Assembly: GCA_031271175.1 (NCBI GenBank)
Contig: JAISWE010000170.1
Coordinates: 1-44,371 of the forward strand
DNA length: 44,371 nucleotides
DNA from: Bacteroidales bacterium
Lineage (GTDB): Bacteria > Bacteroidota > Bacteroidia > Bacteroidales > UBA4181
Direction: 5' to 3'
Shown: positions 1-44,371 of the stretch, piece after piece
Position numbering within the stretch: position 1 is the stretch's first letter
Layout of the letters: each line of letters opens with the position of its first letter
Notes under the pieces: generated by a model
Databases searched by the model: none
The model's input: the letters and a program-made list of their open reading frames with translations, nothing else
Told to the model about the DNA's origin: nothing
Made by a program: the position numbers and the translations under genes

Positions 1-19
1 GAATGTATGATGTATCAAC

Positions 20-96
20 GGGGGATTAGCTCAGCTGGCCAGAGCACCTGCCCTGCAAGCAGGGGGTCAAGGGTTCGACTCCCTTATCCTCCACCA
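20..96 (+). tRNA. tRNA-Ala (anticodon TGC)
   Basis: The cloverleaf can be read by eye. The acceptor stem 20-26 pairs with 86-92 with one G-T wobble. The anticodon stem 47-51/59-63 closes a 7-nt loop with TGC at 54-56. A T-loop GGTTCGA lies at 72-78, the discriminator is A93, and CCA is encoded at 94-96. In Bacteroidota this tRNA usually sits in the rRNA operon spacer with tRNA-Ile, but the 235 bases between it and rpoB hold no rRNA. What lies upstream of base 1 cannot be seen. Confidence 0.97.
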
Positions 97-180
97 ACAA
101 CGACGTACAATTATCAAAATTTTTTTATCACTAAAAAGCGCCGAAAAAAAACAAAGGCAAAAAAATAATTTATTTTTATA

Positions 181-211
181 TTGTTTTATTTAAAATAATG
201 CACTACCTTTG
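181..211 (+). promoter_or_regulatory. Bacteroidota-type promoter for rpoB
   Basis: TTG at 181-183 is followed by exactly 20 bases and then TACCTTTG at 204-211, matching the Bacteroidota primary-sigma consensus (TTG about -33, TAnnTTTG about -7). Transcription should start near 217, leaving a leader of about 115 bases. This suggests rpoB is transcribed alone and not as part of a ribosomal protein operon. Confidence 0.75.
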
Positions 212-215
212 CCCA

Positions 216-292
216 CCCCAAAAATGAAGTTTGGGGGGCGTTATAGAGTGTTTAAGGCGCTGATGTACAGCCGCTTGCGTACTGTGCGTCAG
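216..292 (+). promoter_or_regulatory. Structured 5' leader of rpoB (two stem-loops)
   Basis: Two hairpins lie between the promoter and the start codon. The first, CCCCAAA at 216-222 with TTTGGGG at 230-236, has a 7-nt loop and sits at the predicted 5' end of the mRNA. The second pairs 260-270 with 282-292 in an uninterrupted 11-bp stem (two G-U wobbles) around an 11-nt loop. Neither has a following T-run, so they are not simple terminators. They may control translation or stability of the rpoB message; this is inference from structure only. Confidence 0.45.
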
Positions 293-331
293 TTTAAAAG
301 TCAGCCGATTTAAGTTAAATCTTTTCATAAT

Positions 332-3300
332 ATGTCATTAAGTAAAACAGAAAGGGTTAATTTTTCTTCCATCCAGAATCCATTTGAATACCCGGATTTT
401 CTGGAAATACAATTAAAATCTTTTTTCGATTTTTTTCAAATTGATACTACACCCGAAAACCGTAAAGGAGAAGGGTTGTACAAGGTTTTTCAGGAAAATT
501 TTCCTATCAGCGACACACGAAACAATTTTGTACTGGAATTTATTGATTATTACATAGATCCTCCGCGATACGCCATTGAAGAATGTATCGAACGCGGATT
601 GACGTACAGCGTGCCGTTGAAAGCCAAACTAAAGCTTTTCTGTACCGATCCCGAACACGAGGATTTTGATACCGTTATCCAAGACGTGTATCTGGGAACA
701 GTGCCGTACATGACGCCCAAAGGGTCATTTGTCATTAACGGCGCCGAACGCGTGGTGGTTTCGCAATTGCATCGTTCGCCCGGCGTGTTCTTCGGCCAGA
801 GCATTCATGCGAACGGCACCAAACTCTACTCGGCGCGCATTATTCCGTTCAAAGGTTCGTGGATTGAATTTGCCACAGACATCAACAACGTGATGTATGC
901 CTACATCGACCGTAAAAAGAAACTTCCCGTAACCACACTGCTCCGTGCCATCGGCTACGAAAACGATAAAGACATCCTCGCTATTTTCGATCTGGCGGAT
1001 GAGATGAAAGTCTCAAAAGCCACCATCGGCAAGGCATTGGAAAGAAAACTGGCTGCCCGCGTACTGAAAACATGGGTGGAAGACTTTGTGGATGAAGATA
1101 CCGGCGAAGTAGTGTCCATCGAACGCAATGAAGTCATTATCGACCGCGAAACCACCCTCGAAAAGGAACACTTAGACATGATTCTCAATTCGGGAGCCGA
1201 AACCATCCTTCTCCACAAAGAAGGGAATAACAGCACCGACTACGCCATCATCTACAATACCCTGCAAAAAGACGCATGTAACTCCGAAAAGGAAGCAGTA
1301 TTGCATATCTACCGGCAGTTACGCAGTTCCGAACCGCCCGATGAGGCCACCGCACGGGACGTGATTGATAAACTCTTCTTCTCCGACAAGCGTTACGACT
1401 TGGGAGATGTGGGACGTTACCGCATCAACAAAAAACTTCAGCTCAACATCCCTCCGGAAACAAAGATATTAACACGCGAAGATATTATTGAAATCATCAA
1501 ATACCTGATTCAGCTGATCAACTCGAAAGCCGACGTGGACGACATCGACCACCTGAGCAACCGCCGTGTCCGTACGGTAGGCGAACAGTTGGCCGGACAG
1601 TTCAGCGTAGGCCTTGCACGTATGGCGCGCACCATACGCGAACGCATGAATGTTCGCGACAATGAGGTATTTACCCCGATCGACCTGGTCAATTCCAAAA
1701 CCTTGTCGTCGGTAATCAATTCCTTCTTCGGCACCAATGCCCTCTCGCAATTCATGGATCAGACCAATCCGCTGGCCGAAATTACCAATAAAAGACGTCT
1801 TTCCGCACTGGGGCCGGGCGGTCTTACCCGCGAAAGAGCCGGTTTTGAGGTACGCGACGTTCATTTTACCCACTACGGAAGGCTATGTCCGATAGAAACG
1901 CCCGAAGGCCCCAACATCGGATTGATATCCTCGCTCTGCGTATTTGCCAAAATCAATCATTTGGGCTTCATCGAAACGCCTTACCGCAAAGTGGAAAACG
2001 GCGTTGTAAATTTAAGCAAGGACGGTATCATATCGCTGAGCGCAGAAGAAGAAGAAGGACAAAAAATAGCACAGGCAGGGATCACCCTGGACGATGAAGG
2101 CCATTTTCTGGAAACCCGCATCAAATGCCGTCTGGATGCCGACTATCCGGTGCTGGAACCGGACGAAATCAACCTGATGGACGTAGCGCCCAACCAAATT
2201 TCTTCCATTGCCGCATCGCTCATCCCGTTCCTCGAACACGACGACGCCAACCGCGCGCTGATGGGGTCAAACATGATGCGACAGGCGGTACCCCTACTGA
2301 AACCGCAGGCGCCTATCGTGGGAACAGGCATCGAACATACCGTTGCAAAAGATTCGCGCCTGCTGATAGTCGCTGAAAAAGAAGGTACTGTGGAATCGGT
2401 GGACGCACGCCGTATCGTGATCCGCTATGACTACACGCCGGAAGAAAAATTTATGAGCTTCGACGACGAACTGAAAGTCTATGACCTTTCCAAATTCACC
2501 AAAACCAATCAGAACACCTGCATGAACATGCGTCCGATTGTAAAAAGGGGCGAACGTGTGCAGAAAGGACAGATTCTCACCGAAGGCTACTCGACCGACA
2601 ACGGCGAACTGGCGCTGGGCAAAAACCTCAAAGTGGCATTCATGCCATGGAAAGGTTACAATTTCGAAGACGCTATCGTTATCAACGAAAAAGTAGTCAG
2701 CCAAGACCTTTTTACTTCCCTGCACATCGACGAATATCTGTTGGAAGTGCGCGATACCAAACGCGGCCTGGAAGAATTGACCTCAGATATTCCCAATGTA
2801 AGCGAAGAAGCCACCCGCAACCTCGACGAACACGGTCTTATCCGAATCGGCGCACACGTTGAACCTGGCGATATCCTGATAGGCAAAATCACCCCGAAAG
2901 GCGAGTCGGATCCTTCACCCGAAGAAAAACTGCTCCGCGCTATCTTCGGCGACAAGGCCGGCGACGTGAAAGACGCCTCCCTCAAAGCGCCCCCGTCGCT
3001 GTTCGGTGTAGTGGTAGATAAAAAACTCTTCTCACGCAGCATAAAGGACAAAAAAGCCAAATCCAACGAAAAGGCCATCCTCCAAAAAATCGACGACGAA
3101 TTTTTCCAGCAGTCCGAAGAATTGAAAGCCCTGCTGGTGGAAAAACTGATGTCGCTCCTCAATACCAAAACTTCGCATGGAGTGAAGGATTACTACAATG
3201 TGGAAATCATACCCAAAGGAGCAAAGTTTACCCCCAAACTGCTGATGGATATTGACTATACAAACATCAATCCCGGCAGATGGACATTGGACAAGGCAAG

Positions 3301-4141
3301 AAACGAATCCGTCAAGGAATTGCTTCACAATTATATGCTTAAGTACAAAGACATCGAAGCCGTGTACAAGCGCAAGAAATACAACGTCACCATTGGCGAT
3401 GAGCTTCCCGCCGGCATCATTCAACTTGCAAAAGTGTATATTGCCAAAAAACGCAAAGTAAAAGTGGGAGATAAACTGGCAGGACGTCACGGCAACAAAG
3501 GCATCGTATCAAGAATCGCCCGCGCAGAAGACATGCCGTTCCTCGCCGACGGAACACCGGTAGATATCGTACTGAACCCGCTGGGCGTTCCTTCGCGTAT
3601 GAACCTCGGACAAATATACGAAACCGTACTGGGATGGGCAGGCGAAAAACTCGGCGTGAAATTTTCCACCCCCATCTTCGACGGCGCCACCCTGGACGAC
3701 ATCAACAAATGGACGGAGAAAGCCGAACTGCCGCGTTTCGGAAGCAGCTATCTCTATGACGGAGGCACGGGAGAACGGTTCGACCAACCGGCTACGGTAG
3801 GCATCATTTACATGCTGAAACTTGGACACATGGTGGACGACAAGATGCATGCACGTTCCATAGGCCCCTATTCGCTCATCACACAACAACCGTTAGGCGG
3901 AAAGGCACAATTCGGCGGACAGCGTTTCGGGGAAATGGAAGTATGGGCGCTCGAAGCATTCGGCGCAGCCAATATCCTTCAGGAAATCATTACCGTGAAA
4001 TCCGACGACGTGATAGGACGCGCCAAAACCTACGAAGCCATCGTGAAAGGCGACCCCATGCCCACCGCCGGCGTACCGGAATCATTTAACGTGCTGTTGC
4101 ACGAAATGAGAGGCTTGGGACTGAGCGTCAATATGTCGTGA
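332..4141 (+). CDS. rpoB: RNA polymerase beta subunit
   Basis: Full-length beta subunit (1269 aa, close to the roughly 1270 aa usual in Bacteroidales), cytoplasmic, part of the transcribing core enzyme. Visible landmarks are the rifampicin region at about 467-500 ([11 protein letters not shown] at 470-480), the motif [27 protein letters not shown] with the acidic pair E779-D780, [10 protein letters not shown], and a complete C-terminus ending in [12 protein letters not shown]. Two things are odd. The position equivalent to E. coli His526 is Asn486, a substitution linked to rifampicin resistance in other bacteria. The gene also stands alone: rplL is not upstream and rpoC is not downstream, although rplL-rpoB-rpoC is almost universal. 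It could be a displaced sole copy or an extra rpoB; the window cannot tell which. It has its own promoter at 181-211. Confidence 0.98.
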
Positions 4142-4681
4142 GAACGGACACCACTATAAGTTATCCGGCGGAAATGTCCCTCACGTCTGAGGAGATAACC
4201 CTGTCGTTGGCGTTACGGTGAACCCGCCTCCGGAGGTGGCGCAGCATTTCCTGCTTCAGCTTGATTTCCTTTGTCATCCCTCCCTTCGGTAAGGAAAGTG
4301 GGCAATGATGCTTTTTACGGGTGCAGCGGCTTGACCTCCATTAACAACGAAAGTGCTGTGCCGCAGAACATCAACGGAAATGTTTTTGGCGACACCCATC
4401 AAGCCGCCTGCACGCTGCGGGTGCCTGCCGGCTTGGCGGCGTTTTATGAAAACGCGAAAGTGCTGAAAAGAGTTCCGAATCGTTGAATACAGTGAATAAC
4501 GGTGAAGCAACTGTGCGCCGAATGGAAAAAATAAACAGCGCCTCAAAAAAATAAACCGTATTTTTTTTTCTCCTGCGGAATCATATATCTCATATTATTT
4601 GTATATTTACATTCGGAAATTATATAATACTTTTTTATTTATCGCTGATAATAAATAAGTTGATTTAAAATCTTCGTTAGT
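4142..4681. other. Intergenic junction between rpoB and the glycogen operon
   Basis: 540 bases without an intact gene, at the place where rpoC would be expected. It contains the leucine-rich-repeat remnant at 4271-4499 and a perfect 10-bp palindrome CCTCCGGAGG. A 38-codon ATG frame on the minus strand (4277 down to 4161) encodes a charged peptide starting MTKEIKLKQEMLRHLRRR; I do not recognise it. An A/T-only hairpin lies around 4545-4569. From 4560 to 4681 the sequence is AT-rich and probably carries the promoter of the debranching enzyme, but I see no clean TTG-N20-TAnnTTTG. Confidence 0.6.
4271..4499 (+). pseudogene. Remnant of a BspA-like leucine-rich-repeat protein (C-terminal end)
   Basis: About 70 codons are open from 4271, which is a TTG and not an ATG. 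The translation includes VGNDAFYGCSGLTSI, a typical LRR_5/BspA repeat, and CTLRVPAGLAAFYENA, the usual tail of these Bacteroidota surface proteins. A +1 shift near 4461-4466 gives KEFRIVEYSE followed by TAA at 4497-4499, which fits the expected family ending better than the in-frame stop at 4484-4486. This indicates a truncated and frameshifted gene. No signal peptide or upstream repeats remain. It is probably debris from the rearrangement that separated rpoB from its usual neighbours. Confidence 0.7.
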
Positions 4682-6631
4682 ATGAGTTATCTAAAATTTG
4701 ATAAAATTCAGTTAGCCAATTTGGAATATTCCCTCAATAGGGAGATTTTACGTTCCAATCGAGGCGGTTCTTTTTGCAATACGACCATCATCGGATGCAA
4801 TACGAGAAAGTATCACGGTTTGCTGGTAAGCCCCGTTGAGCGGTTTGAAAACAGGCGGTATGTCTTCCTGTCGTCGCTGGATGAAACGATTGTTCAGCAC
4901 GACAATGAATTTAATCTGGGCATCCACAGGTACGACGGCGATATTTACTATCCCAAAGGCCATAAATATGTGGTGGATTTTGCCGCCGACACGGTTACCG
5001 ATATCCTGTACCGTGTGGGAGGAGTGCTTCTGCGCAAGGAGAGCCTTCTGGTAGATCGGAAAGAACAGATCCTTCTCCGTTATGTACTGGAAGATGCCCA
5101 TTCGCCCACCAAACTGAGGTTCAGACCTCTTTTGGCGTTCCGCGACATGCATTCGCTCACCCGTGCCAACCTCGACGCCAACACCCGCGTGGAAGCCATT
5201 AAAAACGGCGTGGTCAGCAAGATGTACGAAAATCTTCCCGCGCTGTACATGCAATTTTCAAAAAAAGTTGAATTTGTTCCCGTACCCGACTGGTATTACG
5301 GCATCGAATATCCGAAAGAGCAGGAACGCGGCTACGACTATCGCGAAGATTTATTTGTGCCCGGATATTTTGAAATAAACATTGAAAAAGGGGAAACCAT
5401 CATTTTCTCCGCCAGTCTGAAAGAAGAAAATCCTGCCGAATTTAAACGCATGTTTACCGTTCAGCTGGAACGCCGTTTGCCGCGATCCAGTTACCTGCAC
5501 TGTCTCGACAACGCCGCCCAGCAATTTATCGTCAACAAGAACGGAGAAACGGAAGTGATTGCCGGCTATCCGTGGTTTGGCGTATGGGGGCGCGACACGT
5601 TCATCGCCCTTCCGGGACTTACCCTTGCCGTAGATGACGCTAAAACCTGTAAAGCCGTACTGGATACCATGATCAACCGCATGGAAGGCGGACTGTTCCC
5701 CAATATGGGCAGCCGTGAAAATCCGGCGTTCAACTCGGTGGACGCTCCGCTGTGGTTCTTTTCCGCAGTGCAGCAATATACGGCCTATACCGGCGACAAG
5801 TCCGCAGTATGGAAATCATACGGCGCTTCGATGAAAACCATCCTGAACAATTTCCGCAACGGCAAATTGCCTTACCACATACGGATGCACGACAACGGGC
5901 TGATTTTTGCCGGGCAGGAAGGTAAAGCGCTGACATGGATGGATGCAGTGGTCAACGGCGTTCCACAGACACCGCGAACCGGATATCCGGTGGAAATACA
6001 GGCGCTTTGGTACAATGCCGTTCTTTTCACACTGGAATTGGCGAAAGCAGCAGGCGACAAAAAATTTATCGGCGAATGGAAAGACCTGCCCGAACTCATA
6101 GCCGAATCGTTTGTCAAGAAATTCTGGAGCGAAGAAAAGGGCTATCTGGCGGATGTGGTCAACGGTGAAGCCATTGACTGGTCGATACGTCCCAATCAGG
6201 TATTTGCTACCTCGCTTCCCTACAGCCCGATCAACGACGAAATGAAAAAGTCGGTGCTGGATGTGGTCAACACGCAATTGGTGACGCCACGGGGATTGCG
6301 AACTTTGTCGCCCGAAGACCCCCAATATGCAGGCGCTTACGAAGGGTCGCAGGAATTGCGGGACGCAGCCTACCATCAGGGAACCGTATGGCCGTGGCTG
6401 CTTGAAGGATTCAGCACGGGATGGCTTCGCGTACACAAGAAATCGGGCGTGGCCTATATCGACGGGTTGCTGCACGGATTTGAGGAAGAAATGACGCAAC
6501 ACGGCATCGGCACCATCTCCGAAATCTACAACGGCGACCCGCCTCACCAGCCCAAAGGCGCCGTTTCACAGGCATGGAGTGTAGGCGCATTGCTGACAAT
6601 GCTCAAACTTGTTGATAAATATAGCGAATAA
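4682..6631 (+). CDS. Glycogen debranching enzyme (amylo-alpha-1,6-glucosidase, GH133-like)
   Basis: Predicted to hydrolyse alpha-1,6 branch points left on limit dextrins during glycogen breakdown; cytoplasmic, no signal peptide. The 649-aa protein has the two-part layout of bacterial and archaeal debranching enzymes. The N-terminal domain (about 1-270) begins with NREILRSNRGGSFCNTTIIG and TRKYHGLLVS. The (alpha/alpha)6 C-terminal domain (about 280-645) contains the motif WFGVWGRDTFIALPG with R304-D305 and the ending HQGTVWPWLLEGF. It is the first gene of an operon: the next start codon is only 2 bases after its stop. The order debranching enzyme, glycosyltransferase, GH57 is common in Bacteroides relatives and supports a glycogen role. 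Confidence 0.93.
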   Translation: MSYLKFDKIQLANLEYSLNREILRSNRGGSFCNTTIIGCNTRKYHGLLVSPVERFENRRYVFLSSLDETIVQHDNEFNLGIHRYDGDIYYPKGHKYVVDFAADTVTDILYRVGGVLLRKESLLVDRKEQILLRYVLEDAHSPTKLRFRPLLAFRDMHSLTRANLDANTRVEAIKNGVVSKMYENLPALYMQFSKKVEFVPVPDWYYGIEYPKEQERGYDYREDLFVPGYFEINIEKGETIIFSASLKEENPAEFKRMFTVQLERRLPRSSYLHCLDNAAQQFIVNKNGETEVIAGYPWFGVWGRDTFIALPGLTLAVDDAKTCKAVLDTMINRMEGGLFPNMGSRENPAFNSVDAPLWFFSAVQQYTAYTGDKSAVWKSYGASMKTILNNFRNGKLPYHIRMHDNGLIFAGQEGKALTWMDAVVNGVPQTPRTGYPVEIQALWYNAVLFTLELAKAAGDKKFIGEWKDLPELIAESFVKKFWSEEKGYLADVVNGEAIDWSIRPNQVFATSLPYSPINDEMKKSVLDVVNTQLVTPRGLRTLSPEDPQYAGAYEGSQELRDAAYHQGTVWPWLLEGFSTGWLRVHKKSGVAYIDGLLHGFEEEMTQHGIGTISEIYNGDPPHQPKGAVSQAWSVGALLTMLKLVDKYSE

Positions 6632-6633
6632 TT

Positions 6634-7911
6634 ATGAAAGTATTAATGTTCGGATGGGAGTTCCCCCCACACATATCGGGAGGATTAGGAACAGCCTGTT
6701 ACGGCTTGACCAGGGGATTGTCCACTTTTCCCGACATCGAACTGTTGTTTGTCGTTCCCAAAGCCTTTGGCGATGAGTTGCAACAGATTCATACGGAAAT
6801 CATCGGCGCCAATAACATCCCCGTGCGCATGAAAGACGTTCGAATCGCCGGTTTTCTGAAAGAACTGTCAACCATTGAGGTCGGCGTCAACCTGTTGCCT
6901 TACGTCGATCCCGAATTTTACGCCCAATATTCTCATTTCGTGCAAGAGGGTGAAAACCGGTTCATCACATCCGATATGAACGGATATTTACAGTTTTCCG
7001 GAGGATACGGCAAAGACCTGATGCAGGAAATCTTCAACTATGCCATAGTAGCTGCATCCATTTCCGTCGATCATTCTTTCGACGTCATCCATGCGCACGA
7101 CTGGCTGTGTTACCCCGCAGGCATCTCTGCCAAGCACGTGTCGGGCAAACCGCTGATTATCCACGTGCACGCCACCGATTTCGACCGTAGCGGCGGCAAT
7201 GTCAATCCGGTGGTGTTCAACATCGAAAAGCAGGGGATGATGGAAGCCGACAAAATCATCACAGTGAGCAATTTCACACGCAACATCGTCATTGAAAAAT
7301 ACGGCATCGACCCCTCAAAGATCGTAACCGTATATAATGCCGTGGAACCGGTAGAAAAAAGAGACGTCGGTTTAAAACGGTTTGACGAAAAAATCGTCAC
7401 TTTTTTGGGACGCATCACCATGCAAAAGGGGCCGGAATACTTTATCGAAGCGGCAGCGCTCGTTCTCAAAAAAATGGACAACGTCCGGTTTGTAATGGCC
7501 GGCAGCGGCGATATGATGCACAGGATGATACGTCGGGCGGCGAGACTGAATATCACGGATAAATTTAACTTTACCGGCTTTCTCCGCAGCGACGACGTGT
7601 ATAAGATGTTCAGACTGAGCGACGTATATGTAATGCCTTCCATATCAGAGCCGTTCGGCATTTCGCCGCTGGAAGCCATGCAATCCAACGTACCGGTAAT
7701 TATCTCGCGACAGTCGGGCGTTGCGGAAATTCTCCATCATGCCGTCAAAATAGATTTCTGGGATACGCACGCAATGGCCGACGCCATCTATGGTATCCTC
7801 AACTATCCCGCACTGCACAGCGTTTTCCGAAAACAAGGCAAACAAGAGGTGGATAAGATGAAATGGGAATTTTCCGCCAAAAATGTCAGGGATGTATATT
7901 TAAGTGTATAA
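6634..7911 (+). CDS. Glycosyltransferase, glycogen-synthase-like (GT4/GT5 fold)
   Basis: A 425-aa GT-B glycosyltransferase, probably the glucan synthase of the adjacent glycogen operon. The N-terminus WEFPPHISGGLGTACYGL carries the GGLG nucleotide-sugar loop shared with glycogen and sucrose synthases. A central DVIHAHDWLCYPAG is the typical HAHDW motif. The C-terminal Rossmann half has FLGRITMQKGPEYFIEAA and the EX7E motif SEPFGISPLEAM with E339 and E347. There is no signal peptide, so it acts in the cytoplasm. It starts 2 bases after the debranching gene and its stop lies 19 bases before the GH57 start. The donor (ADP- or UDP-glucose) cannot be told from sequence. A role in another cytoplasmic glucan is possible but less likely given its neighbours. 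Confidence 0.9.
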   Translation: MKVLMFGWEFPPHISGGLGTACYGLTRGLSTFPDIELLFVVPKAFGDELQQIHTEIIGANNIPVRMKDVRIAGFLKELSTIEVGVNLLPYVDPEFYAQYSHFVQEGENRFITSDMNGYLQFSGGYGKDLMQEIFNYAIVAASISVDHSFDVIHAHDWLCYPAGISAKHVSGKPLIIHVHATDFDRSGGNVNPVVFNIEKQGMMEADKIITVSNFTRNIVIEKYGIDPSKIVTVYNAVEPVEKRDVGLKRFDEKIVTFLGRITMQKGPEYFIEAAALVLKKMDNVRFVMAGSGDMMHRMIRRAARLNITDKFNFTGFLRSDDVYKMFRLSDVYVMPSISEPFGISPLEAMQSNVPVIISRQSGVAEILHHAVKIDFWDTHAMADAIYGILNYPALHSVFRKQGKQEVDKMKWEFSAKNVRDVYLSV

Positions 7912-7930
7912 TCGTAAAAAAACATATACT

Positions 7931-9343
7931 ATGAAAAGAATATGTCTTAACTTTCTGATACATCAACCCTTCCGGTTGAAAAGGTATCGTTTTTTCAATA
8001 TCGGCAGCGACCATTATTATTATGACGATTACGCGAACGAATCGTACGTACGCAGGATGTCGGATTGTTCGTACCTGCCTGCCAACAGAGTGCTGCTGGA
8101 TGCGATCAGGGAACACAAAGGAAAACTGAAAGTGTCTTTCCTCATTTCGGGGACTGCTCTCGACCAGTTTGAGTTGTATGCCCCCGACGTGCTGAACAGT
8201 TTCCGGGCGTTGGCCGACACTGGGTGTGTTGAATTTATCGCCGGCACTGATGCTCATTCGTTGGCTTCGCTTGTCGATAAGGAAGAATTTGCCCGGCAGG
8301 TGCAAACCCACAGGGAAAAAATCATGACGCATTTCGGAAAACCTGTCAGTAAAGTATTTTGCAACAGCAACATGCTTTATAGCAACGACATCGGTATGCA
8401 AATTGAGGAAATGGGTTTTCAGGGCGTCCTCACCGAAGGCGCCAAGCACATCCTTGGATGGAAAAGTCCCAATTATGTGTATTGCTCTGCCGTCAATCCG
8501 AAACTCAAACTGCTGTTGCGCAACTACAAGCTGAGCGACGATATCCGGTTTAATTTTTCCAATACCGGCTGGGATCAGTACCCACTCACGGCGGATAAAT
8601 TTGTCCACTGGCTGGAACTGCTCGATCCCAAAGAAGAAGTGATAAACCTGTCGCTGGATTATGCCACCTTCGGCGACAAACAGACCGCTCACAGTGGGAT
8701 TTTCGAATTTTTGTATTATCTGATAAAAGTGGCCATCAAAAGGAAATTTGCATTTTGTTCCGCCGAAGACTTGTTGCAATTGCCTCCCATTGCCCCCGTC
8801 AGTATGCAATATCCCATTTCGTGGACGGATGAGGAACGCGACATCACGGCATGGTGCGGCAACGAACTGCAAATGGAAGCATTCAAAAAGTTGTATGACT
8901 TGTCGGAACGGGTAAAACAGACACCCGGCACCAAATTGAAAATCGACTGGAAATACCTGCAAACAAGCGATCATTTCCGCTTCATGAGTACCAAACTCTA
9001 TTCGACAGGCCGTCGCACGCCCTACAATCCCTATGAATCGCCCTACGACGCCTTCATCAATTATATGAACGTGTTGTCCGACTTTTCGTTGCAGTTGCAG
9101 AAAGTAGCCGTACCGGTCGAAAAGGTGGATGTGGAAGCCTTGCAATCCCAATTGGCCGAAAAGGAAAAGGAACTCAAAAAAACCAAACTGTTGCTTGACA
9201 GGTTGCGCACTACCATAGCCAAAGCGATGAGCGACAATTTGGAAGAAGAACCGGTAAAAAAACCGTCTCGCAAAACCGCTGTCGGGAAACCGGCTGCAAA
9301 AAAAGCAATAGCCGCTCCAAAGACCGTCAAAAGTAAAGCATGA
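7931..9343 (+). CDS. GH57-family alpha-amylase-like protein
   Basis: A 470-aa protein of the GH57 family, third gene of the glycogen operon. The ATG at 7931 was chosen because it gives the family start MKRICLNFLIHQPFRLKRY; an earlier ATG at 7904 overlaps the previous gene. Region 1 (HQP) is present. Region 3, where active enzymes carry the nucleophilic Glu, reads VFCNSNMLYSND with N147 and no Glu. Region 4 reads LDYATFGD and keeps an Asp (D243) at the usual acid/base position. Catalytically incomplete GH57 alpha-amylase-like homologues are known from Bacteroidota, so this one may bind glucan or regulate the operon's enzymes. The last 90 residues are a predicted coiled coil (about 395-435) and a Lys/Ala/Pro-rich basic tail. 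Confidence 0.88.
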   Translation: MKRICLNFLIHQPFRLKRYRFFNIGSDHYYYDDYANESYVRRMSDCSYLPANRVLLDAIREHKGKLKVSFLISGTALDQFELYAPDVLNSFRALADTGCVEFIAGTDAHSLASLVDKEEFARQVQTHREKIMTHFGKPVSKVFCNSNMLYSNDIGMQIEEMGFQGVLTEGAKHILGWKSPNYVYCSAVNPKLKLLLRNYKLSDDIRFNFSNTGWDQYPLTADKFVHWLELLDPKEEVINLSLDYATFGDKQTAHSGIFEFLYYLIKVAIKRKFAFCSAEDLLQLPPIAPVSMQYPISWTDEERDITAWCGNELQMEAFKKLYDLSERVKQTPGTKLKIDWKYLQTSDHFRFMSTKLYSTGRRTPYNPYESPYDAFINYMNVLSDFSLQLQKVAVPVEKVDVEALQSQLAEKEKELKKTKLLLDRLRTTIAKAMSDNLEEEPVKKPSRKTAVGKPAAKKAIAAPKTVKSKA

Positions 9344-9362
9344 CTTTTTCTCCGTACCGGCA

Positions 9363-10139
9363 ATGCAAACCGTGATGATTGGCGCCGGCAATGTGGCCGT
9401 ACACCTGTCCAAAGCCTTGCAGGAAAAAGGAAATCCGGTCGTGCAGGTTTACAGTCGATCGGCGCCTTCGGCGGCCGCTCTCGCCGGAATGTTGGATACG
9501 GACTATACTACGTCCGTACGGGAACTTCGACGCGATGCGGAGCTTTATGTCATGGCCGTCAGCGATGATGCCGTGCCGGAAGTATTATCGACGCTGCCCC
9601 TAACGGAGCAACTGATTGTCCACACCGCCGGCAGTGTTCCGATAGGAGTTTTTGATAAAAAAATGCACAATTATGGGGTGCTTTATCCGTTACAGTCTTT
9701 TTCGAAACAACATGCCGTTGACCTTTCCGGCGTCCCCGTTTTCTTGGAAGCCAATACGCCTTCCAATCTTAAAATCCTGTGGGACGTAGCCGAAAAAATA
9801 TTTTCCGAAGTATATGAAGCGACTTCCGAAAAACGGCTTCTGCTCCATGTGGCAGCCGTCTTTGCATCGAATTTTACCAACAGCCTGTACGGCGTGGCGG
9901 CACAACTGCTGCAAACATCCGGCTTTGCTTTCGACGTATTGTGTCCGTTGGTGATGGAAACAGCGCGCAAAGCCGCGGCTTCCGGCAATCCCGTCCATGT
10001 ACAGACCGGACCTGCCAGGCGCAACGACCAAAATGTGCTTTGCAAACATATCGAACTGCTGGCCGCTTATCCCCAATGGCAACAGCTGTATCTCCAACTG
10101 AGTGAAACTATTAAAAACCAGCACCGCGGTAAAGATTGA
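9363..10139 (+). CDS. Rossmann-fold oxidoreductase-like protein with DUF2520
   Basis: A 258-aa cytoplasmic protein conserved in Bacteroidota as 'Rossmann-like and DUF2520 domain-containing', often auto-named as an F420/NADP-dependent oxidoreductase. The N-terminal nucleotide-binding motif MIGAGNVAVHLSKAL (about 4-18) and the strand DAELYVMAVSDDAV are visible. The DUF2520 half contains GVLYPLQSFS and HVAAVFASNFTNSLYG, which resemble ketopantoate-reductase-like C-terminal helices. It follows the GH57 gene by 19 bases on the same strand and may be read from the same transcript. Its stop is only 9 bases from the stop of the convergent plug-like gene. The substrate is unknown. Confidence 0.85.
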   Translation: MQTVMIGAGNVAVHLSKALQEKGNPVVQVYSRSAPSAAALAGMLDTDYTTSVRELRRDAELYVMAVSDDAVPEVLSTLPLTEQLIVHTAGSVPIGVFDKKMHNYGVLYPLQSFSKQHAVDLSGVPVFLEANTPSNLKILWDVAEKIFSEVYEATSEKRLLLHVAAVFASNFTNSLYGVAAQLLQTSGFAFDVLCPLVMETARKAAASGNPVHVQTGPARRNDQNVLCKHIELLAAYPQWQQLYLQLSETIKNQHRGKD

Positions 10140-10148
10140 AATGATGAT

Positions 10149-11435
10149 TTACTGGTTGCGGTACAGGGAATTGACTGTGGTTACGCCTATCAGCCGGTCG
10201 TAGCGAGAGAGGCGTCCTTTGTGGTAAACATAAATGAGATAGTCGTTTTCCGTATCACTGAAATTTCCTTCTATCCAACCTTCGTCGGGTATTTGTGTGT
10301 CAAACGGCAAAAAGACATACTGATAGTTGTAGTAGCCTTGTTTGAGCAGGATCGAAGCCTCGTATTGTCCCTTATCTGCATTGTAAATCATACGGTTTTC
10401 TTCCGTGAAGTTATCATTGCAAAAGGATCCGCACACATATACCTGTCCGTCGTCAAACGGCTGGGATGTTTTCAGGCTGAAATGGGCATATACGTATTCG
10501 CAGGCCACATCGTACCGATCGGTCTTTTCGGACTGTATGGCATACCGGCCGTTGAAGTCCTCCTTAAAAAGATACCTCCGGCGTGGCGCATCGGGCTGAA
10601 GATAGAAATGGTAAGTCGTTGGGCCGAAATCTATTTTGCTCACAGGAGTAGAGGCATAGCGTAGGCTTTTCAGATCCAGCGGGCGGTATTCGTTGCCTGC
10701 CGGAAACAAGCCTGCTTTTTCCTGCCGGTAATCCAGTTCGTTCTGCCTGACAAATAATGGTTTGATGCCTCTGACGGCGTTGTGCCACTGTCCGTTTTTC
10801 AATATTACTATTTTCATATCCTGATAAGGGTTTTCGACAGGATAGTTGACCGTCCTTACCAGTAATTCCACTTGCTGCCATTCGTCCTGATGAGCGGTCA
10901 GGCGAGGACGAACGGCGCTTGCCTGTACGGAAGCCACAGATTCGGTGACGCTGAATCGCTTGCACAATATGGGATACTCCTCTTTTCCCTCTTCGTAGAT
11001 GATGATAACGTAATTTCCCGACAGTTTGAGCGATATGTCTTCGTTGGGCAGCGGGATACGGTAATGCACGTAAGGTATCGCCGTATTGAAAGAGTAGTCG
11101 TAATGTCGGGTATAGTTAACGGAAAATCCCTCCAGGTAGTCGGATTCAATCAGGCGCGACCTCTTCCATTCCGCATCGCAATGAACAATGCGATAGGCAT
11201 AGCTTTTCACCGCACTGCCCAATTCGTCGAATGTCAGTACCATTGACCGTTCGTCGTTGATGTTTCGGACAGGATAAGAGATTTCCCATCCATCCTTGTA
11301 CAGACGGACAGTTTTGATGCCGTCTGCCATAACGGCGTCGGGATAAATATCGCCCGGCGGTTCATATTGCGCATGCACGGCCGTACAACACCCGCTCACA
11401 ATACAAACCGAAAAGATACAACGGAAAAGCCGCAT
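10149..11435 (-). CDS. T9SS plug-like protein (DUF5103)
   Basis: A 428-aa secreted protein matching the DUF5103 family, since identified as the type IX secretion plug that binds the SprA translocon in Flavobacterium. I place the start at 11435, because MRLFRCIFSVCIVSGCC followed by TAVHAQ is a normal signal peptide; the frame is open 17 codons further upstream. Family-like stretches are DGIKTVRLYKDGWEISYPV near the N-terminus, SAVKSYAYRIVHCDAEWKRS, SDYLEGFSVNYTRHYDYSFN, and a C-terminal ending ENDYLIYVYHKG. Together with the SprB-like cargo and the SprF-like gene at 20184-26425 it indicates a T9SS. The small HTH gene lies 65 bases upstream on the same strand and may be co-transcribed. Confidence 0.82.
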   Translation of the reverse strand: MRLFRCIFSVCIVSGCCTAVHAQYEPPGDIYPDAVMADGIKTVRLYKDGWEISYPVRNINDERSMVLTFDELGSAVKSYAYRIVHCDAEWKRSRLIESDYLEGFSVNYTRHYDYSFNTAIPYVHYRIPLPNEDISLKLSGNYVIIIYEEGKEEYPILCKRFSVTESVASVQASAVRPRLTAHQDEWQQVELLVRTVNYPVENPYQDMKIVILKNGQWHNAVRGIKPLFVRQNELDYRQEKAGLFPAGNEYRPLDLKSLRYASTPVSKIDFGPTTYHFYLQPDAPRRRYLFKEDFNGRYAIQSEKTDRYDVACEYVYAHFSLKTSQPFDDGQVYVCGSFCNDNFTEENRMIYNADKGQYEASILLKQGYYNYQYVFLPFDTQIPDEGWIEGNFSDTENDYLIYVYHKGRLSRYDRLIGVTTVNSLYRNQ

Positions 11436-11500
11436 AACGATTACCACTAATCGACAGGGAGCAGGTGTTCCCACTTCCGCTGTCAATAAACGACCGGTCT

Positions 11501-11749
11501 TTATGCTCTCTTTTCGAGTATTCCTCTGGCCATATCCAGTATCGTGGTATCATCCAGCGTAACAATGCCGCCGTCGGGCCCTTGTTCTACGTGGAAACCC
11601 ACACTTGTTCCAGACTTGTAATGGGAACCGCCGAAGTAGTTCCTTACGGTGTCTTCACTGATGCTTAACCGGTCGGCTATCACTTTTATACTTCCTCCCG
11701 GCAGGGCATCTTTTATTCTTCTAAGTTCATTAAACGTAATGTACAACAT
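11501..11749 (-). CDS. Small helix-turn-helix DNA-binding protein
   Basis: An 82-aa protein with a helix-turn-helix-like core, GSIKVIADRLSISEDTVRNYFGG (about 19-41), followed by GFHVEQGPDGGIVTLDDTTI. Small proteins with this layout are conserved and uncharacterised in Bacteroidales. The HTH resembles those that read a short DNA site (cf. LacI or sigma-like 'IADRLSISEDTVRNY'). The start ATG at 11749 gives the family N-terminus MLYITFNELRRIKDALPGG. It lies 65 bases upstream of the plug-like gene on the same strand and is divergent from the rhamnosidase gene across a 247-bp region, so it could regulate either. No operator site is obvious. Confidence 0.72.
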   Translation of the reverse strand: MLYITFNELRRIKDALPGGSIKVIADRLSISEDTVRNYFGGSHYKSGTSVGFHVEQGPDGGIVTLDDTTILDMARGILEKRA

Positions 11750-11941
11750 GGTCTTTAGGTTCAGTTATTATATTCAGAAAACTGCTCTAAAAGTACAGCT
11801 AATATTTGGAATAGCAACTATTTTTATTGTTAAAAATCATTAAATTTTTCTATGCCCGATGAAAAGGGCTTTTCACAGGGATAAACAAAATCATGGATAT
11901 GGGAAAAATGGGGCGGTAATGCAAAATTTGCCCGGCGTCCA

Positions 11942-11972
11942 TTGCTTTATTTCAGTTAAACGATTATCTTTG
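11942..11972 (+). promoter_or_regulatory. Bacteroidota-type promoter for the GH78 gene
   Basis: TTG at 11942-11944, 20 bases, then TATCTTTG at 11965-11972. The predicted start of transcription is near 11979, about 18 bases before the ATG at 11997. The rhamnosidase gene is therefore likely to be expressed on its own. Confidence 0.72.
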
Positions 11973-11996
11973 CCGTATTAAATAAATGAGTTTGTC

Positions 11997-14219
11997 ATGG
12001 ATAATAAATCGAAAATCAAAAGTCAAAAGTTGAAATGGCGCCAGACGTTGATCTTGTGCATGTGTTATGTGTCGGCCGTTTATTCGGCGCCGGCGTTGAG
12101 CCGAAATGAACCGGCCGGGGCGGTCTGGATACATTATCCGGGCGATTACGAAATATGGCTGGGCAACGAGATGCAGAACCGCCGCACGGAACGCGGTGCG
12201 TTCTATCCTCCTTTCTGGAAAATGGACAGCCACTATGTGCTGGTGGATTTTTTGAAGACGGTAGAGTTGTCGCAGGCGGAAGAGATAGAGATTTACGCCG
12301 AAGGGCGGTACACGGTAAGAATGGACGGCCGCTATCTGTATGACGTTCGGGGAAAAATGACTGTTCCTGCCGGCACGCATACCCTCGTCATCAAGGTGCA
12401 TCATCAGGCGGCGCCGCCATCCATACTGGTCAGGGGTAAAACCATCCGCACGGACGCTACATGGCAGGTCACCATTGCCGATAACCAGTGGACGGACGAA
12501 TCAGGCCGGCCTTACGATGTTTCTTCCGCCGCCTCGCGGCATCCGAATGCCGCCGCTTCCGCATTTGATGATCCGACGGTGCTTCCTTCACAATACCGGA
12601 TGGCAACCATGCCGCAGCGCGCCGTACATTCCGAAGAAAAAGGAAAAGGACTGCTGGTCGATTTCGGCAGGGAAACATTCGGCTACGTGTGTTTTCACCG
12701 GCTGAAAGGTCACGGCGAACTGAACATTTATTACGGCGAGTCGCCCGAAGAAGCGCTGGCTACCGCCACCTGCGAAACGCTCGACAGGATACCCGTCGAC
12801 CACAGTACTCCACGTACGCTGACACTGGACGACTCGCGTGCGTTCCGCTACCTGTACATCGAACAGGATCCCGGACTGGCTTTCGACTCCGTTACGATGC
12901 TGTACGAATACCGGCCGCTTGAATATCGCGGAAACTTCCGCTGCAACGATGAACTGATCAACCGCATCTGGGATATGGCAGCCTATACGCTGCACCTGAC
13001 CACCCGTGAATTTTTCATCGACGGAATCAAGCGCGACCGCTGGGTATGGAGCGGCGACGCCTGTCAAAGCTACCTGATGAACTACTATCTCTTTTTCGAT
13101 ACCGACGTCACCACGGCAACGATACTGACGCTACGCGGAAAAAATCCGGTCATCAACCATATCAACACCATCATGGACTATACCTTCTATTGGTTTATCA
13201 GTATTTATGATTATTACCTCTACACAGGCGATGCCGATTTCATCCGTCAGTACTATCCGCGAATGAAAACCCTGATGGATTTTTGTCTATCAAGACGCAA
13301 CGCCAACGGCATGATGGAAGGCTATCCGGGCGACTGGCTGTTCATTGACTGGGCGGATTTTCCCATGAGTAAAGAAGGAGAATTGAGCTTTGAACAGTTG
13401 CTGTTTTGCCGCAGTCTGGAAACCATGGCCGTTTTTGCCCGGCTGGCTCATGACGACTCGCAGGCGGTCATTTACGAACAGGCGGTAGAGAAACTGAAAC
13501 CGGCCTTATTCTCGGCTTTCTGGTCGGAAGAAAAAAAAGCTTTTGTCCACAACCGCTTGAATGGCATACCGTCGCAACAGGTAACCCCCTACACCAACAT
13601 TTTCGCCGTTCTGATGGATTATCTGGATGCCTCGCAGGCGCAAACCGTCAAACAGCGTGTCCTGATGAATCCGGACGCCCTTAAAATCACCACGCCCTAC
13701 ATGCGTTTCTATGAATTGGAAGCATGGTGCAAACTGGGAGAATATACAAGCGTACTGAAAGAAATCCGCAATTATTGGGGCGGAATGTTGAAACTCGGCG
13801 CCACCTCCTTTTGGGAAAAATACAACCCATCCGAAACCGGTACGGAACATCTGGCCATGTACGGACGCCCTTTTGGCAAAAGCCTTTGCCACGCATGGGG
13901 AGCAAGCCCTGTCTATTTGCTGGGAAAATATTACCTCGGCGTGAAACCCGAAAAGGAAGGCTACAAAGAGTTCAGTATCAGGCCTAAATTGGGAGATTTG
14001 CAATGGATACAAGGCAATGTACCCACTCCCGAAGGCGACATACAGGTGTACATGGATCACAAGCAAATCAAAGTGAAGGCCGGTGAAGGGAAAGGGACGC
14101 TTTATTTCAACAGCCGTACCAAACCCAAAACCGATAAGGGAACCGTAGAACCGGACGGCACCGGATATCGCCTGACCATCGTTGCAGGCGAAGAATATTC
14201 GGTGAAAGGAAGTTTTTAA
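11997..14219 (+). CDS. Alpha-L-rhamnosidase-like glycoside hydrolase (GH78)
   Basis: A 740-aa exported protein of the GH78 (six-hairpin) type, predicted to remove terminal alpha-L-rhamnose from glycans. Residues 1-31 look like a signal peptide with a basic start (MDNKSKIKSQKLKWRQ) and a cleavage region near YSAP. Beta-sandwich domains fill about 40-310. The (alpha/alpha)6 domain begins with DELINRIWDMAAYTLHL. Family catalytic regions are DGIKRDRWVWSGD (D342, D347, D354) and ATSFWEKYNP (E607). A C-terminal beta domain holds GYKEFSIRPKLGDLQWIQG. The first loop reads DGIKRDR, differing from the commoner CPQRDER, so the exact substrate is uncertain. It stands alone with its own promoter, outside the Sus operon downstream. 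Confidence 0.87.
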   Translation: MDNKSKIKSQKLKWRQTLILCMCYVSAVYSAPALSRNEPAGAVWIHYPGDYEIWLGNEMQNRRTERGAFYPPFWKMDSHYVLVDFLKTVELSQAEEIEIYAEGRYTVRMDGRYLYDVRGKMTVPAGTHTLVIKVHHQAAPPSILVRGKTIRTDATWQVTIADNQWTDESGRPYDVSSAASRHPNAAASAFDDPTVLPSQYRMATMPQRAVHSEEKGKGLLVDFGRETFGYVCFHRLKGHGELNIYYGESPEEALATATCETLDRIPVDHSTPRTLTLDDSRAFRYLYIEQDPGLAFDSVTMLYEYRPLEYRGNFRCNDELINRIWDMAAYTLHLTTREFFIDGIKRDRWVWSGDACQSYLMNYYLFFDTDVTTATILTLRGKNPVINHINTIMDYTFYWFISIYDYYLYTGDADFIRQYYPRMKTLMDFCLSRRNANGMMEGYPGDWLFIDWADFPMSKEGELSFEQLLFCRSLETMAVFARLAHDDSQAVIYEQAVEKLKPALFSAFWSEEKKAFVHNRLNGIPSQQVTPYTNIFAVLMDYLDASQAQTVKQRVLMNPDALKITTPYMRFYELEAWCKLGEYTSVLKEIRNYWGGMLKLGATSFWEKYNPSETGTEHLAMYGRPFGKSLCHAWGASPVYLLGKYYLGVKPEKEGYKEFSIRPKLGDLQWIQGNVPTPEGDIQVYMDHKQIKVKAGEGKGTLYFNSRTKPKTDKGTVEPDGTGYRLTIVAGEEYSVKGSF

Positions 14220-14647
14220 CGCCGTTCGTTCTACCGGAAAGGAGGATCATCATAATGGACAATTGACACTTGCTTGCAGAAATGCCGCAAGCATGAGATG
14301 TATATCACCGCAAGTCGCACTACGCCTGTATAGAAAGCAGGCGTCCACCGCCATCACCACGCCTGCAGGGGGAGACGCTTTCATATCTTATTTGTTTTTC
14401 ATCGCTCATTATACAGTCGGCATTATTTTTTTACAATAATGCAGCTAATGTGTTATAAAAATTCGTAACTTTGTATCGGAGAATCGGACTTTCTTTGGAA
14501 CATCCGCTTTTCCGGCTGTAATTTTATCAAGGTGGGTACGATTTTTTTTAATTTTTTTTCAATCTTTTTTCGATTACTTTCGTATAAAAAGTAAGAAGTA
14601 AGAAATAAAAAAACATCAAAAGTTAAATTTAAAATTATTTTAATGTT
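14220..14647. other. Intergenic region with two hairpins and AT-rich promoter zone
   Basis: 428 bases without a gene. Hairpin 1 pairs TGCTTGC 14271-14277 with GCAAGCA 14287-14293 (9-nt loop). Hairpin 2 pairs ACGCCTG 14322-14328 with CAGGCGT 14338-14344 (9-nt loop). A third CGCCTGCAGG follows near 14361. None has a T-run, so they are not classical terminators. TAACTTTG at 14466-14473 matches the Bacteroidota -7 element, but no TTG is correctly spaced upstream. The last 100 bases are A/T homopolymer-rich and lead to the macroglobulin start. Confidence 0.5.
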
Positions 14648-17600
14648 ATGTTGTTTGTTGTAAATGTATTACGTGGGCGATGCCTTAAAAATGGGCTGGC
14701 GCTCGTTTTGTTTTCAGTCGTTTTGTGGGGACTGTCGGCTTGCCACGAGTCGAAACCGGATGAAATTCACCCTTCTATTGTAGCGTACACTTCCGGCACA
14801 ATCTCTGTTCTTTCGCCAGTGCGTGTTGTGCTGGCAGATGACGTCGTTTTTTCTTCCAATACGGAGGTGGGCGACCGGATAGAAGACGGGATATTCAAAT
14901 TTTCGCCGTCGGTAAAGGGCAACGCCTTTCGGATCAGTGAAAATACGATCGAATTTACTCCCGAGAAACCTTTCGCCGTCGGACAGGAATACACCGTCAA
15001 ATTCAAGGTCGGAAAATTGATCGATGCAGGAAAAGCTCCGGGTACCTTCGCTTTTACCATCAACACCATCATTCCTACCTTCACTTACAAGATAGACGGG
15101 CTGTCCCTTTACAACAAACGGCTACCCAACCTGTATTACCTGTCGGGGGTTGTCACCACTTCCGACTTTATTCCGGAAGAGAAGGTTGTCGGATTGTTGA
15201 AAGCCGAGCCACGCATCAGCTGGGAGCATGACTTTGAAAACAACCGGCACGTTTTCCGTATCGACAGTATCCGGTCGCTCAAAAACAAACATGAACTGCG
15301 GTTGTTGTGGGACGGAAGCGGTATCGGCTACGCTTTTGAAAAGCAAGATATCCTGACGGTTCCGGGAGAGGACGATTTCGGATTGATAGAGGTACAGGTG
15401 GTACATTCTCCCGACCAGTATGTGCAATGCACTTTTTCCGAAGCCATTGATGAAAGGCAACGGTTTGTGGATTATGTTTCGCTGTCCGGCGGCTCTACGC
15501 TACGTTTCAGCGTGGAGTTGAACGTTTTGAAAATTTACCCTGCCGAACGCGAAATCGGCGTCCGGACGCTGCACGTCGCAAAAGGACTGAAATCCTACTC
15601 CGGCAGAAGGCTTGCCGCCGAAACGGAACAGGAAGTGACATTTGAACAGTTGGATCCGGCCGTTCAATTTGTAGGCCGGGGCGTTATTCTGCCCAATTCC
15701 GACGGCCTGTTTCTCACCTTCCGCTCTGTGAATTATAAAGCCGTGTATGTGGAAGTGTACCGGATTTACGAAAACAATATCCTGCAATTTCTGCAAATTA
15801 ACGACTTGAAATCTTCGCGGGAAATGCGACGTGTGAGCAAGAAGATTGCCCACAAGACCATTCGTCTGGCAGACAAGAAAGCCGTCAATCTGTCAACGTG
15901 GAATACATTTTCCTTCGACATGGCGGAACTTGTCAATCCCGAACCGGGCGCCATTTACCGTATAAAGATAAAAGGTATAGACAAAATGACGGACGCTGAC
16001 AGCCGCAGCGATTATCTGGAAAACGATGATTATTACTACTATTATGATGATGAGTATTCGAGTGCTTCTTCCTATTCGCAACGTTCCCGCAACGTATTGG
16101 CTACCGACATCGGTTTGACGGCAAAATCGGGCGACAAGAGAGAGATTTATGTGCTGGCTTCCAATTTGGTCACCACCGATCCGATTCACAGCGCACAAAT
16201 TACGATTTTCGACGAGATCAATCAAAAAGTGGGCGAAGGCGTTACCGATAAAAACGGCGTCGCCGTCATTCGCTGTTCCCGCAAGGCATCTGTGATTGTG
16301 GCTCAACATGGCAAACAGAAATCATACCTGAAAATAGATCGGAATGAATTGTCGTTGAGTAATTTTGACGTATCCGGAACCGATGCGCAAGGCGGATTAA
16401 AAGGATTCCTGTACGGGGAACGCGGCGTATGGCGGCCGGGCGATACCATTTTCCTCGCTTTCATGATGGAAGACAAAAACAAGATACTGCCTGCCGACCA
16501 TCCGGTCACTTTTGAGCTGCGCAATCCCAACAACCAGTTGGTGAGCCGACAGGTGAAAACCTCAGGCGTCAACGGGCTGTACCGTTTCACGGCTGCTACC
16601 GGCAGCGATGCGCTGACAGGCGTGTGGTACGCCAGAGTCGAAGTAGGCGGCAAATATTTCGGTAAAAACCTGAAAGTGGAAACCGTTAAACCCAATCGCC
16701 TTAAAATTGACATGAAGTTTAACCACATCCCTTTTCTCAGTCGCGAAGGAGTGGAGGGCAAAATGTCGGTACACTGGCTGCACGGCGCAATAGCCCGTAA
16801 TCTGCCCGTTCGTATTACTGCACGCATCAGTCGGGCAGCCACCGGATTCAAAAATTTTGACGACTATGTTTTTGAAGACCGTGCAAGAGCGTTCTATTCG
16901 GAAGAAAAGACACTGGTTGACGGCCGTTTGGACGAAAAAGGAGAACTTTCCTTTTCGGAAGACATGGATGTAGAGGACAGCCCCGGAATGTTGCGGGTGT
17001 TCCTGTCCACACGGGTATTTGAAGAAGGAGGCGATTTCAGTATGAACGAGTTTGTTACTACCTGTTCGCCTTACCCGTCCTATGTCGGCATCAGGGCGCC
17101 CCGCGGTGAAGGATATTACCACCGTTTGGAAATAGGGGAAGAGCAGACTTTTGATGTGGCAACGCTTGCCGAAACAGGCGAACCCGTTAGCCGCAACATC
17201 GAAGTGGACGTGTACAATGTGGGCTGGAGATGGTGGTGGTCGAGCACGAACGGAGAAGCCCAATATTCATCGGACAGTTACTCTTCGCCGGTTTTTTCTT
17301 CTACCGTCCGCACGCAGAACGGCAAAGGGCAATTCAAGCACAAATGGTCTAACAACGGCTATTATGTGGTGAAAATGACGGACACGGAAAGCGGTCACGT
17401 CTCGGCCGTTCCCGTATATGCCAGCTATCCCTACTGGTACGATGACAATGCCGACAACGGGGGCAACAACGGAGCCACGCTGTTGCAACTCGTTTCCGAA
17501 AAACCGTCCTACAATGTCGGCGAGGACGCCGTTATTTCCTTTCCAAGCGCCAAAGGAGCAAGAGCGCTGGTTTCCGTCGAATCGGGTTCCGGCGTCAAAC

Positions 17601-20089
17601 AGACGTTCTGGGTATCCTGCAACGATGCCAACGGACGCATAACGATTCCCGCCACTGCCGACATGGTGCCTAACGTATATGTACATGTGTCGCTGTTACA
17701 ACCTCATCAACATACTACCAACGACGCGCCCATCAGGCTTTACGGAGTAATTCCGCTGATGGTGGAGGACCCGCAAACAAAGCTGCTGCCGGAAATCGAC
17801 CTGCCGGAAGTGTTGAAGCCGGAAGAAACTTTTACCGTGAAAATCAGTGAAAAAAACGGCCAAATGATGAGCTATACGCTGGCCATAGTAGATGACGGGC
17901 TGCTGGATCTCACACACTACAAGACGCCCGACCCCTGGGGCGCTTTCTATGCACGGGAAGCATTGGGCGTCAGCACATGGGATATCTACGATTATGTTAT
18001 CGGAGCTTACGGAGGAAAAATCGAACAACTGTTTGCCATCGGCGGTGATGGTGAACTTTTTGAGAAAAGCGACGATTCAAAATCGGCACAGCGCTTTCAA
18101 CCGGTTGTCCGCTATCTTGGCCCCTTCACCGTGGAAAAAGGTAAATCCAATGAACATAAAATCCAGCTTCCGCCGTATATCGGTTCCGTACGCACAATGG
18201 TCGTCGCTACCAACGGACGAGGCTTCGGCGCAGCGGAAAAAACCACGCCCGTACGTAAACCGCTGATGACGCTGGCCACCTTGCCGCGCGTGATCGGGCC
18301 GGAAGAAGACGTATGGCTGCCGGTGACAGTCTTCGCTATGGAAGACCAGATCAAACAGGTAAATGTAGAAATCAGCGCCAACGATATCTTCAGCATTGAA
18401 GGAAACAAAAAACAAACCGTAACATTCTCCTCTACGGGCGACCAGACCGTATATTTCCGCCTCAAAACGAAAGACCGCACAGGAGTAGGGAAAATTACCG
18501 CTACCGTGAACAGCAATGGAGAAAAAGCAAGCCATTCCATTGAGATAGATGTCCGGAATCCCAACCCGACGGTATTTACTTTTGCCGAAGCGCTTGTAGC
18601 ATCCGGCAAAAGTTGGGACGGAGAATATACACTGCCCGGAATGAAAAGTACCAACAAAGCAACCATTGAGGCATCGTATCTTCCGCCCATCAATCTGGGA
18701 CGCCGGTTACCGTATCTGATTCAATATCCTCACGGATGTATCGAACAAACTACTTCGTCGGTCTTTCCGCAATTGTATCTGGACCATGTGATGGAGCTAA
18801 GTGCAGATAAAAAACAGGAACTCGAAACAAATATCAAAGCCGGACTTGAAAGATTGAAAAAGTTTATCACGCCGCAAGGCGGTTTCGGCTATTGGCCGGG
18901 AAACGAAATGCCCGACAGTTGGGGAACGAGCTATGGCGGACATTTTATGCTCGAAGCCGAAAATAAAGGCTATGCTTTACCCGCAGGCACGAAACAGGCA
19001 TGGCTGAGCTATCAAACCAGACGTGCCGGCAGTTGGAAAACCGGCGAAGGCGATGCACTGGGACAAGCCTACCGCCTGTACACACTGGCGTTAGCCAAAC
19101 AACCCGACCTGAGCGCCATGAACAGACTGAAAGAAACCGCCAACCTGCCGGTGACGGCCAAATGGAGACTGGCAGCAGCTTACGCGCTCGCCGGAAAAAC
19201 CGAAGCGGCCAAATCATTGACGGCAAATATGCCTGTCGTTGGAATGACATACGCTAACCGTTTCGATGGAAATTTCGGATCATTGGAACGGGATCAGGCC
19301 ATGATTCTCGAAACTCTCACCCTGATGCAGGATCGCCAACAGGCTTTCCTCATCGTGAAAAAACTTTCGGAAGTCCTTAACTCGCAAGAATGGTTAAGTA
19401 CGCAGACTACGGCTTACAGTTTGACGGCCATAGCCAAATATGCGGAAAATGAAAAAGGCCAGAAGGAAATCAATGTTGAATATACCGATGCAACAGGAAA
19501 ACGGCAACAGTTGAAAAGTAAAATGCCCGTTTTGCAGGCCGACATGAATGTCCCTCCCGATAAAACCGGAGGCGGAAAGATAACACTTCACAACAACAGC
19601 GAAATCCCGCTTTACATCCGGGTAACGGCGTCAGGTATTCCGGCGCCCGGCAACGAAAAAGCTTCCGCACACGGCCTGAACCTGTCCGTACGTTTCGTGG
19701 ACGGGAACAACAACGACATCAACGTGGCCGACCTGCCGCAGGGAACGGACTTTAAAGCGATCGTTACCGTAAGCAACCCGACCGGAAATTCAAATTACAC
19801 CAATCTCGCACTGACCGAAATTTTTCCTTCGGGCTGGGAAATCGTCAACACCCGCCTGAACGACGAAAGTACGGACAACAAATCGCCTTTCGATTATATT
19901 GACATCCGCGACGACCGGATATACACTTATTTCAGCCTCCATTCGGGCAGTAAAAAAACCTTTGTGGCGTCGCTTTCAACAGCATACCAGGGACGTTTTT
20001 ATCTGCCGGCTTTCGCTTGCGAAGCCATGTACGATGAAACGGTGAGAGCCAACAGCGACGGAAAATGGGTGAAAGTAACACGCAATTGA
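14648..20089 (+). CDS. Alpha-2-macroglobulin family lipoprotein
   Basis: A giant (1813 aa) bacterial alpha-2-macroglobulin, thought to trap and inhibit proteases at the cell envelope. Signal peptide with lipobox LSAC (C32) makes it a lipoprotein. Macroglobulin-like beta domains fill the N-terminal half; LYGERGVWRPGDTIFLAF (about 579-596) is a typical MG motif. A Tyr/Asp-rich loop DDYYYYYDDEY occurs near residue 459. The A2M domain (RTMVVATNGRGFGAAEK, about 1180-1200) precedes the thioester domain with HGCIEQTTSS; C1364-I-E-Q1367 is the intact CxEQ thioester. The C-terminus has a receptor-like beta fold. Many bacterial homologues sit beside pbpC (penicillin-binding protein 1C); no such gene is present here. 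The start at 14648 is the only suitable ATG upstream of the signal sequence. Confidence 0.93.
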   Translation: MLFVVNVLRGRCLKNGLALVLFSVVLWGLSACHESKPDEIHPSIVAYTSGTISVLSPVRVVLADDVVFSSNTEVGDRIEDGIFKFSPSVKGNAFRISENTIEFTPEKPFAVGQEYTVKFKVGKLIDAGKAPGTFAFTINTIIPTFTYKIDGLSLYNKRLPNLYYLSGVVTTSDFIPEEKVVGLLKAEPRISWEHDFENNRHVFRIDSIRSLKNKHELRLLWDGSGIGYAFEKQDILTVPGEDDFGLIEVQVVHSPDQYVQCTFSEAIDERQRFVDYVSLSGGSTLRFSVELNVLKIYPAEREIGVRTLHVAKGLKSYSGRRLAAETEQEVTFEQLDPAVQFVGRGVILPNSDGLFLTFRSVNYKAVYVEVYRIYENNILQFLQINDLKSSREMRRVSKKIAHKTIRLADKKAVNLSTWNTFSFDMAELVNPEPGAIYRIKIKGIDKMTDADSRSDYLENDDYYYYYDDEYSSASSYSQRSRNVLATDIGLTAKSGDKREIYVLASNLVTTDPIHSAQITIFDEINQKVGEGVTDKNGVAVIRCSRKASVIVAQHGKQKSYLKIDRNELSLSNFDVSGTDAQGGLKGFLYGERGVWRPGDTIFLAFMMEDKNKILPADHPVTFELRNPNNQLVSRQVKTSGVNGLYRFTAATGSDALTGVWYARVEVGGKYFGKNLKVETVKPNRLKIDMKFNHIPFLSREGVEGKMSVHWLHGAIARNLPVRITARISRAATGFKNFDDYVFEDRARAFYSEEKTLVDGRLDEKGELSFSEDMDVEDSPGMLRVFLSTRVFEEGGDFSMNEFVTTCSPYPSYVGIRAPRGEGYYHRLEIGEEQTFDVATLAETGEPVSRNIEVDVYNVGWRWWWSSTNGEAQYSSDSYSSPVFSSTVRTQNGKGQFKHKWSNNGYYVVKMTDTESGHVSAVPVYASYPYWYDDNADNGGNNGATLLQLVSEKPSYNVGEDAVISFPSAKGARALVSVESGSGVKQTFWVSCNDANGRITIPATADMVPNVYVHVSLLQPHQHTTNDAPIRLYGVIPLMVEDPQTKLLPEIDLPEVLKPEETFTVKISEKNGQMMSYTLAIVDDGLLDLTHYKTPDPWGAFYAREALGVSTWDIYDYVIGAYGGKIEQLFAIGGDGELFEKSDDSKSAQRFQPVVRYLGPFTVEKGKSNEHKIQLPPYIGSVRTMVVATNGRGFGAAEKTTPVRKPLMTLATLPRVIGPEEDVWLPVTVFAMEDQIKQVNVEISANDIFSIEGNKKQTVTFSSTGDQTVYFRLKTKDRTGVGKITATVNSNGEKASHSIEIDVRNPNPTVFTFAEALVASGKSWDGEYTLPGMKSTNKATIEASYLPPINLGRRLPYLIQYPHGCIEQTTSSVFPQLYLDHVMELSADKKQELETNIKAGLERLKKFITPQGGFGYWPGNEMPDSWGTSYGGHFMLEAENKGYALPAGTKQAWLSYQTRRAGSWKTGEGDALGQAYRLYTLALAKQPDLSAMNRLKETANLPVTAKWRLAAAYALAGKTEAAKSLTANMPVVGMTYANRFDGNFGSLERDQAMILETLTLMQDRQQAFLIVKKLSEVLNSQEWLSTQTTAYSLTAIAKYAENEKGQKEINVEYTDATGKRQQLKSKMPVLQADMNVPPDKTGGGKITLHNNSEIPLYIRVTASGIPAPGNEKASAHGLNLSVRFVDGNNNDINVADLPQGTDFKAIVTVSNPTGNSNYTNLALTEIFPSGWEIVNTRLNDESTDNKSPFDYIDIRDDRIYTYFSLHSGSKKTFVASLSTAYQGRFYLPAFACEAMYDETVRANSDGKWVKVTRN

Positions 20090-20150
20090 CAGTTAAGAAG
20101 ATGGCTTATAAATCGATCATGAAAGGTAATGGTATTTCAATATTCTTAAC

Positions 20151-20158
20151 TATATTTG
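20151..20158 (+). promoter_or_regulatory. Likely -7 element for the SprB-like/SprF-like pair
   Basis: TATATTTG matches TAnnTTTG exactly and lies 26 bases before the ATG at 20184. The -33 region has no TTG at the right distance, so the promoter may be weak or need an activator. Confidence 0.4.
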
Positions 20159-20183
20159 TAAGTTTTTTTTATACAAAGCAAAA

Positions 20184-23100
20184 ATGGTAAACCGTTTGAT
20201 AATGAATATATTGACAACAAAAAACCGTGCGTTCCTTTGCATGGTTTTCGGCGTCTTTTCATTTCAAATATATGCTCAACCTTCCGTTCGTACGGTTTTG
20301 ACGGATAACGGACAATGTTACGCCATCGTAAATGGTATTTCTTTCTCCGGATCACCTACGGGTTATTACCTAACCGGCGCTACGACATCATCATCCACCG
20401 GCAATACTACAGATGCGAGCGGAAATCAGTTTAACGTCGGGGTCACTGATGTTTTCTACTATGATCTTCAAGATACTATCGCGGCTTATACCATCATTGT
20501 AGTTCCCCGTATTGCACCGCCTGTTGTTTCTGCAACACGGTATGCCGCATCCGGAATGTGCGAATATACCGTGGTTGGAACGGAGTTTGACCCTGTGATC
20601 GCCAACGGTTGTACAGTCCCAACAGGAATGACACTAAGTTCCCTGTCCGGCACGGTGTTGCCCGTAGGGATAAACATCGTCACCGTAGAATCAAAACTCC
20701 AAGGGGTACAGATGCAGACGGAAGACATGACGATTACTGTGGAAGACACCATTTCCCCGACCATTGGTAAGCAAACATTGCTGACGGTTTATCTGGACGG
20801 GACAGGCTCTGTTACGCTTGTTCCTCAGGACTTGATCATTACCGCTTCCGACAACTGTAGCGATTCTACGGATCTGGACTACAAAATTAAAAGGCTGCCC
20901 GGCAGTTTTGGAAATAGCGTGACGTTCGACTGTTCCGATACGACCACCATACCGCAGTCCGTTCAGGTGAAAGTGACCGACCTTTCCGGCAACAGCACAG
21001 AGTGGGAGGCGAATATCACCGTGAAAGACACCATTTCTCCGGTAGTATTGTGTAAAGAAAATATAATCATCTATTTGGACAGCCACAGCGGGCAATATAC
21101 GCTTACGCCAAGCGATCTGTTCGATAGTGTTTTCGATAACTGTACGGATAGCAGCGCTTTATGGATGAGGCTGATACTCAATCATGACAATGTGCTTTTA
21201 AACGATTTTACTTTCAATTGCAGTCATGTCGGAGATACATTAGTGACGGTTTTGATAAGGGACAATTCAGGCAATCTCAGTATTTGTGAAAAAACGGTCA
21301 CTATCGCTTATTACGAAAGCCGGACACCGGCGCCGATAGTTGAATCTTTGCCTGAGAATGGAGAAATATGCAATGGCAGCCCTTTTACCCTGAGGCTCAG
21401 CAATGACGGATTCGATGAAGTTACCCGCTGGGAATGGACTACCTCGCCTGTTGTCGGCATAACCGGAAATTCGTCCGGAGCAATCCAACCGACAGGCACT
21501 TATGAATTGCAGCAAACTTTAAACAATAGTACCCAAGTATATGATAGTGTTACTTATGTGATTTCTGCCGTACTTTACAGTCAGTGCCTGCTGACAGGGA
21601 CGGGAATTGTCCGCTACGCGACGGTAAACCCCACGCTTATTCCGGTAGCAGTGCCTGACACCAACATCTGCAATTCGACGCATGTTCACATTCCCCTTCA
21701 TTCCACCAGCGTGGTGAGCCGTCATGCCGAAATTCTTTTCCGGTGGACGGTGGGCAATAATTCCGAAGTAACCGGTTGGATCAGCGGCGACGGCAGACCG
21801 GTCGGCGATACCATCAATCAATTACTTTTCAACAAGACTACATCCACGCAGGATGTAAGCTATACCATCAGACCGTATCTGTCGCTGAACAATTATTCCT
21901 GCACTTCCAACCCAACGACGCTCTTTACGGTGAAAGTGCAGCCCAGCCCAAGATTAGAGATGGTTTCCAGCGTGTCGTCAGCCATTTGCAGCGGCGATAC
22001 CGTATCTCTGACGGCATCCATGAGCAACACCCTGAGCGACGCTACATGGAGTTATGCCACCGTTGCGCATGTACCGGCCGGCATGACGGTAAGCGGATCC
22101 GTCGCTTCGACGCCCGGCATCTTCCAACTCAGCTTCGACAATGCGGATGTCAACAAATTGGAGGCGACTTATGTTTTTGATCCGATAATTACCATTACAT
22201 CGTTGAATCAAGTGTGTTTGGAGAAGAATGACAGCACGGTGATCGGTATAACGGTCAATCCGATTCCGGCACTGTTGTCGGCCTTTAGCGGGAACGACTC
22301 TCTCTGCCACGATGAAGGAACCGCTATCCGGCTGTTGACCCAAAATCTCGAAGTAGCCGGCCTCATGAAATATCATCTGGATGTAAACTACGATGCCTCG
22401 TCGGTGGCAAACGTGTTACTGACGCCCGGCACATACGGATGGCAAGATGAAATCGATCAGACCGATTTGCAGAACATCAGCGAACAGGTGCAGACCGTGC
22501 GATACATCTTCATGCCCACGATCGACGTTTCCGGTAAAATGTGTAACGGAGAGAGCGATACTGTTATCGCCTACATTGCGCCGGAATTGAAATTCGACCT
22601 TCAACCATCTTCCTATGCAGGCGGATGGAACGTTCAATGCCACGGTGGGAATACCGGAAAAATCAACATTCGTTCGCTTCAGGGCGCATGGGGAACATTC
22701 GGGTACGACTATCTCTGGAATACAGGCGCTGCTACCGATTCCGTTTTTCAACTGAGAGCGGGCGACTATAGCGTTACGGTCACCAATAGAGTTTACGGAT
22801 GCCATGCTTCCGAAACCATCACCATGGAAGAACCTCAAAAAATCGGTATTGTGGCCAACGTCACCAAACCCGTTTGCAACGGGCCTACAGGCAAAATCGA
22901 ACTGCAAGTTTCCGGTGGTACGCGAACATACGAATATCAGTGGAACGGTCCCGAACATTTCGTATCCGTAGATTCCGCCGCTACCTCATTGAGGGCAGGC
23001 AATTACTACATCACCGTTAACGACGCCAATGCTTGCGACACCTCCTTCACGGTGGTAATGCCTGCCGGCAACAGCAGCGAATTGTTTCCCAACTGGAATG

Positions 23101-25421
23101 AGTCTCGATACGGTATTATGGATGGGAACAGCAATACGTACTACAATATATCCTGTCACGGCGCCAACGACGGCTACGTCCTTCCGAGAATAACCGTGCA
23201 AAACATTGTCGTTTATACCTTATGGGAGGAAGACCGTATTGTAAAAACCGATACCGCCCCCAGTTCCACTATCTTTCCTGTCGGGAGTATTAGGGTGGAA
23301 AACCTGTCGGCAGGGAAATACCACCTGACGGTAGTCGATGAGGCGGGTTGTACCTACGAAACGGCGCCGATATTCATCCGGCAACCTTCACCCGTGACTT
23401 TCGATACTTCCGTGCTCGTCTATCCCAGCGGTTTTGAAATCGACTGTTACGGTTCCGAAACAGGACAGATTGAAATTCTAAATATTGAGGGAGGCTATGG
23501 AACCTATTACGGCCCCTATGAATATGTATGGACTTCGGTAAATCCGGTACAGCAAGGGGCGCCGACCCAAACGCAGTTAGCGGCAGGTTCTTACGAATTG
23601 AACATACGGAACAAACGCCTCAGTGGCTACTGCGATACCACCCTTGTATTCACACTCCGGCAACCGCCCGAAATAACGGTCACAGCCACCATTCCTTCGC
23701 ACGACGGCTTTGAAATCGCCTGTTACGGGCAAAAAACAGGCACTATCGAAATTGATGTTGCCGGAAACTATTCCGAATATCAATTCCGGTGGGATAGCCC
23801 CAACGGAGAAATCCTCCATCCGGCTTCCCAAAACCAGTATAACTTGCCGGCAGGCGATTACCGTTTGGATGTAACCTACGGCGTTTCCGGCTGTGTATTG
23901 CAGAAGCAGTATGTATTGCGGCAACCGCCGGCTATCGAACCGAATGCCGTGATACAGGACGTTACGTGCTACGGCGCATCCGACGGCGCTGTCTCGCTAT
24001 CGCCTTCGGGAGGCATTCCGGGCTACCGGTACCTGTGGCAAACACCCGACTTCGGCATCTATATCAGCCATCCGACGCGGCAAAACCAGACGGATATGCC
24101 GCCCGGCACCTACTGGCTTGTGATCACCGATACTTCCGAATGCGTGAAAGCGATTACCCTTGAGATCCGGGAACCTGATGAGATCAAAGCCAATATCACG
24201 GCCGAAGATCCGACCTGTACCCCCGGCAACGACGGCTTCATCACCCTTCAGCCGACAGGCGGCGCTCCCGATTATTCCTATTCATGGAGCACAGGCTCGA
24301 CCGGCAGGGATATTACCGGCCTGTCCGAAGGCGATTATACGGTTACCATCACAGACAGCAATAACTGTACGGCAACCGATTCCGCCCGAATCAATACTCC
24401 CGGCAACCTGATGGTGGAAGCAGAGGTCGTCAGCAACTACAACGGTTATCAGGTAGCCTGCTATGGCGGTCGTTCCGGAAAGATCAACCTGAAGATACCC
24501 AACGGACGGATGCCCTATACCTGTCAATATATTTTGGATGGAAACATGATGGATTTGGATCCTCAACATGCCGTTGCGGGAAACTATCAGATACAAGTCA
24601 CCGACCAGTTCAATTGCAGCGGCGTTGCCACCGTATTGCTTGCACAACCCTCGAAAATGCAACTTACGGCAGTTGTCGCCGAGCCGAGTTGTGCAGACTA
24701 TGACAACGGGTCTATCCGGACTGCTGTGACCGGCGGCGTTGGTCCTTACACCTACTACTGGTCGGGCACGGGAGCCGACACCCCTGTTGCCGAACAGTTG
24801 CAGGCAGGACAATACGCCATGACGGTGATCGACGGGAATCAGTGCGAAATCGACACGCTCTTCCATCTGAGTCAGCCGGAAGCCATTCAGATTCAATGGG
24901 AAACTGTTGACGCCTATTGTCCCGAAATACCCGACGGAAGCATCCGGAGCCGTGTGACGGGCGGCGTCGCACCCTACGTGTACCGGTGGCAGGGTTTGGG
25001 CAGCGCATTGCCGGAACTGAACGAAATAACCAGCGGGCAGTATATGCTGGAAGTAACCGACGACCAAAACTGCACCGCCACTGCCACGATAATTGTAGGC
25101 TACCACAGCAACGCTTGTTTGAGGATTCCCAACGCTTTCTCGCCCAATGCCGACGGAACCAACGACCGCTGGGAAATTTCGGCGGGCGATCCGGCCTCTA
25201 CCGCCACACCCTATGCGCTCGGCGATTTGTATCCCGAAGCCATTATAGAAGTGTATTCAGCCAACTGGGGCTTGTTGCTTTACCGTTCGCAAAAAGGTTA
25301 TCCGGAGCCGTGGGACGGAAGATACAACGGGAAATACCTGCCGGTTAATTCCTATGTCTATGTCATCCGGTTAAGAAGCGACTTGAAGCCCATCACAGGA
25401 AATGTCACCATTATCAAGTAA
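20184..25421 (+). CDS. SprB-repeat surface protein with type B T9SS sorting domain
   Basis: A 1745-aa secreted adhesin-like protein. The signal peptide ends near FSFQIYAQ; ATG 20202 (MNILTTKNRAFLCMVF) is an equally good start. Residues about 90-400 hold HYR-like repeats with paired cysteines (VKDTISPVVLCKENI). Residues about 400-815 are Ig/PKD-like. From C819 to about 1640 I count ten SprB-type repeats of 65-90 residues with the pattern CYGxxxGxI...Y.W...L.AGxYxLxVTD...C. The last 100 residues, from C1645 LRIPNAFSPNADGTND to the end, are the gliding-motility-associated C-terminal (type B) domain that directs T9SS export. The PorP/SprF gene starts 2 bases after its stop, as in known cargo-partner pairs. 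A role in gliding or adhesion is inferred from SprB. Confidence 0.92.
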   Translation: MVNRLIMNILTTKNRAFLCMVFGVFSFQIYAQPSVRTVLTDNGQCYAIVNGISFSGSPTGYYLTGATTSSSTGNTTDASGNQFNVGVTDVFYYDLQDTIAAYTIIVVPRIAPPVVSATRYAASGMCEYTVVGTEFDPVIANGCTVPTGMTLSSLSGTVLPVGINIVTVESKLQGVQMQTEDMTITVEDTISPTIGKQTLLTVYLDGTGSVTLVPQDLIITASDNCSDSTDLDYKIKRLPGSFGNSVTFDCSDTTTIPQSVQVKVTDLSGNSTEWEANITVKDTISPVVLCKENIIIYLDSHSGQYTLTPSDLFDSVFDNCTDSSALWMRLILNHDNVLLNDFTFNCSHVGDTLVTVLIRDNSGNLSICEKTVTIAYYESRTPAPIVESLPENGEICNGSPFTLRLSNDGFDEVTRWEWTTSPVVGITGNSSGAIQPTGTYELQQTLNNSTQVYDSVTYVISAVLYSQCLLTGTGIVRYATVNPTLIPVAVPDTNICNSTHVHIPLHSTSVVSRHAEILFRWTVGNNSEVTGWISGDGRPVGDTINQLLFNKTTSTQDVSYTIRPYLSLNNYSCTSNPTTLFTVKVQPSPRLEMVSSVSSAICSGDTVSLTASMSNTLSDATWSYATVAHVPAGMTVSGSVASTPGIFQLSFDNADVNKLEATYVFDPIITITSLNQVCLEKNDSTVIGITVNPIPALLSAFSGNDSLCHDEGTAIRLLTQNLEVAGLMKYHLDVNYDASSVANVLLTPGTYGWQDEIDQTDLQNISEQVQTVRYIFMPTIDVSGKMCNGESDTVIAYIAPELKFDLQPSSYAGGWNVQCHGGNTGKINIRSLQGAWGTFGYDYLWNTGAATDSVFQLRAGDYSVTVTNRVYGCHASETITMEEPQKIGIVANVTKPVCNGPTGKIELQVSGGTRTYEYQWNGPEHFVSVDSAATSLRAGNYYITVNDANACDTSFTVVMPAGNSSELFPNWNESRYGIMDGNSNTYYNISCHGANDGYVLPRITVQNIVVYTLWEEDRIVKTDTAPSSTIFPVGSIRVENLSAGKYHLTVVDEAGCTYETAPIFIRQPSPVTFDTSVLVYPSGFEIDCYGSETGQIEILNIEGGYGTYYGPYEYVWTSVNPVQQGAPTQTQLAAGSYELNIRNKRLSGYCDTTLVFTLRQPPEITVTATIPSHDGFEIACYGQKTGTIEIDVAGNYSEYQFRWDSPNGEILHPASQNQYNLPAGDYRLDVTYGVSGCVLQKQYVLRQPPAIEPNAVIQDVTCYGASDGAVSLSPSGGIPGYRYLWQTPDFGIYISHPTRQNQTDMPPGTYWLVITDTSECVKAITLEIREPDEIKANITAEDPTCTPGNDGFITLQPTGGAPDYSYSWSTGSTGRDITGLSEGDYTVTITDSNNCTATDSARINTPGNLMVEAEVVSNYNGYQVACYGGRSGKINLKIPNGRMPYTCQYILDGNMMDLDPQHAVAGNYQIQVTDQFNCSGVATVLLAQPSKMQLTAVVAEPSCADYDNGSIRTAVTGGVGPYTYYWSGTGADTPVAEQLQAGQYAMTVIDGNQCEIDTLFHLSQPEAIQIQWETVDAYCPEIPDGSIRSRVTGGVAPYVYRWQGLGSALPELNEITSGQYMLEVTDDQNCTATATIIVGYHSNACLRIPNAFSPNADGTNDRWEISAGDPASTATPYALGDLYPEAIIEVYSANWGLLLYRSQKGYPEPWDGRYNGKYLPVNSYVYVIRLRSDLKPITGNVTIIK

Positions 25422-25423
25422 GC

Positions 25424-26425
25424 ATGAGACACCCCCATCCGATATTATCGAAACAAATCCGGAAGCCGGTGTATCTGTTTGCCGCGTGGCTGTTCCTCCA
25501 TGCGGGGAACAGCGCAGGACAGCAATCCCCTGTCTATAGCCAGTACATGCTCAACGGATTTGTGATCAATCCCGCTATGGCCGGAGCAGACGGACGGCTC
25601 AGGGTGGGCGTATCGGTGCATGACTATCTGATGGGGATGAAAAATGGGCCGAAGACCATCAGCGCCAGCGCCAGCGGTCGTTTGCTCATGTCGAAATCAA
25701 AGGTGTCCAGCGGAAAATATATCCGCGGAAGAAGCGGGAAAGTCGGAATGGGCGGATTGGTTTTCAGCGATTGCAACGGTTTGGTAAGGCGCGTAGGATT
25801 GCAGTATTCCTATGCATACCATGTGGACGTAAACACCGCACGTACGGCGCAGTTGTCGTTTGGACTGTCGGTAGCCCTTTCCCAGACAAGCATCGATTCA
25901 AAATCACTGGAATTTCACGATCCCGAACCGCTCTTGACGAGCGGCTTCGGCAATCTGTCCTATGTACCCGACGCGGTACTGGGTGTTTTATATCGATACA
26001 AGGCTTATTATGTAGGCCTTACAGCGTCCAATCTTTTCCAGCGTTCCATTAATTTCGGAGAGTTCGACTATGATTATGTACTGTACCGTCATTTTTTCCT
26101 GCTTGCGGGCACTTCTTTCGAAGTAGGCAACAAATTCTCGTTCTCCCCTTCGCTTCTTGCCAAAATGACATCCAACAGCGTTTATCAGGCGGAAATTGCC
26201 GCTCAAGTCTCCTACAAGGAAGATGTGTGGCTGACGCTGGCCTATCGCACCCCAGACATCGCTTCCCTGATGGTCGGATTCCGCGCCGGGAAAGTGTTTA
26301 TCGGTTATGCCTACGAATACAATTTCAGCGTTGTCCGTACTTTCAGTAAAGGCAGTCAGGAAATTTCCCTTCTCTACCGGATAGGAGACCCTGTCCGACG
26401 CTATAAATGGGGAACAAGGTTTTGA
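25424..26425 (+). CDS. PorP/SprF family outer-membrane protein
   Basis: A 333-aa outer-membrane beta-barrel protein of the PorP/SprF family, which helps export and surface-anchor type B T9SS cargo. A signal peptide is followed by the family start QQSPVYSQYMLNGFVINPAMAG (SQYMLNGFVINPAMAG at 39-54). Alternating hydrophobic strands continue to the end, with VGLTASNLFQRSINFG typical of the middle. It starts 2 bases after the stop of the SprB-repeat gene, so the two are almost certainly co-expressed and work together. No terminator directly follows; the first one downstream is at 26786-26820. Confidence 0.92.
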   Translation: MRHPHPILSKQIRKPVYLFAAWLFLHAGNSAGQQSPVYSQYMLNGFVINPAMAGADGRLRVGVSVHDYLMGMKNGPKTISASASGRLLMSKSKVSSGKYIRGRSGKVGMGGLVFSDCNGLVRRVGLQYSYAYHVDVNTARTAQLSFGLSVALSQTSIDSKSLEFHDPEPLLTSGFGNLSYVPDAVLGVLYRYKAYYVGLTASNLFQRSINFGEFDYDYVLYRHFFLLAGTSFEVGNKFSFSPSLLAKMTSNSVYQAEIAAQVSYKEDVWLTLAYRTPDIASLMVGFRAGKVFIGYAYEYNFSVVRTFSKGSQEISLLYRIGDPVRRYKWGTRF

Positions 26426-26503
26426 AAAAGCCCGAAACCATTTCGATTCTATTTCAAATAAATTTTATTTTTTGCACTTTTAAGAATTATTAACACTAAA
26501 AAT

Positions 26504-26534
26504 TTGCAAAATGCGTTTTTATGTTGTATATTTG
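26504..26534 (+). promoter_or_regulatory. Bacteroidota-type promoter upstream of the GA microsatellite
   Basis: TTG 26504-26506, exactly 20 bases, TATATTTG 26527-26534: a full match to the consensus. Transcription would start near 26541 and read into the (GA)23 tract. No convincing gene follows directly. Confidence 0.7.
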
Positions 26535-26667
26535 CAGCATCAAATTTTGTTCGAACCTTATCATGTGCAATAGTTGTCTTTTTATCAAAAAAACGTCCGA
26601 AAATGCGGAATTTTCCCATCAGGTGAAATCTGTATGGAATGCAGGCCATGTATGGTTTGGTACGGTT

Positions 26668-26721
<54 letters not shown>

Positions 26722-26740
26722 AGCAGACCAAATATATTTA

Positions 26741-26751
26741 CGCGCGCGCGC
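26741..26751 (+). repeat. (CG)5 alternating tract
   Basis: Eleven alternating C/G bases, 24 bases after the GA tract, in an otherwise AT-rich region. Alternating CG can adopt Z-DNA under supercoiling; no function can be shown here. Confidence 0.85.
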
Positions 26752-26785
26752 AAGGTAAGAACTTTTTTTCAAAGTTTGTATATAT

Positions 26786-26820
26786 GCCGCAACATGTTTT
26801 TTGCATGGAGCGGCTTTTTT
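26786..26820 (+). terminator. Intrinsic terminator between the GA tract and susC
   Basis: GCCGC 26786-26790 pairs with GCGGC 26810-26814. Inside it CATG 26793-26796 pairs with CATG 26804-26807 across a 2x2 internal loop. The stem is followed by six T (26815-26820). It would end the short transcript from 26541 and any read-through from the PorP/SprF gene. Confidence 0.65.
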
Positions 26821-26989
26821 ATTGTTCCTGTTCCAAATTTAAATGTTTTGGACGGTATGATGCGTATTTATTTGGCCTGTTGGAATATGCGCCTGAACTG
26901 CCGGAGGGTATTCCCAAAGTCCGCCATTCATTCAAACATTCTTAACGGTTTTTTAATAATGGTGTAACTGAAAAGAAATACGGGTGCCA

Positions 26990-26997
26990 TAGTTTTG
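26990..26997 (+). promoter_or_regulatory. Likely promoter (-7 element) of the Sus operon
   Basis: TAGTTTTG matches TAnnTTTG and lies 67 bases before the susC start, downstream of the terminator at 26786-26820. The -33 region offers only CTG (26968-26970), so an activator may be needed. No sigma/anti-sigma or hybrid two-component gene lies near the operon. Confidence 0.5.
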
Positions 26998-27064
26998 TAG
27001 CAAAAAATCAAATGAATATATGAAGATAAAGAATTAATATTAAGCAAAATAAAATAAAATCAAC

Positions 27065-30000
27065 ATGAATCAAAAGAGAAAACAAATCGTTCACTGGAAC
27101 GAAAGGCGAAAAATGATAATAGGATACCTATCCATTTGTTTTTGGATTTTTGGTATGTGCGGGATCGCCTTTCCCGCCAATGCAGCCGATGGGGAGCAAT
27201 CGTTACAACCCCCGCGTACGGTTACGGGAACCGTATCCGATCATACCGGCGAGCTAATGCCCGGAGTGAATGTCGTTATTCGAAGTACGACGACAGGGGT
27301 AGTAACCGATAGAAACGGGGAATTTACAGTCAATGTTCCAGCCGATACTTCGGTCTTGCAGTTCAGTTTTGTCGGTTATCAGAAGCAGGACGTTATTGTA
27401 GGCGCAAGGCGCGTGATCGCCGTCACCTTGAACGAAGAGGCGGCCAAATTAGACGAAGTGACGATCGTAGCTTTTGGAAAGCAAAAGAAAGAAAGCGTAA
27501 TTGCTTCCATCGAAAGCGTCAGGATGTCGGATTTGAAACAGCCTTCCTCGAATCTTACCAGCGCTTTTGCCGGTAAGATACCCGGATTGATCTCCTATCA
27601 AACCACCGGCGAGCCGGGTGAAGACCTTGCCCAGTTCTTTGTGCGCGGGGTGACGACCTTCGGATACAAGCAGTCGCCTTTGATCCTCATTGACGGCTTT
27701 GAAGCCAGCGCTACCGATCTGGCGCGCATACAGCCGGACGATGTGGAAAGCTTTTCCGTACTGAGGGATGCTTCGGCAACGGTACTGTACGGGGCAAGGG
27801 GCGCCAACGGCATCATTCTGGTCAATACAAAGGCAGGACGCGAAGGACCGGTAAAACTCAACGCCAGAGTGGACATGCACGTGGCAACGCCCACCCGGAT
27901 ATTGGAAATGCTGGATGCGGTGGACTACATGAAACTGTACAATCAGGCGCGTATGACAAGGAATCCGGGACTGGGCGCCTATTACAGCGAACAGAAAATC
28001 CATTCCACCATGATAGGCAAAGACCCGATGATCTATCCCAATATTGACTGGTACGCGACCCTGTTCAAAAACTACACCATCAATACAAAAGCCAATATCA
28101 ACGTATCGGGCGGCGGACAGGTAGCCAATTATTACGTATCCGGCGGTTATGACAATGAAACGGGATTGCTGAAAGTGAACGGACAAAACAATTTCAACAA
28201 CAACATCAATATCGACCGGTTTCATGTCCGTACCAACGTCGTCTTCAAACTCTCGCCCAGCACCTCGCTGGACACCCGCATTCAGGGACGGTTCGAAACT
28301 TATACGGGGCCGTACGTTGCTACAACAACCCTGTTCAATGAAGTCATGAACGCCAATCCTGTCGATTTTCCCGCCGTGTATGAACCGGACGAGGGACATC
28401 GCTATGTGGAACATGTCCTTTTCGGCAGCCAGTATTCCGGCGGCAGTGCAGCCACCAATCCTTATGCCCAAATGGTCAGGGGATACGAAGAACGGAATGA
28501 AACCACCATCAACACGCAGGTAACGTTGATGCAGGATCTGGAAATGATTACGAAAGGACTGAAAATACAGGCAAAAGCCTCTGCCAAGGTACGAAGCAAA
28601 TATTCCAGCAGAAGAACCTACTTGCCCTATTATTATACGGTAGATACCTACAATCCGATTACGGGCGATTACACGCTGATGTGTATCAATCCCACTTCCG
28701 GAAGGGCTTATCTTGGGAATGTGGAGCCGGGACGCGACGCCGACGGCCTGTATTATTTCGAAGCGCGTTTGAACTGGGATCGAAAATTCGGTAAACATGC
28801 CGTCGGCTTCATGACGGTAGGCATGGCCACTTCCTCCAATGCACAACTGGCCGATCTGGCTAATCTTACCATATACGAGGCGCTGCCGGAAAAAAATCTC
28901 GGCAATTCGAGCAGGCTTACCTATAATTATGATTCGCGCTATTTTATCGAACTTGCTTACGGATACAACGGTTCGGAAAAATTTACCGGAAAAAACCAGT
29001 TCGGATTCTTCCCTTCCGTTGGCGGCGGATGGCTGATTTCCAACGAGGACTTCTTTGCCTCGCTGAAAAATACGGTCAGCAACCTGAAACTGAAGTTTAC
29101 TTACGGTTGGGTGGGCAACGATGCCATTTCCTTACGCAGCGAACGGTTCTTCTTCCTTTCCGATATTACCAAAGGCGGAAGCGGTTATAATTGGGGAGAA
29201 TCGTTCAATCACAGCGAAGGTGGTTATACCATCAAACGTTACGCCAATCCCGACATCAGCTGGGAAGTTTCCGAAAAATACAACGCAGGTATGGAAATAG
29301 GCTTCTTCAAGGATGAGGCATTGAAACTGCAAGTGGATTTTTTCAGAGACATGCGCAACAATATTTATTTAACCAGAGAGACCATTCCCGCCACTGCCGG
29401 TTTTGAAGAAAAACCCAAGGGCAATGTAGGAAAAGCCTTATCGCGCGGCCTCGACGGATCGTTGGATTACCAGCAGAATTTCAACAAGGATTTCTGGCTG
29501 ACCGGACGCGCCAATTTCACCTATTCCACCAATAAATACGTGGAAAAAGACGAACCCGATTACGAAGACGAGTACCTCCAGTTCGTCGGTCAGAACCTTA
29601 ACCAGGGACGGGGATATGTAGCCGAGCGCCTTTTTGTGGACGACGCGGAAATAAAAAACGCCCCGTCACAGGCCTCGCTGGGCGAATATTCCGCCGGCGA
29701 CATCCGCTACAGGGACATCAATGACGACGGCGAAATAAACCTTAACGACCGTATCTTCATGGGATATCCCACCGTTCCCGAAATACAGTACGGATTCGGC
29801 GTGTCCGCAGGCTATAAAAATTTCGATTTCTCCTTCTTTTTTCAGGGAAATGCCAGAGTATCCTTTTTCATCAATTCGGGAACGGGTACGGGCATTGCGC
29901 CGTTTGTCGGCAGACGCAACGCCCTGAGCATTGTAGCAAGGGATGCATGGAGCGAAGACAAGCAAAACGTACATGCTTTCTGGCCACGGCTCACCGATCA

Positions 30001-30265
30001 GGTGATCGCCAACAACAGCCAGCAATCGTCGTGGTGGTTGCGCAACGGTTCCTTCCTGCGGCTGAAGTCCACCGAACTGGGCTATTCCCTGAGCGGATGG
30101 AAAGCGCTTCAGCTCATCGGCGCCCAGTCCGGCAGAATCTATTTCAGCACCGAAAACCTCTTTGTCTTCAGCCCTTTCAAGTTGTGGGACCCCGAAATGG
30201 GACAAAACGGACTTGCCTATCCGCTCAACAGGAGATTTAACATCGGCATACAGTTAAATTTTTAA
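27065..30265 (+). CDS. SusC-family TonB-dependent outer-membrane transporter
   Basis: A 1066-aa outer-membrane receptor, first gene of the Sus operon, importing a ligand captured by its SusD partner using TonB energy. The signal peptide ends near PANAADGEQ. A carboxypeptidase-D-like domain follows (about 54-135, TVTGTVSDHTGELMPGVNVV). The TonB-box region is LDEVTIVAFGKQKKESV. The plug domain has the SusC signature LYGARGANGIILVNTKAG (about 241-258). The 22-strand barrel ends in NRRFNIGIQLNF. No extra N-terminal signalling (STN) domain is seen, so it probably does not signal to an anti-sigma factor. The susD gene follows after 43 bases. Confidence 0.97.
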   Translation: MNQKRKQIVHWNERRKMIIGYLSICFWIFGMCGIAFPANAADGEQSLQPPRTVTGTVSDHTGELMPGVNVVIRSTTTGVVTDRNGEFTVNVPADTSVLQFSFVGYQKQDVIVGARRVIAVTLNEEAAKLDEVTIVAFGKQKKESVIASIESVRMSDLKQPSSNLTSAFAGKIPGLISYQTTGEPGEDLAQFFVRGVTTFGYKQSPLILIDGFEASATDLARIQPDDVESFSVLRDASATVLYGARGANGIILVNTKAGREGPVKLNARVDMHVATPTRILEMLDAVDYMKLYNQARMTRNPGLGAYYSEQKIHSTMIGKDPMIYPNIDWYATLFKNYTINTKANINVSGGGQVANYYVSGGYDNETGLLKVNGQNNFNNNINIDRFHVRTNVVFKLSPSTSLDTRIQGRFETYTGPYVATTTLFNEVMNANPVDFPAVYEPDEGHRYVEHVLFGSQYSGGSAATNPYAQMVRGYEERNETTINTQVTLMQDLEMITKGLKIQAKASAKVRSKYSSRRTYLPYYYTVDTYNPITGDYTLMCINPTSGRAYLGNVEPGRDADGLYYFEARLNWDRKFGKHAVGFMTVGMATSSNAQLADLANLTIYEALPEKNLGNSSRLTYNYDSRYFIELAYGYNGSEKFTGKNQFGFFPSVGGGWLISNEDFFASLKNTVSNLKLKFTYGWVGNDAISLRSERFFFLSDITKGGSGYNWGESFNHSEGGYTIKRYANPDISWEVSEKYNAGMEIGFFKDEALKLQVDFFRDMRNNIYLTRETIPATAGFEEKPKGNVGKALSRGLDGSLDYQQNFNKDFWLTGRANFTYSTNKYVEKDEPDYEDEYLQFVGQNLNQGRGYVAERLFVDDAEIKNAPSQASLGEYSAGDIRYRDINDDGEINLNDRIFMGYPTVPEIQYGFGVSAGYKNFDFSFFFQGNARVSFFINSGTGTGIAPFVGRRNALSIVARDAWSEDKQNVHAFWPRLTDQVIANNSQQSSWWLRNGSFLRLKSTELGYSLSGWKALQLIGAQSGRIYFSTENLFVFSPFKLWDPEMGQNGLAYPLNRRFNIGIQLNF

Positions 30266-30308
30266 CGATAATGCAATATCAAGAATAAAACATTTCAAAT
30301 ACAATACC

Positions 30309-32270
30309 ATGAAAACATTCGATAAAATAGGTAAAATAGGAATTTTGACGGGGATCGTTTTCCTCTTTCCGGCTTGTGATTTTCTGAATGTCGTGCCGGA
30401 CAATACCCTGAAACTGGAAAATATTTTTTCCGTGAAAGACGAAGCATGGAGCGCTTTGGCAAAAGTGTACAGCTACATGCCGCGCGACGCCAACATGCAC
30501 GATACGGAATACTGGCTGGGCGATGAATACGTCACTCATGCCAATTCCACAAACGTTGCGACTTCTTACCGAAGTAACAGGATCATGCGGGGGCTGCAAT
30601 CTTACTCAAGCCCGCTGCTGGGATACTGGTCAGGCTCCAACGGCGCGCCGCCGCTGTATCAGGGAATCAGAAGCGCCAATATCTTTCTGGAATACATTGA
30701 CGGCGTGATGGACATGACTTTTCAGGAAAAGGCGGAATGGGCCGCGCAGGTAAAATTCCTGAAAGCCTACTATACTTTCCTGCTGGTACGCAATTACGGG
30801 CCGGTGGTGATCGCCGACGAAGCGGTAGCGCCCGACGCCATGGGACAGGAGTTTTATCAGGAGCGCGTCAAAGTGGAAGACTGTTTCGACTTTATCATCC
30901 GGCTGATGAACGAAGCCATTCCGGAAATCAACGAAAAGCAAAGTTCGCTGGACTACGGACAGATTGACCGCGTAGGCGCCATGGCCATCAAAGCAAGGAT
31001 AATGCTCTACAGGGCAAGCCCTTTCTTCAATGGCAACAGCGAATATTTCGGCGATTTCTTCGACCACGACGGCAAGCATTTCTTCCCGCAAAACGCCAAA
31101 AGGGAAAAATGGGAAGACGCGCTGCAAGCCATAGAAGACGCCTTGCAAATCGCCAACCGAAACATGAAGGACCTTTATACCTACGAACGATCGCCCTATG
31201 TTTACGACCGCGAAGACTGGGATTTCGATCAGGCAAGAATGCAGACCCTCTACGATTTAAGGATGCTGATAGTGGACAAATGGAACAAGGAACTCTTGTG
31301 GGGGCTTTCCAACCTGCCGGCGATGACCTCCACCGTGTGTTCCGAAACGAATATCCGCCTGCCTTCGGGCTACTCCGGCGGCGGAGTGGCGCTTAACTAT
31401 ACGGGAAGCCAGCAACGGGTAGGGGCTAGCTATGCCATGGTAGAGCGCTACTATACCAAAAACGGACTGCCAATAGAGGAAGACCTCACTTTCGACAAAA
31501 GCGCCATGTACAACATCCTTACCATGCCCGGTCCGCTTGACGTCGAATATGATCCGTACAAAGGCCTGATGCAGGCCGGCGTGCAGACCATTCAACTTTA
31601 TTTGGACAGGGAACCCCGTTTTTACGCCAATCTGGGACTCACCGGCGGATACTGGCGCGCGCATTCGGCAAGAATCAGAACCACTTTTTTCCGCGAAGGA
31701 CCCGGTGGTAATGACGCCAGTACTTCCAATTGGATCGCCTCCTCCATCGGAGTACAGAAATTTGTGCATCCCGAATCGACTTCCGGCAGCGCCGCACGAA
31801 TCGTCAAATTCCCCTTCCCCATCATCCGCATGGCAGACCTCCTGCTGATGAAAGCGGAAGTCATGAACGAACTCTACGGGCCATCGCCGGAAGTATATGA
31901 GTGCATCAACCGCGTCCGACGCAGAGCAGGTATTCCCGATGTGGAAACCGTTTGGAGCGATCCCACCCTGACAAGAAACGTCGATAAGCACAAAGACCCC
32001 GAATGGCTGAGGGACATTATCCTGAGGGAAAGAAGCATCGAATTTGCTTTTGAAGGTCTCAGGCACTGGGACATGCTGCGATGGAGACGGGCGCCGCAGG
32101 AATTTTCCAATTCCGCCATGGGATGGAACCATCGCGCTACCACGCCGGAAACGTTTTTTACCCTCCAACCGGTAGAGTACAGAAAATTTAAGGTCAAAGA
32201 CTGTCTGTGGCCTATCCCTCTCAGCGAATTGAACATCAACAACCGGCTGATACAAAATCCGGGATGGTAA
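30309..32270 (+). CDS. SusD/RagB-family surface glycan-binding-type lipoprotein
   Basis: A 653-aa surface lipoprotein forming the lid over the SusC transporter. Signal peptide with lipobox FPAC (C23). The family start DFLNVVPDNTLKLENIF, the middle WAAQVKFLKAYYTFLLVRNYGPVVI (about 144-168) and the C-terminal RERSIEFAFEGLRHWDMLRW and LWPIPLSELNINNRLIQNPGW are classic SusD landmarks. At 653 residues it is longer than many SusD proteins (about 500-600). The ligand cannot be read from sequence; SusD proteins bind glycans but also other polymers. It sits directly between susC and the accessory lipoprotein genes. Confidence 0.97.
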   Translation: MKTFDKIGKIGILTGIVFLFPACDFLNVVPDNTLKLENIFSVKDEAWSALAKVYSYMPRDANMHDTEYWLGDEYVTHANSTNVATSYRSNRIMRGLQSYSSPLLGYWSGSNGAPPLYQGIRSANIFLEYIDGVMDMTFQEKAEWAAQVKFLKAYYTFLLVRNYGPVVIADEAVAPDAMGQEFYQERVKVEDCFDFIIRLMNEAIPEINEKQSSLDYGQIDRVGAMAIKARIMLYRASPFFNGNSEYFGDFFDHDGKHFFPQNAKREKWEDALQAIEDALQIANRNMKDLYTYERSPYVYDREDWDFDQARMQTLYDLRMLIVDKWNKELLWGLSNLPAMTSTVCSETNIRLPSGYSGGGVALNYTGSQQRVGASYAMVERYYTKNGLPIEEDLTFDKSAMYNILTMPGPLDVEYDPYKGLMQAGVQTIQLYLDREPRFYANLGLTGGYWRAHSARIRTTFFREGPGGNDASTSNWIASSIGVQKFVHPESTSGSAARIVKFPFPIIRMADLLLMKAEVMNELYGPSPEVYECINRVRRRAGIPDVETVWSDPTLTRNVDKHKDPEWLRDIILRERSIEFAFEGLRHWDMLRWRRAPQEFSNSAMGWNHRATTPETFFTLQPVEYRKFKVKDCLWPIPLSELNINNRLIQNPGW

Positions 32271-32310
32271 CAAGTTTTAAATATGAATGTTAATATAAAA
32301 TCAAAATAAA

Positions 32311-33585
32311 ATGAAGACGATCAAAAAATATATTTGCCTGATGGCTGTCGCGCTGACGGCTTTGCAGTCATGCAGAGAAGAAGGACGTTTTGAATTGTAC
32401 TCCGGCGATACCGTAGCGCCCGGAAAACCCACCATCATTGACTGGGAACCGTTTTTCGGCGGGGTAATCATCTATTTTCAACCCTCCGACGACGAAGACC
32501 TGCTCAGTATCAATGCCGAATATACCAACGTCAACGGCAGAACTTTCAGTTTTGCTGCTTCCTATTTTACCAACGCCATCACGGTCAGTTGTATGGGAAG
32601 CACCGACCCGCATACGGTGAGGGTGTATGCCATGGACCGGACGGGCAACAAATCCGAGGCCGTTCCGGTCATCGTTCGACCCGACGAACCCATCGTACAG
32701 CGGGTGGCTTCTACCGTTTCCGTGAAACCGGCTTTCGGCTCCTTTATGGTGGAATGGGTCAACGGACTGATGGCCGACGTGAATGTCTATGTCGATTTCA
32801 GTTTCACCCAAAACGGAATACCGAAAAGTTTTACGCAGGTTTTTTCTTCCAGCGACGACTCCGTCAGAATGTTTGTAGAAAATCTGGACTTGACCCATTC
32901 CGAACCGGTGACGGTGCGGGCGCGCGTGGAAGATTATTACGACAACAGCTCTGTAGTGGTGGAGCTGGGGCAAATCATTTTGCTGACGGACGAACTGCTG
33001 CCTAAAGCCGGCTGGTCGCTGCCCGATACCAAAACCGAAATCGGCGGCGTCCCGCAATGCTTCGGCGACTCCTACGAAGGCAAACTGCGCTTCGTGATCG
33101 ACGACATCATCGACGAAGGCTTTATCTATAATTACATGCATACCGGAAGCAGAGGCTACAACGGCAATGCCGACGACGGCAACCTCCCGTGGAATGTCCT
33201 GATCGACCTGGGCGACTATTACGAGTTGAGCCGTATCATCACCCACCAGCGCCACTATGCGGAAACCCTGCTGGAAAGAGGACAATATTATCAGGACGAA
33301 AACGTAGGCATATACAATATGTATATCTGGGACGAAGACCTGCAGCAGTGGGACTTCGTTTCCCAGCGGAAAATCCCCATTCCCAACACGGGCAATCTGG
33401 TTGAACTGCTCCAGAAAGCCAGAGCGGGAGACTTCGCCTATCTCTATCCGGATGAACCGAAATACACCAAACCTACCCGATGGTTCAGGTACGAAGCGGT
33501 GGTCGGTTTTGCCAACGATTATACCAGTATTCTGGCTACTTCCCTGTCGGAAATAACCCTTTACGGACGAAAAGTCAATCGCTGA
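32311..33585 (+). CDS. Surface lipoprotein, DUF4959/DUF5126/DUF5000-like
   Basis: A 424-aa lipoprotein (lipobox LQSC, C21; acidic residues follow the Cys, as in Bacteroidota surface-export signals). The layout fits the common Sus-operon accessory family: fibronectin-like N-terminal module (TVAPGKPTIIDWEPFFGGV, about 33-120), a second module (about 125-235) and a discoidin-like C-terminal domain (about 240-424) with WNVLIDLGDYYELSRIITHQ and EITLYGRK. Such proteins are thought to be surface ligand-binding partners. It follows susD by 40 bases and precedes the DUF4998-like gene by 34 bases, so it belongs to the same operon. Domain names are recalled from the family pattern and should be confirmed with profiles. 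Confidence 0.82.
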   Translation: MKTIKKYICLMAVALTALQSCREEGRFELYSGDTVAPGKPTIIDWEPFFGGVIIYFQPSDDEDLLSINAEYTNVNGRTFSFAASYFTNAITVSCMGSTDPHTVRVYAMDRTGNKSEAVPVIVRPDEPIVQRVASTVSVKPAFGSFMVEWVNGLMADVNVYVDFSFTQNGIPKSFTQVFSSSDDSVRMFVENLDLTHSEPVTVRARVEDYYDNSSVVVELGQIILLTDELLPKAGWSLPDTKTEIGGVPQCFGDSYEGKLRFVIDDIIDEGFIYNYMHTGSRGYNGNADDGNLPWNVLIDLGDYYELSRIITHQRHYAETLLERGQYYQDENVGIYNMYIWDEDLQQWDFVSQRKIPIPNTGNLVELLQKARAGDFAYLYPDEPKYTKPTRWFRYEAVVGFANDYTSILATSLSEITLYGRKVNR

Positions 33586-33619
33586 ATTATTTTATCTATC
33601 ACCAATAAAATCAAGTAAA

Positions 33620-34330
33620 ATGAAACACCTGTTATTATACGGTTCGATATTATTCCTCGCCTTTTCCTGTAGCAAGATGGGCGACAATATCTATGATCAC
33701 GCTTCGGACGAAAGAATCTATCCGGGCATGTTCGAAATTGCCATGCCGCGCGTCGGATTCGAAAGAGTAGAAATCGACCTGATGCAAGCGGGACGAATAC
33801 CGGCAAGCATGATGAAAATGGGCACCGCTCAAAAAACCGTGGTAGAATACGACAACACCGTTATCGTGATCGATTCGCTCTGTTCATGGGTGAACATCAC
33901 CGGACTGACCCAGTCGAAAACCTACCGGTTTTACGTCTATACCATCGACAAGTACGGCAACAAATCCGTGAAAAGAACGCCTTCCGCCGTCCCTTACCTT
34001 AACGAGGATTTGGAACTCCTCAAGATCCCCACACCCGTAGTGACCTACGCCGATAACGGCCTTACCGTATCGGCCGACATCAACTGGCCAGAGGGATTAA
34101 GCTCGGTAATGATGTACTACATCGGGCTAACCTATTCCTATACCGATGCGGACGGATTGCCCCGAAACGGCGACCGGGCAGGTAATCCGCTCTTTACGGC
34201 GGAAAACCTTCCCAAAGGAGAAGATGTGACGATCAGCATGAAATATGATATTGTCCCCATCATCTCGAACACGGCGCTCAGGGATACCCTGCAACTGATC
34301 AAACCCCTGATCATCCATACTCCGGAATAA
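33620..34330 (+). CDS. Small lipoprotein, DUF4998-like
   Basis: A 236-aa lipoprotein (lipobox LAFSC with C17, signal peptide 1-16). It looks like the DUF4998 family that accompanies DUF5000 proteins in Sus operons: CSKMGDNIYDHASDERIYPG after the Cys, a fibronectin-like domain with VRVxxYxxDxYGNKS-type strand pattern (RFYVYTIDKYGNKSVKR, about 111-127), then a second beta module to the end. No enzyme motif is present. It probably helps bind the ligand at the surface. Confidence in the exact family is moderate; its class as an accessory surface lipoprotein is firmer. Confidence 0.7.
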   Translation: MKHLLLYGSILFLAFSCSKMGDNIYDHASDERIYPGMFEIAMPRVGFERVEIDLMQAGRIPASMMKMGTAQKTVVEYDNTVIVIDSLCSWVNITGLTQSKTYRFYVYTIDKYGNKSVKRTPSAVPYLNEDLELLKIPTPVVTYADNGLTVSADINWPEGLSSVMMYYIGLTYSYTDADGLPRNGDRAGNPLFTAENLPKGEDVTISMKYDIVPIISNTALRDTLQLIKPLIIHTPE

Positions 34331-34372
34331 CGAATAGTGAATAACGAATAATGAATAGTGAACAATTAAAAA

Positions 34373-35938
34373 ATGAATAATATGAAAAACAGTTGGTTCA
34401 AATGTGTCATACTGCCGGTGGCAGTGATGATATCTGCTGCATGTTCCGAAAAGAACGAAGAAAAGTTTGTATCCGTCAATACGGAAAAGCTCGTTTTCAA
34501 CTATCTGGCTTCTTCTCAAGCATTCAAACTGCTTACCAACGGGGAATGGAGCGTGAGTTTGACGGAAGGCGGCGATTGGCTTTCCCTGCCGGTAACTTCC
34601 GGCGTTGGCAAAGGCAGCGAAAAGGAAATTCTGGTGCAGATATACGCTTTAGGGAACGACGGTTTGCCGCGTTCGGGAAAACTGGCGCTCCACGCTGCCG
34701 AAAAAGACATTGAGATAGCGATAGAGCAGGAAGGATCGGGAGGCATTGCCTTCCAAACGCCTACGCTGACCGCTTTTCTGCAAACGGGAACAGCCATTGA
34801 GGACATCTACCTTAAAATTCCCTACCGAAAGGCGCTGGGCAGCGAATCTTTTTCCGTCTCCGTAACGGTAGCGGGCGCCGGTGCAGCCGGCATCAACGAC
34901 ATCGACGACTTTCCGGTGACCATCGGAAGTGTGTCGGGCAACATTTCCGTACCGCTCTCCGGAACGCCTCTCACAACGGGACAGGTGATTTTTACCATCC
35001 GTTCGTCCTATGCCGGTTATACCGGACAAACCTTAACCGCCGCAGTGATGGCAGATATTCCCCACTTTGAAGGGGCGATACTGATTTCGGGAATCATGCC
35101 CGACCCCAGAGGCACCGACGCCCCTGCCACGGGTGCCAGCGCCACCTTCGCCAACCCCACCATGGGAGGAGCCAGCGTACATGCAGGGCCATACGAATAC
35201 ATACAGTTCATAGCGCTGGAAAATATTGACTTCTCCATTACGCCCTATGCCGTGGTAATCTGCAATAACCTTGTGGGCAGCGGCGCTCAGGAAAACGGAT
35301 GGGCCACCGGAGGCTCCAAAACATACAAATTCAACCTCACGCAGGGGCAAGTGACTACAGGCGAATTTTTCTACGTGGGAGGAACGGCAAAATCACTCAA
35401 CGGATACAACACCTGCGGCATCGTGGACATCAGCCATGCCAAATGGATACGCACCATCGCCTACAACAATCCGGGCGTCACCGGCGACGGCTTCGGCGCG
35501 CAAACAGGCGGAGTGATGAGTAATTTTACGACCGCCAACCGGAGTTTTTCCGGTATCGCCGTCTTCAAGGGTATCAACGTCACCAAAAATACGGTGCCGG
35601 TGGACGCCGTCTTCTTCGGCAATAAAACGGACGACGGATATAACGAACTCAACGACTGGGGATACCTCATCCCCAAAAACGACTTCTACCAGCCGGTCAA
35701 CCCGGACGATCAGTCGGAACAGCGCATGTTCATGAAAGGAACCAACACCCGCTTCTTTTACGGGCCAACCGGTACCGACATCAGCGATTACGCCATGCTG
35801 GGAGGCACCCTGAACAGCAAAAAACAGTGGCTGCTACCCCGATCGCTTACTTCCAAAGTAATGACGCCCTGTCAGGAAATGTCCTATTCCCTGCTCGACA
35901 TCGAAAGCGGCCCAGGCGTTACCCAATTCATCCACTAA
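34373..35938 (+). CDS. BACON-domain lipoprotein 1 with unassigned C-terminal domain
   Basis: A 521-aa surface lipoprotein (lipobox SAAC, C24; CSEKNEEK matches the acidic export signal). ATG 34382 is an alternative start. Residues about 30-125 are a BACON domain (LVFNYLASSQAFKLLTNGEWSV, then IEQEGSG). Residues about 130-228 are a Calx-beta-like module (KIPYRKALGSESFSVSV). From about 234 to 515 a domain begins GAILISGIMPDPRGTD and contains EYIQFIALENIDFS, YKFNLTQGQVTTGEFFYVGG and KWIRTIAYNNPG; it resembles a lamin-tail (LTD) fold, but I cannot assign it. The same domain is the C-terminus of the gene at 37859. It overlaps no gene; the phosphoesterase starts at the base after its stop. Confidence 0.8.
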   Translation: MNNMKNSWFKCVILPVAVMISAACSEKNEEKFVSVNTEKLVFNYLASSQAFKLLTNGEWSVSLTEGGDWLSLPVTSGVGKGSEKEILVQIYALGNDGLPRSGKLALHAAEKDIEIAIEQEGSGGIAFQTPTLTAFLQTGTAIEDIYLKIPYRKALGSESFSVSVTVAGAGAAGINDIDDFPVTIGSVSGNISVPLSGTPLTTGQVIFTIRSSYAGYTGQTLTAAVMADIPHFEGAILISGIMPDPRGTDAPATGASATFANPTMGGASVHAGPYEYIQFIALENIDFSITPYAVVICNNLVGSGAQENGWATGGSKTYKFNLTQGQVTTGEFFYVGGTAKSLNGYNTCGIVDISHAKWIRTIAYNNPGVTGDGFGAQTGGVMSNFTTANRSFSGIAVFKGINVTKNTVPVDAVFFGNKTDDGYNELNDWGYLIPKNDFYQPVNPDDQSEQRMFMKGTNTRFFYGPTGTDISDYAMLGGTLNSKKQWLLPRSLTSKVMTPCQEMSYSLLDIESGPGVTQFIH

Positions 35939-37774
35939 ATGCATCCCGCCATGAACCGACGTAAATTCTTGCTTTATCTTTTCCTGTACTGGATCGGCAT
36001 AGTCAATATCTTGGTCGGCTGCGGAAAAAAAGAAGACGACATTCCCGAAGAAAAGCCCGACGACAACGGGAACAACAACGGGAACAATAACGGAACGGGA
36101 GAAGAAAAACTGATCGAAAACGCTTCCATTCCGTCTTCCCTGAACGTAACCGCCGGCGACAGCCTGACCGTTAACGGCGTCGGGTTCCTGGCCGGCGACA
36201 AGATCAAAATCACGCTCTCGCTCGACGGACGGCAAAACTACTTGTGCGAAGTGACTGCCGTAACACCCAATTCCGCCACGATCACAGTGCCGGACATGGA
36301 TTCGGGCAGGTACAATTTCGTACTGGTGAGAGGCGACAAAACCGCACCCATCGGCACCTCCACCCTGACCGTCACCTTCACCGACTGCCACGGACGGATC
36401 ACCGATACCGGCGGAAACCCCGTGCAGGGAGTAGTAGTCAGCGACGGCTATTCCTGTGTGCGGACGAATGCAGACGGACGATGGAATCTCACGAAGCACG
36501 ACAACGCCAAATTCATCTTCTATTCCGTGCCGGAAACCCATGAAGTCAATGTCGCCGCCGGCAGCAACGCCGCACTGTTTTATGCGTCCATCGATAATCC
36601 CACACAGTTTAATTTCACCCTGAAACCGCTGCCGGCAGTAGAAAACGAATTTACCCTGCTGGCTATCGGCGACCCGCAGGTAGCCTCCGCCGCAGACGTA
36701 ACGCGATTTACCAACGAAACGATGGCAGACCTGAAAACGCTGATCAATGCTTCCGACAAACCGTGCTACGGACTGTACATGGGCGATATGGTGGCGGATC
36801 ATCCGGAACTGTTCGCACAAATGAAAAATGTGACCGGCTCCTCCAAGATGATCTATTTTACCACCATCGGCAACCACGACAAAACGGGAGGCTCCGCAAG
36901 CGTTCCCCGTAATGCCGACCAGTTCTGTTCCGTCTTCGGACCGCTCGACTATTCCTTCAATCGCGGCAACATCCATTTCGTATGTCTGGATAACGTGATC
37001 TACACCAATAAAGACACCTACACCGCCGGCTTTGAAGACCGCCAGATAGAATGGCTGCGGCAAGACCTGAGTTTTGTGCCGAAAAGCAAAACCGTCATCG
37101 TGTACTATCACATCCCTATCCGGAACAGCAATTACAAAAACCGGACAGCCCTGCTCAACCTGCTGAAGCCTTTTGCCAAAGCGCACCTCATGTGCGGCCA
37201 TACCCACTATACCGAGCATTTCGACATCACTTCGCCCTTGACGGTGCATGAGTTTATCCATGCCGCCGCCTGCGGAGCGTGGTGGAAATCAACCGTCAAC
37301 GGCGACGGCACACCCAACGGATACGCCGTGTACGATGTAGTGGGAAGCGAACTGGACAACTGGTACTACAAATCCACCCGCTACAGCAAAAATTTCCAGA
37401 TCAGGATGCACTGGGGCGATGATGCTTTCGGAGGATCTCACGGAACCTTCTCCTACGGACAGGGGCACAAAATCGTCGCCAACGTGTTCAATGCCGATGC
37501 CGGATGGACTGTCAAAGCCTACGAAGACAACGTGTTTGCCGGCAACCTCGTCAAAATAGCCACCACCAAGGACGAATGGGCAAGAGGATACCATATAGGC
37601 GTGCTGAACCGCAATCCGGACAATTACAGCCCCAATAACAAGCATGCCTATCTCCATACGCTTGTCAACCCTGCTGCCACTACCATCGAAATACGGGCAA
37701 CCGACCGTTTCGGAACTGTGTACTCGCAAACCGAAATTATCCGTAATCTGACCACCGCAGCATCCTACCAATAG
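35939..37774 (+). CDS. Calcineurin-like metallophosphoesterase lipoprotein
   Basis: A 611-aa surface lipoprotein (lipobox LVGC, C28, followed by KKEDD) and the only enzyme in the Sus operon. ATG 35951 (MNRRKFLLYLF) may be the true start. Asn/Gly-rich linker (about 36-55), IPT/TIG-like domain (about 58-145), a carboxypeptidase-D-like MetallophosN module (about 148-232), the phosphoesterase core (about 238-455) and a C-terminal beta domain (MetallophosC-like). Metal-site motifs: IGDPQ (D245; Gln247 stands where DxH enzymes have His), GDMVAD (D283), IGNHD (N312, H313), YYHIPI (H391) and CGHTH (H421, H423). Its substrate is a phosphate ester or diester of unknown identity. Confidence 0.88.
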   Translation: MHPAMNRRKFLLYLFLYWIGIVNILVGCGKKEDDIPEEKPDDNGNNNGNNNGTGEEKLIENASIPSSLNVTAGDSLTVNGVGFLAGDKIKITLSLDGRQNYLCEVTAVTPNSATITVPDMDSGRYNFVLVRGDKTAPIGTSTLTVTFTDCHGRITDTGGNPVQGVVVSDGYSCVRTNADGRWNLTKHDNAKFIFYSVPETHEVNVAAGSNAALFYASIDNPTQFNFTLKPLPAVENEFTLLAIGDPQVASAADVTRFTNETMADLKTLINASDKPCYGLYMGDMVADHPELFAQMKNVTGSSKMIYFTTIGNHDKTGGSASVPRNADQFCSVFGPLDYSFNRGNIHFVCLDNVIYTNKDTYTAGFEDRQIEWLRQDLSFVPKSKTVIVYYHIPIRNSNYKNRTALLNLLKPFAKAHLMCGHTHYTEHFDITSPLTVHEFIHAAACGAWWKSTVNGDGTPNGYAVYDVVGSELDNWYYKSTRYSKNFQIRMHWGDDAFGGSHGTFSYGQGHKIVANVFNADAGWTVKAYEDNVFAGNLVKIATTKDEWARGYHIGVLNRNPDNYSPNNKHAYLHTLVNPAATTIEIRATDRFGTVYSQTEIIRNLTTAASYQ

Positions 37775-37778
37775 AATG

Positions 37779-37827
37779 AATAATTAATAATTAATAATTA
37801 ATAATTAATAATTAATAATGAATAATA
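37779..37827 (+). repeat. Heptamer tandem repeat (AATAATT)5 plus two variants
   Basis: Five perfect copies of AATAATT followed by AATAATG and AATAATA, in the 84-bp gap between the phosphoesterase and the second BACON gene. A related degenerate stretch with GAATAATGAATAGTGAA lies at 34332-34372, before the first BACON gene. Confidence 0.9.
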
Positions 37828-37858
37828 AATAAAATGTAAAACTTTAATTTTAAATGCT

Positions 37859-39925
37859 ATGAAAACCAATTTTAAACAAGCCCTTGCGATTCTTGCAGTC
37901 GTATTTGGGGGAACGGCTTGCGACGACAAAGCCGAAAACCAACTGGAAAGCCAGATCGAAATCAGTACGGCGTCCATGACTTTTGAACACGAAGGCGGCG
38001 ATTTACCGCTTGACGTCTCATCCAATGCCGATTGGACAATAGACAAAAGCGGATGCGTCTGGGTAACGGTGAACACGCTTGCCGGCACAGGCGACCAAAC
38101 CCTTACCGTCACAGCGTCGCGCAACGCGGGCGCGCACCGCACAGGCAAACTTGTCCTGCTCGCCGGCGACAAATCGAAAGAAGTAAGCATCACTCAGTAT
38201 TCCGCCGTGCTGTCATTCGGCGAACCTTCCGTATCGGGCGTGTTGAAATCCAACCTCTCCATTGACGAGGAAACCTGTCTGGTCATTCCCTATTCGGGAG
38301 GCATCGGCAACGAAACGTTTACCGTTTCCGTTGTCACGTCCGCTGCCGGTATTAACGCCGTCAGCGATTTTGTGGTGACCCTTACTACGCCGGCAGGCGA
38401 AATTTTCGTCCCCTTGTCCGGCGTACCGGCGACGGCAGGCGAGGTGACTTTCTCCATTACTACGAACTACGCCAACCCTACCACCGGCACGATTCTTACC
38501 ATTCCCGCATTGCAGGCAACCATAGAAATCGGCGCCACGCTCGTTGTCGGCGAGCTGTCGCTGTCGGACAACCTGACCTACACCAAATCCGTCGGCAACA
38601 GTCTCATCCTGAGCCTGCCTTATGAAGACGCGCTGGGTGTAGAAAACTTTACGCTGTCGGTAGCGGTGAGCGGCGTTGCTGCGCCCGGCATTACCACAGA
38701 CGCTACCGTTGACGTCGCCATTTCCCAGCCCGGCAACGGAACCATCGAAATACCCGTTAGCGGCATACCTTACAAGGCGGGACAGGTGACCTTTACCGTT
38801 ACGGGCGACAATGCCGCTAAAACCTTTACGCTCGACGCCGCCGAGATCAACAAGAGCGTGAACGCAACGGTCGCCGACGACGGCAAGCGCTACTATAACG
38901 GCGCCTTCGTCATCTCCGGCGTAATGGGAGACCCCAGAGGAACAGACGGCACTGTTGCCGGCGCCGCCGCTACCTTTTTCAACCCCGACATGAACAACCT
39001 CAAGCAACATGCCGGTCCTTGCGAATACATGCAGTTTCTGGCGCTGGAAGAGATCAACTTCTCCCAAACGCCCTACTGCGTCATCGTGTGCAAAATGACC
39101 GATCCCAACGGGCCAACCGCCGACGGATGGACAGAAGGCGGCGGCAAAACCTTTAAATTCAACCTGACGGAAGGAACGGTGTCCAAAGGAGAATTTTTCT
39201 ACGTGGGCGGCGCTGCCAAGACGCTCAGCGGATACCGCGACGACGCTGCAAGTAAACCTGCTGACTGGCCTCATGTGTCGGTCGGCATCATGAGCATTCG
39301 GGATTCCAAGTGGATACGGGCGCTTACGTATGCCAACAATCCCTTTACCTTCGATGATGGGATCGGTAGTCGCACCACCGATATGTTCTACAATTACACT
39401 GCTTCGGCACTGCGTTTTAACGGCATTGCGGCATTCAAAGGCACTGTCGTCGATAAAAACACCGTTCCGATGGATGCCCTCTTCTTCGGCACCAACAATA
39501 GTTTTGCCTATAATGCTGATATGCCGAGCAGTTACCTGACCGTGCCGCTGAACGACCTGTACAGTCCGGTGGAGGGACATTACGGACAGGGTACGAATAC
39601 CGTCCTGCTTACCTCAGTTTATACTTCAGGAGCTGCCGATCACGGCGAATTTATGAAATTCGGCGGCCGGCTGGGAATCGACGGTAACAACAACAAGGTT
39701 TGGTTGCAAACGAGAGATATCACATGTATCTCTCTGGGAGATCCGGGCATGTATATCGGATCGCCCAATAATACTACACTGGCAGAAAACAAGTATGATC
39801 CGGCCAAGGAGAACGAACCCAATCCGCACTTTCCCGGCGACGATCGTTACACCAAGCGTTTGGCAACGATAGCGGATATTGAGACCTTCGGCGACGGCAT
39901 CACCGCCATCGTGGATCAGCCGTAA
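37859..39925 (+). CDS. BACON-domain lipoprotein 2, paralogue of the first
   Basis: A 688-aa surface lipoprotein (lipobox GTAC, C21, then DDKAEN). BACON domain at about 28-120 (MTFEHEGGDLPLDVSSNADW). Two consecutive Calx-beta-like modules at about 122-228 and 232-338 (LVIPYSGGIGNETFTVSV and LSLPYEDALGVENFTLSV), where the first paralogue has one. The C-terminal domain (about 348-688) matches that of the gene at 34373: GAFVISGVMGDPRGTDG, EYMQFLALEEINFS, FKFNLTEGTVSKGEFFYVGG, KWIRALTYANNP, NTVPMDALFFG. It is the last gene of the operon; a strong terminator starts 25 bases after the stop codon. Function unknown, probably ligand binding. Confidence 0.8.
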   Translation: MKTNFKQALAILAVVFGGTACDDKAENQLESQIEISTASMTFEHEGGDLPLDVSSNADWTIDKSGCVWVTVNTLAGTGDQTLTVTASRNAGAHRTGKLVLLAGDKSKEVSITQYSAVLSFGEPSVSGVLKSNLSIDEETCLVIPYSGGIGNETFTVSVVTSAAGINAVSDFVVTLTTPAGEIFVPLSGVPATAGEVTFSITTNYANPTTGTILTIPALQATIEIGATLVVGELSLSDNLTYTKSVGNSLILSLPYEDALGVENFTLSVAVSGVAAPGITTDATVDVAISQPGNGTIEIPVSGIPYKAGQVTFTVTGDNAAKTFTLDAAEINKSVNATVADDGKRYYNGAFVISGVMGDPRGTDGTVAGAAATFFNPDMNNLKQHAGPCEYMQFLALEEINFSQTPYCVIVCKMTDPNGPTADGWTEGGGKTFKFNLTEGTVSKGEFFYVGGAAKTLSGYRDDAASKPADWPHVSVGIMSIRDSKWIRALTYANNPFTFDDGIGSRTTDMFYNYTASALRFNGIAAFKGTVVDKNTVPMDALFFGTNNSFAYNADMPSSYLTVPLNDLYSPVEGHYGQGTNTVLLTSVYTSGAADHGEFMKFGGRLGIDGNNNKVWLQTRDITCISLGDPGMYIGSPNNTTLAENKYDPAKENEPNPHFPGDDRYTKRLATIADIETFGDGITAIVDQP

Positions 39926-39949
39926 GCGCGCCATACGACAAACTATCGG

Positions 39950-39990
39950 GCGGACAGGTATGGATATGACGTACTTGTCCGCTTTTTTTT
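39950..39990 (+). terminator. Intrinsic terminator of the Sus operon
   Basis: An 11-bp stem (39950-39960 with 39972-39982, one G-U pair), an 11-nt loop and eight T (39983-39990). It ends the plus-strand operon and overlaps the last codon of the convergent helicase gene. On the minus strand no T-run follows the stem. Confidence 0.92.
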
Positions 39991-41440
39991 ACGGTGATAA
40001 GCGGTCGTCTATGGACTGGGAAGAGCCGGTAAAAAATTGTTCGGGGAAATTGACTAAGTACAGTTTTTCCGTACTGCGGGTGAGGGCAGTGTATAACCAT
40101 CGCAGGTATTCCGGCGTTGTCCCGCTGTCATTGAACCAGCCCTGATCGAGAAAGATGCACTTCCATTGTCCGCCCTGCGCTTTGTGGCAAGTGACGGCAT
40201 AGGCAAACTTCACCTGAAGGGCATTGAAAAACGGATCCGTCTTTATTCTTTTTATTCTTTCCTTTTGGGGAGAGATATGTTCATAATCGCTTGCCACGGC
40301 ATCATAGAGTTGTCGATGCTGTTCCTCGCCGAGCGATGCGTTTTCGTTTGACAAGGTGTCCAGCAGGAGAACCGCCGAAAATTCCCGGTCGTGATAATCG
40401 GGCAAGGACAGTTCCACTTCGGCAAAACGGAACCCGTAACGCTCCGTATATTTGCGGATGCTCCGCACTTCGGCGATATCGCCGTTGGCGATGAAACTGA
40501 TTTCGCTCTCATCCTGTATCCAATAATAATTATTGCGTACAGCCATTAACAGGTCGCCGGGGGTCAGTTCTTCTTCCCGGTAGAGGATACGATTGCGGAT
40601 GCCCTGGTTGTAGCGGTTAGCCTGTTTGTTGGAACGGCAAACGATCATGGTCTCCTCCATTCCGTAGTGATCGTAAGCGTCGGAGATCGTTTCGATCAGT
40701 TCGTTGCCTGCAATACGGACAATGTCGGTGAAATTGCGCAGTTGCAACGTCGGGCAAGTCGTTTTAAATGTTTCCAACTGTTGCCTGACGATGGTTGCGT
40801 TGTACAGGATCCCCGACTCCTGCGACTGTCGCATCACTTCGGTGAGTTCATGCTGCCGCACCGTCAATCCGTATGCTTCTAATTGGCCGGCATCCAAAGC
40901 GGGGCTTTCGTCCTGTCCTACAGGCGGCAGTTGTGCGGTATCTCCAATCAGTATCAGGCTGCAATTCCGTCCGCTGAATACGAATGAGATCAAGTCGTCC
41001 AACAGGCATCCGCTGCCGAAATAACTGCGGTCTGCGCTGTAGCGGGAAATCATGGAGGCCTCGTCCACAATAAAAAATGTATGGCTGCAAGCGTTGAAAT
41101 TAAGCGTGAACCGTCCCCAAGCATCGTTGGCCGACTGTTGCCGGTAAATTTTCTTGTGGATGGTAAAAGCTTGCCGACCGGAATAAGTACTCAGCACTTT
41201 GGCAGCCCTTCCGGTAGGCGCCATCAATACGGAGGGAATCCCGAAATGCGACAGGGTATGGATAAATGCCGATATGACAGAGGTCTTCCCCGTGCCGGCG
41301 TAACCTTTGATCAGCATCACCGAGCGGTGACCGGGATTTACCATCATCTCCGCAAGCGACTCCATCACCCTCTTTTGTCCTTCCACCGGTTCTAACTTCA
41401 AATACCGGAGGAACATTTCAATAATATGATTTTTCAGCAT
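39989..41440 (-). CDS. RecD-like SF1B DNA helicase
   Basis: A 483-aa cytoplasmic ATP-dependent helicase of the RecD/Dda (AAA_30 plus UvrD_C_2) type, usually annotated in Bacteroidales as 'ATP-dependent RecD-like DNA helicase'. Walker A is GYAGTGKTS (46-54), motif Ia MAPTGRAAKVL, Walker B FFIVDEAS (D126-E127), motif III LIGDTAQLPPVGQD, and the C-terminal motifs KFAYAVTCHKAQGGQW and WLYTALTRSTEKLYLVN. It lacks the N-terminal HhH region of RecD2. It is divergent from the pilin-like/DUF3822/rsmD genes (82-bp gap), a neighbourhood conserved in many Bacteroidales. Likely role: DNA repair or recombination. Confidence 0.93.
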   Translation of the reverse strand: MLKNHIIEMFLRYLKLEPVEGQKRVMESLAEMMVNPGHRSVMLIKGYAGTGKTSVISAFIHTLSHFGIPSVLMAPTGRAAKVLSTYSGRQAFTIHKKIYRQQSANDAWGRFTLNFNACSHTFFIVDEASMISRYSADRSYFGSGCLLDDLISFVFSGRNCSLILIGDTAQLPPVGQDESPALDAGQLEAYGLTVRQHELTEVMRQSQESGILYNATIVRQQLETFKTTCPTLQLRNFTDIVRIAGNELIETISDAYDHYGMEETMIVCRSNKQANRYNQGIRNRILYREEELTPGDLLMAVRNNYYWIQDESEISFIANGDIAEVRSIRKYTERYGFRFAEVELSLPDYHDREFSAVLLLDTLSNENASLGEEQHRQLYDAVASDYEHISPQKERIKRIKTDPFFNALQVKFAYAVTCHKAQGGQWKCIFLDQGWFNDSGTTPEYLRWLYTALTRSTEKLYLVNFPEQFFTGSSQSIDDRLSP

Positions 41441-41486
41441 AAAAAATAAAATACTAAGATAGCTATTATTTCTTAAGTTTTTTTTT

Positions 41487-41494
41487 TACTTTTG
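41487..41494 (+). promoter_or_regulatory. Likely -7 element for the 41523-43484 operon
   Basis: TACTTTTG matches TAnnTTTG, 28 bases before the ATG at 41523, after a run of T. No TTG is correctly placed upstream, so the -33 element is weak or absent. Confidence 0.45.
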
Positions 41495-41522
41495 CCAAAA
41501 AATAATTTTAACGCTTGTAATA

Positions 41523-42122
41523 ATGAAAATAGCCATCCATATTATTTTAGTTATCGCTATTTGCGCGATATCATATTTTATTGTCGAAAGTGTCCAGAAA
41601 CCGATACGGTTTAACCGAGAACAGGAAAAGCGCTATAACGCTACCATTCAGCGGCTGAAAGACATACGAACGGCTCAAGTCGCATACAAGGCCGAGAACA
41701 AACGCTACACGGCAAGTTTCGATACTTTGATTGCCTTTTTGAGAGAGGGAGATTTCAAAGTGGTGAGGCAGATCGGCGACGAAGACGATTCCGCCGACGT
41801 AAAAGCCGGACGCATCATCAGAGACACCACCCTGGTGCGGGTGCTGGATTCCCTGTTTTACAAAGGTTATCCTATAGACTCCATCAAATATGTCCCCTTC
41901 ACCGACCGGAAAGAGTTCGAAATGGGTACGAAAAATATGGAAGCCGGAAAGGTCAAAGTGCAGGTGTTTGAGGCAAAGGTTCACAATGACATCCTCCTGC
42001 ATGGGATGGATCCTCAACTGCTGCTGAACTTTAACGCCGCAAGGGAGAAGACCGTCAAATATGCCGGATTAAAAGTCGGCTCTCTGTCCGAACCCAACAA
42101 CAATGCCGGAAACTGGGAATAA
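41523..42122 (+). CDS. Conserved hypothetical membrane-anchored, pseudopilin-like protein
   Basis: A 199-aa protein with one N-terminal membrane segment (IAIHIILVIAICAISYFIV, 3-21) and a soluble C-terminal domain. The stretch RLKDIRTAQVAYKAENKRY followed by ASFDTLIAFL resembles the helix and loop of type II secretion pseudopilins, but the prepilin peptidase site (Gly-Phe/Glu+5) is missing. Homologues with this layout occur next to DUF3822 and rsmD in Bacteroidales. The stop is 28 bases before the preferred start of the next gene. Function unknown. Confidence 0.75.
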   Translation: MKIAIHIILVIAICAISYFIVESVQKPIRFNREQEKRYNATIQRLKDIRTAQVAYKAENKRYTASFDTLIAFLREGDFKVVRQIGDEDDSADVKAGRIIRDTTLVRVLDSLFYKGYPIDSIKYVPFTDRKEFEMGTKNMEAGKVKVQVFEAKVHNDILLHGMDPQLLLNFNAAREKTVKYAGLKVGSLSEPNNNAGNWE

Positions 42123-42150
42123 GAACGCATGTTTTTCCTGCATCGATCTG

Positions 42151-42966
42151 ATGGATGAAACTTTTGATGTTTCGCGATCAGTCACTTTTGACCTGTCACT
42201 GCAAATAGGGGCGGAAGGAATGTCTTATTGCCTGTACGATACCGTTGTCAATAAGTTTGTGCTATTGCGCCATTATCCTTTTGGCGGACACGAAGAGGCG
42301 GTTGCATCGTGTGAAAAGCTGTTGGCGTCGGATGAATACTTGCAACTTCCCTTCAAGCAGCGCCGTGTCATGTGGGTTTCGCCGCGTTCGACGGTGGTGC
42401 CGGAAGCATTGCTGGACGAATCTCGTGCGGAACAGCTGCTCACTTTCAACCAGGGCGATCCCCTACAGGAAGAACAGACCTTCGTCCGTCACCTGCCTTC
42501 CCTGAAGTTGTATCTGCTGTTTTCCGTTCCTGCGACGCTTGTTCGCCTGCTTTCCGCCTGTCAGCCCAACATCCGGTGGATACATCATGCGCAGCCGGTG
42601 ATGGAGGGAAGCGCCTCCAAAGCCATGCCTGTCTCGCTCTTTTTTTACGATGGTTACATGGATACGGCGCTTTTCCGGGACAGCCGGTTCCTCTTCTATA
42701 ACAGCTATCCGGTACATGCCCCTGAGGACGTTTTTTATTTTCTTAGCGGCGTGATGGAACAGTTCGATGTGCCGTTGTTTACCGCCGGAATAGCCTACTC
42801 CGGATTATCCAACGACATTGCGCCGTATCTCGAAACGCTCAAAAGCCATTCCTTGCGGATCGTGGAATGTGAACCCGACAAAAAACCTGTCTATAGCTAT
42901 GCGATCACCGAGGCCTTGCGCAAACGCTTTGCTTACCTGTTCCATCTCCACGAATGCGCATCATAG
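42151..42966 (+). CDS. DUF3822 family protein
   Basis: A 271-aa protein of the Bacteroidota DUF3822 family, whose fold is ASKHA/actin-like according to family descriptions, with unknown function. I prefer ATG 42151 (MDETFDVSRSVTFDLSL) because it matches the family start; an upstream ATG at 42103 would overlap the previous gene by 20 bases. Typical stretches are LRHYPFGGHEEAV, VMWVSPRSTVVPEALLDE and YSGLSNDIAPYLETLKSHSL. Its end overlaps the rsmD start by 13 bases, so the two are translationally coupled, which is usual for this family. Confidence 0.87.
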   Translation: MDETFDVSRSVTFDLSLQIGAEGMSYCLYDTVVNKFVLLRHYPFGGHEEAVASCEKLLASDEYLQLPFKQRRVMWVSPRSTVVPEALLDESRAEQLLTFNQGDPLQEEQTFVRHLPSLKLYLLFSVPATLVRLLSACQPNIRWIHHAQPVMEGSASKAMPVSLFFYDGYMDTALFRDSRFLFYNSYPVHAPEDVFYFLSGVMEQFDVPLFTAGIAYSGLSNDIAPYLETLKSHSLRIVECEPDKKPVYSYAITEALRKRFAYLFHLHECAS

Positions 42967-43484
42967 GCGGCACATACAAGGGAAAGACCATTGCGGTAAA
43001 TGCCCGTCTGTCGCTCCGGCCTACCACCGATTTTGCCAAAGAAGGCTTGTTCAACATCCTTTCCGGTCGATACGAACCGGCGGCTTCGGAGGTGCTTGAC
43101 CTGTTTTCCGGTACGGGCAGCATCAGCTATGAATTTGTTTCGCGCGGCGCAAGAAACGTCCTTGCCGTGGAAATGAACCCGCAACATGTCGGATTCATCC
43201 GGCAAACAGTCCGAACCATGCATATCGAAAACATCAGGATCGTCCGGGACGATGTTTTTCACTTCCTTACTATTTGCAAGGCAACTTACGATGTTATTTT
43301 TGCCGACCCTCCCTACGATATGCACAGGCTGCCGTTCCTTCCCGACGAAATCCTGCACAGGCCGCTGCTCAACGACAACGGCATCCTGATCGTAGAACAT
43401 TCGCGGCGCACGGATTTTTCCGGCCATCAACGGCTGATCATGCACCGCAACTATGGCAACGTACATTTCAGCTTCTTCCGCTAA
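42954..43484 (+). CDS. rsmD: 16S rRNA (guanine966-N2)-methyltransferase
   Basis: A 176-aa SAM-dependent methyltransferase that modifies G966 of 16S rRNA. It opens with MRIIGGTYKGKTI, the family N-terminus. LRPTTDFAKEGLFNIL is the conserved RsmD region. The SAM loop is DLFSGTGSISYE (F51-S56), and the catalytic motif ADPPY lies at about 117-121 (D118). The length is close to the usual 180-200 aa. The start lies inside the end of the DUF3822 gene (13-base overlap). No T-run terminator follows; a small perfect hairpin CGATG-CGC-CATCG lies at 43486-43498 just after the stop. Confidence 0.94.
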   Translation: MRIIGGTYKGKTIAVNARLSLRPTTDFAKEGLFNILSGRYEPAASEVLDLFSGTGSISYEFVSRGARNVLAVEMNPQHVGFIRQTVRTMHIENIRIVRDDVFHFLTICKATYDVIFADPPYDMHRLPFLPDEILHRPLLNDNGILIVEHSRRTDFSGHQRLIMHRNYGNVHFSFFR

Positions 43485-43734
43485 GCGATGCGCCATCGAC
43501 AAGCGTAGCATGGCATGTTGCGACAGGCTGGAACGCAAAACGCATGATACGGCACCGGATGTGGAAAATTTTTCAGGAAACGCTTCGACCAACAAGTATC
43601 CATCAGCCTTATTTTAGGGTTCGGATTTTGGAGGGGGGGTAAGTTCAAATAGTAAATGCAACTAAAGTAAGAGGTTGAGAAAAAGTTTTTACTTTGTAGT
43701 TGAAATGAAAAATAAAAAACAATTCATCCGGAAA

Positions 43735-43776
43735 CAAAATTAGATGAAAAACATCTGTTTTCCATGCGCATGCAAT
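43735..43776 (+). repeat. 42-bp direct repeat, copy A
   Basis: Starts CAAAATTAGATGAAAAACA and includes GTTTTCCATGCGC. It matches copy B (43977-44018) at 34 of 42 positions by eye. AGATG and CATCT inside the copy can pair around AAAAA. The two copies are 242 bases apart, start to start. Confidence 0.75.
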
Positions 43777-43840
43777 GAAAAAAAGTTTTTTGCAGAGGAA
43801 AGAACAGGAATAATTGCCTAAATTGACAGCGAATTGACTA

Positions 43841-43936
43841 TTAATTGACTAATTCATAATAACTGCCTGCACCATATCCTTTATTAATCAATAATTTGAA
43901 TGCATTTGCCAAATTGTGCAATTCATTAGTTGCCAT
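43841..43936 (-). CDS. Short open frame or gene fragment (31 codons)
   Basis: ATG at 43936 and stop at 43841; translation starts MATNELHNLANAFKLLINK and ends GYGAGSYYELVN. The frame is open a little further upstream without an ATG (NYQEINEVSRQ), giving a helical, protein-like peptide of about 45 residues. I do not recognise it. It lies between the two 42-bp repeats. It could be the tail of a lost gene, a very small gene, or chance; the sequence does not decide. Confidence 0.3.
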   Translation of the reverse strand: MATNELHNLANAFKLLINKGYGAGSYYELVN

Positions 43937-43976
43937 TTGTCTTGAGACTTCGTTTATTTCCTGATAATTTAAAGTG

Positions 43977-44018
43977 CAAAATTATATGAAAAACAAAGGT
44001 TTTCCAAGCGCGTGAGAT
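43977..44018 (+). repeat. 42-bp direct repeat, copy B
   Basis: Starts CAAAATTATATGAAAAACA and includes GTTTTCCAAGCGC. See copy A (43735-43776). It lies 105 bases before the IS110-like start codon, so it may belong to the left end of that element. Confidence 0.75.
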
Positions 44019-44122
44019 AAAAATCAAGACCACCCCGTTGCGCTTACTGCCGTACTCGAAGTACAATTGCTGTCTTTGTAGCTTAAATTAAGTAATTGTT
44101 TAACAATTAAAAATGTAAGTTT

Positions 44123-44371
44123 ATGGACAAATGTTGTGGTCTTGACGTGCAAAAAGACTTGATTAGAGGCAGTTTTGTCCCTGATGACGTTCTTCGGCAA
44201 ATGCGTCGGTTGACTCGCCGGTGTCGCCGGTTGACCAAAAACAGGGTTCGCTTTGAGCAGCAGATGGACAATCAGTTGCAGCGATGTAACATCTGTTTTA
44301 GCAATTATGTTTCCGGTCAGGGGAATAATAGTGATTATGTCAATTTAATTACAGGCCAAATTTTAATTTTT
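44123..44371 (+). pseudogene. IS110-family transposase remnant, internally deleted, partial at window end
   Basis: An ATG at 44123 opens a frame of 83 codons that is still open at the last base. It begins MDKCCGLDVQKD, the start of the RNase-H-like DEDD domain of IS110-family transposases with the first catalytic Asp (D8). It then jumps directly to LIRGSFVPDDVLRQMRR and VRFEQQMDNQLQRCNI, which in full-length relatives lie about 90 residues further on. The missing part holds the second (Glu) and, I believe, the third catalytic residue, so this protein cannot be active. After NYVSGQGNN the sequence leaves the family pattern. The join falls on the codons QKD, a short stretch shared by both sides in relatives, as expected of a recombination deletion. 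Confidence 0.8.

Follow-up and report, generated by a model that had tools for sequence, protein, structure and literature searches.

A conserved Sus-type operon of Bacteroidales with a phosphoesterase as its only enzyme: a candidate system for glycerophosphodiester capture

SusCD systems are nearly always interpreted as glycan importers. The operon described here, found in a stretch of 44,371 nucleotides (the window) from the genome of a gut-type Bacteroidales bacterium (G000), raises the question of what such a system takes up when a phosphoesterase is the only enzyme encoded in it. Gene content, conservation, enzyme phylogeny, gene neighbourhoods and predicted folds are the basis for reading it as an outer-membrane system of the Sus type for the capture of phosphodiesters, with glycerophosphodiesters or phospholipid head groups as the most likely ones, and this reading is given a probability of about 0.58. 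We infer the substrate, the surface location, the place of cleavage and the link to glp genes dispersed in the genome.

Layout and conservation of the operon

Seven genes were located at positions 27065-39925 from the list of open reading frames and Pfam/NCBIfam matches, with SusC first and a terminator last. The C-terminal domain common to both BACON proteins is named LTDx here.

27065-30265, + strand: SusC-type TonB-dependent transporter (TIGR04056, 946 bits; 84-87% identical to the SusC of two same-genus genomes)
30309-32270, + strand: SusD-type lipoprotein (PF07980, E 4e-47)
32311-33585, + strand: DUF4959-DUF5126-DUF5000 lipoprotein (Pfam; DUF5000 below cut-off)
33620-34330, + strand: DUF4998-like lipoprotein (weak Pfam match, 19 of 29 bits, below cut-off)
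34373-35938, + strand: BACON-like lipoprotein (BACON weak, E 0.024) with C-terminal LTDx domain (35063-35935)
35951-37774, + strand: TIG-MetallophosN-Metallophos-MetallophosC phosphoesterase with lipobox LVGC and RR-x-F motif (Pfam; listed frame from 35939)
37859-39925, + strand: BACON lipoprotein (E 2.7e-9) with C-terminal LTDx domain (38891-39922)
39948-39990, + strand: intrinsic terminator of the operon (15-pair hairpin and T-run), touching the end of a convergent gene at 39989-41440

The initial annotation had proposed a seven-gene operon running from SusC to a terminator, which is borne out by these frames and by the hairpin with its T-run. It had also stated that glycoside hydrolases, lyases and sulfatases are absent, and the Pfam/NCBIfam scan agrees, with no CAZyme, lyase or sulfatase among the seven operon genes. 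The adjacent SusC and SusD genes mark a Sus-type outer-membrane nutrient uptake operon, while a PUL, taken as at least one CAZyme or sulfatase beside SusCD, is recognised neither in this operon by Pfam/NCBIfam nor in its two sister copies. Likewise, the Pfam domains leave the phosphoesterase as sole enzyme, placed as claimed between the two BACON paralogues, whose C-terminal parts are 49% identical. The lipoboxes noted in all six products after SusC can be read in each as lipobox-like motifs (FPAC, LQSC, AFSC, SAAC, LVGC and GTAC), some of them weak, and these products look like lipoproteins. The gap that separates the phosphoesterase gene from the second BACON gene contains a tandem AT-rich repeat of taataatta units (37777-37830).

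The identical seven-gene order occurs in two further genomes of the same genus, complete in G007 (L025/L045) and cut by a contig end in G005 (L026/L044). The isolate codes of these MAGs resemble those of bins from insect-gut metagenomes. As the same genes recur in the same order, the arrangement is not due to chance. The SusC/SusD type of the window differs from that of most LTDx loci. Outside the genus, the LTDx locus with the closest SusC (45% identical) is L060, a phospholipase C locus whose DUF4959/DUF4998-type SusCD is the closest to that of the window among LTDx loci outside the genus, and the window SusC is equally close (48%) to an own-genome SusC from a locus with a GH5-like protein.

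The phosphoesterase and the LTDx domain

The phosphoesterase more probably begins with the second ATG at 35951 (MNRRKF) than with the first codon of the listed frame (35939). Its N-terminal RR-x-F motif, also found in most of its relatives (consensus MNRRxF), suggests export by Tat. In addition to TIG, the PF16371-PF00149-PF16370 architecture scored 71, 34 and 110 bits, each exceeding its cut-off. The metal-site motifs (D-x-H/Q, GD, GNHD, H and GHTH) are intact, the first being DPQ and not DxH, as in most of the family. The predicted structure (pLDDT 86.6) matched GpdQ and Rv0805 best in its catalytic domain, tied at Z 22.7 (218 residues and rmsd 2.6 for GpdQ), followed by purple acid phosphatases at Z 19.9; Z values to purple acid phosphatase, phytase, PhoD and acid sphingomyelinase structures were 17-20. 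The metal motifs are like those of GpdQ, the glycerophosphodiesterase of Enterobacter aerogenes (3d03), except for DxQ in place of DxH, whereas the window enzyme is only about 18% identical to it and carries added MetallophosN and MetallophosC domains and a lipoprotein signal. The predicted fold match to GpdQ leaves the substrate unfixed. Against PDB sequences, the profile of the phosphoesterase gave weak matches to purple acid phosphatases, Rv0805 and GpdQ, favouring the purple acid phosphatases, and the single sequence gave no match. In the tree, the window enzyme falls into a clade of six (SH-aLRT 99) with those of L044, L045, L051, L052 and L058, all of them LTDx-linked. L051 (same genus) and L052 (Proteiniphilum) sit in glycerol-phosphate operons, and the next relative beyond the clade, L143 (G017), has GlpT alongside.

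Comparison of 44 LTDx members with Pfam-A at E 1 gave no match in convincing number, and the DUF4876 and lamin-tail models matched none of them, which rules out a known Pfam lamin-tail domain at the sequence level. The LTDx profile found nothing among PDB sequences, Foldseek alone gave no match for LTDx, and the sole PDB match of the full BACON protein was a GH16 chain, aligned through the BACON region. An AlphaFold model built from the 44 sequences (pLDDT 90.8, pTM 0.92) was compared using VIA-align, and the DUF4876 protein BT_1938 (4q1z) ranked top with Z 9.6 over 196 residues. It was followed, after DUF4876, by eleven lamin entries, with lamin-tail domains at Z 6-7. LTDx is thus predicted to adopt a lamin-tail/DUF4876-like fold, for which Z values near 8-10 are modest and the ranking is consistent. 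The likeness is one of predicted fold, whereas sequence similarity is undetectable and DUF4876 loci are iron-linked. Since DUF4876-TonB loci are induced by iron (PMC10434189), the LTDx domain need not mean phosphorus. The domain is rare: apart from this genome, 5 of about 390 in the order and 6 of 395 sampled across the phylum encode it. A literature search, mostly of papers outside subscription, returned no description of LTDx or of SusCD-glp loci.

Gene neighbourhoods and candidate substrates

A scan of genome contigs yielded 72 LTDx loci across Bacteroidota, and their neighbours were annotated by homology. SusC was present in 69, SusD in 70 and the phosphoesterase in 53, while GDPD occurred in 35, GlpT and GlpD in 17 each, GlpK in 12 and a DeoR/GlpR-like regulator in 11. 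At least one glycerol-phosphate gene (GDPD, GlpT, GlpD, GlpK, GlpF or G1P dehydrogenase) was found in 40 of the 72 loci and two kinds in 21, counts that are not independent because the loci come mostly from one family, Sphingobacteriaceae. The usual gene order was GlpD-GlpK-GlpF-SusC-SusD-LTDx-PE-GDPD-GlpT (L102 and L066; PE, phosphoesterase), with GlpK and GlpT of L102 backed by equivalog matches. In the genus of the window, L027/L051 has the order GlpD-SusC-SusD-LTDx-PE-MFS-FAD oxidoreductase-EEP-MFS-GDPD-PE-G1P dehydrogenase-GlpT-HAD-GlpT. L054 and L060 each have a phosphocholine-specific phospholipase C scoring above the equivalog cut-off, and L080 and L092 have homologues. Further operonic genes included three PLD-like genes, three phosphodiester glycosidases and a few glycosidases of assorted families. 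Within Bacteroidales, glycerol-phosphate genes were present in L051, L052 and L090 and absent from the window, L044, L045 and L058. As a control, 20 MetallophosC loci of the order were picked regardless of LTDx. A glycerol-phosphate gene occurred within the retrieved stretch in 1 of these (GlpT, L172) against 34 of the 53 loci with phosphoesterase and LTDx (Fisher p 3e-6), a value that overstates independence, as the control is Bacteroidales only with several short stretches and the LTDx loci are mostly Sphingobacteriaceae.

The initial annotation had asked whether the phosphoesterase and BACON genes always travel with this SusC/SusD. The phosphoesterase and LTDx are usually together, but they accompany several SusCD lineages. 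CAZymes recurring in homologous loci, which it had named as evidence against its reading, were not encountered, the glycoside hydrolases among the further operonic genes of the 72 loci being few and of unrelated families. In two Pedobacter-type LTDx loci, GH36 alpha-galactosidase-like genes (L082, 13686-15833; L105, 13214-15349) apparently lie between GDPD and GlpT, a placing deduced for both melibiase matches from the order and lengths of the proteins, and they hint at galactosylated glycerophosphate as ligand at those loci. Low-complexity repetitive frames (RRKIP, GKLPMTI and ILGGTE units) were seen between HAD and GlpT genes at positions 2903-4984 of L032 (G003, contig C104).

In the own genome, contig C140 holds a cluster of GDPD, G1P dehydrogenase-like and GlpT genes, C138 carries another GlpT and C79 carries GlpD. 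Their identity to the genes of the L051 operon is 53-79%. The downstream pathway is therefore present, though unlinked. Among same-genus genomes, G1P dehydrogenase was found in G000, G003, G004, G005 and G008, with no match in the incomplete MAG G007, which has the operon. The G000 assembly (2.9 Mb, 80% complete) holds 57 SusC matches. One Sus operon, on C172 (L253, 5344-6684, - strand), carries a BACON lipoprotein fused to a GDPD domain (PF03009) and is possibly a second glycerophosphodiester system. Another, on C117 (L263), encodes a MetallophosNC enzyme (8266-10470) related to those of Sphingobacterium LTDx loci, then a gene with a neutral ceramidase match (PF04734; 16065-17993).

In the proposed mechanism, the surface lipoproteins (SusD, the DUF4959/DUF4998 proteins and the two BACON-LTDx proteins) would bind the ligand, the metal-dependent phosphoesterase would cleave it at the cell surface and SusC would take in ligand or product, driven by TonB. 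Products would then feed GDPD, the antiporter GlpT and GlpD, encoded elsewhere in the genome. With relatives beside genes that degrade membrane-lipid head groups, capture of glycerophosphodiesters is more likely than that of a sugar polymer. The phosphorylated ligand that had been suggested earlier is supported and narrowed to glycerophosphodiesters or head groups, since the operons of relatives also contain GDPD, GlpT, GlpD and GlpK and, in some cases, phosphocholine phospholipase C, while nucleic acid, inositol phosphate and phosphoglycan from the same suggestion are less favoured. Phosphate scavenging, put forward there as a possibility, is not supported over use of the ligand as a carbon source. 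However, the window operon itself is without a glp gene, so that the link runs via relatives and other contigs, and the phosphoesterase fold is common to cyclic-nucleotide PDE and purple acid phosphatases. The closeness of the window SusC to that of the GH5-like locus and the missing G1P dehydrogenase match in G007 also count against this reading.

An undescribed system in the strict sense, for which the operon had been named the best candidate, is not supported, because PusCD phosphate utilisation systems have been published (PMC8115612). PUSI of Flavobacterium (Fjoh_4168-4173) combines SusCD with phosphodiesterases, is induced at low Pi and has been suggested to import phosphodiesters, for example lipid head groups (PMC8115612). 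The window operon shares the gene content that defines PusCD there, SusCD with a phosphodiesterase or phosphatase and no CAZyme, the predicted phosphodiesterases of PUSI likewise standing beside the SusC/SusD pair instead of CAZymes, and would best be read as akin to these systems. In contrast, PUSI has PF00149 and PF16670 enzymes, an ECF sigma factor and low-Pi induction; the MetallophosN/C architecture, LTDx and glp genes go unmentioned in the accessible part of the PUSI description (PMC8115612). Together with its relatives, the operon points to a SusCD branch importing phospholipid-derived phosphodiesters, with LTDx, an undescribed lipoprotein domain of predicted lamin-tail fold, as a marker and sequence handle for finding such loci. 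Growth on glycerophosphodiesters, e.g. of cultured Pedobacter or Sphingobacterium, is predicted.

A tentative alternative, with a minor though appreciable chance, is that the target is a different polymer of phosphodiester or phosphomonoester type (teichoic acid, phosphoglycan, nucleic acid or inositol phosphates). The enzyme fold spans many substrates, as the structural matches listed above illustrate, phosphodiester glycosidase (NAGPA) genes are present in three of the LTDx loci and also in one Sus operon of the own genome that shares the leader, L027 encodes an Rbt/Dal-type MFS transporter, and glycerol-phosphate genes would serve teichoic acid breakdown equally. Phospholipase C, PLD-like and glycerol kinase/facilitator genes favour phospholipid-derived glycerol phosphate instead, and nucleoside or inositol catabolic genes were not seen recurring in the loci examined.

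It is improbable that the operon is an ordinary PUL with hydrolases encoded elsewhere, in which the phosphoesterase only strips phosphate decorations from a glycan. SusC/D PULs with DUF4959/DUF5000/DUF4998 proteins have a like set of transporter and accessory lipoproteins, own-genome SusCD operons of this type carry GH genes (C187, with GH5-like and MetallophosNC), a MetallophosC protein of B. thetaiotaomicron is near SusCD and glycosidase genes (BT0446-BT0454, PMC10434189), and GH36, GH43, GH95, GH106 or GH127 genes are near a few LTDx loci. Yet CAZymes, sulfatases and lyases are missing from the window operon, all three operon copies are without a CAZyme, and it is glycerol-phosphate genes that recur in LTDx loci, not the few GH genes of unrelated families. 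A system for metal, haem or another non-phosphorus ligand, with LTDx acting like the DUF4876 partners of TonB receptors and the phosphoesterase as an accessory, is very improbable. The top fold match to BT_1938 and the iron induction of DUF4876-TonB loci fit it, but LTDx is without sequence similarity to DUF4876, and the LTDx loci carry the phosphoesterase (53 of 72) and glycerol-phosphate genes (40 of 72).

The leader upstream of SusC

The operon is preceded by a leader (26495-26820) with a promoter-like site, about 130 conserved nucleotides, a GA array ((GA)17-25 across copies), a CG-rich stretch and a hairpin with T-run.

26503-26534, + strand: promoter-like site of Bacteroidota type (TTTG, 19 nt, TATATTTG) at the leader start (sequence reading; a sigma-70-type scan marks 26503-26532; conserved in own-genome leader copies)
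26671-26716, + strand: (GA)23 array (equivalent arrays upstream of SusC in L044 and L045)
26786-26820, + strand: terminator-like hairpin (GCCGC...GCGGC) and T-run at the leader end, before SusC (sequence reading; aligned with nine other copies, upper stems differing; absent from the automatic scan)

The segment before the array lies upstream of nine Sus-type operons of the own genome, those of the window, C172, C8, C19, C117, C69, C231, C174 and C40, with 78-100% identity (69 nt only in C40). The sequence of the hairpin copies varies with pairing mostly kept, and computed covariation is slight. Rfam gave no family over 26400-27100. Six of the nine leader operons encode phosphoester-acting enzymes, i.e. 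those of the window and C117, GDPD in C172, a purple-acid-phosphatase-like enzyme in C8, NAGPA in C19 and EEP in C40, while the same search detected such enzymes in four (C152, C187, C25 and C9) of about 40 other Sus units. The difference (Fisher p 0.001) is a lead and not a result, as part of the queries derived from the leader operons themselves, reading by eye supplied the enzymes of C8 and C40, and a large number of units are incomplete. It is rather unlikely, and offered as speculation, that Sus operons with MetallophosNC, GDPD, purple-acid-phosphatase-like, phosphodiester glycosidase and EEP enzymes form one phospho-substrate regulon through a shared transcribed leader (attenuation or antitermination), with the window operon as its glycerophosphodiester branch. 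A leader exclusive to phospho-operons is weakened as an idea by the remaining three leader operons, two of them cut by contig ends and that of C174 with only an FAD oxidoreductase, and by phosphoesterase Sus loci without a matching leader. In L044 and L045, the GA array stands at the same place and is preceded by a different segment.

What the first reader, a model, noticed from the sequence alone, without database searches (positions are those of the whole stretch)
44019..44371. Deleted IS110 transposase with a possible bridge-RNA end
The frame joins the DEDD start directly to the middle of an IS110 transposase, losing about 90 residues and catalytic Glu. IS110-group elements carry a bridge RNA in the non-coding end before the gene. 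The region before the ATG has two hairpins and might hold one, so this could be a non-autonomous element mobilised by a full copy in trans.
Basis: partly seen in the sequence, partly recalled or inferred. Interest (0 to 1): 0.5.

Follow-up and report, generated by a model that had tools for sequence, protein, structure and literature searches.

The report
Broken copy of an RNA-guided transposon
The end of this contig holds a dead copy of a jumping gene whose intact relatives appear to use a guide RNA, stored after the transposase gene, to insert into the promoter motif of host genes, and whose bare ends have spread in this genome as mini-elements of about 65 bases.

Summary
In detail: 44123-44371 is an IS110-family transposase ORF with an in-frame internal deletion of about 94 residues, cut off by the contig end. 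By itself it is an ordinary relic. The proposed 5' bridge RNA is not supported: 43981-44122 is the element's left end (LE) plus leader. In intact relatives the guide-RNA-like structure lies after the gene, in the right end (RE). It has a covarying stem and a guide TAnnTTTG whose two free bases match the element's own right flank in 18 of 20 distinct elements (0 of 200,000 permutations). Reconstructed targets read CAAA|nnTA, i.e. the Bacteroidota -7 promoter box; the LE rewrites the box after insertion and tends to face a gene start. Two filled/empty pairs show precise insertion, one of a full element and one of a mini-element. The window genome carries at least 23 mini-elements made only of LE plus RE, one at 43735-43801. 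So 'non-autonomous derivatives' is right for the family, but untestable for this copy, whose RE lies beyond the contig. No RNA or transposition was measured; the mechanism is inferred from sequence.

The parts
43735..43801 (+). Mini-element (ends only): target CAAA 43735-43738, LE part, RE part ending GCAGAGGAAA; right flank GAAC
   Evidence: Listed among the dispersed LE+RE repeats; its right flank departs from G[AG]TA
43977..43980 (+). CAAA, the target half kept at the left junction (inferred)
   Evidence: Filled/empty pairs of relatives; same letters at 30 of 31 left ends listed in the own genome (regex biased towards them)
43981..44122 (+). Left end (LE) and leader of the IS110 element
   Evidence: 83-88% identical stretches at C203, C177, C215, C149, C68; same layout in full-length relatives
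43988..44004 (+).
   Evidence: Sequence; arms vary together in many copies
44017..44025 (+). ATAAAAATC, conserved inner LE block
   Evidence: Present in the LEs and, as this or close variants
44052..44064 (+).
   Evidence: Seen with complementary other arms (GTGCTCGAAGCAC, GAGCTCGAAGCTC) before the transposase of several relatives
44071..44078 (+). TGTCTTTG, possible degenerate -7 box of the transposase promoter (inference)
   Evidence: Sequence; other copies read TATCTTTG here
44123..44371 (+). Internally deleted IS110 transposase ORF, cut by the contig end
44148..44157 (+). Deletion join in a short imperfect repeat

Best explanation
The feature is a dead, internally deleted copy of an IS110-family element of a Bacteroidota group whose guide RNA lies in the right, downstream end. 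In intact members (about 1.45-1.62 kb) the RE RNA carries a guide TAnnTTTG (pairs with the top strand) and a guide (N)CAAA (pairs with the bottom strand). Together they select CAAAnnTA, the reverse complement of the sigma-ABfr -7 promoter box. The recombinase joins the circle (RE-AA-LE) to the target at an AA core; the right flank keeps nnTA, and the LE, read outwards, puts TAnn beside the retained TTTG so that a -7 box is rewritten. Ends-only derivatives of about 65 bp use recombinase and RNA from another copy and have spread in this genome and relatives. Shown by sequence: the deletion, the ends, two filled/empty sites, the guide/flank match, the RE stem. Inferred: that the RNA is made and guides insertion, that promoters keep working, and that mini-elements move in trans.
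For: Intact relative L092: DEDD_Tnp_IS110 E 1.2e-25 and Transposase_20 E 8e-18, NF033542 E 4e-71 over cut-off, IS621 structure 8wt6 E 1.2e-10. Layout of LE, gene, RE in L092, L094, L096, L100, L103 and Bacteroides bouchesdurhonensis copies. Filled/empty pairs. Guide/flank match in 18 of 20 distinct elements, permutation maximum 14; guide letters and flank letters each change 8 times on a tree of 17 transposases. RE stem: 12 both-sided cells in 8 close relatives, 1 of 500 shuffles as high. RNA model hits at C63 of the own genome (E 8.2e-4) and in G001 (E 1.6e-29). LE faces a gene start in 31 of 45 copies against 13 of 46 on the RE side, and 16 of 21 against 5 of 14 for full elements. Guide order (top-strand match 5' of bottom-strand match) as in IS1111 seekRNAs (PMC11187229 section 9).
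Against: No RNA or transposition data. RE fold energy is not better than shuffles (z -0.03). In the 8 more distant relatives a one-column slide of the stem gives more both-sided cells than the stem itself (13 against 11; pairing 66% against 80%). The lower RE helices have no both-sided changes. Guide mismatch in L074 and, at its first RE end, L166. Right flanks in the own genome are GATA or GGTA in only 14 of 23 mini-elements; in G407 they are GTCAGG in the six. Neither copy in the window sits before a convincing gene start. The -33-like bases in the LE are weak.
Confidence: 0.75

Rival explanations
1. One reading: the 5' non-coding end holds the bridge RNA and this copy is a non-autonomous element mobilised in trans.
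For: Two hairpins exist and the second palindrome is kept with complementary arms in several relatives; the IS110 group usually has its RNA upstream (PMC11208160).
Against: No fold signal, no model hit there, no target guide noticed there; the guide matching the flanks is in the RE. The 5' non-coding stretch is about 142 bases against about 300 at the RE of close relatives. This copy's RE is not in view.
Confidence: 0.05
2. The dispersed ~65-bp repeats are host promoter or REP-like repeats that serve as the target into which the IS inserts, not derivatives of it.
For: They lie mostly before genes, and the IS left end looks like half of one. I held this view at first.
Against: Full elements in seven genomes without the exact repeat pattern still carry the same left end. 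One repeat interrupts an IS110 gene whose empty form is known. The right half of the repeat matches the RE end.
Confidence: 0.06
3. TAnnTTTG in the RE is only the promoter of the RNA or of an outward transcript, not a guide.
For: It equals the -7 consensus (PMC7366714), so it could also act as one.
Against: Its nn follow the flank in 18 of 20 elements; it lies inside the loop closed by the stem.
Confidence: 0.1
4. The deletion is an assembly artefact at a repeat.
For: C58, C177 and C149 end, and C203 begins, inside this element; the C177 and C149 copies agree at 138 of 142 bases.
Against: The join is about 215 bases from the contig end, in frame, at a short repeat; differently deleted copies exist elsewhere (C203, C63, L204, L208, L217).
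Confidence: 0.06

Closest known systems
IS1111-type elements with a seekRNA (ISEc11, ISKpn4, ISPa11; PMC11187229, passages and sections 9 and 13 seen)
   Same: Long non-coding region downstream of the transposase gene; two overlapping guides, the top-strand one 5' of the bottom-strand one
   Different: Clear subterminal inverted repeats not found; the target is the promoter -7 box, whereas the targets named in what I read are attC sites and REP sequences
IS110-type elements with a bridge RNA (IS621; PMC11208160, passages and section 7 seen)
   Same: DEDD plus Transposase_20 recombinase, short core, guides to both strands sharing the core, donor guide resembling the element end; trans-supplied RNA works on a 22-bp donor
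   Different: IS621 has its RNA in the left end; here it is in the right end
Bacterial MITEs of other IS families (Cardinium, from ISCca4; Paracoccus MITEPye1, from IS1182; PMC9769881 and PMC11578231, passages seen)
   Same: Short, gene-less, dispersed, built from the ends of a parent IS
   Different: The parent here is a DEDD IS110-type element without terminal inverted repeats joining LE and RE; only core bases repeat at the junctions

Membership tests
IS110 family (window copy itself) | Complete DEDD domain and Transposase_20 domain | tested here: not met
   Only model positions 111-153 of 155 of the DEDD domain, below cut-off; no second domain in view
IS110 family (full-length relatives) | DEDD domain plus Transposase_20 domain | tested here: met
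   L092; IS621 match
IS110 family (full-length relatives) | Guide RNA bound by the recombinase; circular intermediate | not testable with these tools
   Only sequence evidence for the RNA
IS110 group | Longer non-coding region and RNA upstream of the gene | tested here: not met
   RE about 300 bases after the stop in close relatives against about 110-170 before the ATG; guide in the RE
IS1111 group | Longer non-coding region and RNA downstream of the gene, top-strand guide 5' of bottom-strand guide | tested here: met
   compared with PMC11187229 section 9
IS1111 group | Subterminal inverted repeats, usually 11-13 bp, with short terminal extensions | tested here: not met
   Of 13 elements the longest LE/RE inverted match is 5-9 bases in 12; L107 has a 17-base match at another place (LE offset 54)
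MITE (mini-elements) | Short, gene-less, carries both parental ends, dispersed, with an empty site | tested here: met
MITE (mini-elements) | Moved by a related enzyme in trans | not tested
   Inferred from the lack of gene and RNA region

The most novel reading that the evidence does not exclude
A Bacteroidota-wide group of RNA-guided transposons has its guide RNA fixed on the housekeeping sigma-factor -7 motif, with only the two free promoter bases drifting. Each insertion cuts a promoter and rebuilds its -7 box from the element's left end. Its ends-only derivatives of about 65 bp, moved in trans by recombinase and RNA, have become portable promoter pieces scattered before host genes.
Probability: 0.55. 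Interest if true: 0.75.

Novelty: new variant of a known kind. Interest (0 to 1): 0.58.

Why it matters
If right, it adds a general and host-sparing kind of target (the promoter -7 box) to RNA-guided IS110-type elements, supplies a guide/target covariation set for guide RNAs that sit in the right end, and points to natural donors as small as about 65 bp, which bears on minimal donors for bridge-RNA tools. The window copy alone is an ordinary relic.

Tried and rejected
Bridge RNA in 43940-44122: rejected. Dispersed repeat as the target: held at first, dropped. A TA core, written in notes 23 and 27, was replaced by an AA core. Right donor guide: only loose matches to the LE seen by eye, not claimed. 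An RNA with a guide for the G407 flank GTCAGG: the pattern gave 9 hits in G407 against 5 for the reversed control, and I saw no bridge-RNA context in the printed strings. RNAalifold over 17 REs together gave almost nothing (-1.2 kcal/mol), so close and distant sets were counted apart; L075 was but in neither counted alignment. Window tail 44330-44371: in a search of the held loci the best match beyond the window's own sequence is 13 bases. In the G407 rows two right ends were set wrongly by the regex; searches are used for them. Selection to keep in mind: the REs were cut by regex on TAnnTTTGT and AGAGGAAA, and the left ends by regex on CAAA-like starts, so the constancy of those letters is partly by choice; the nn letters and the four flank letters were left free.

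Full report
What is in the window. The window is the whole of contig C58 of a 2.93-Mb genome, about 80% complete. The closest named relatives of the element are Bacteroidota (top of the list). At 44123 starts an ORF joining MDKCCGLDVQKD to LIRGSFVPDD. Against the intact 380-aa transposase of L092, 94 residues (13-106) are gone, with E56, D92 and D95 (catalytic role recalled). The join falls in an imperfect short repeat. Homology fades near 44330-44350 and the contig ends at 44371. Such a protein is very unlikely to be active. A search of the own genome with the L092 protein finds six stretches on three contigs, C63, C203 and the window's own, none of them complete. C177 and C149 end inside left ends that agree at 138 of 142 bases, so an intact copy may be missing from the assembly rather than from the organism.

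The element's ends. A DNA search of the own genome with 43840-44371 gave 35 places: the window itself, five longer matches to the 5' region, one to the transposase, and 28 short ones near 43976-44023. A protein search of genome contigs gave 52 loci, among them full or nearly full elements L092, L094, L096, L100, L103 and copies in Bacteroides bouchesdurhonensis. The left end starts at CAAAnnTA in all five, and in 14 of the 15 loci whose left end is in view (exception L080; L074 begins inside the end). In the own genome 30 of 31 listed left ends read so (the exception GAAAGGTA abuts a mini-element in tandem), but that list was drawn with a CAAA-like regex. Right ends read TAGAGGAAA followed by nnTA.

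Filled and empty sites. In B. bouchesdurhonensis one copy (L119, same place L243) interrupts an ISAs1-like gene (label recalled) present elsewhere in that genome: filled TTCCAAAA|TTATATAG..TTTTTAGAGGAAA|GGTAATAATAG; empty TTCCAAAAGGTAATAATAG in six copies printed (L244, L246-L250), with GGCA in L245. In a same-genus genome (G001, L217) a mini-element interrupts an IS110 gene: filled GTGCACAAA|ATTACATG..GAGGAAA|GATAGCG; empty GTGCACAAAGATAGCG in L005 of the own genome. Both fit precise insertion at an AA core without loss or longer duplication. The empty form of the second pair is the same gene in another genome, not the same locus. The L217 host element itself looks internally deleted.

Guide RNA in the right end. 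Between stop codon and RE end the relatives share a stem arm, TAnnTTTGT, CAAA, the other arm and AGAGGAAA, which repeats the RE end. In 8 close relatives the 31 chosen pairs are 91.5% paired (49% or less when slid), with 12 both-sided cells (1 of 500 shuffles as high); nearly all of that comes from the outer stem. In 8 more distant relatives the outer stem is 80% paired with 11 both-sided cells (2 of 500), but a slide by one column gives 66% and 13, so that set is weaker. A script over all loci held then gave 28 RE blocks: 3 had no RE end, 5 were further B. bouchesdurhonensis copies, leaving 20 distinct elements. In 18 of 20 the flank nnTA is the reverse complement of the RNA's TAnn (0 of 200,000 permutations reach 18, maximum 14). 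Misses: L074, and L166, where a second RE-end motif 39 bases on is followed by the predicted GGTA. Permutation does not allow for kinship, but on a tree of 17 transposases guide and flank letters each change 8 times. The guide order is that of IS1111 seekRNAs (PMC11187229, section 9); both-strand pairing sharing the core is that of IS621 (PMC11208160, section 7). Place within the family stays open: RNA side IS1111-like, but no clear subterminal repeats.

The target is a promoter box. The right flanks of all 20 elements end in TA, and left flanks in view are CAAA, so targets read CAAAnnTA, the reverse complement of TAnnTTTG, the sigma-ABfr -7 consensus (PMC7366714, passages). The left end puts TAnn beside the retained TTTG, rewriting a -7 box. 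The LE tends to face a gene start: 31 of 45 against 13 of 46 on the RE side for mini-elements and related copies in five genomes (Fisher p 1.4e-4), and 16 of 21 against 5 of 14 for full elements, of 22 tried (four are B. bouchesdurhonensis copies). A similar ORF rule at 28 CAAAnnTA sites of the window gives 21 and 21: the rule is lax but not one-sided. The two copies in the window do not fit, having no convincing gene start on the LE side. That promoters stay active is inference; TTGG at the right spacing in the LE is a weak -33 match and is not seen in the B. bouchesdurhonensis LE.

Mini-elements. The short dispersed repeats are LE joined to RE: 23 with both ends in G000 (60-67 bp), 7 in G001, 2 in G002, 2 in G005 (lower bounds, since only part of the places were fetched), and six in G407 plus a decayed one, L200. 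An exact pattern finds them in 4 of 12 family genomes, all four of the own genus, with control 0; in nine genomes (own and eight with IS relatives) it finds them in two, G000 and G407. They lack the RNA region, so enzyme and RNA must come from elsewhere; RNA in trans with a 22-bp donor is reported for IS621 (PMC11208160). Right flanks are GATA or GGTA in 14 of 23 (G000) and 7 of 7 (G001); in G407 GTCAGG in six of six, unexplained. The RNA model hits 6 of 13 genomes at E up to 1: in G000 one decayed stretch in C63 (E 8.2e-4), in G001 a well-kept one (E 1.6e-29), in G407 none.

The 5' region is an IS end with two real hairpins, but not the guide RNA: no model hit there (the window's only hit, E 0.58, overlaps the mini-element), no unusual fold (the RE RNA is also unremarkable by energy), and the guide lies at the other end in intact relatives. 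'Non-autonomous and moved in trans' fits the mini-elements; for this copy it cannot be told.

Literature. Searches (open-licence PubMed Central only; subscription papers and ISfinder not covered; only the top rows of each were listed) showed no title or abstract on IS110-type elements aimed at the -7 box or on ends-only IS110 derivatives. Passages or sections were seen of PMC11208160, PMC11187229, PMC9769881, PMC11578231 and PMC7366714; the rest were seen in listings only.

Noticed in passing
L143, L145, L147, L149 (G407): Six mini-elements have right flank GTCAGG instead of G[AG]TA, as if aimed by a differently programmed RNA; none found.
   Followed up: partly
window 44052-44064 and leaders of relatives: Palindrome with loop CGA kept and complementary arms (GTACT/AGTAC, GTGCT/AGCAC, GAGCT/AGCTC) before the transposase gene; role unknown.
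   Followed up: partly
L204:340-597, L208:256-497, L217 (-): Intermediate-size internally deleted elements with both ends; the L217 one carries a mini-element inside it.
   Followed up: partly
L009 (C68, own genome): Mini-element and IS left end in direct tandem, GAGGAAAGGTACATGAAAA.
   Followed up: no
LE hairpin of mini-elements: Inner letters of the LE hairpin differ between copies yet stay complementary (GAAAAC..GTTTTC, GAAAATC..GATTTC).
   Followed up: no
window 44330-44371: Tail of the ORF with no transposase homology; ends in ATTTTAATTTTT, a string also seen in the RE of L235, too short to judge.
   Followed up: partly
window 20-93: tRNA gene, the only Rfam match in the window at gathering thresholds.
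   Followed up: no
window 42954-43484: Methyltransferase gene (Pfam Cons_hypoth95, E 2e-38), preceded by a DUF3822 protein at 42103-42966.
   Followed up: no
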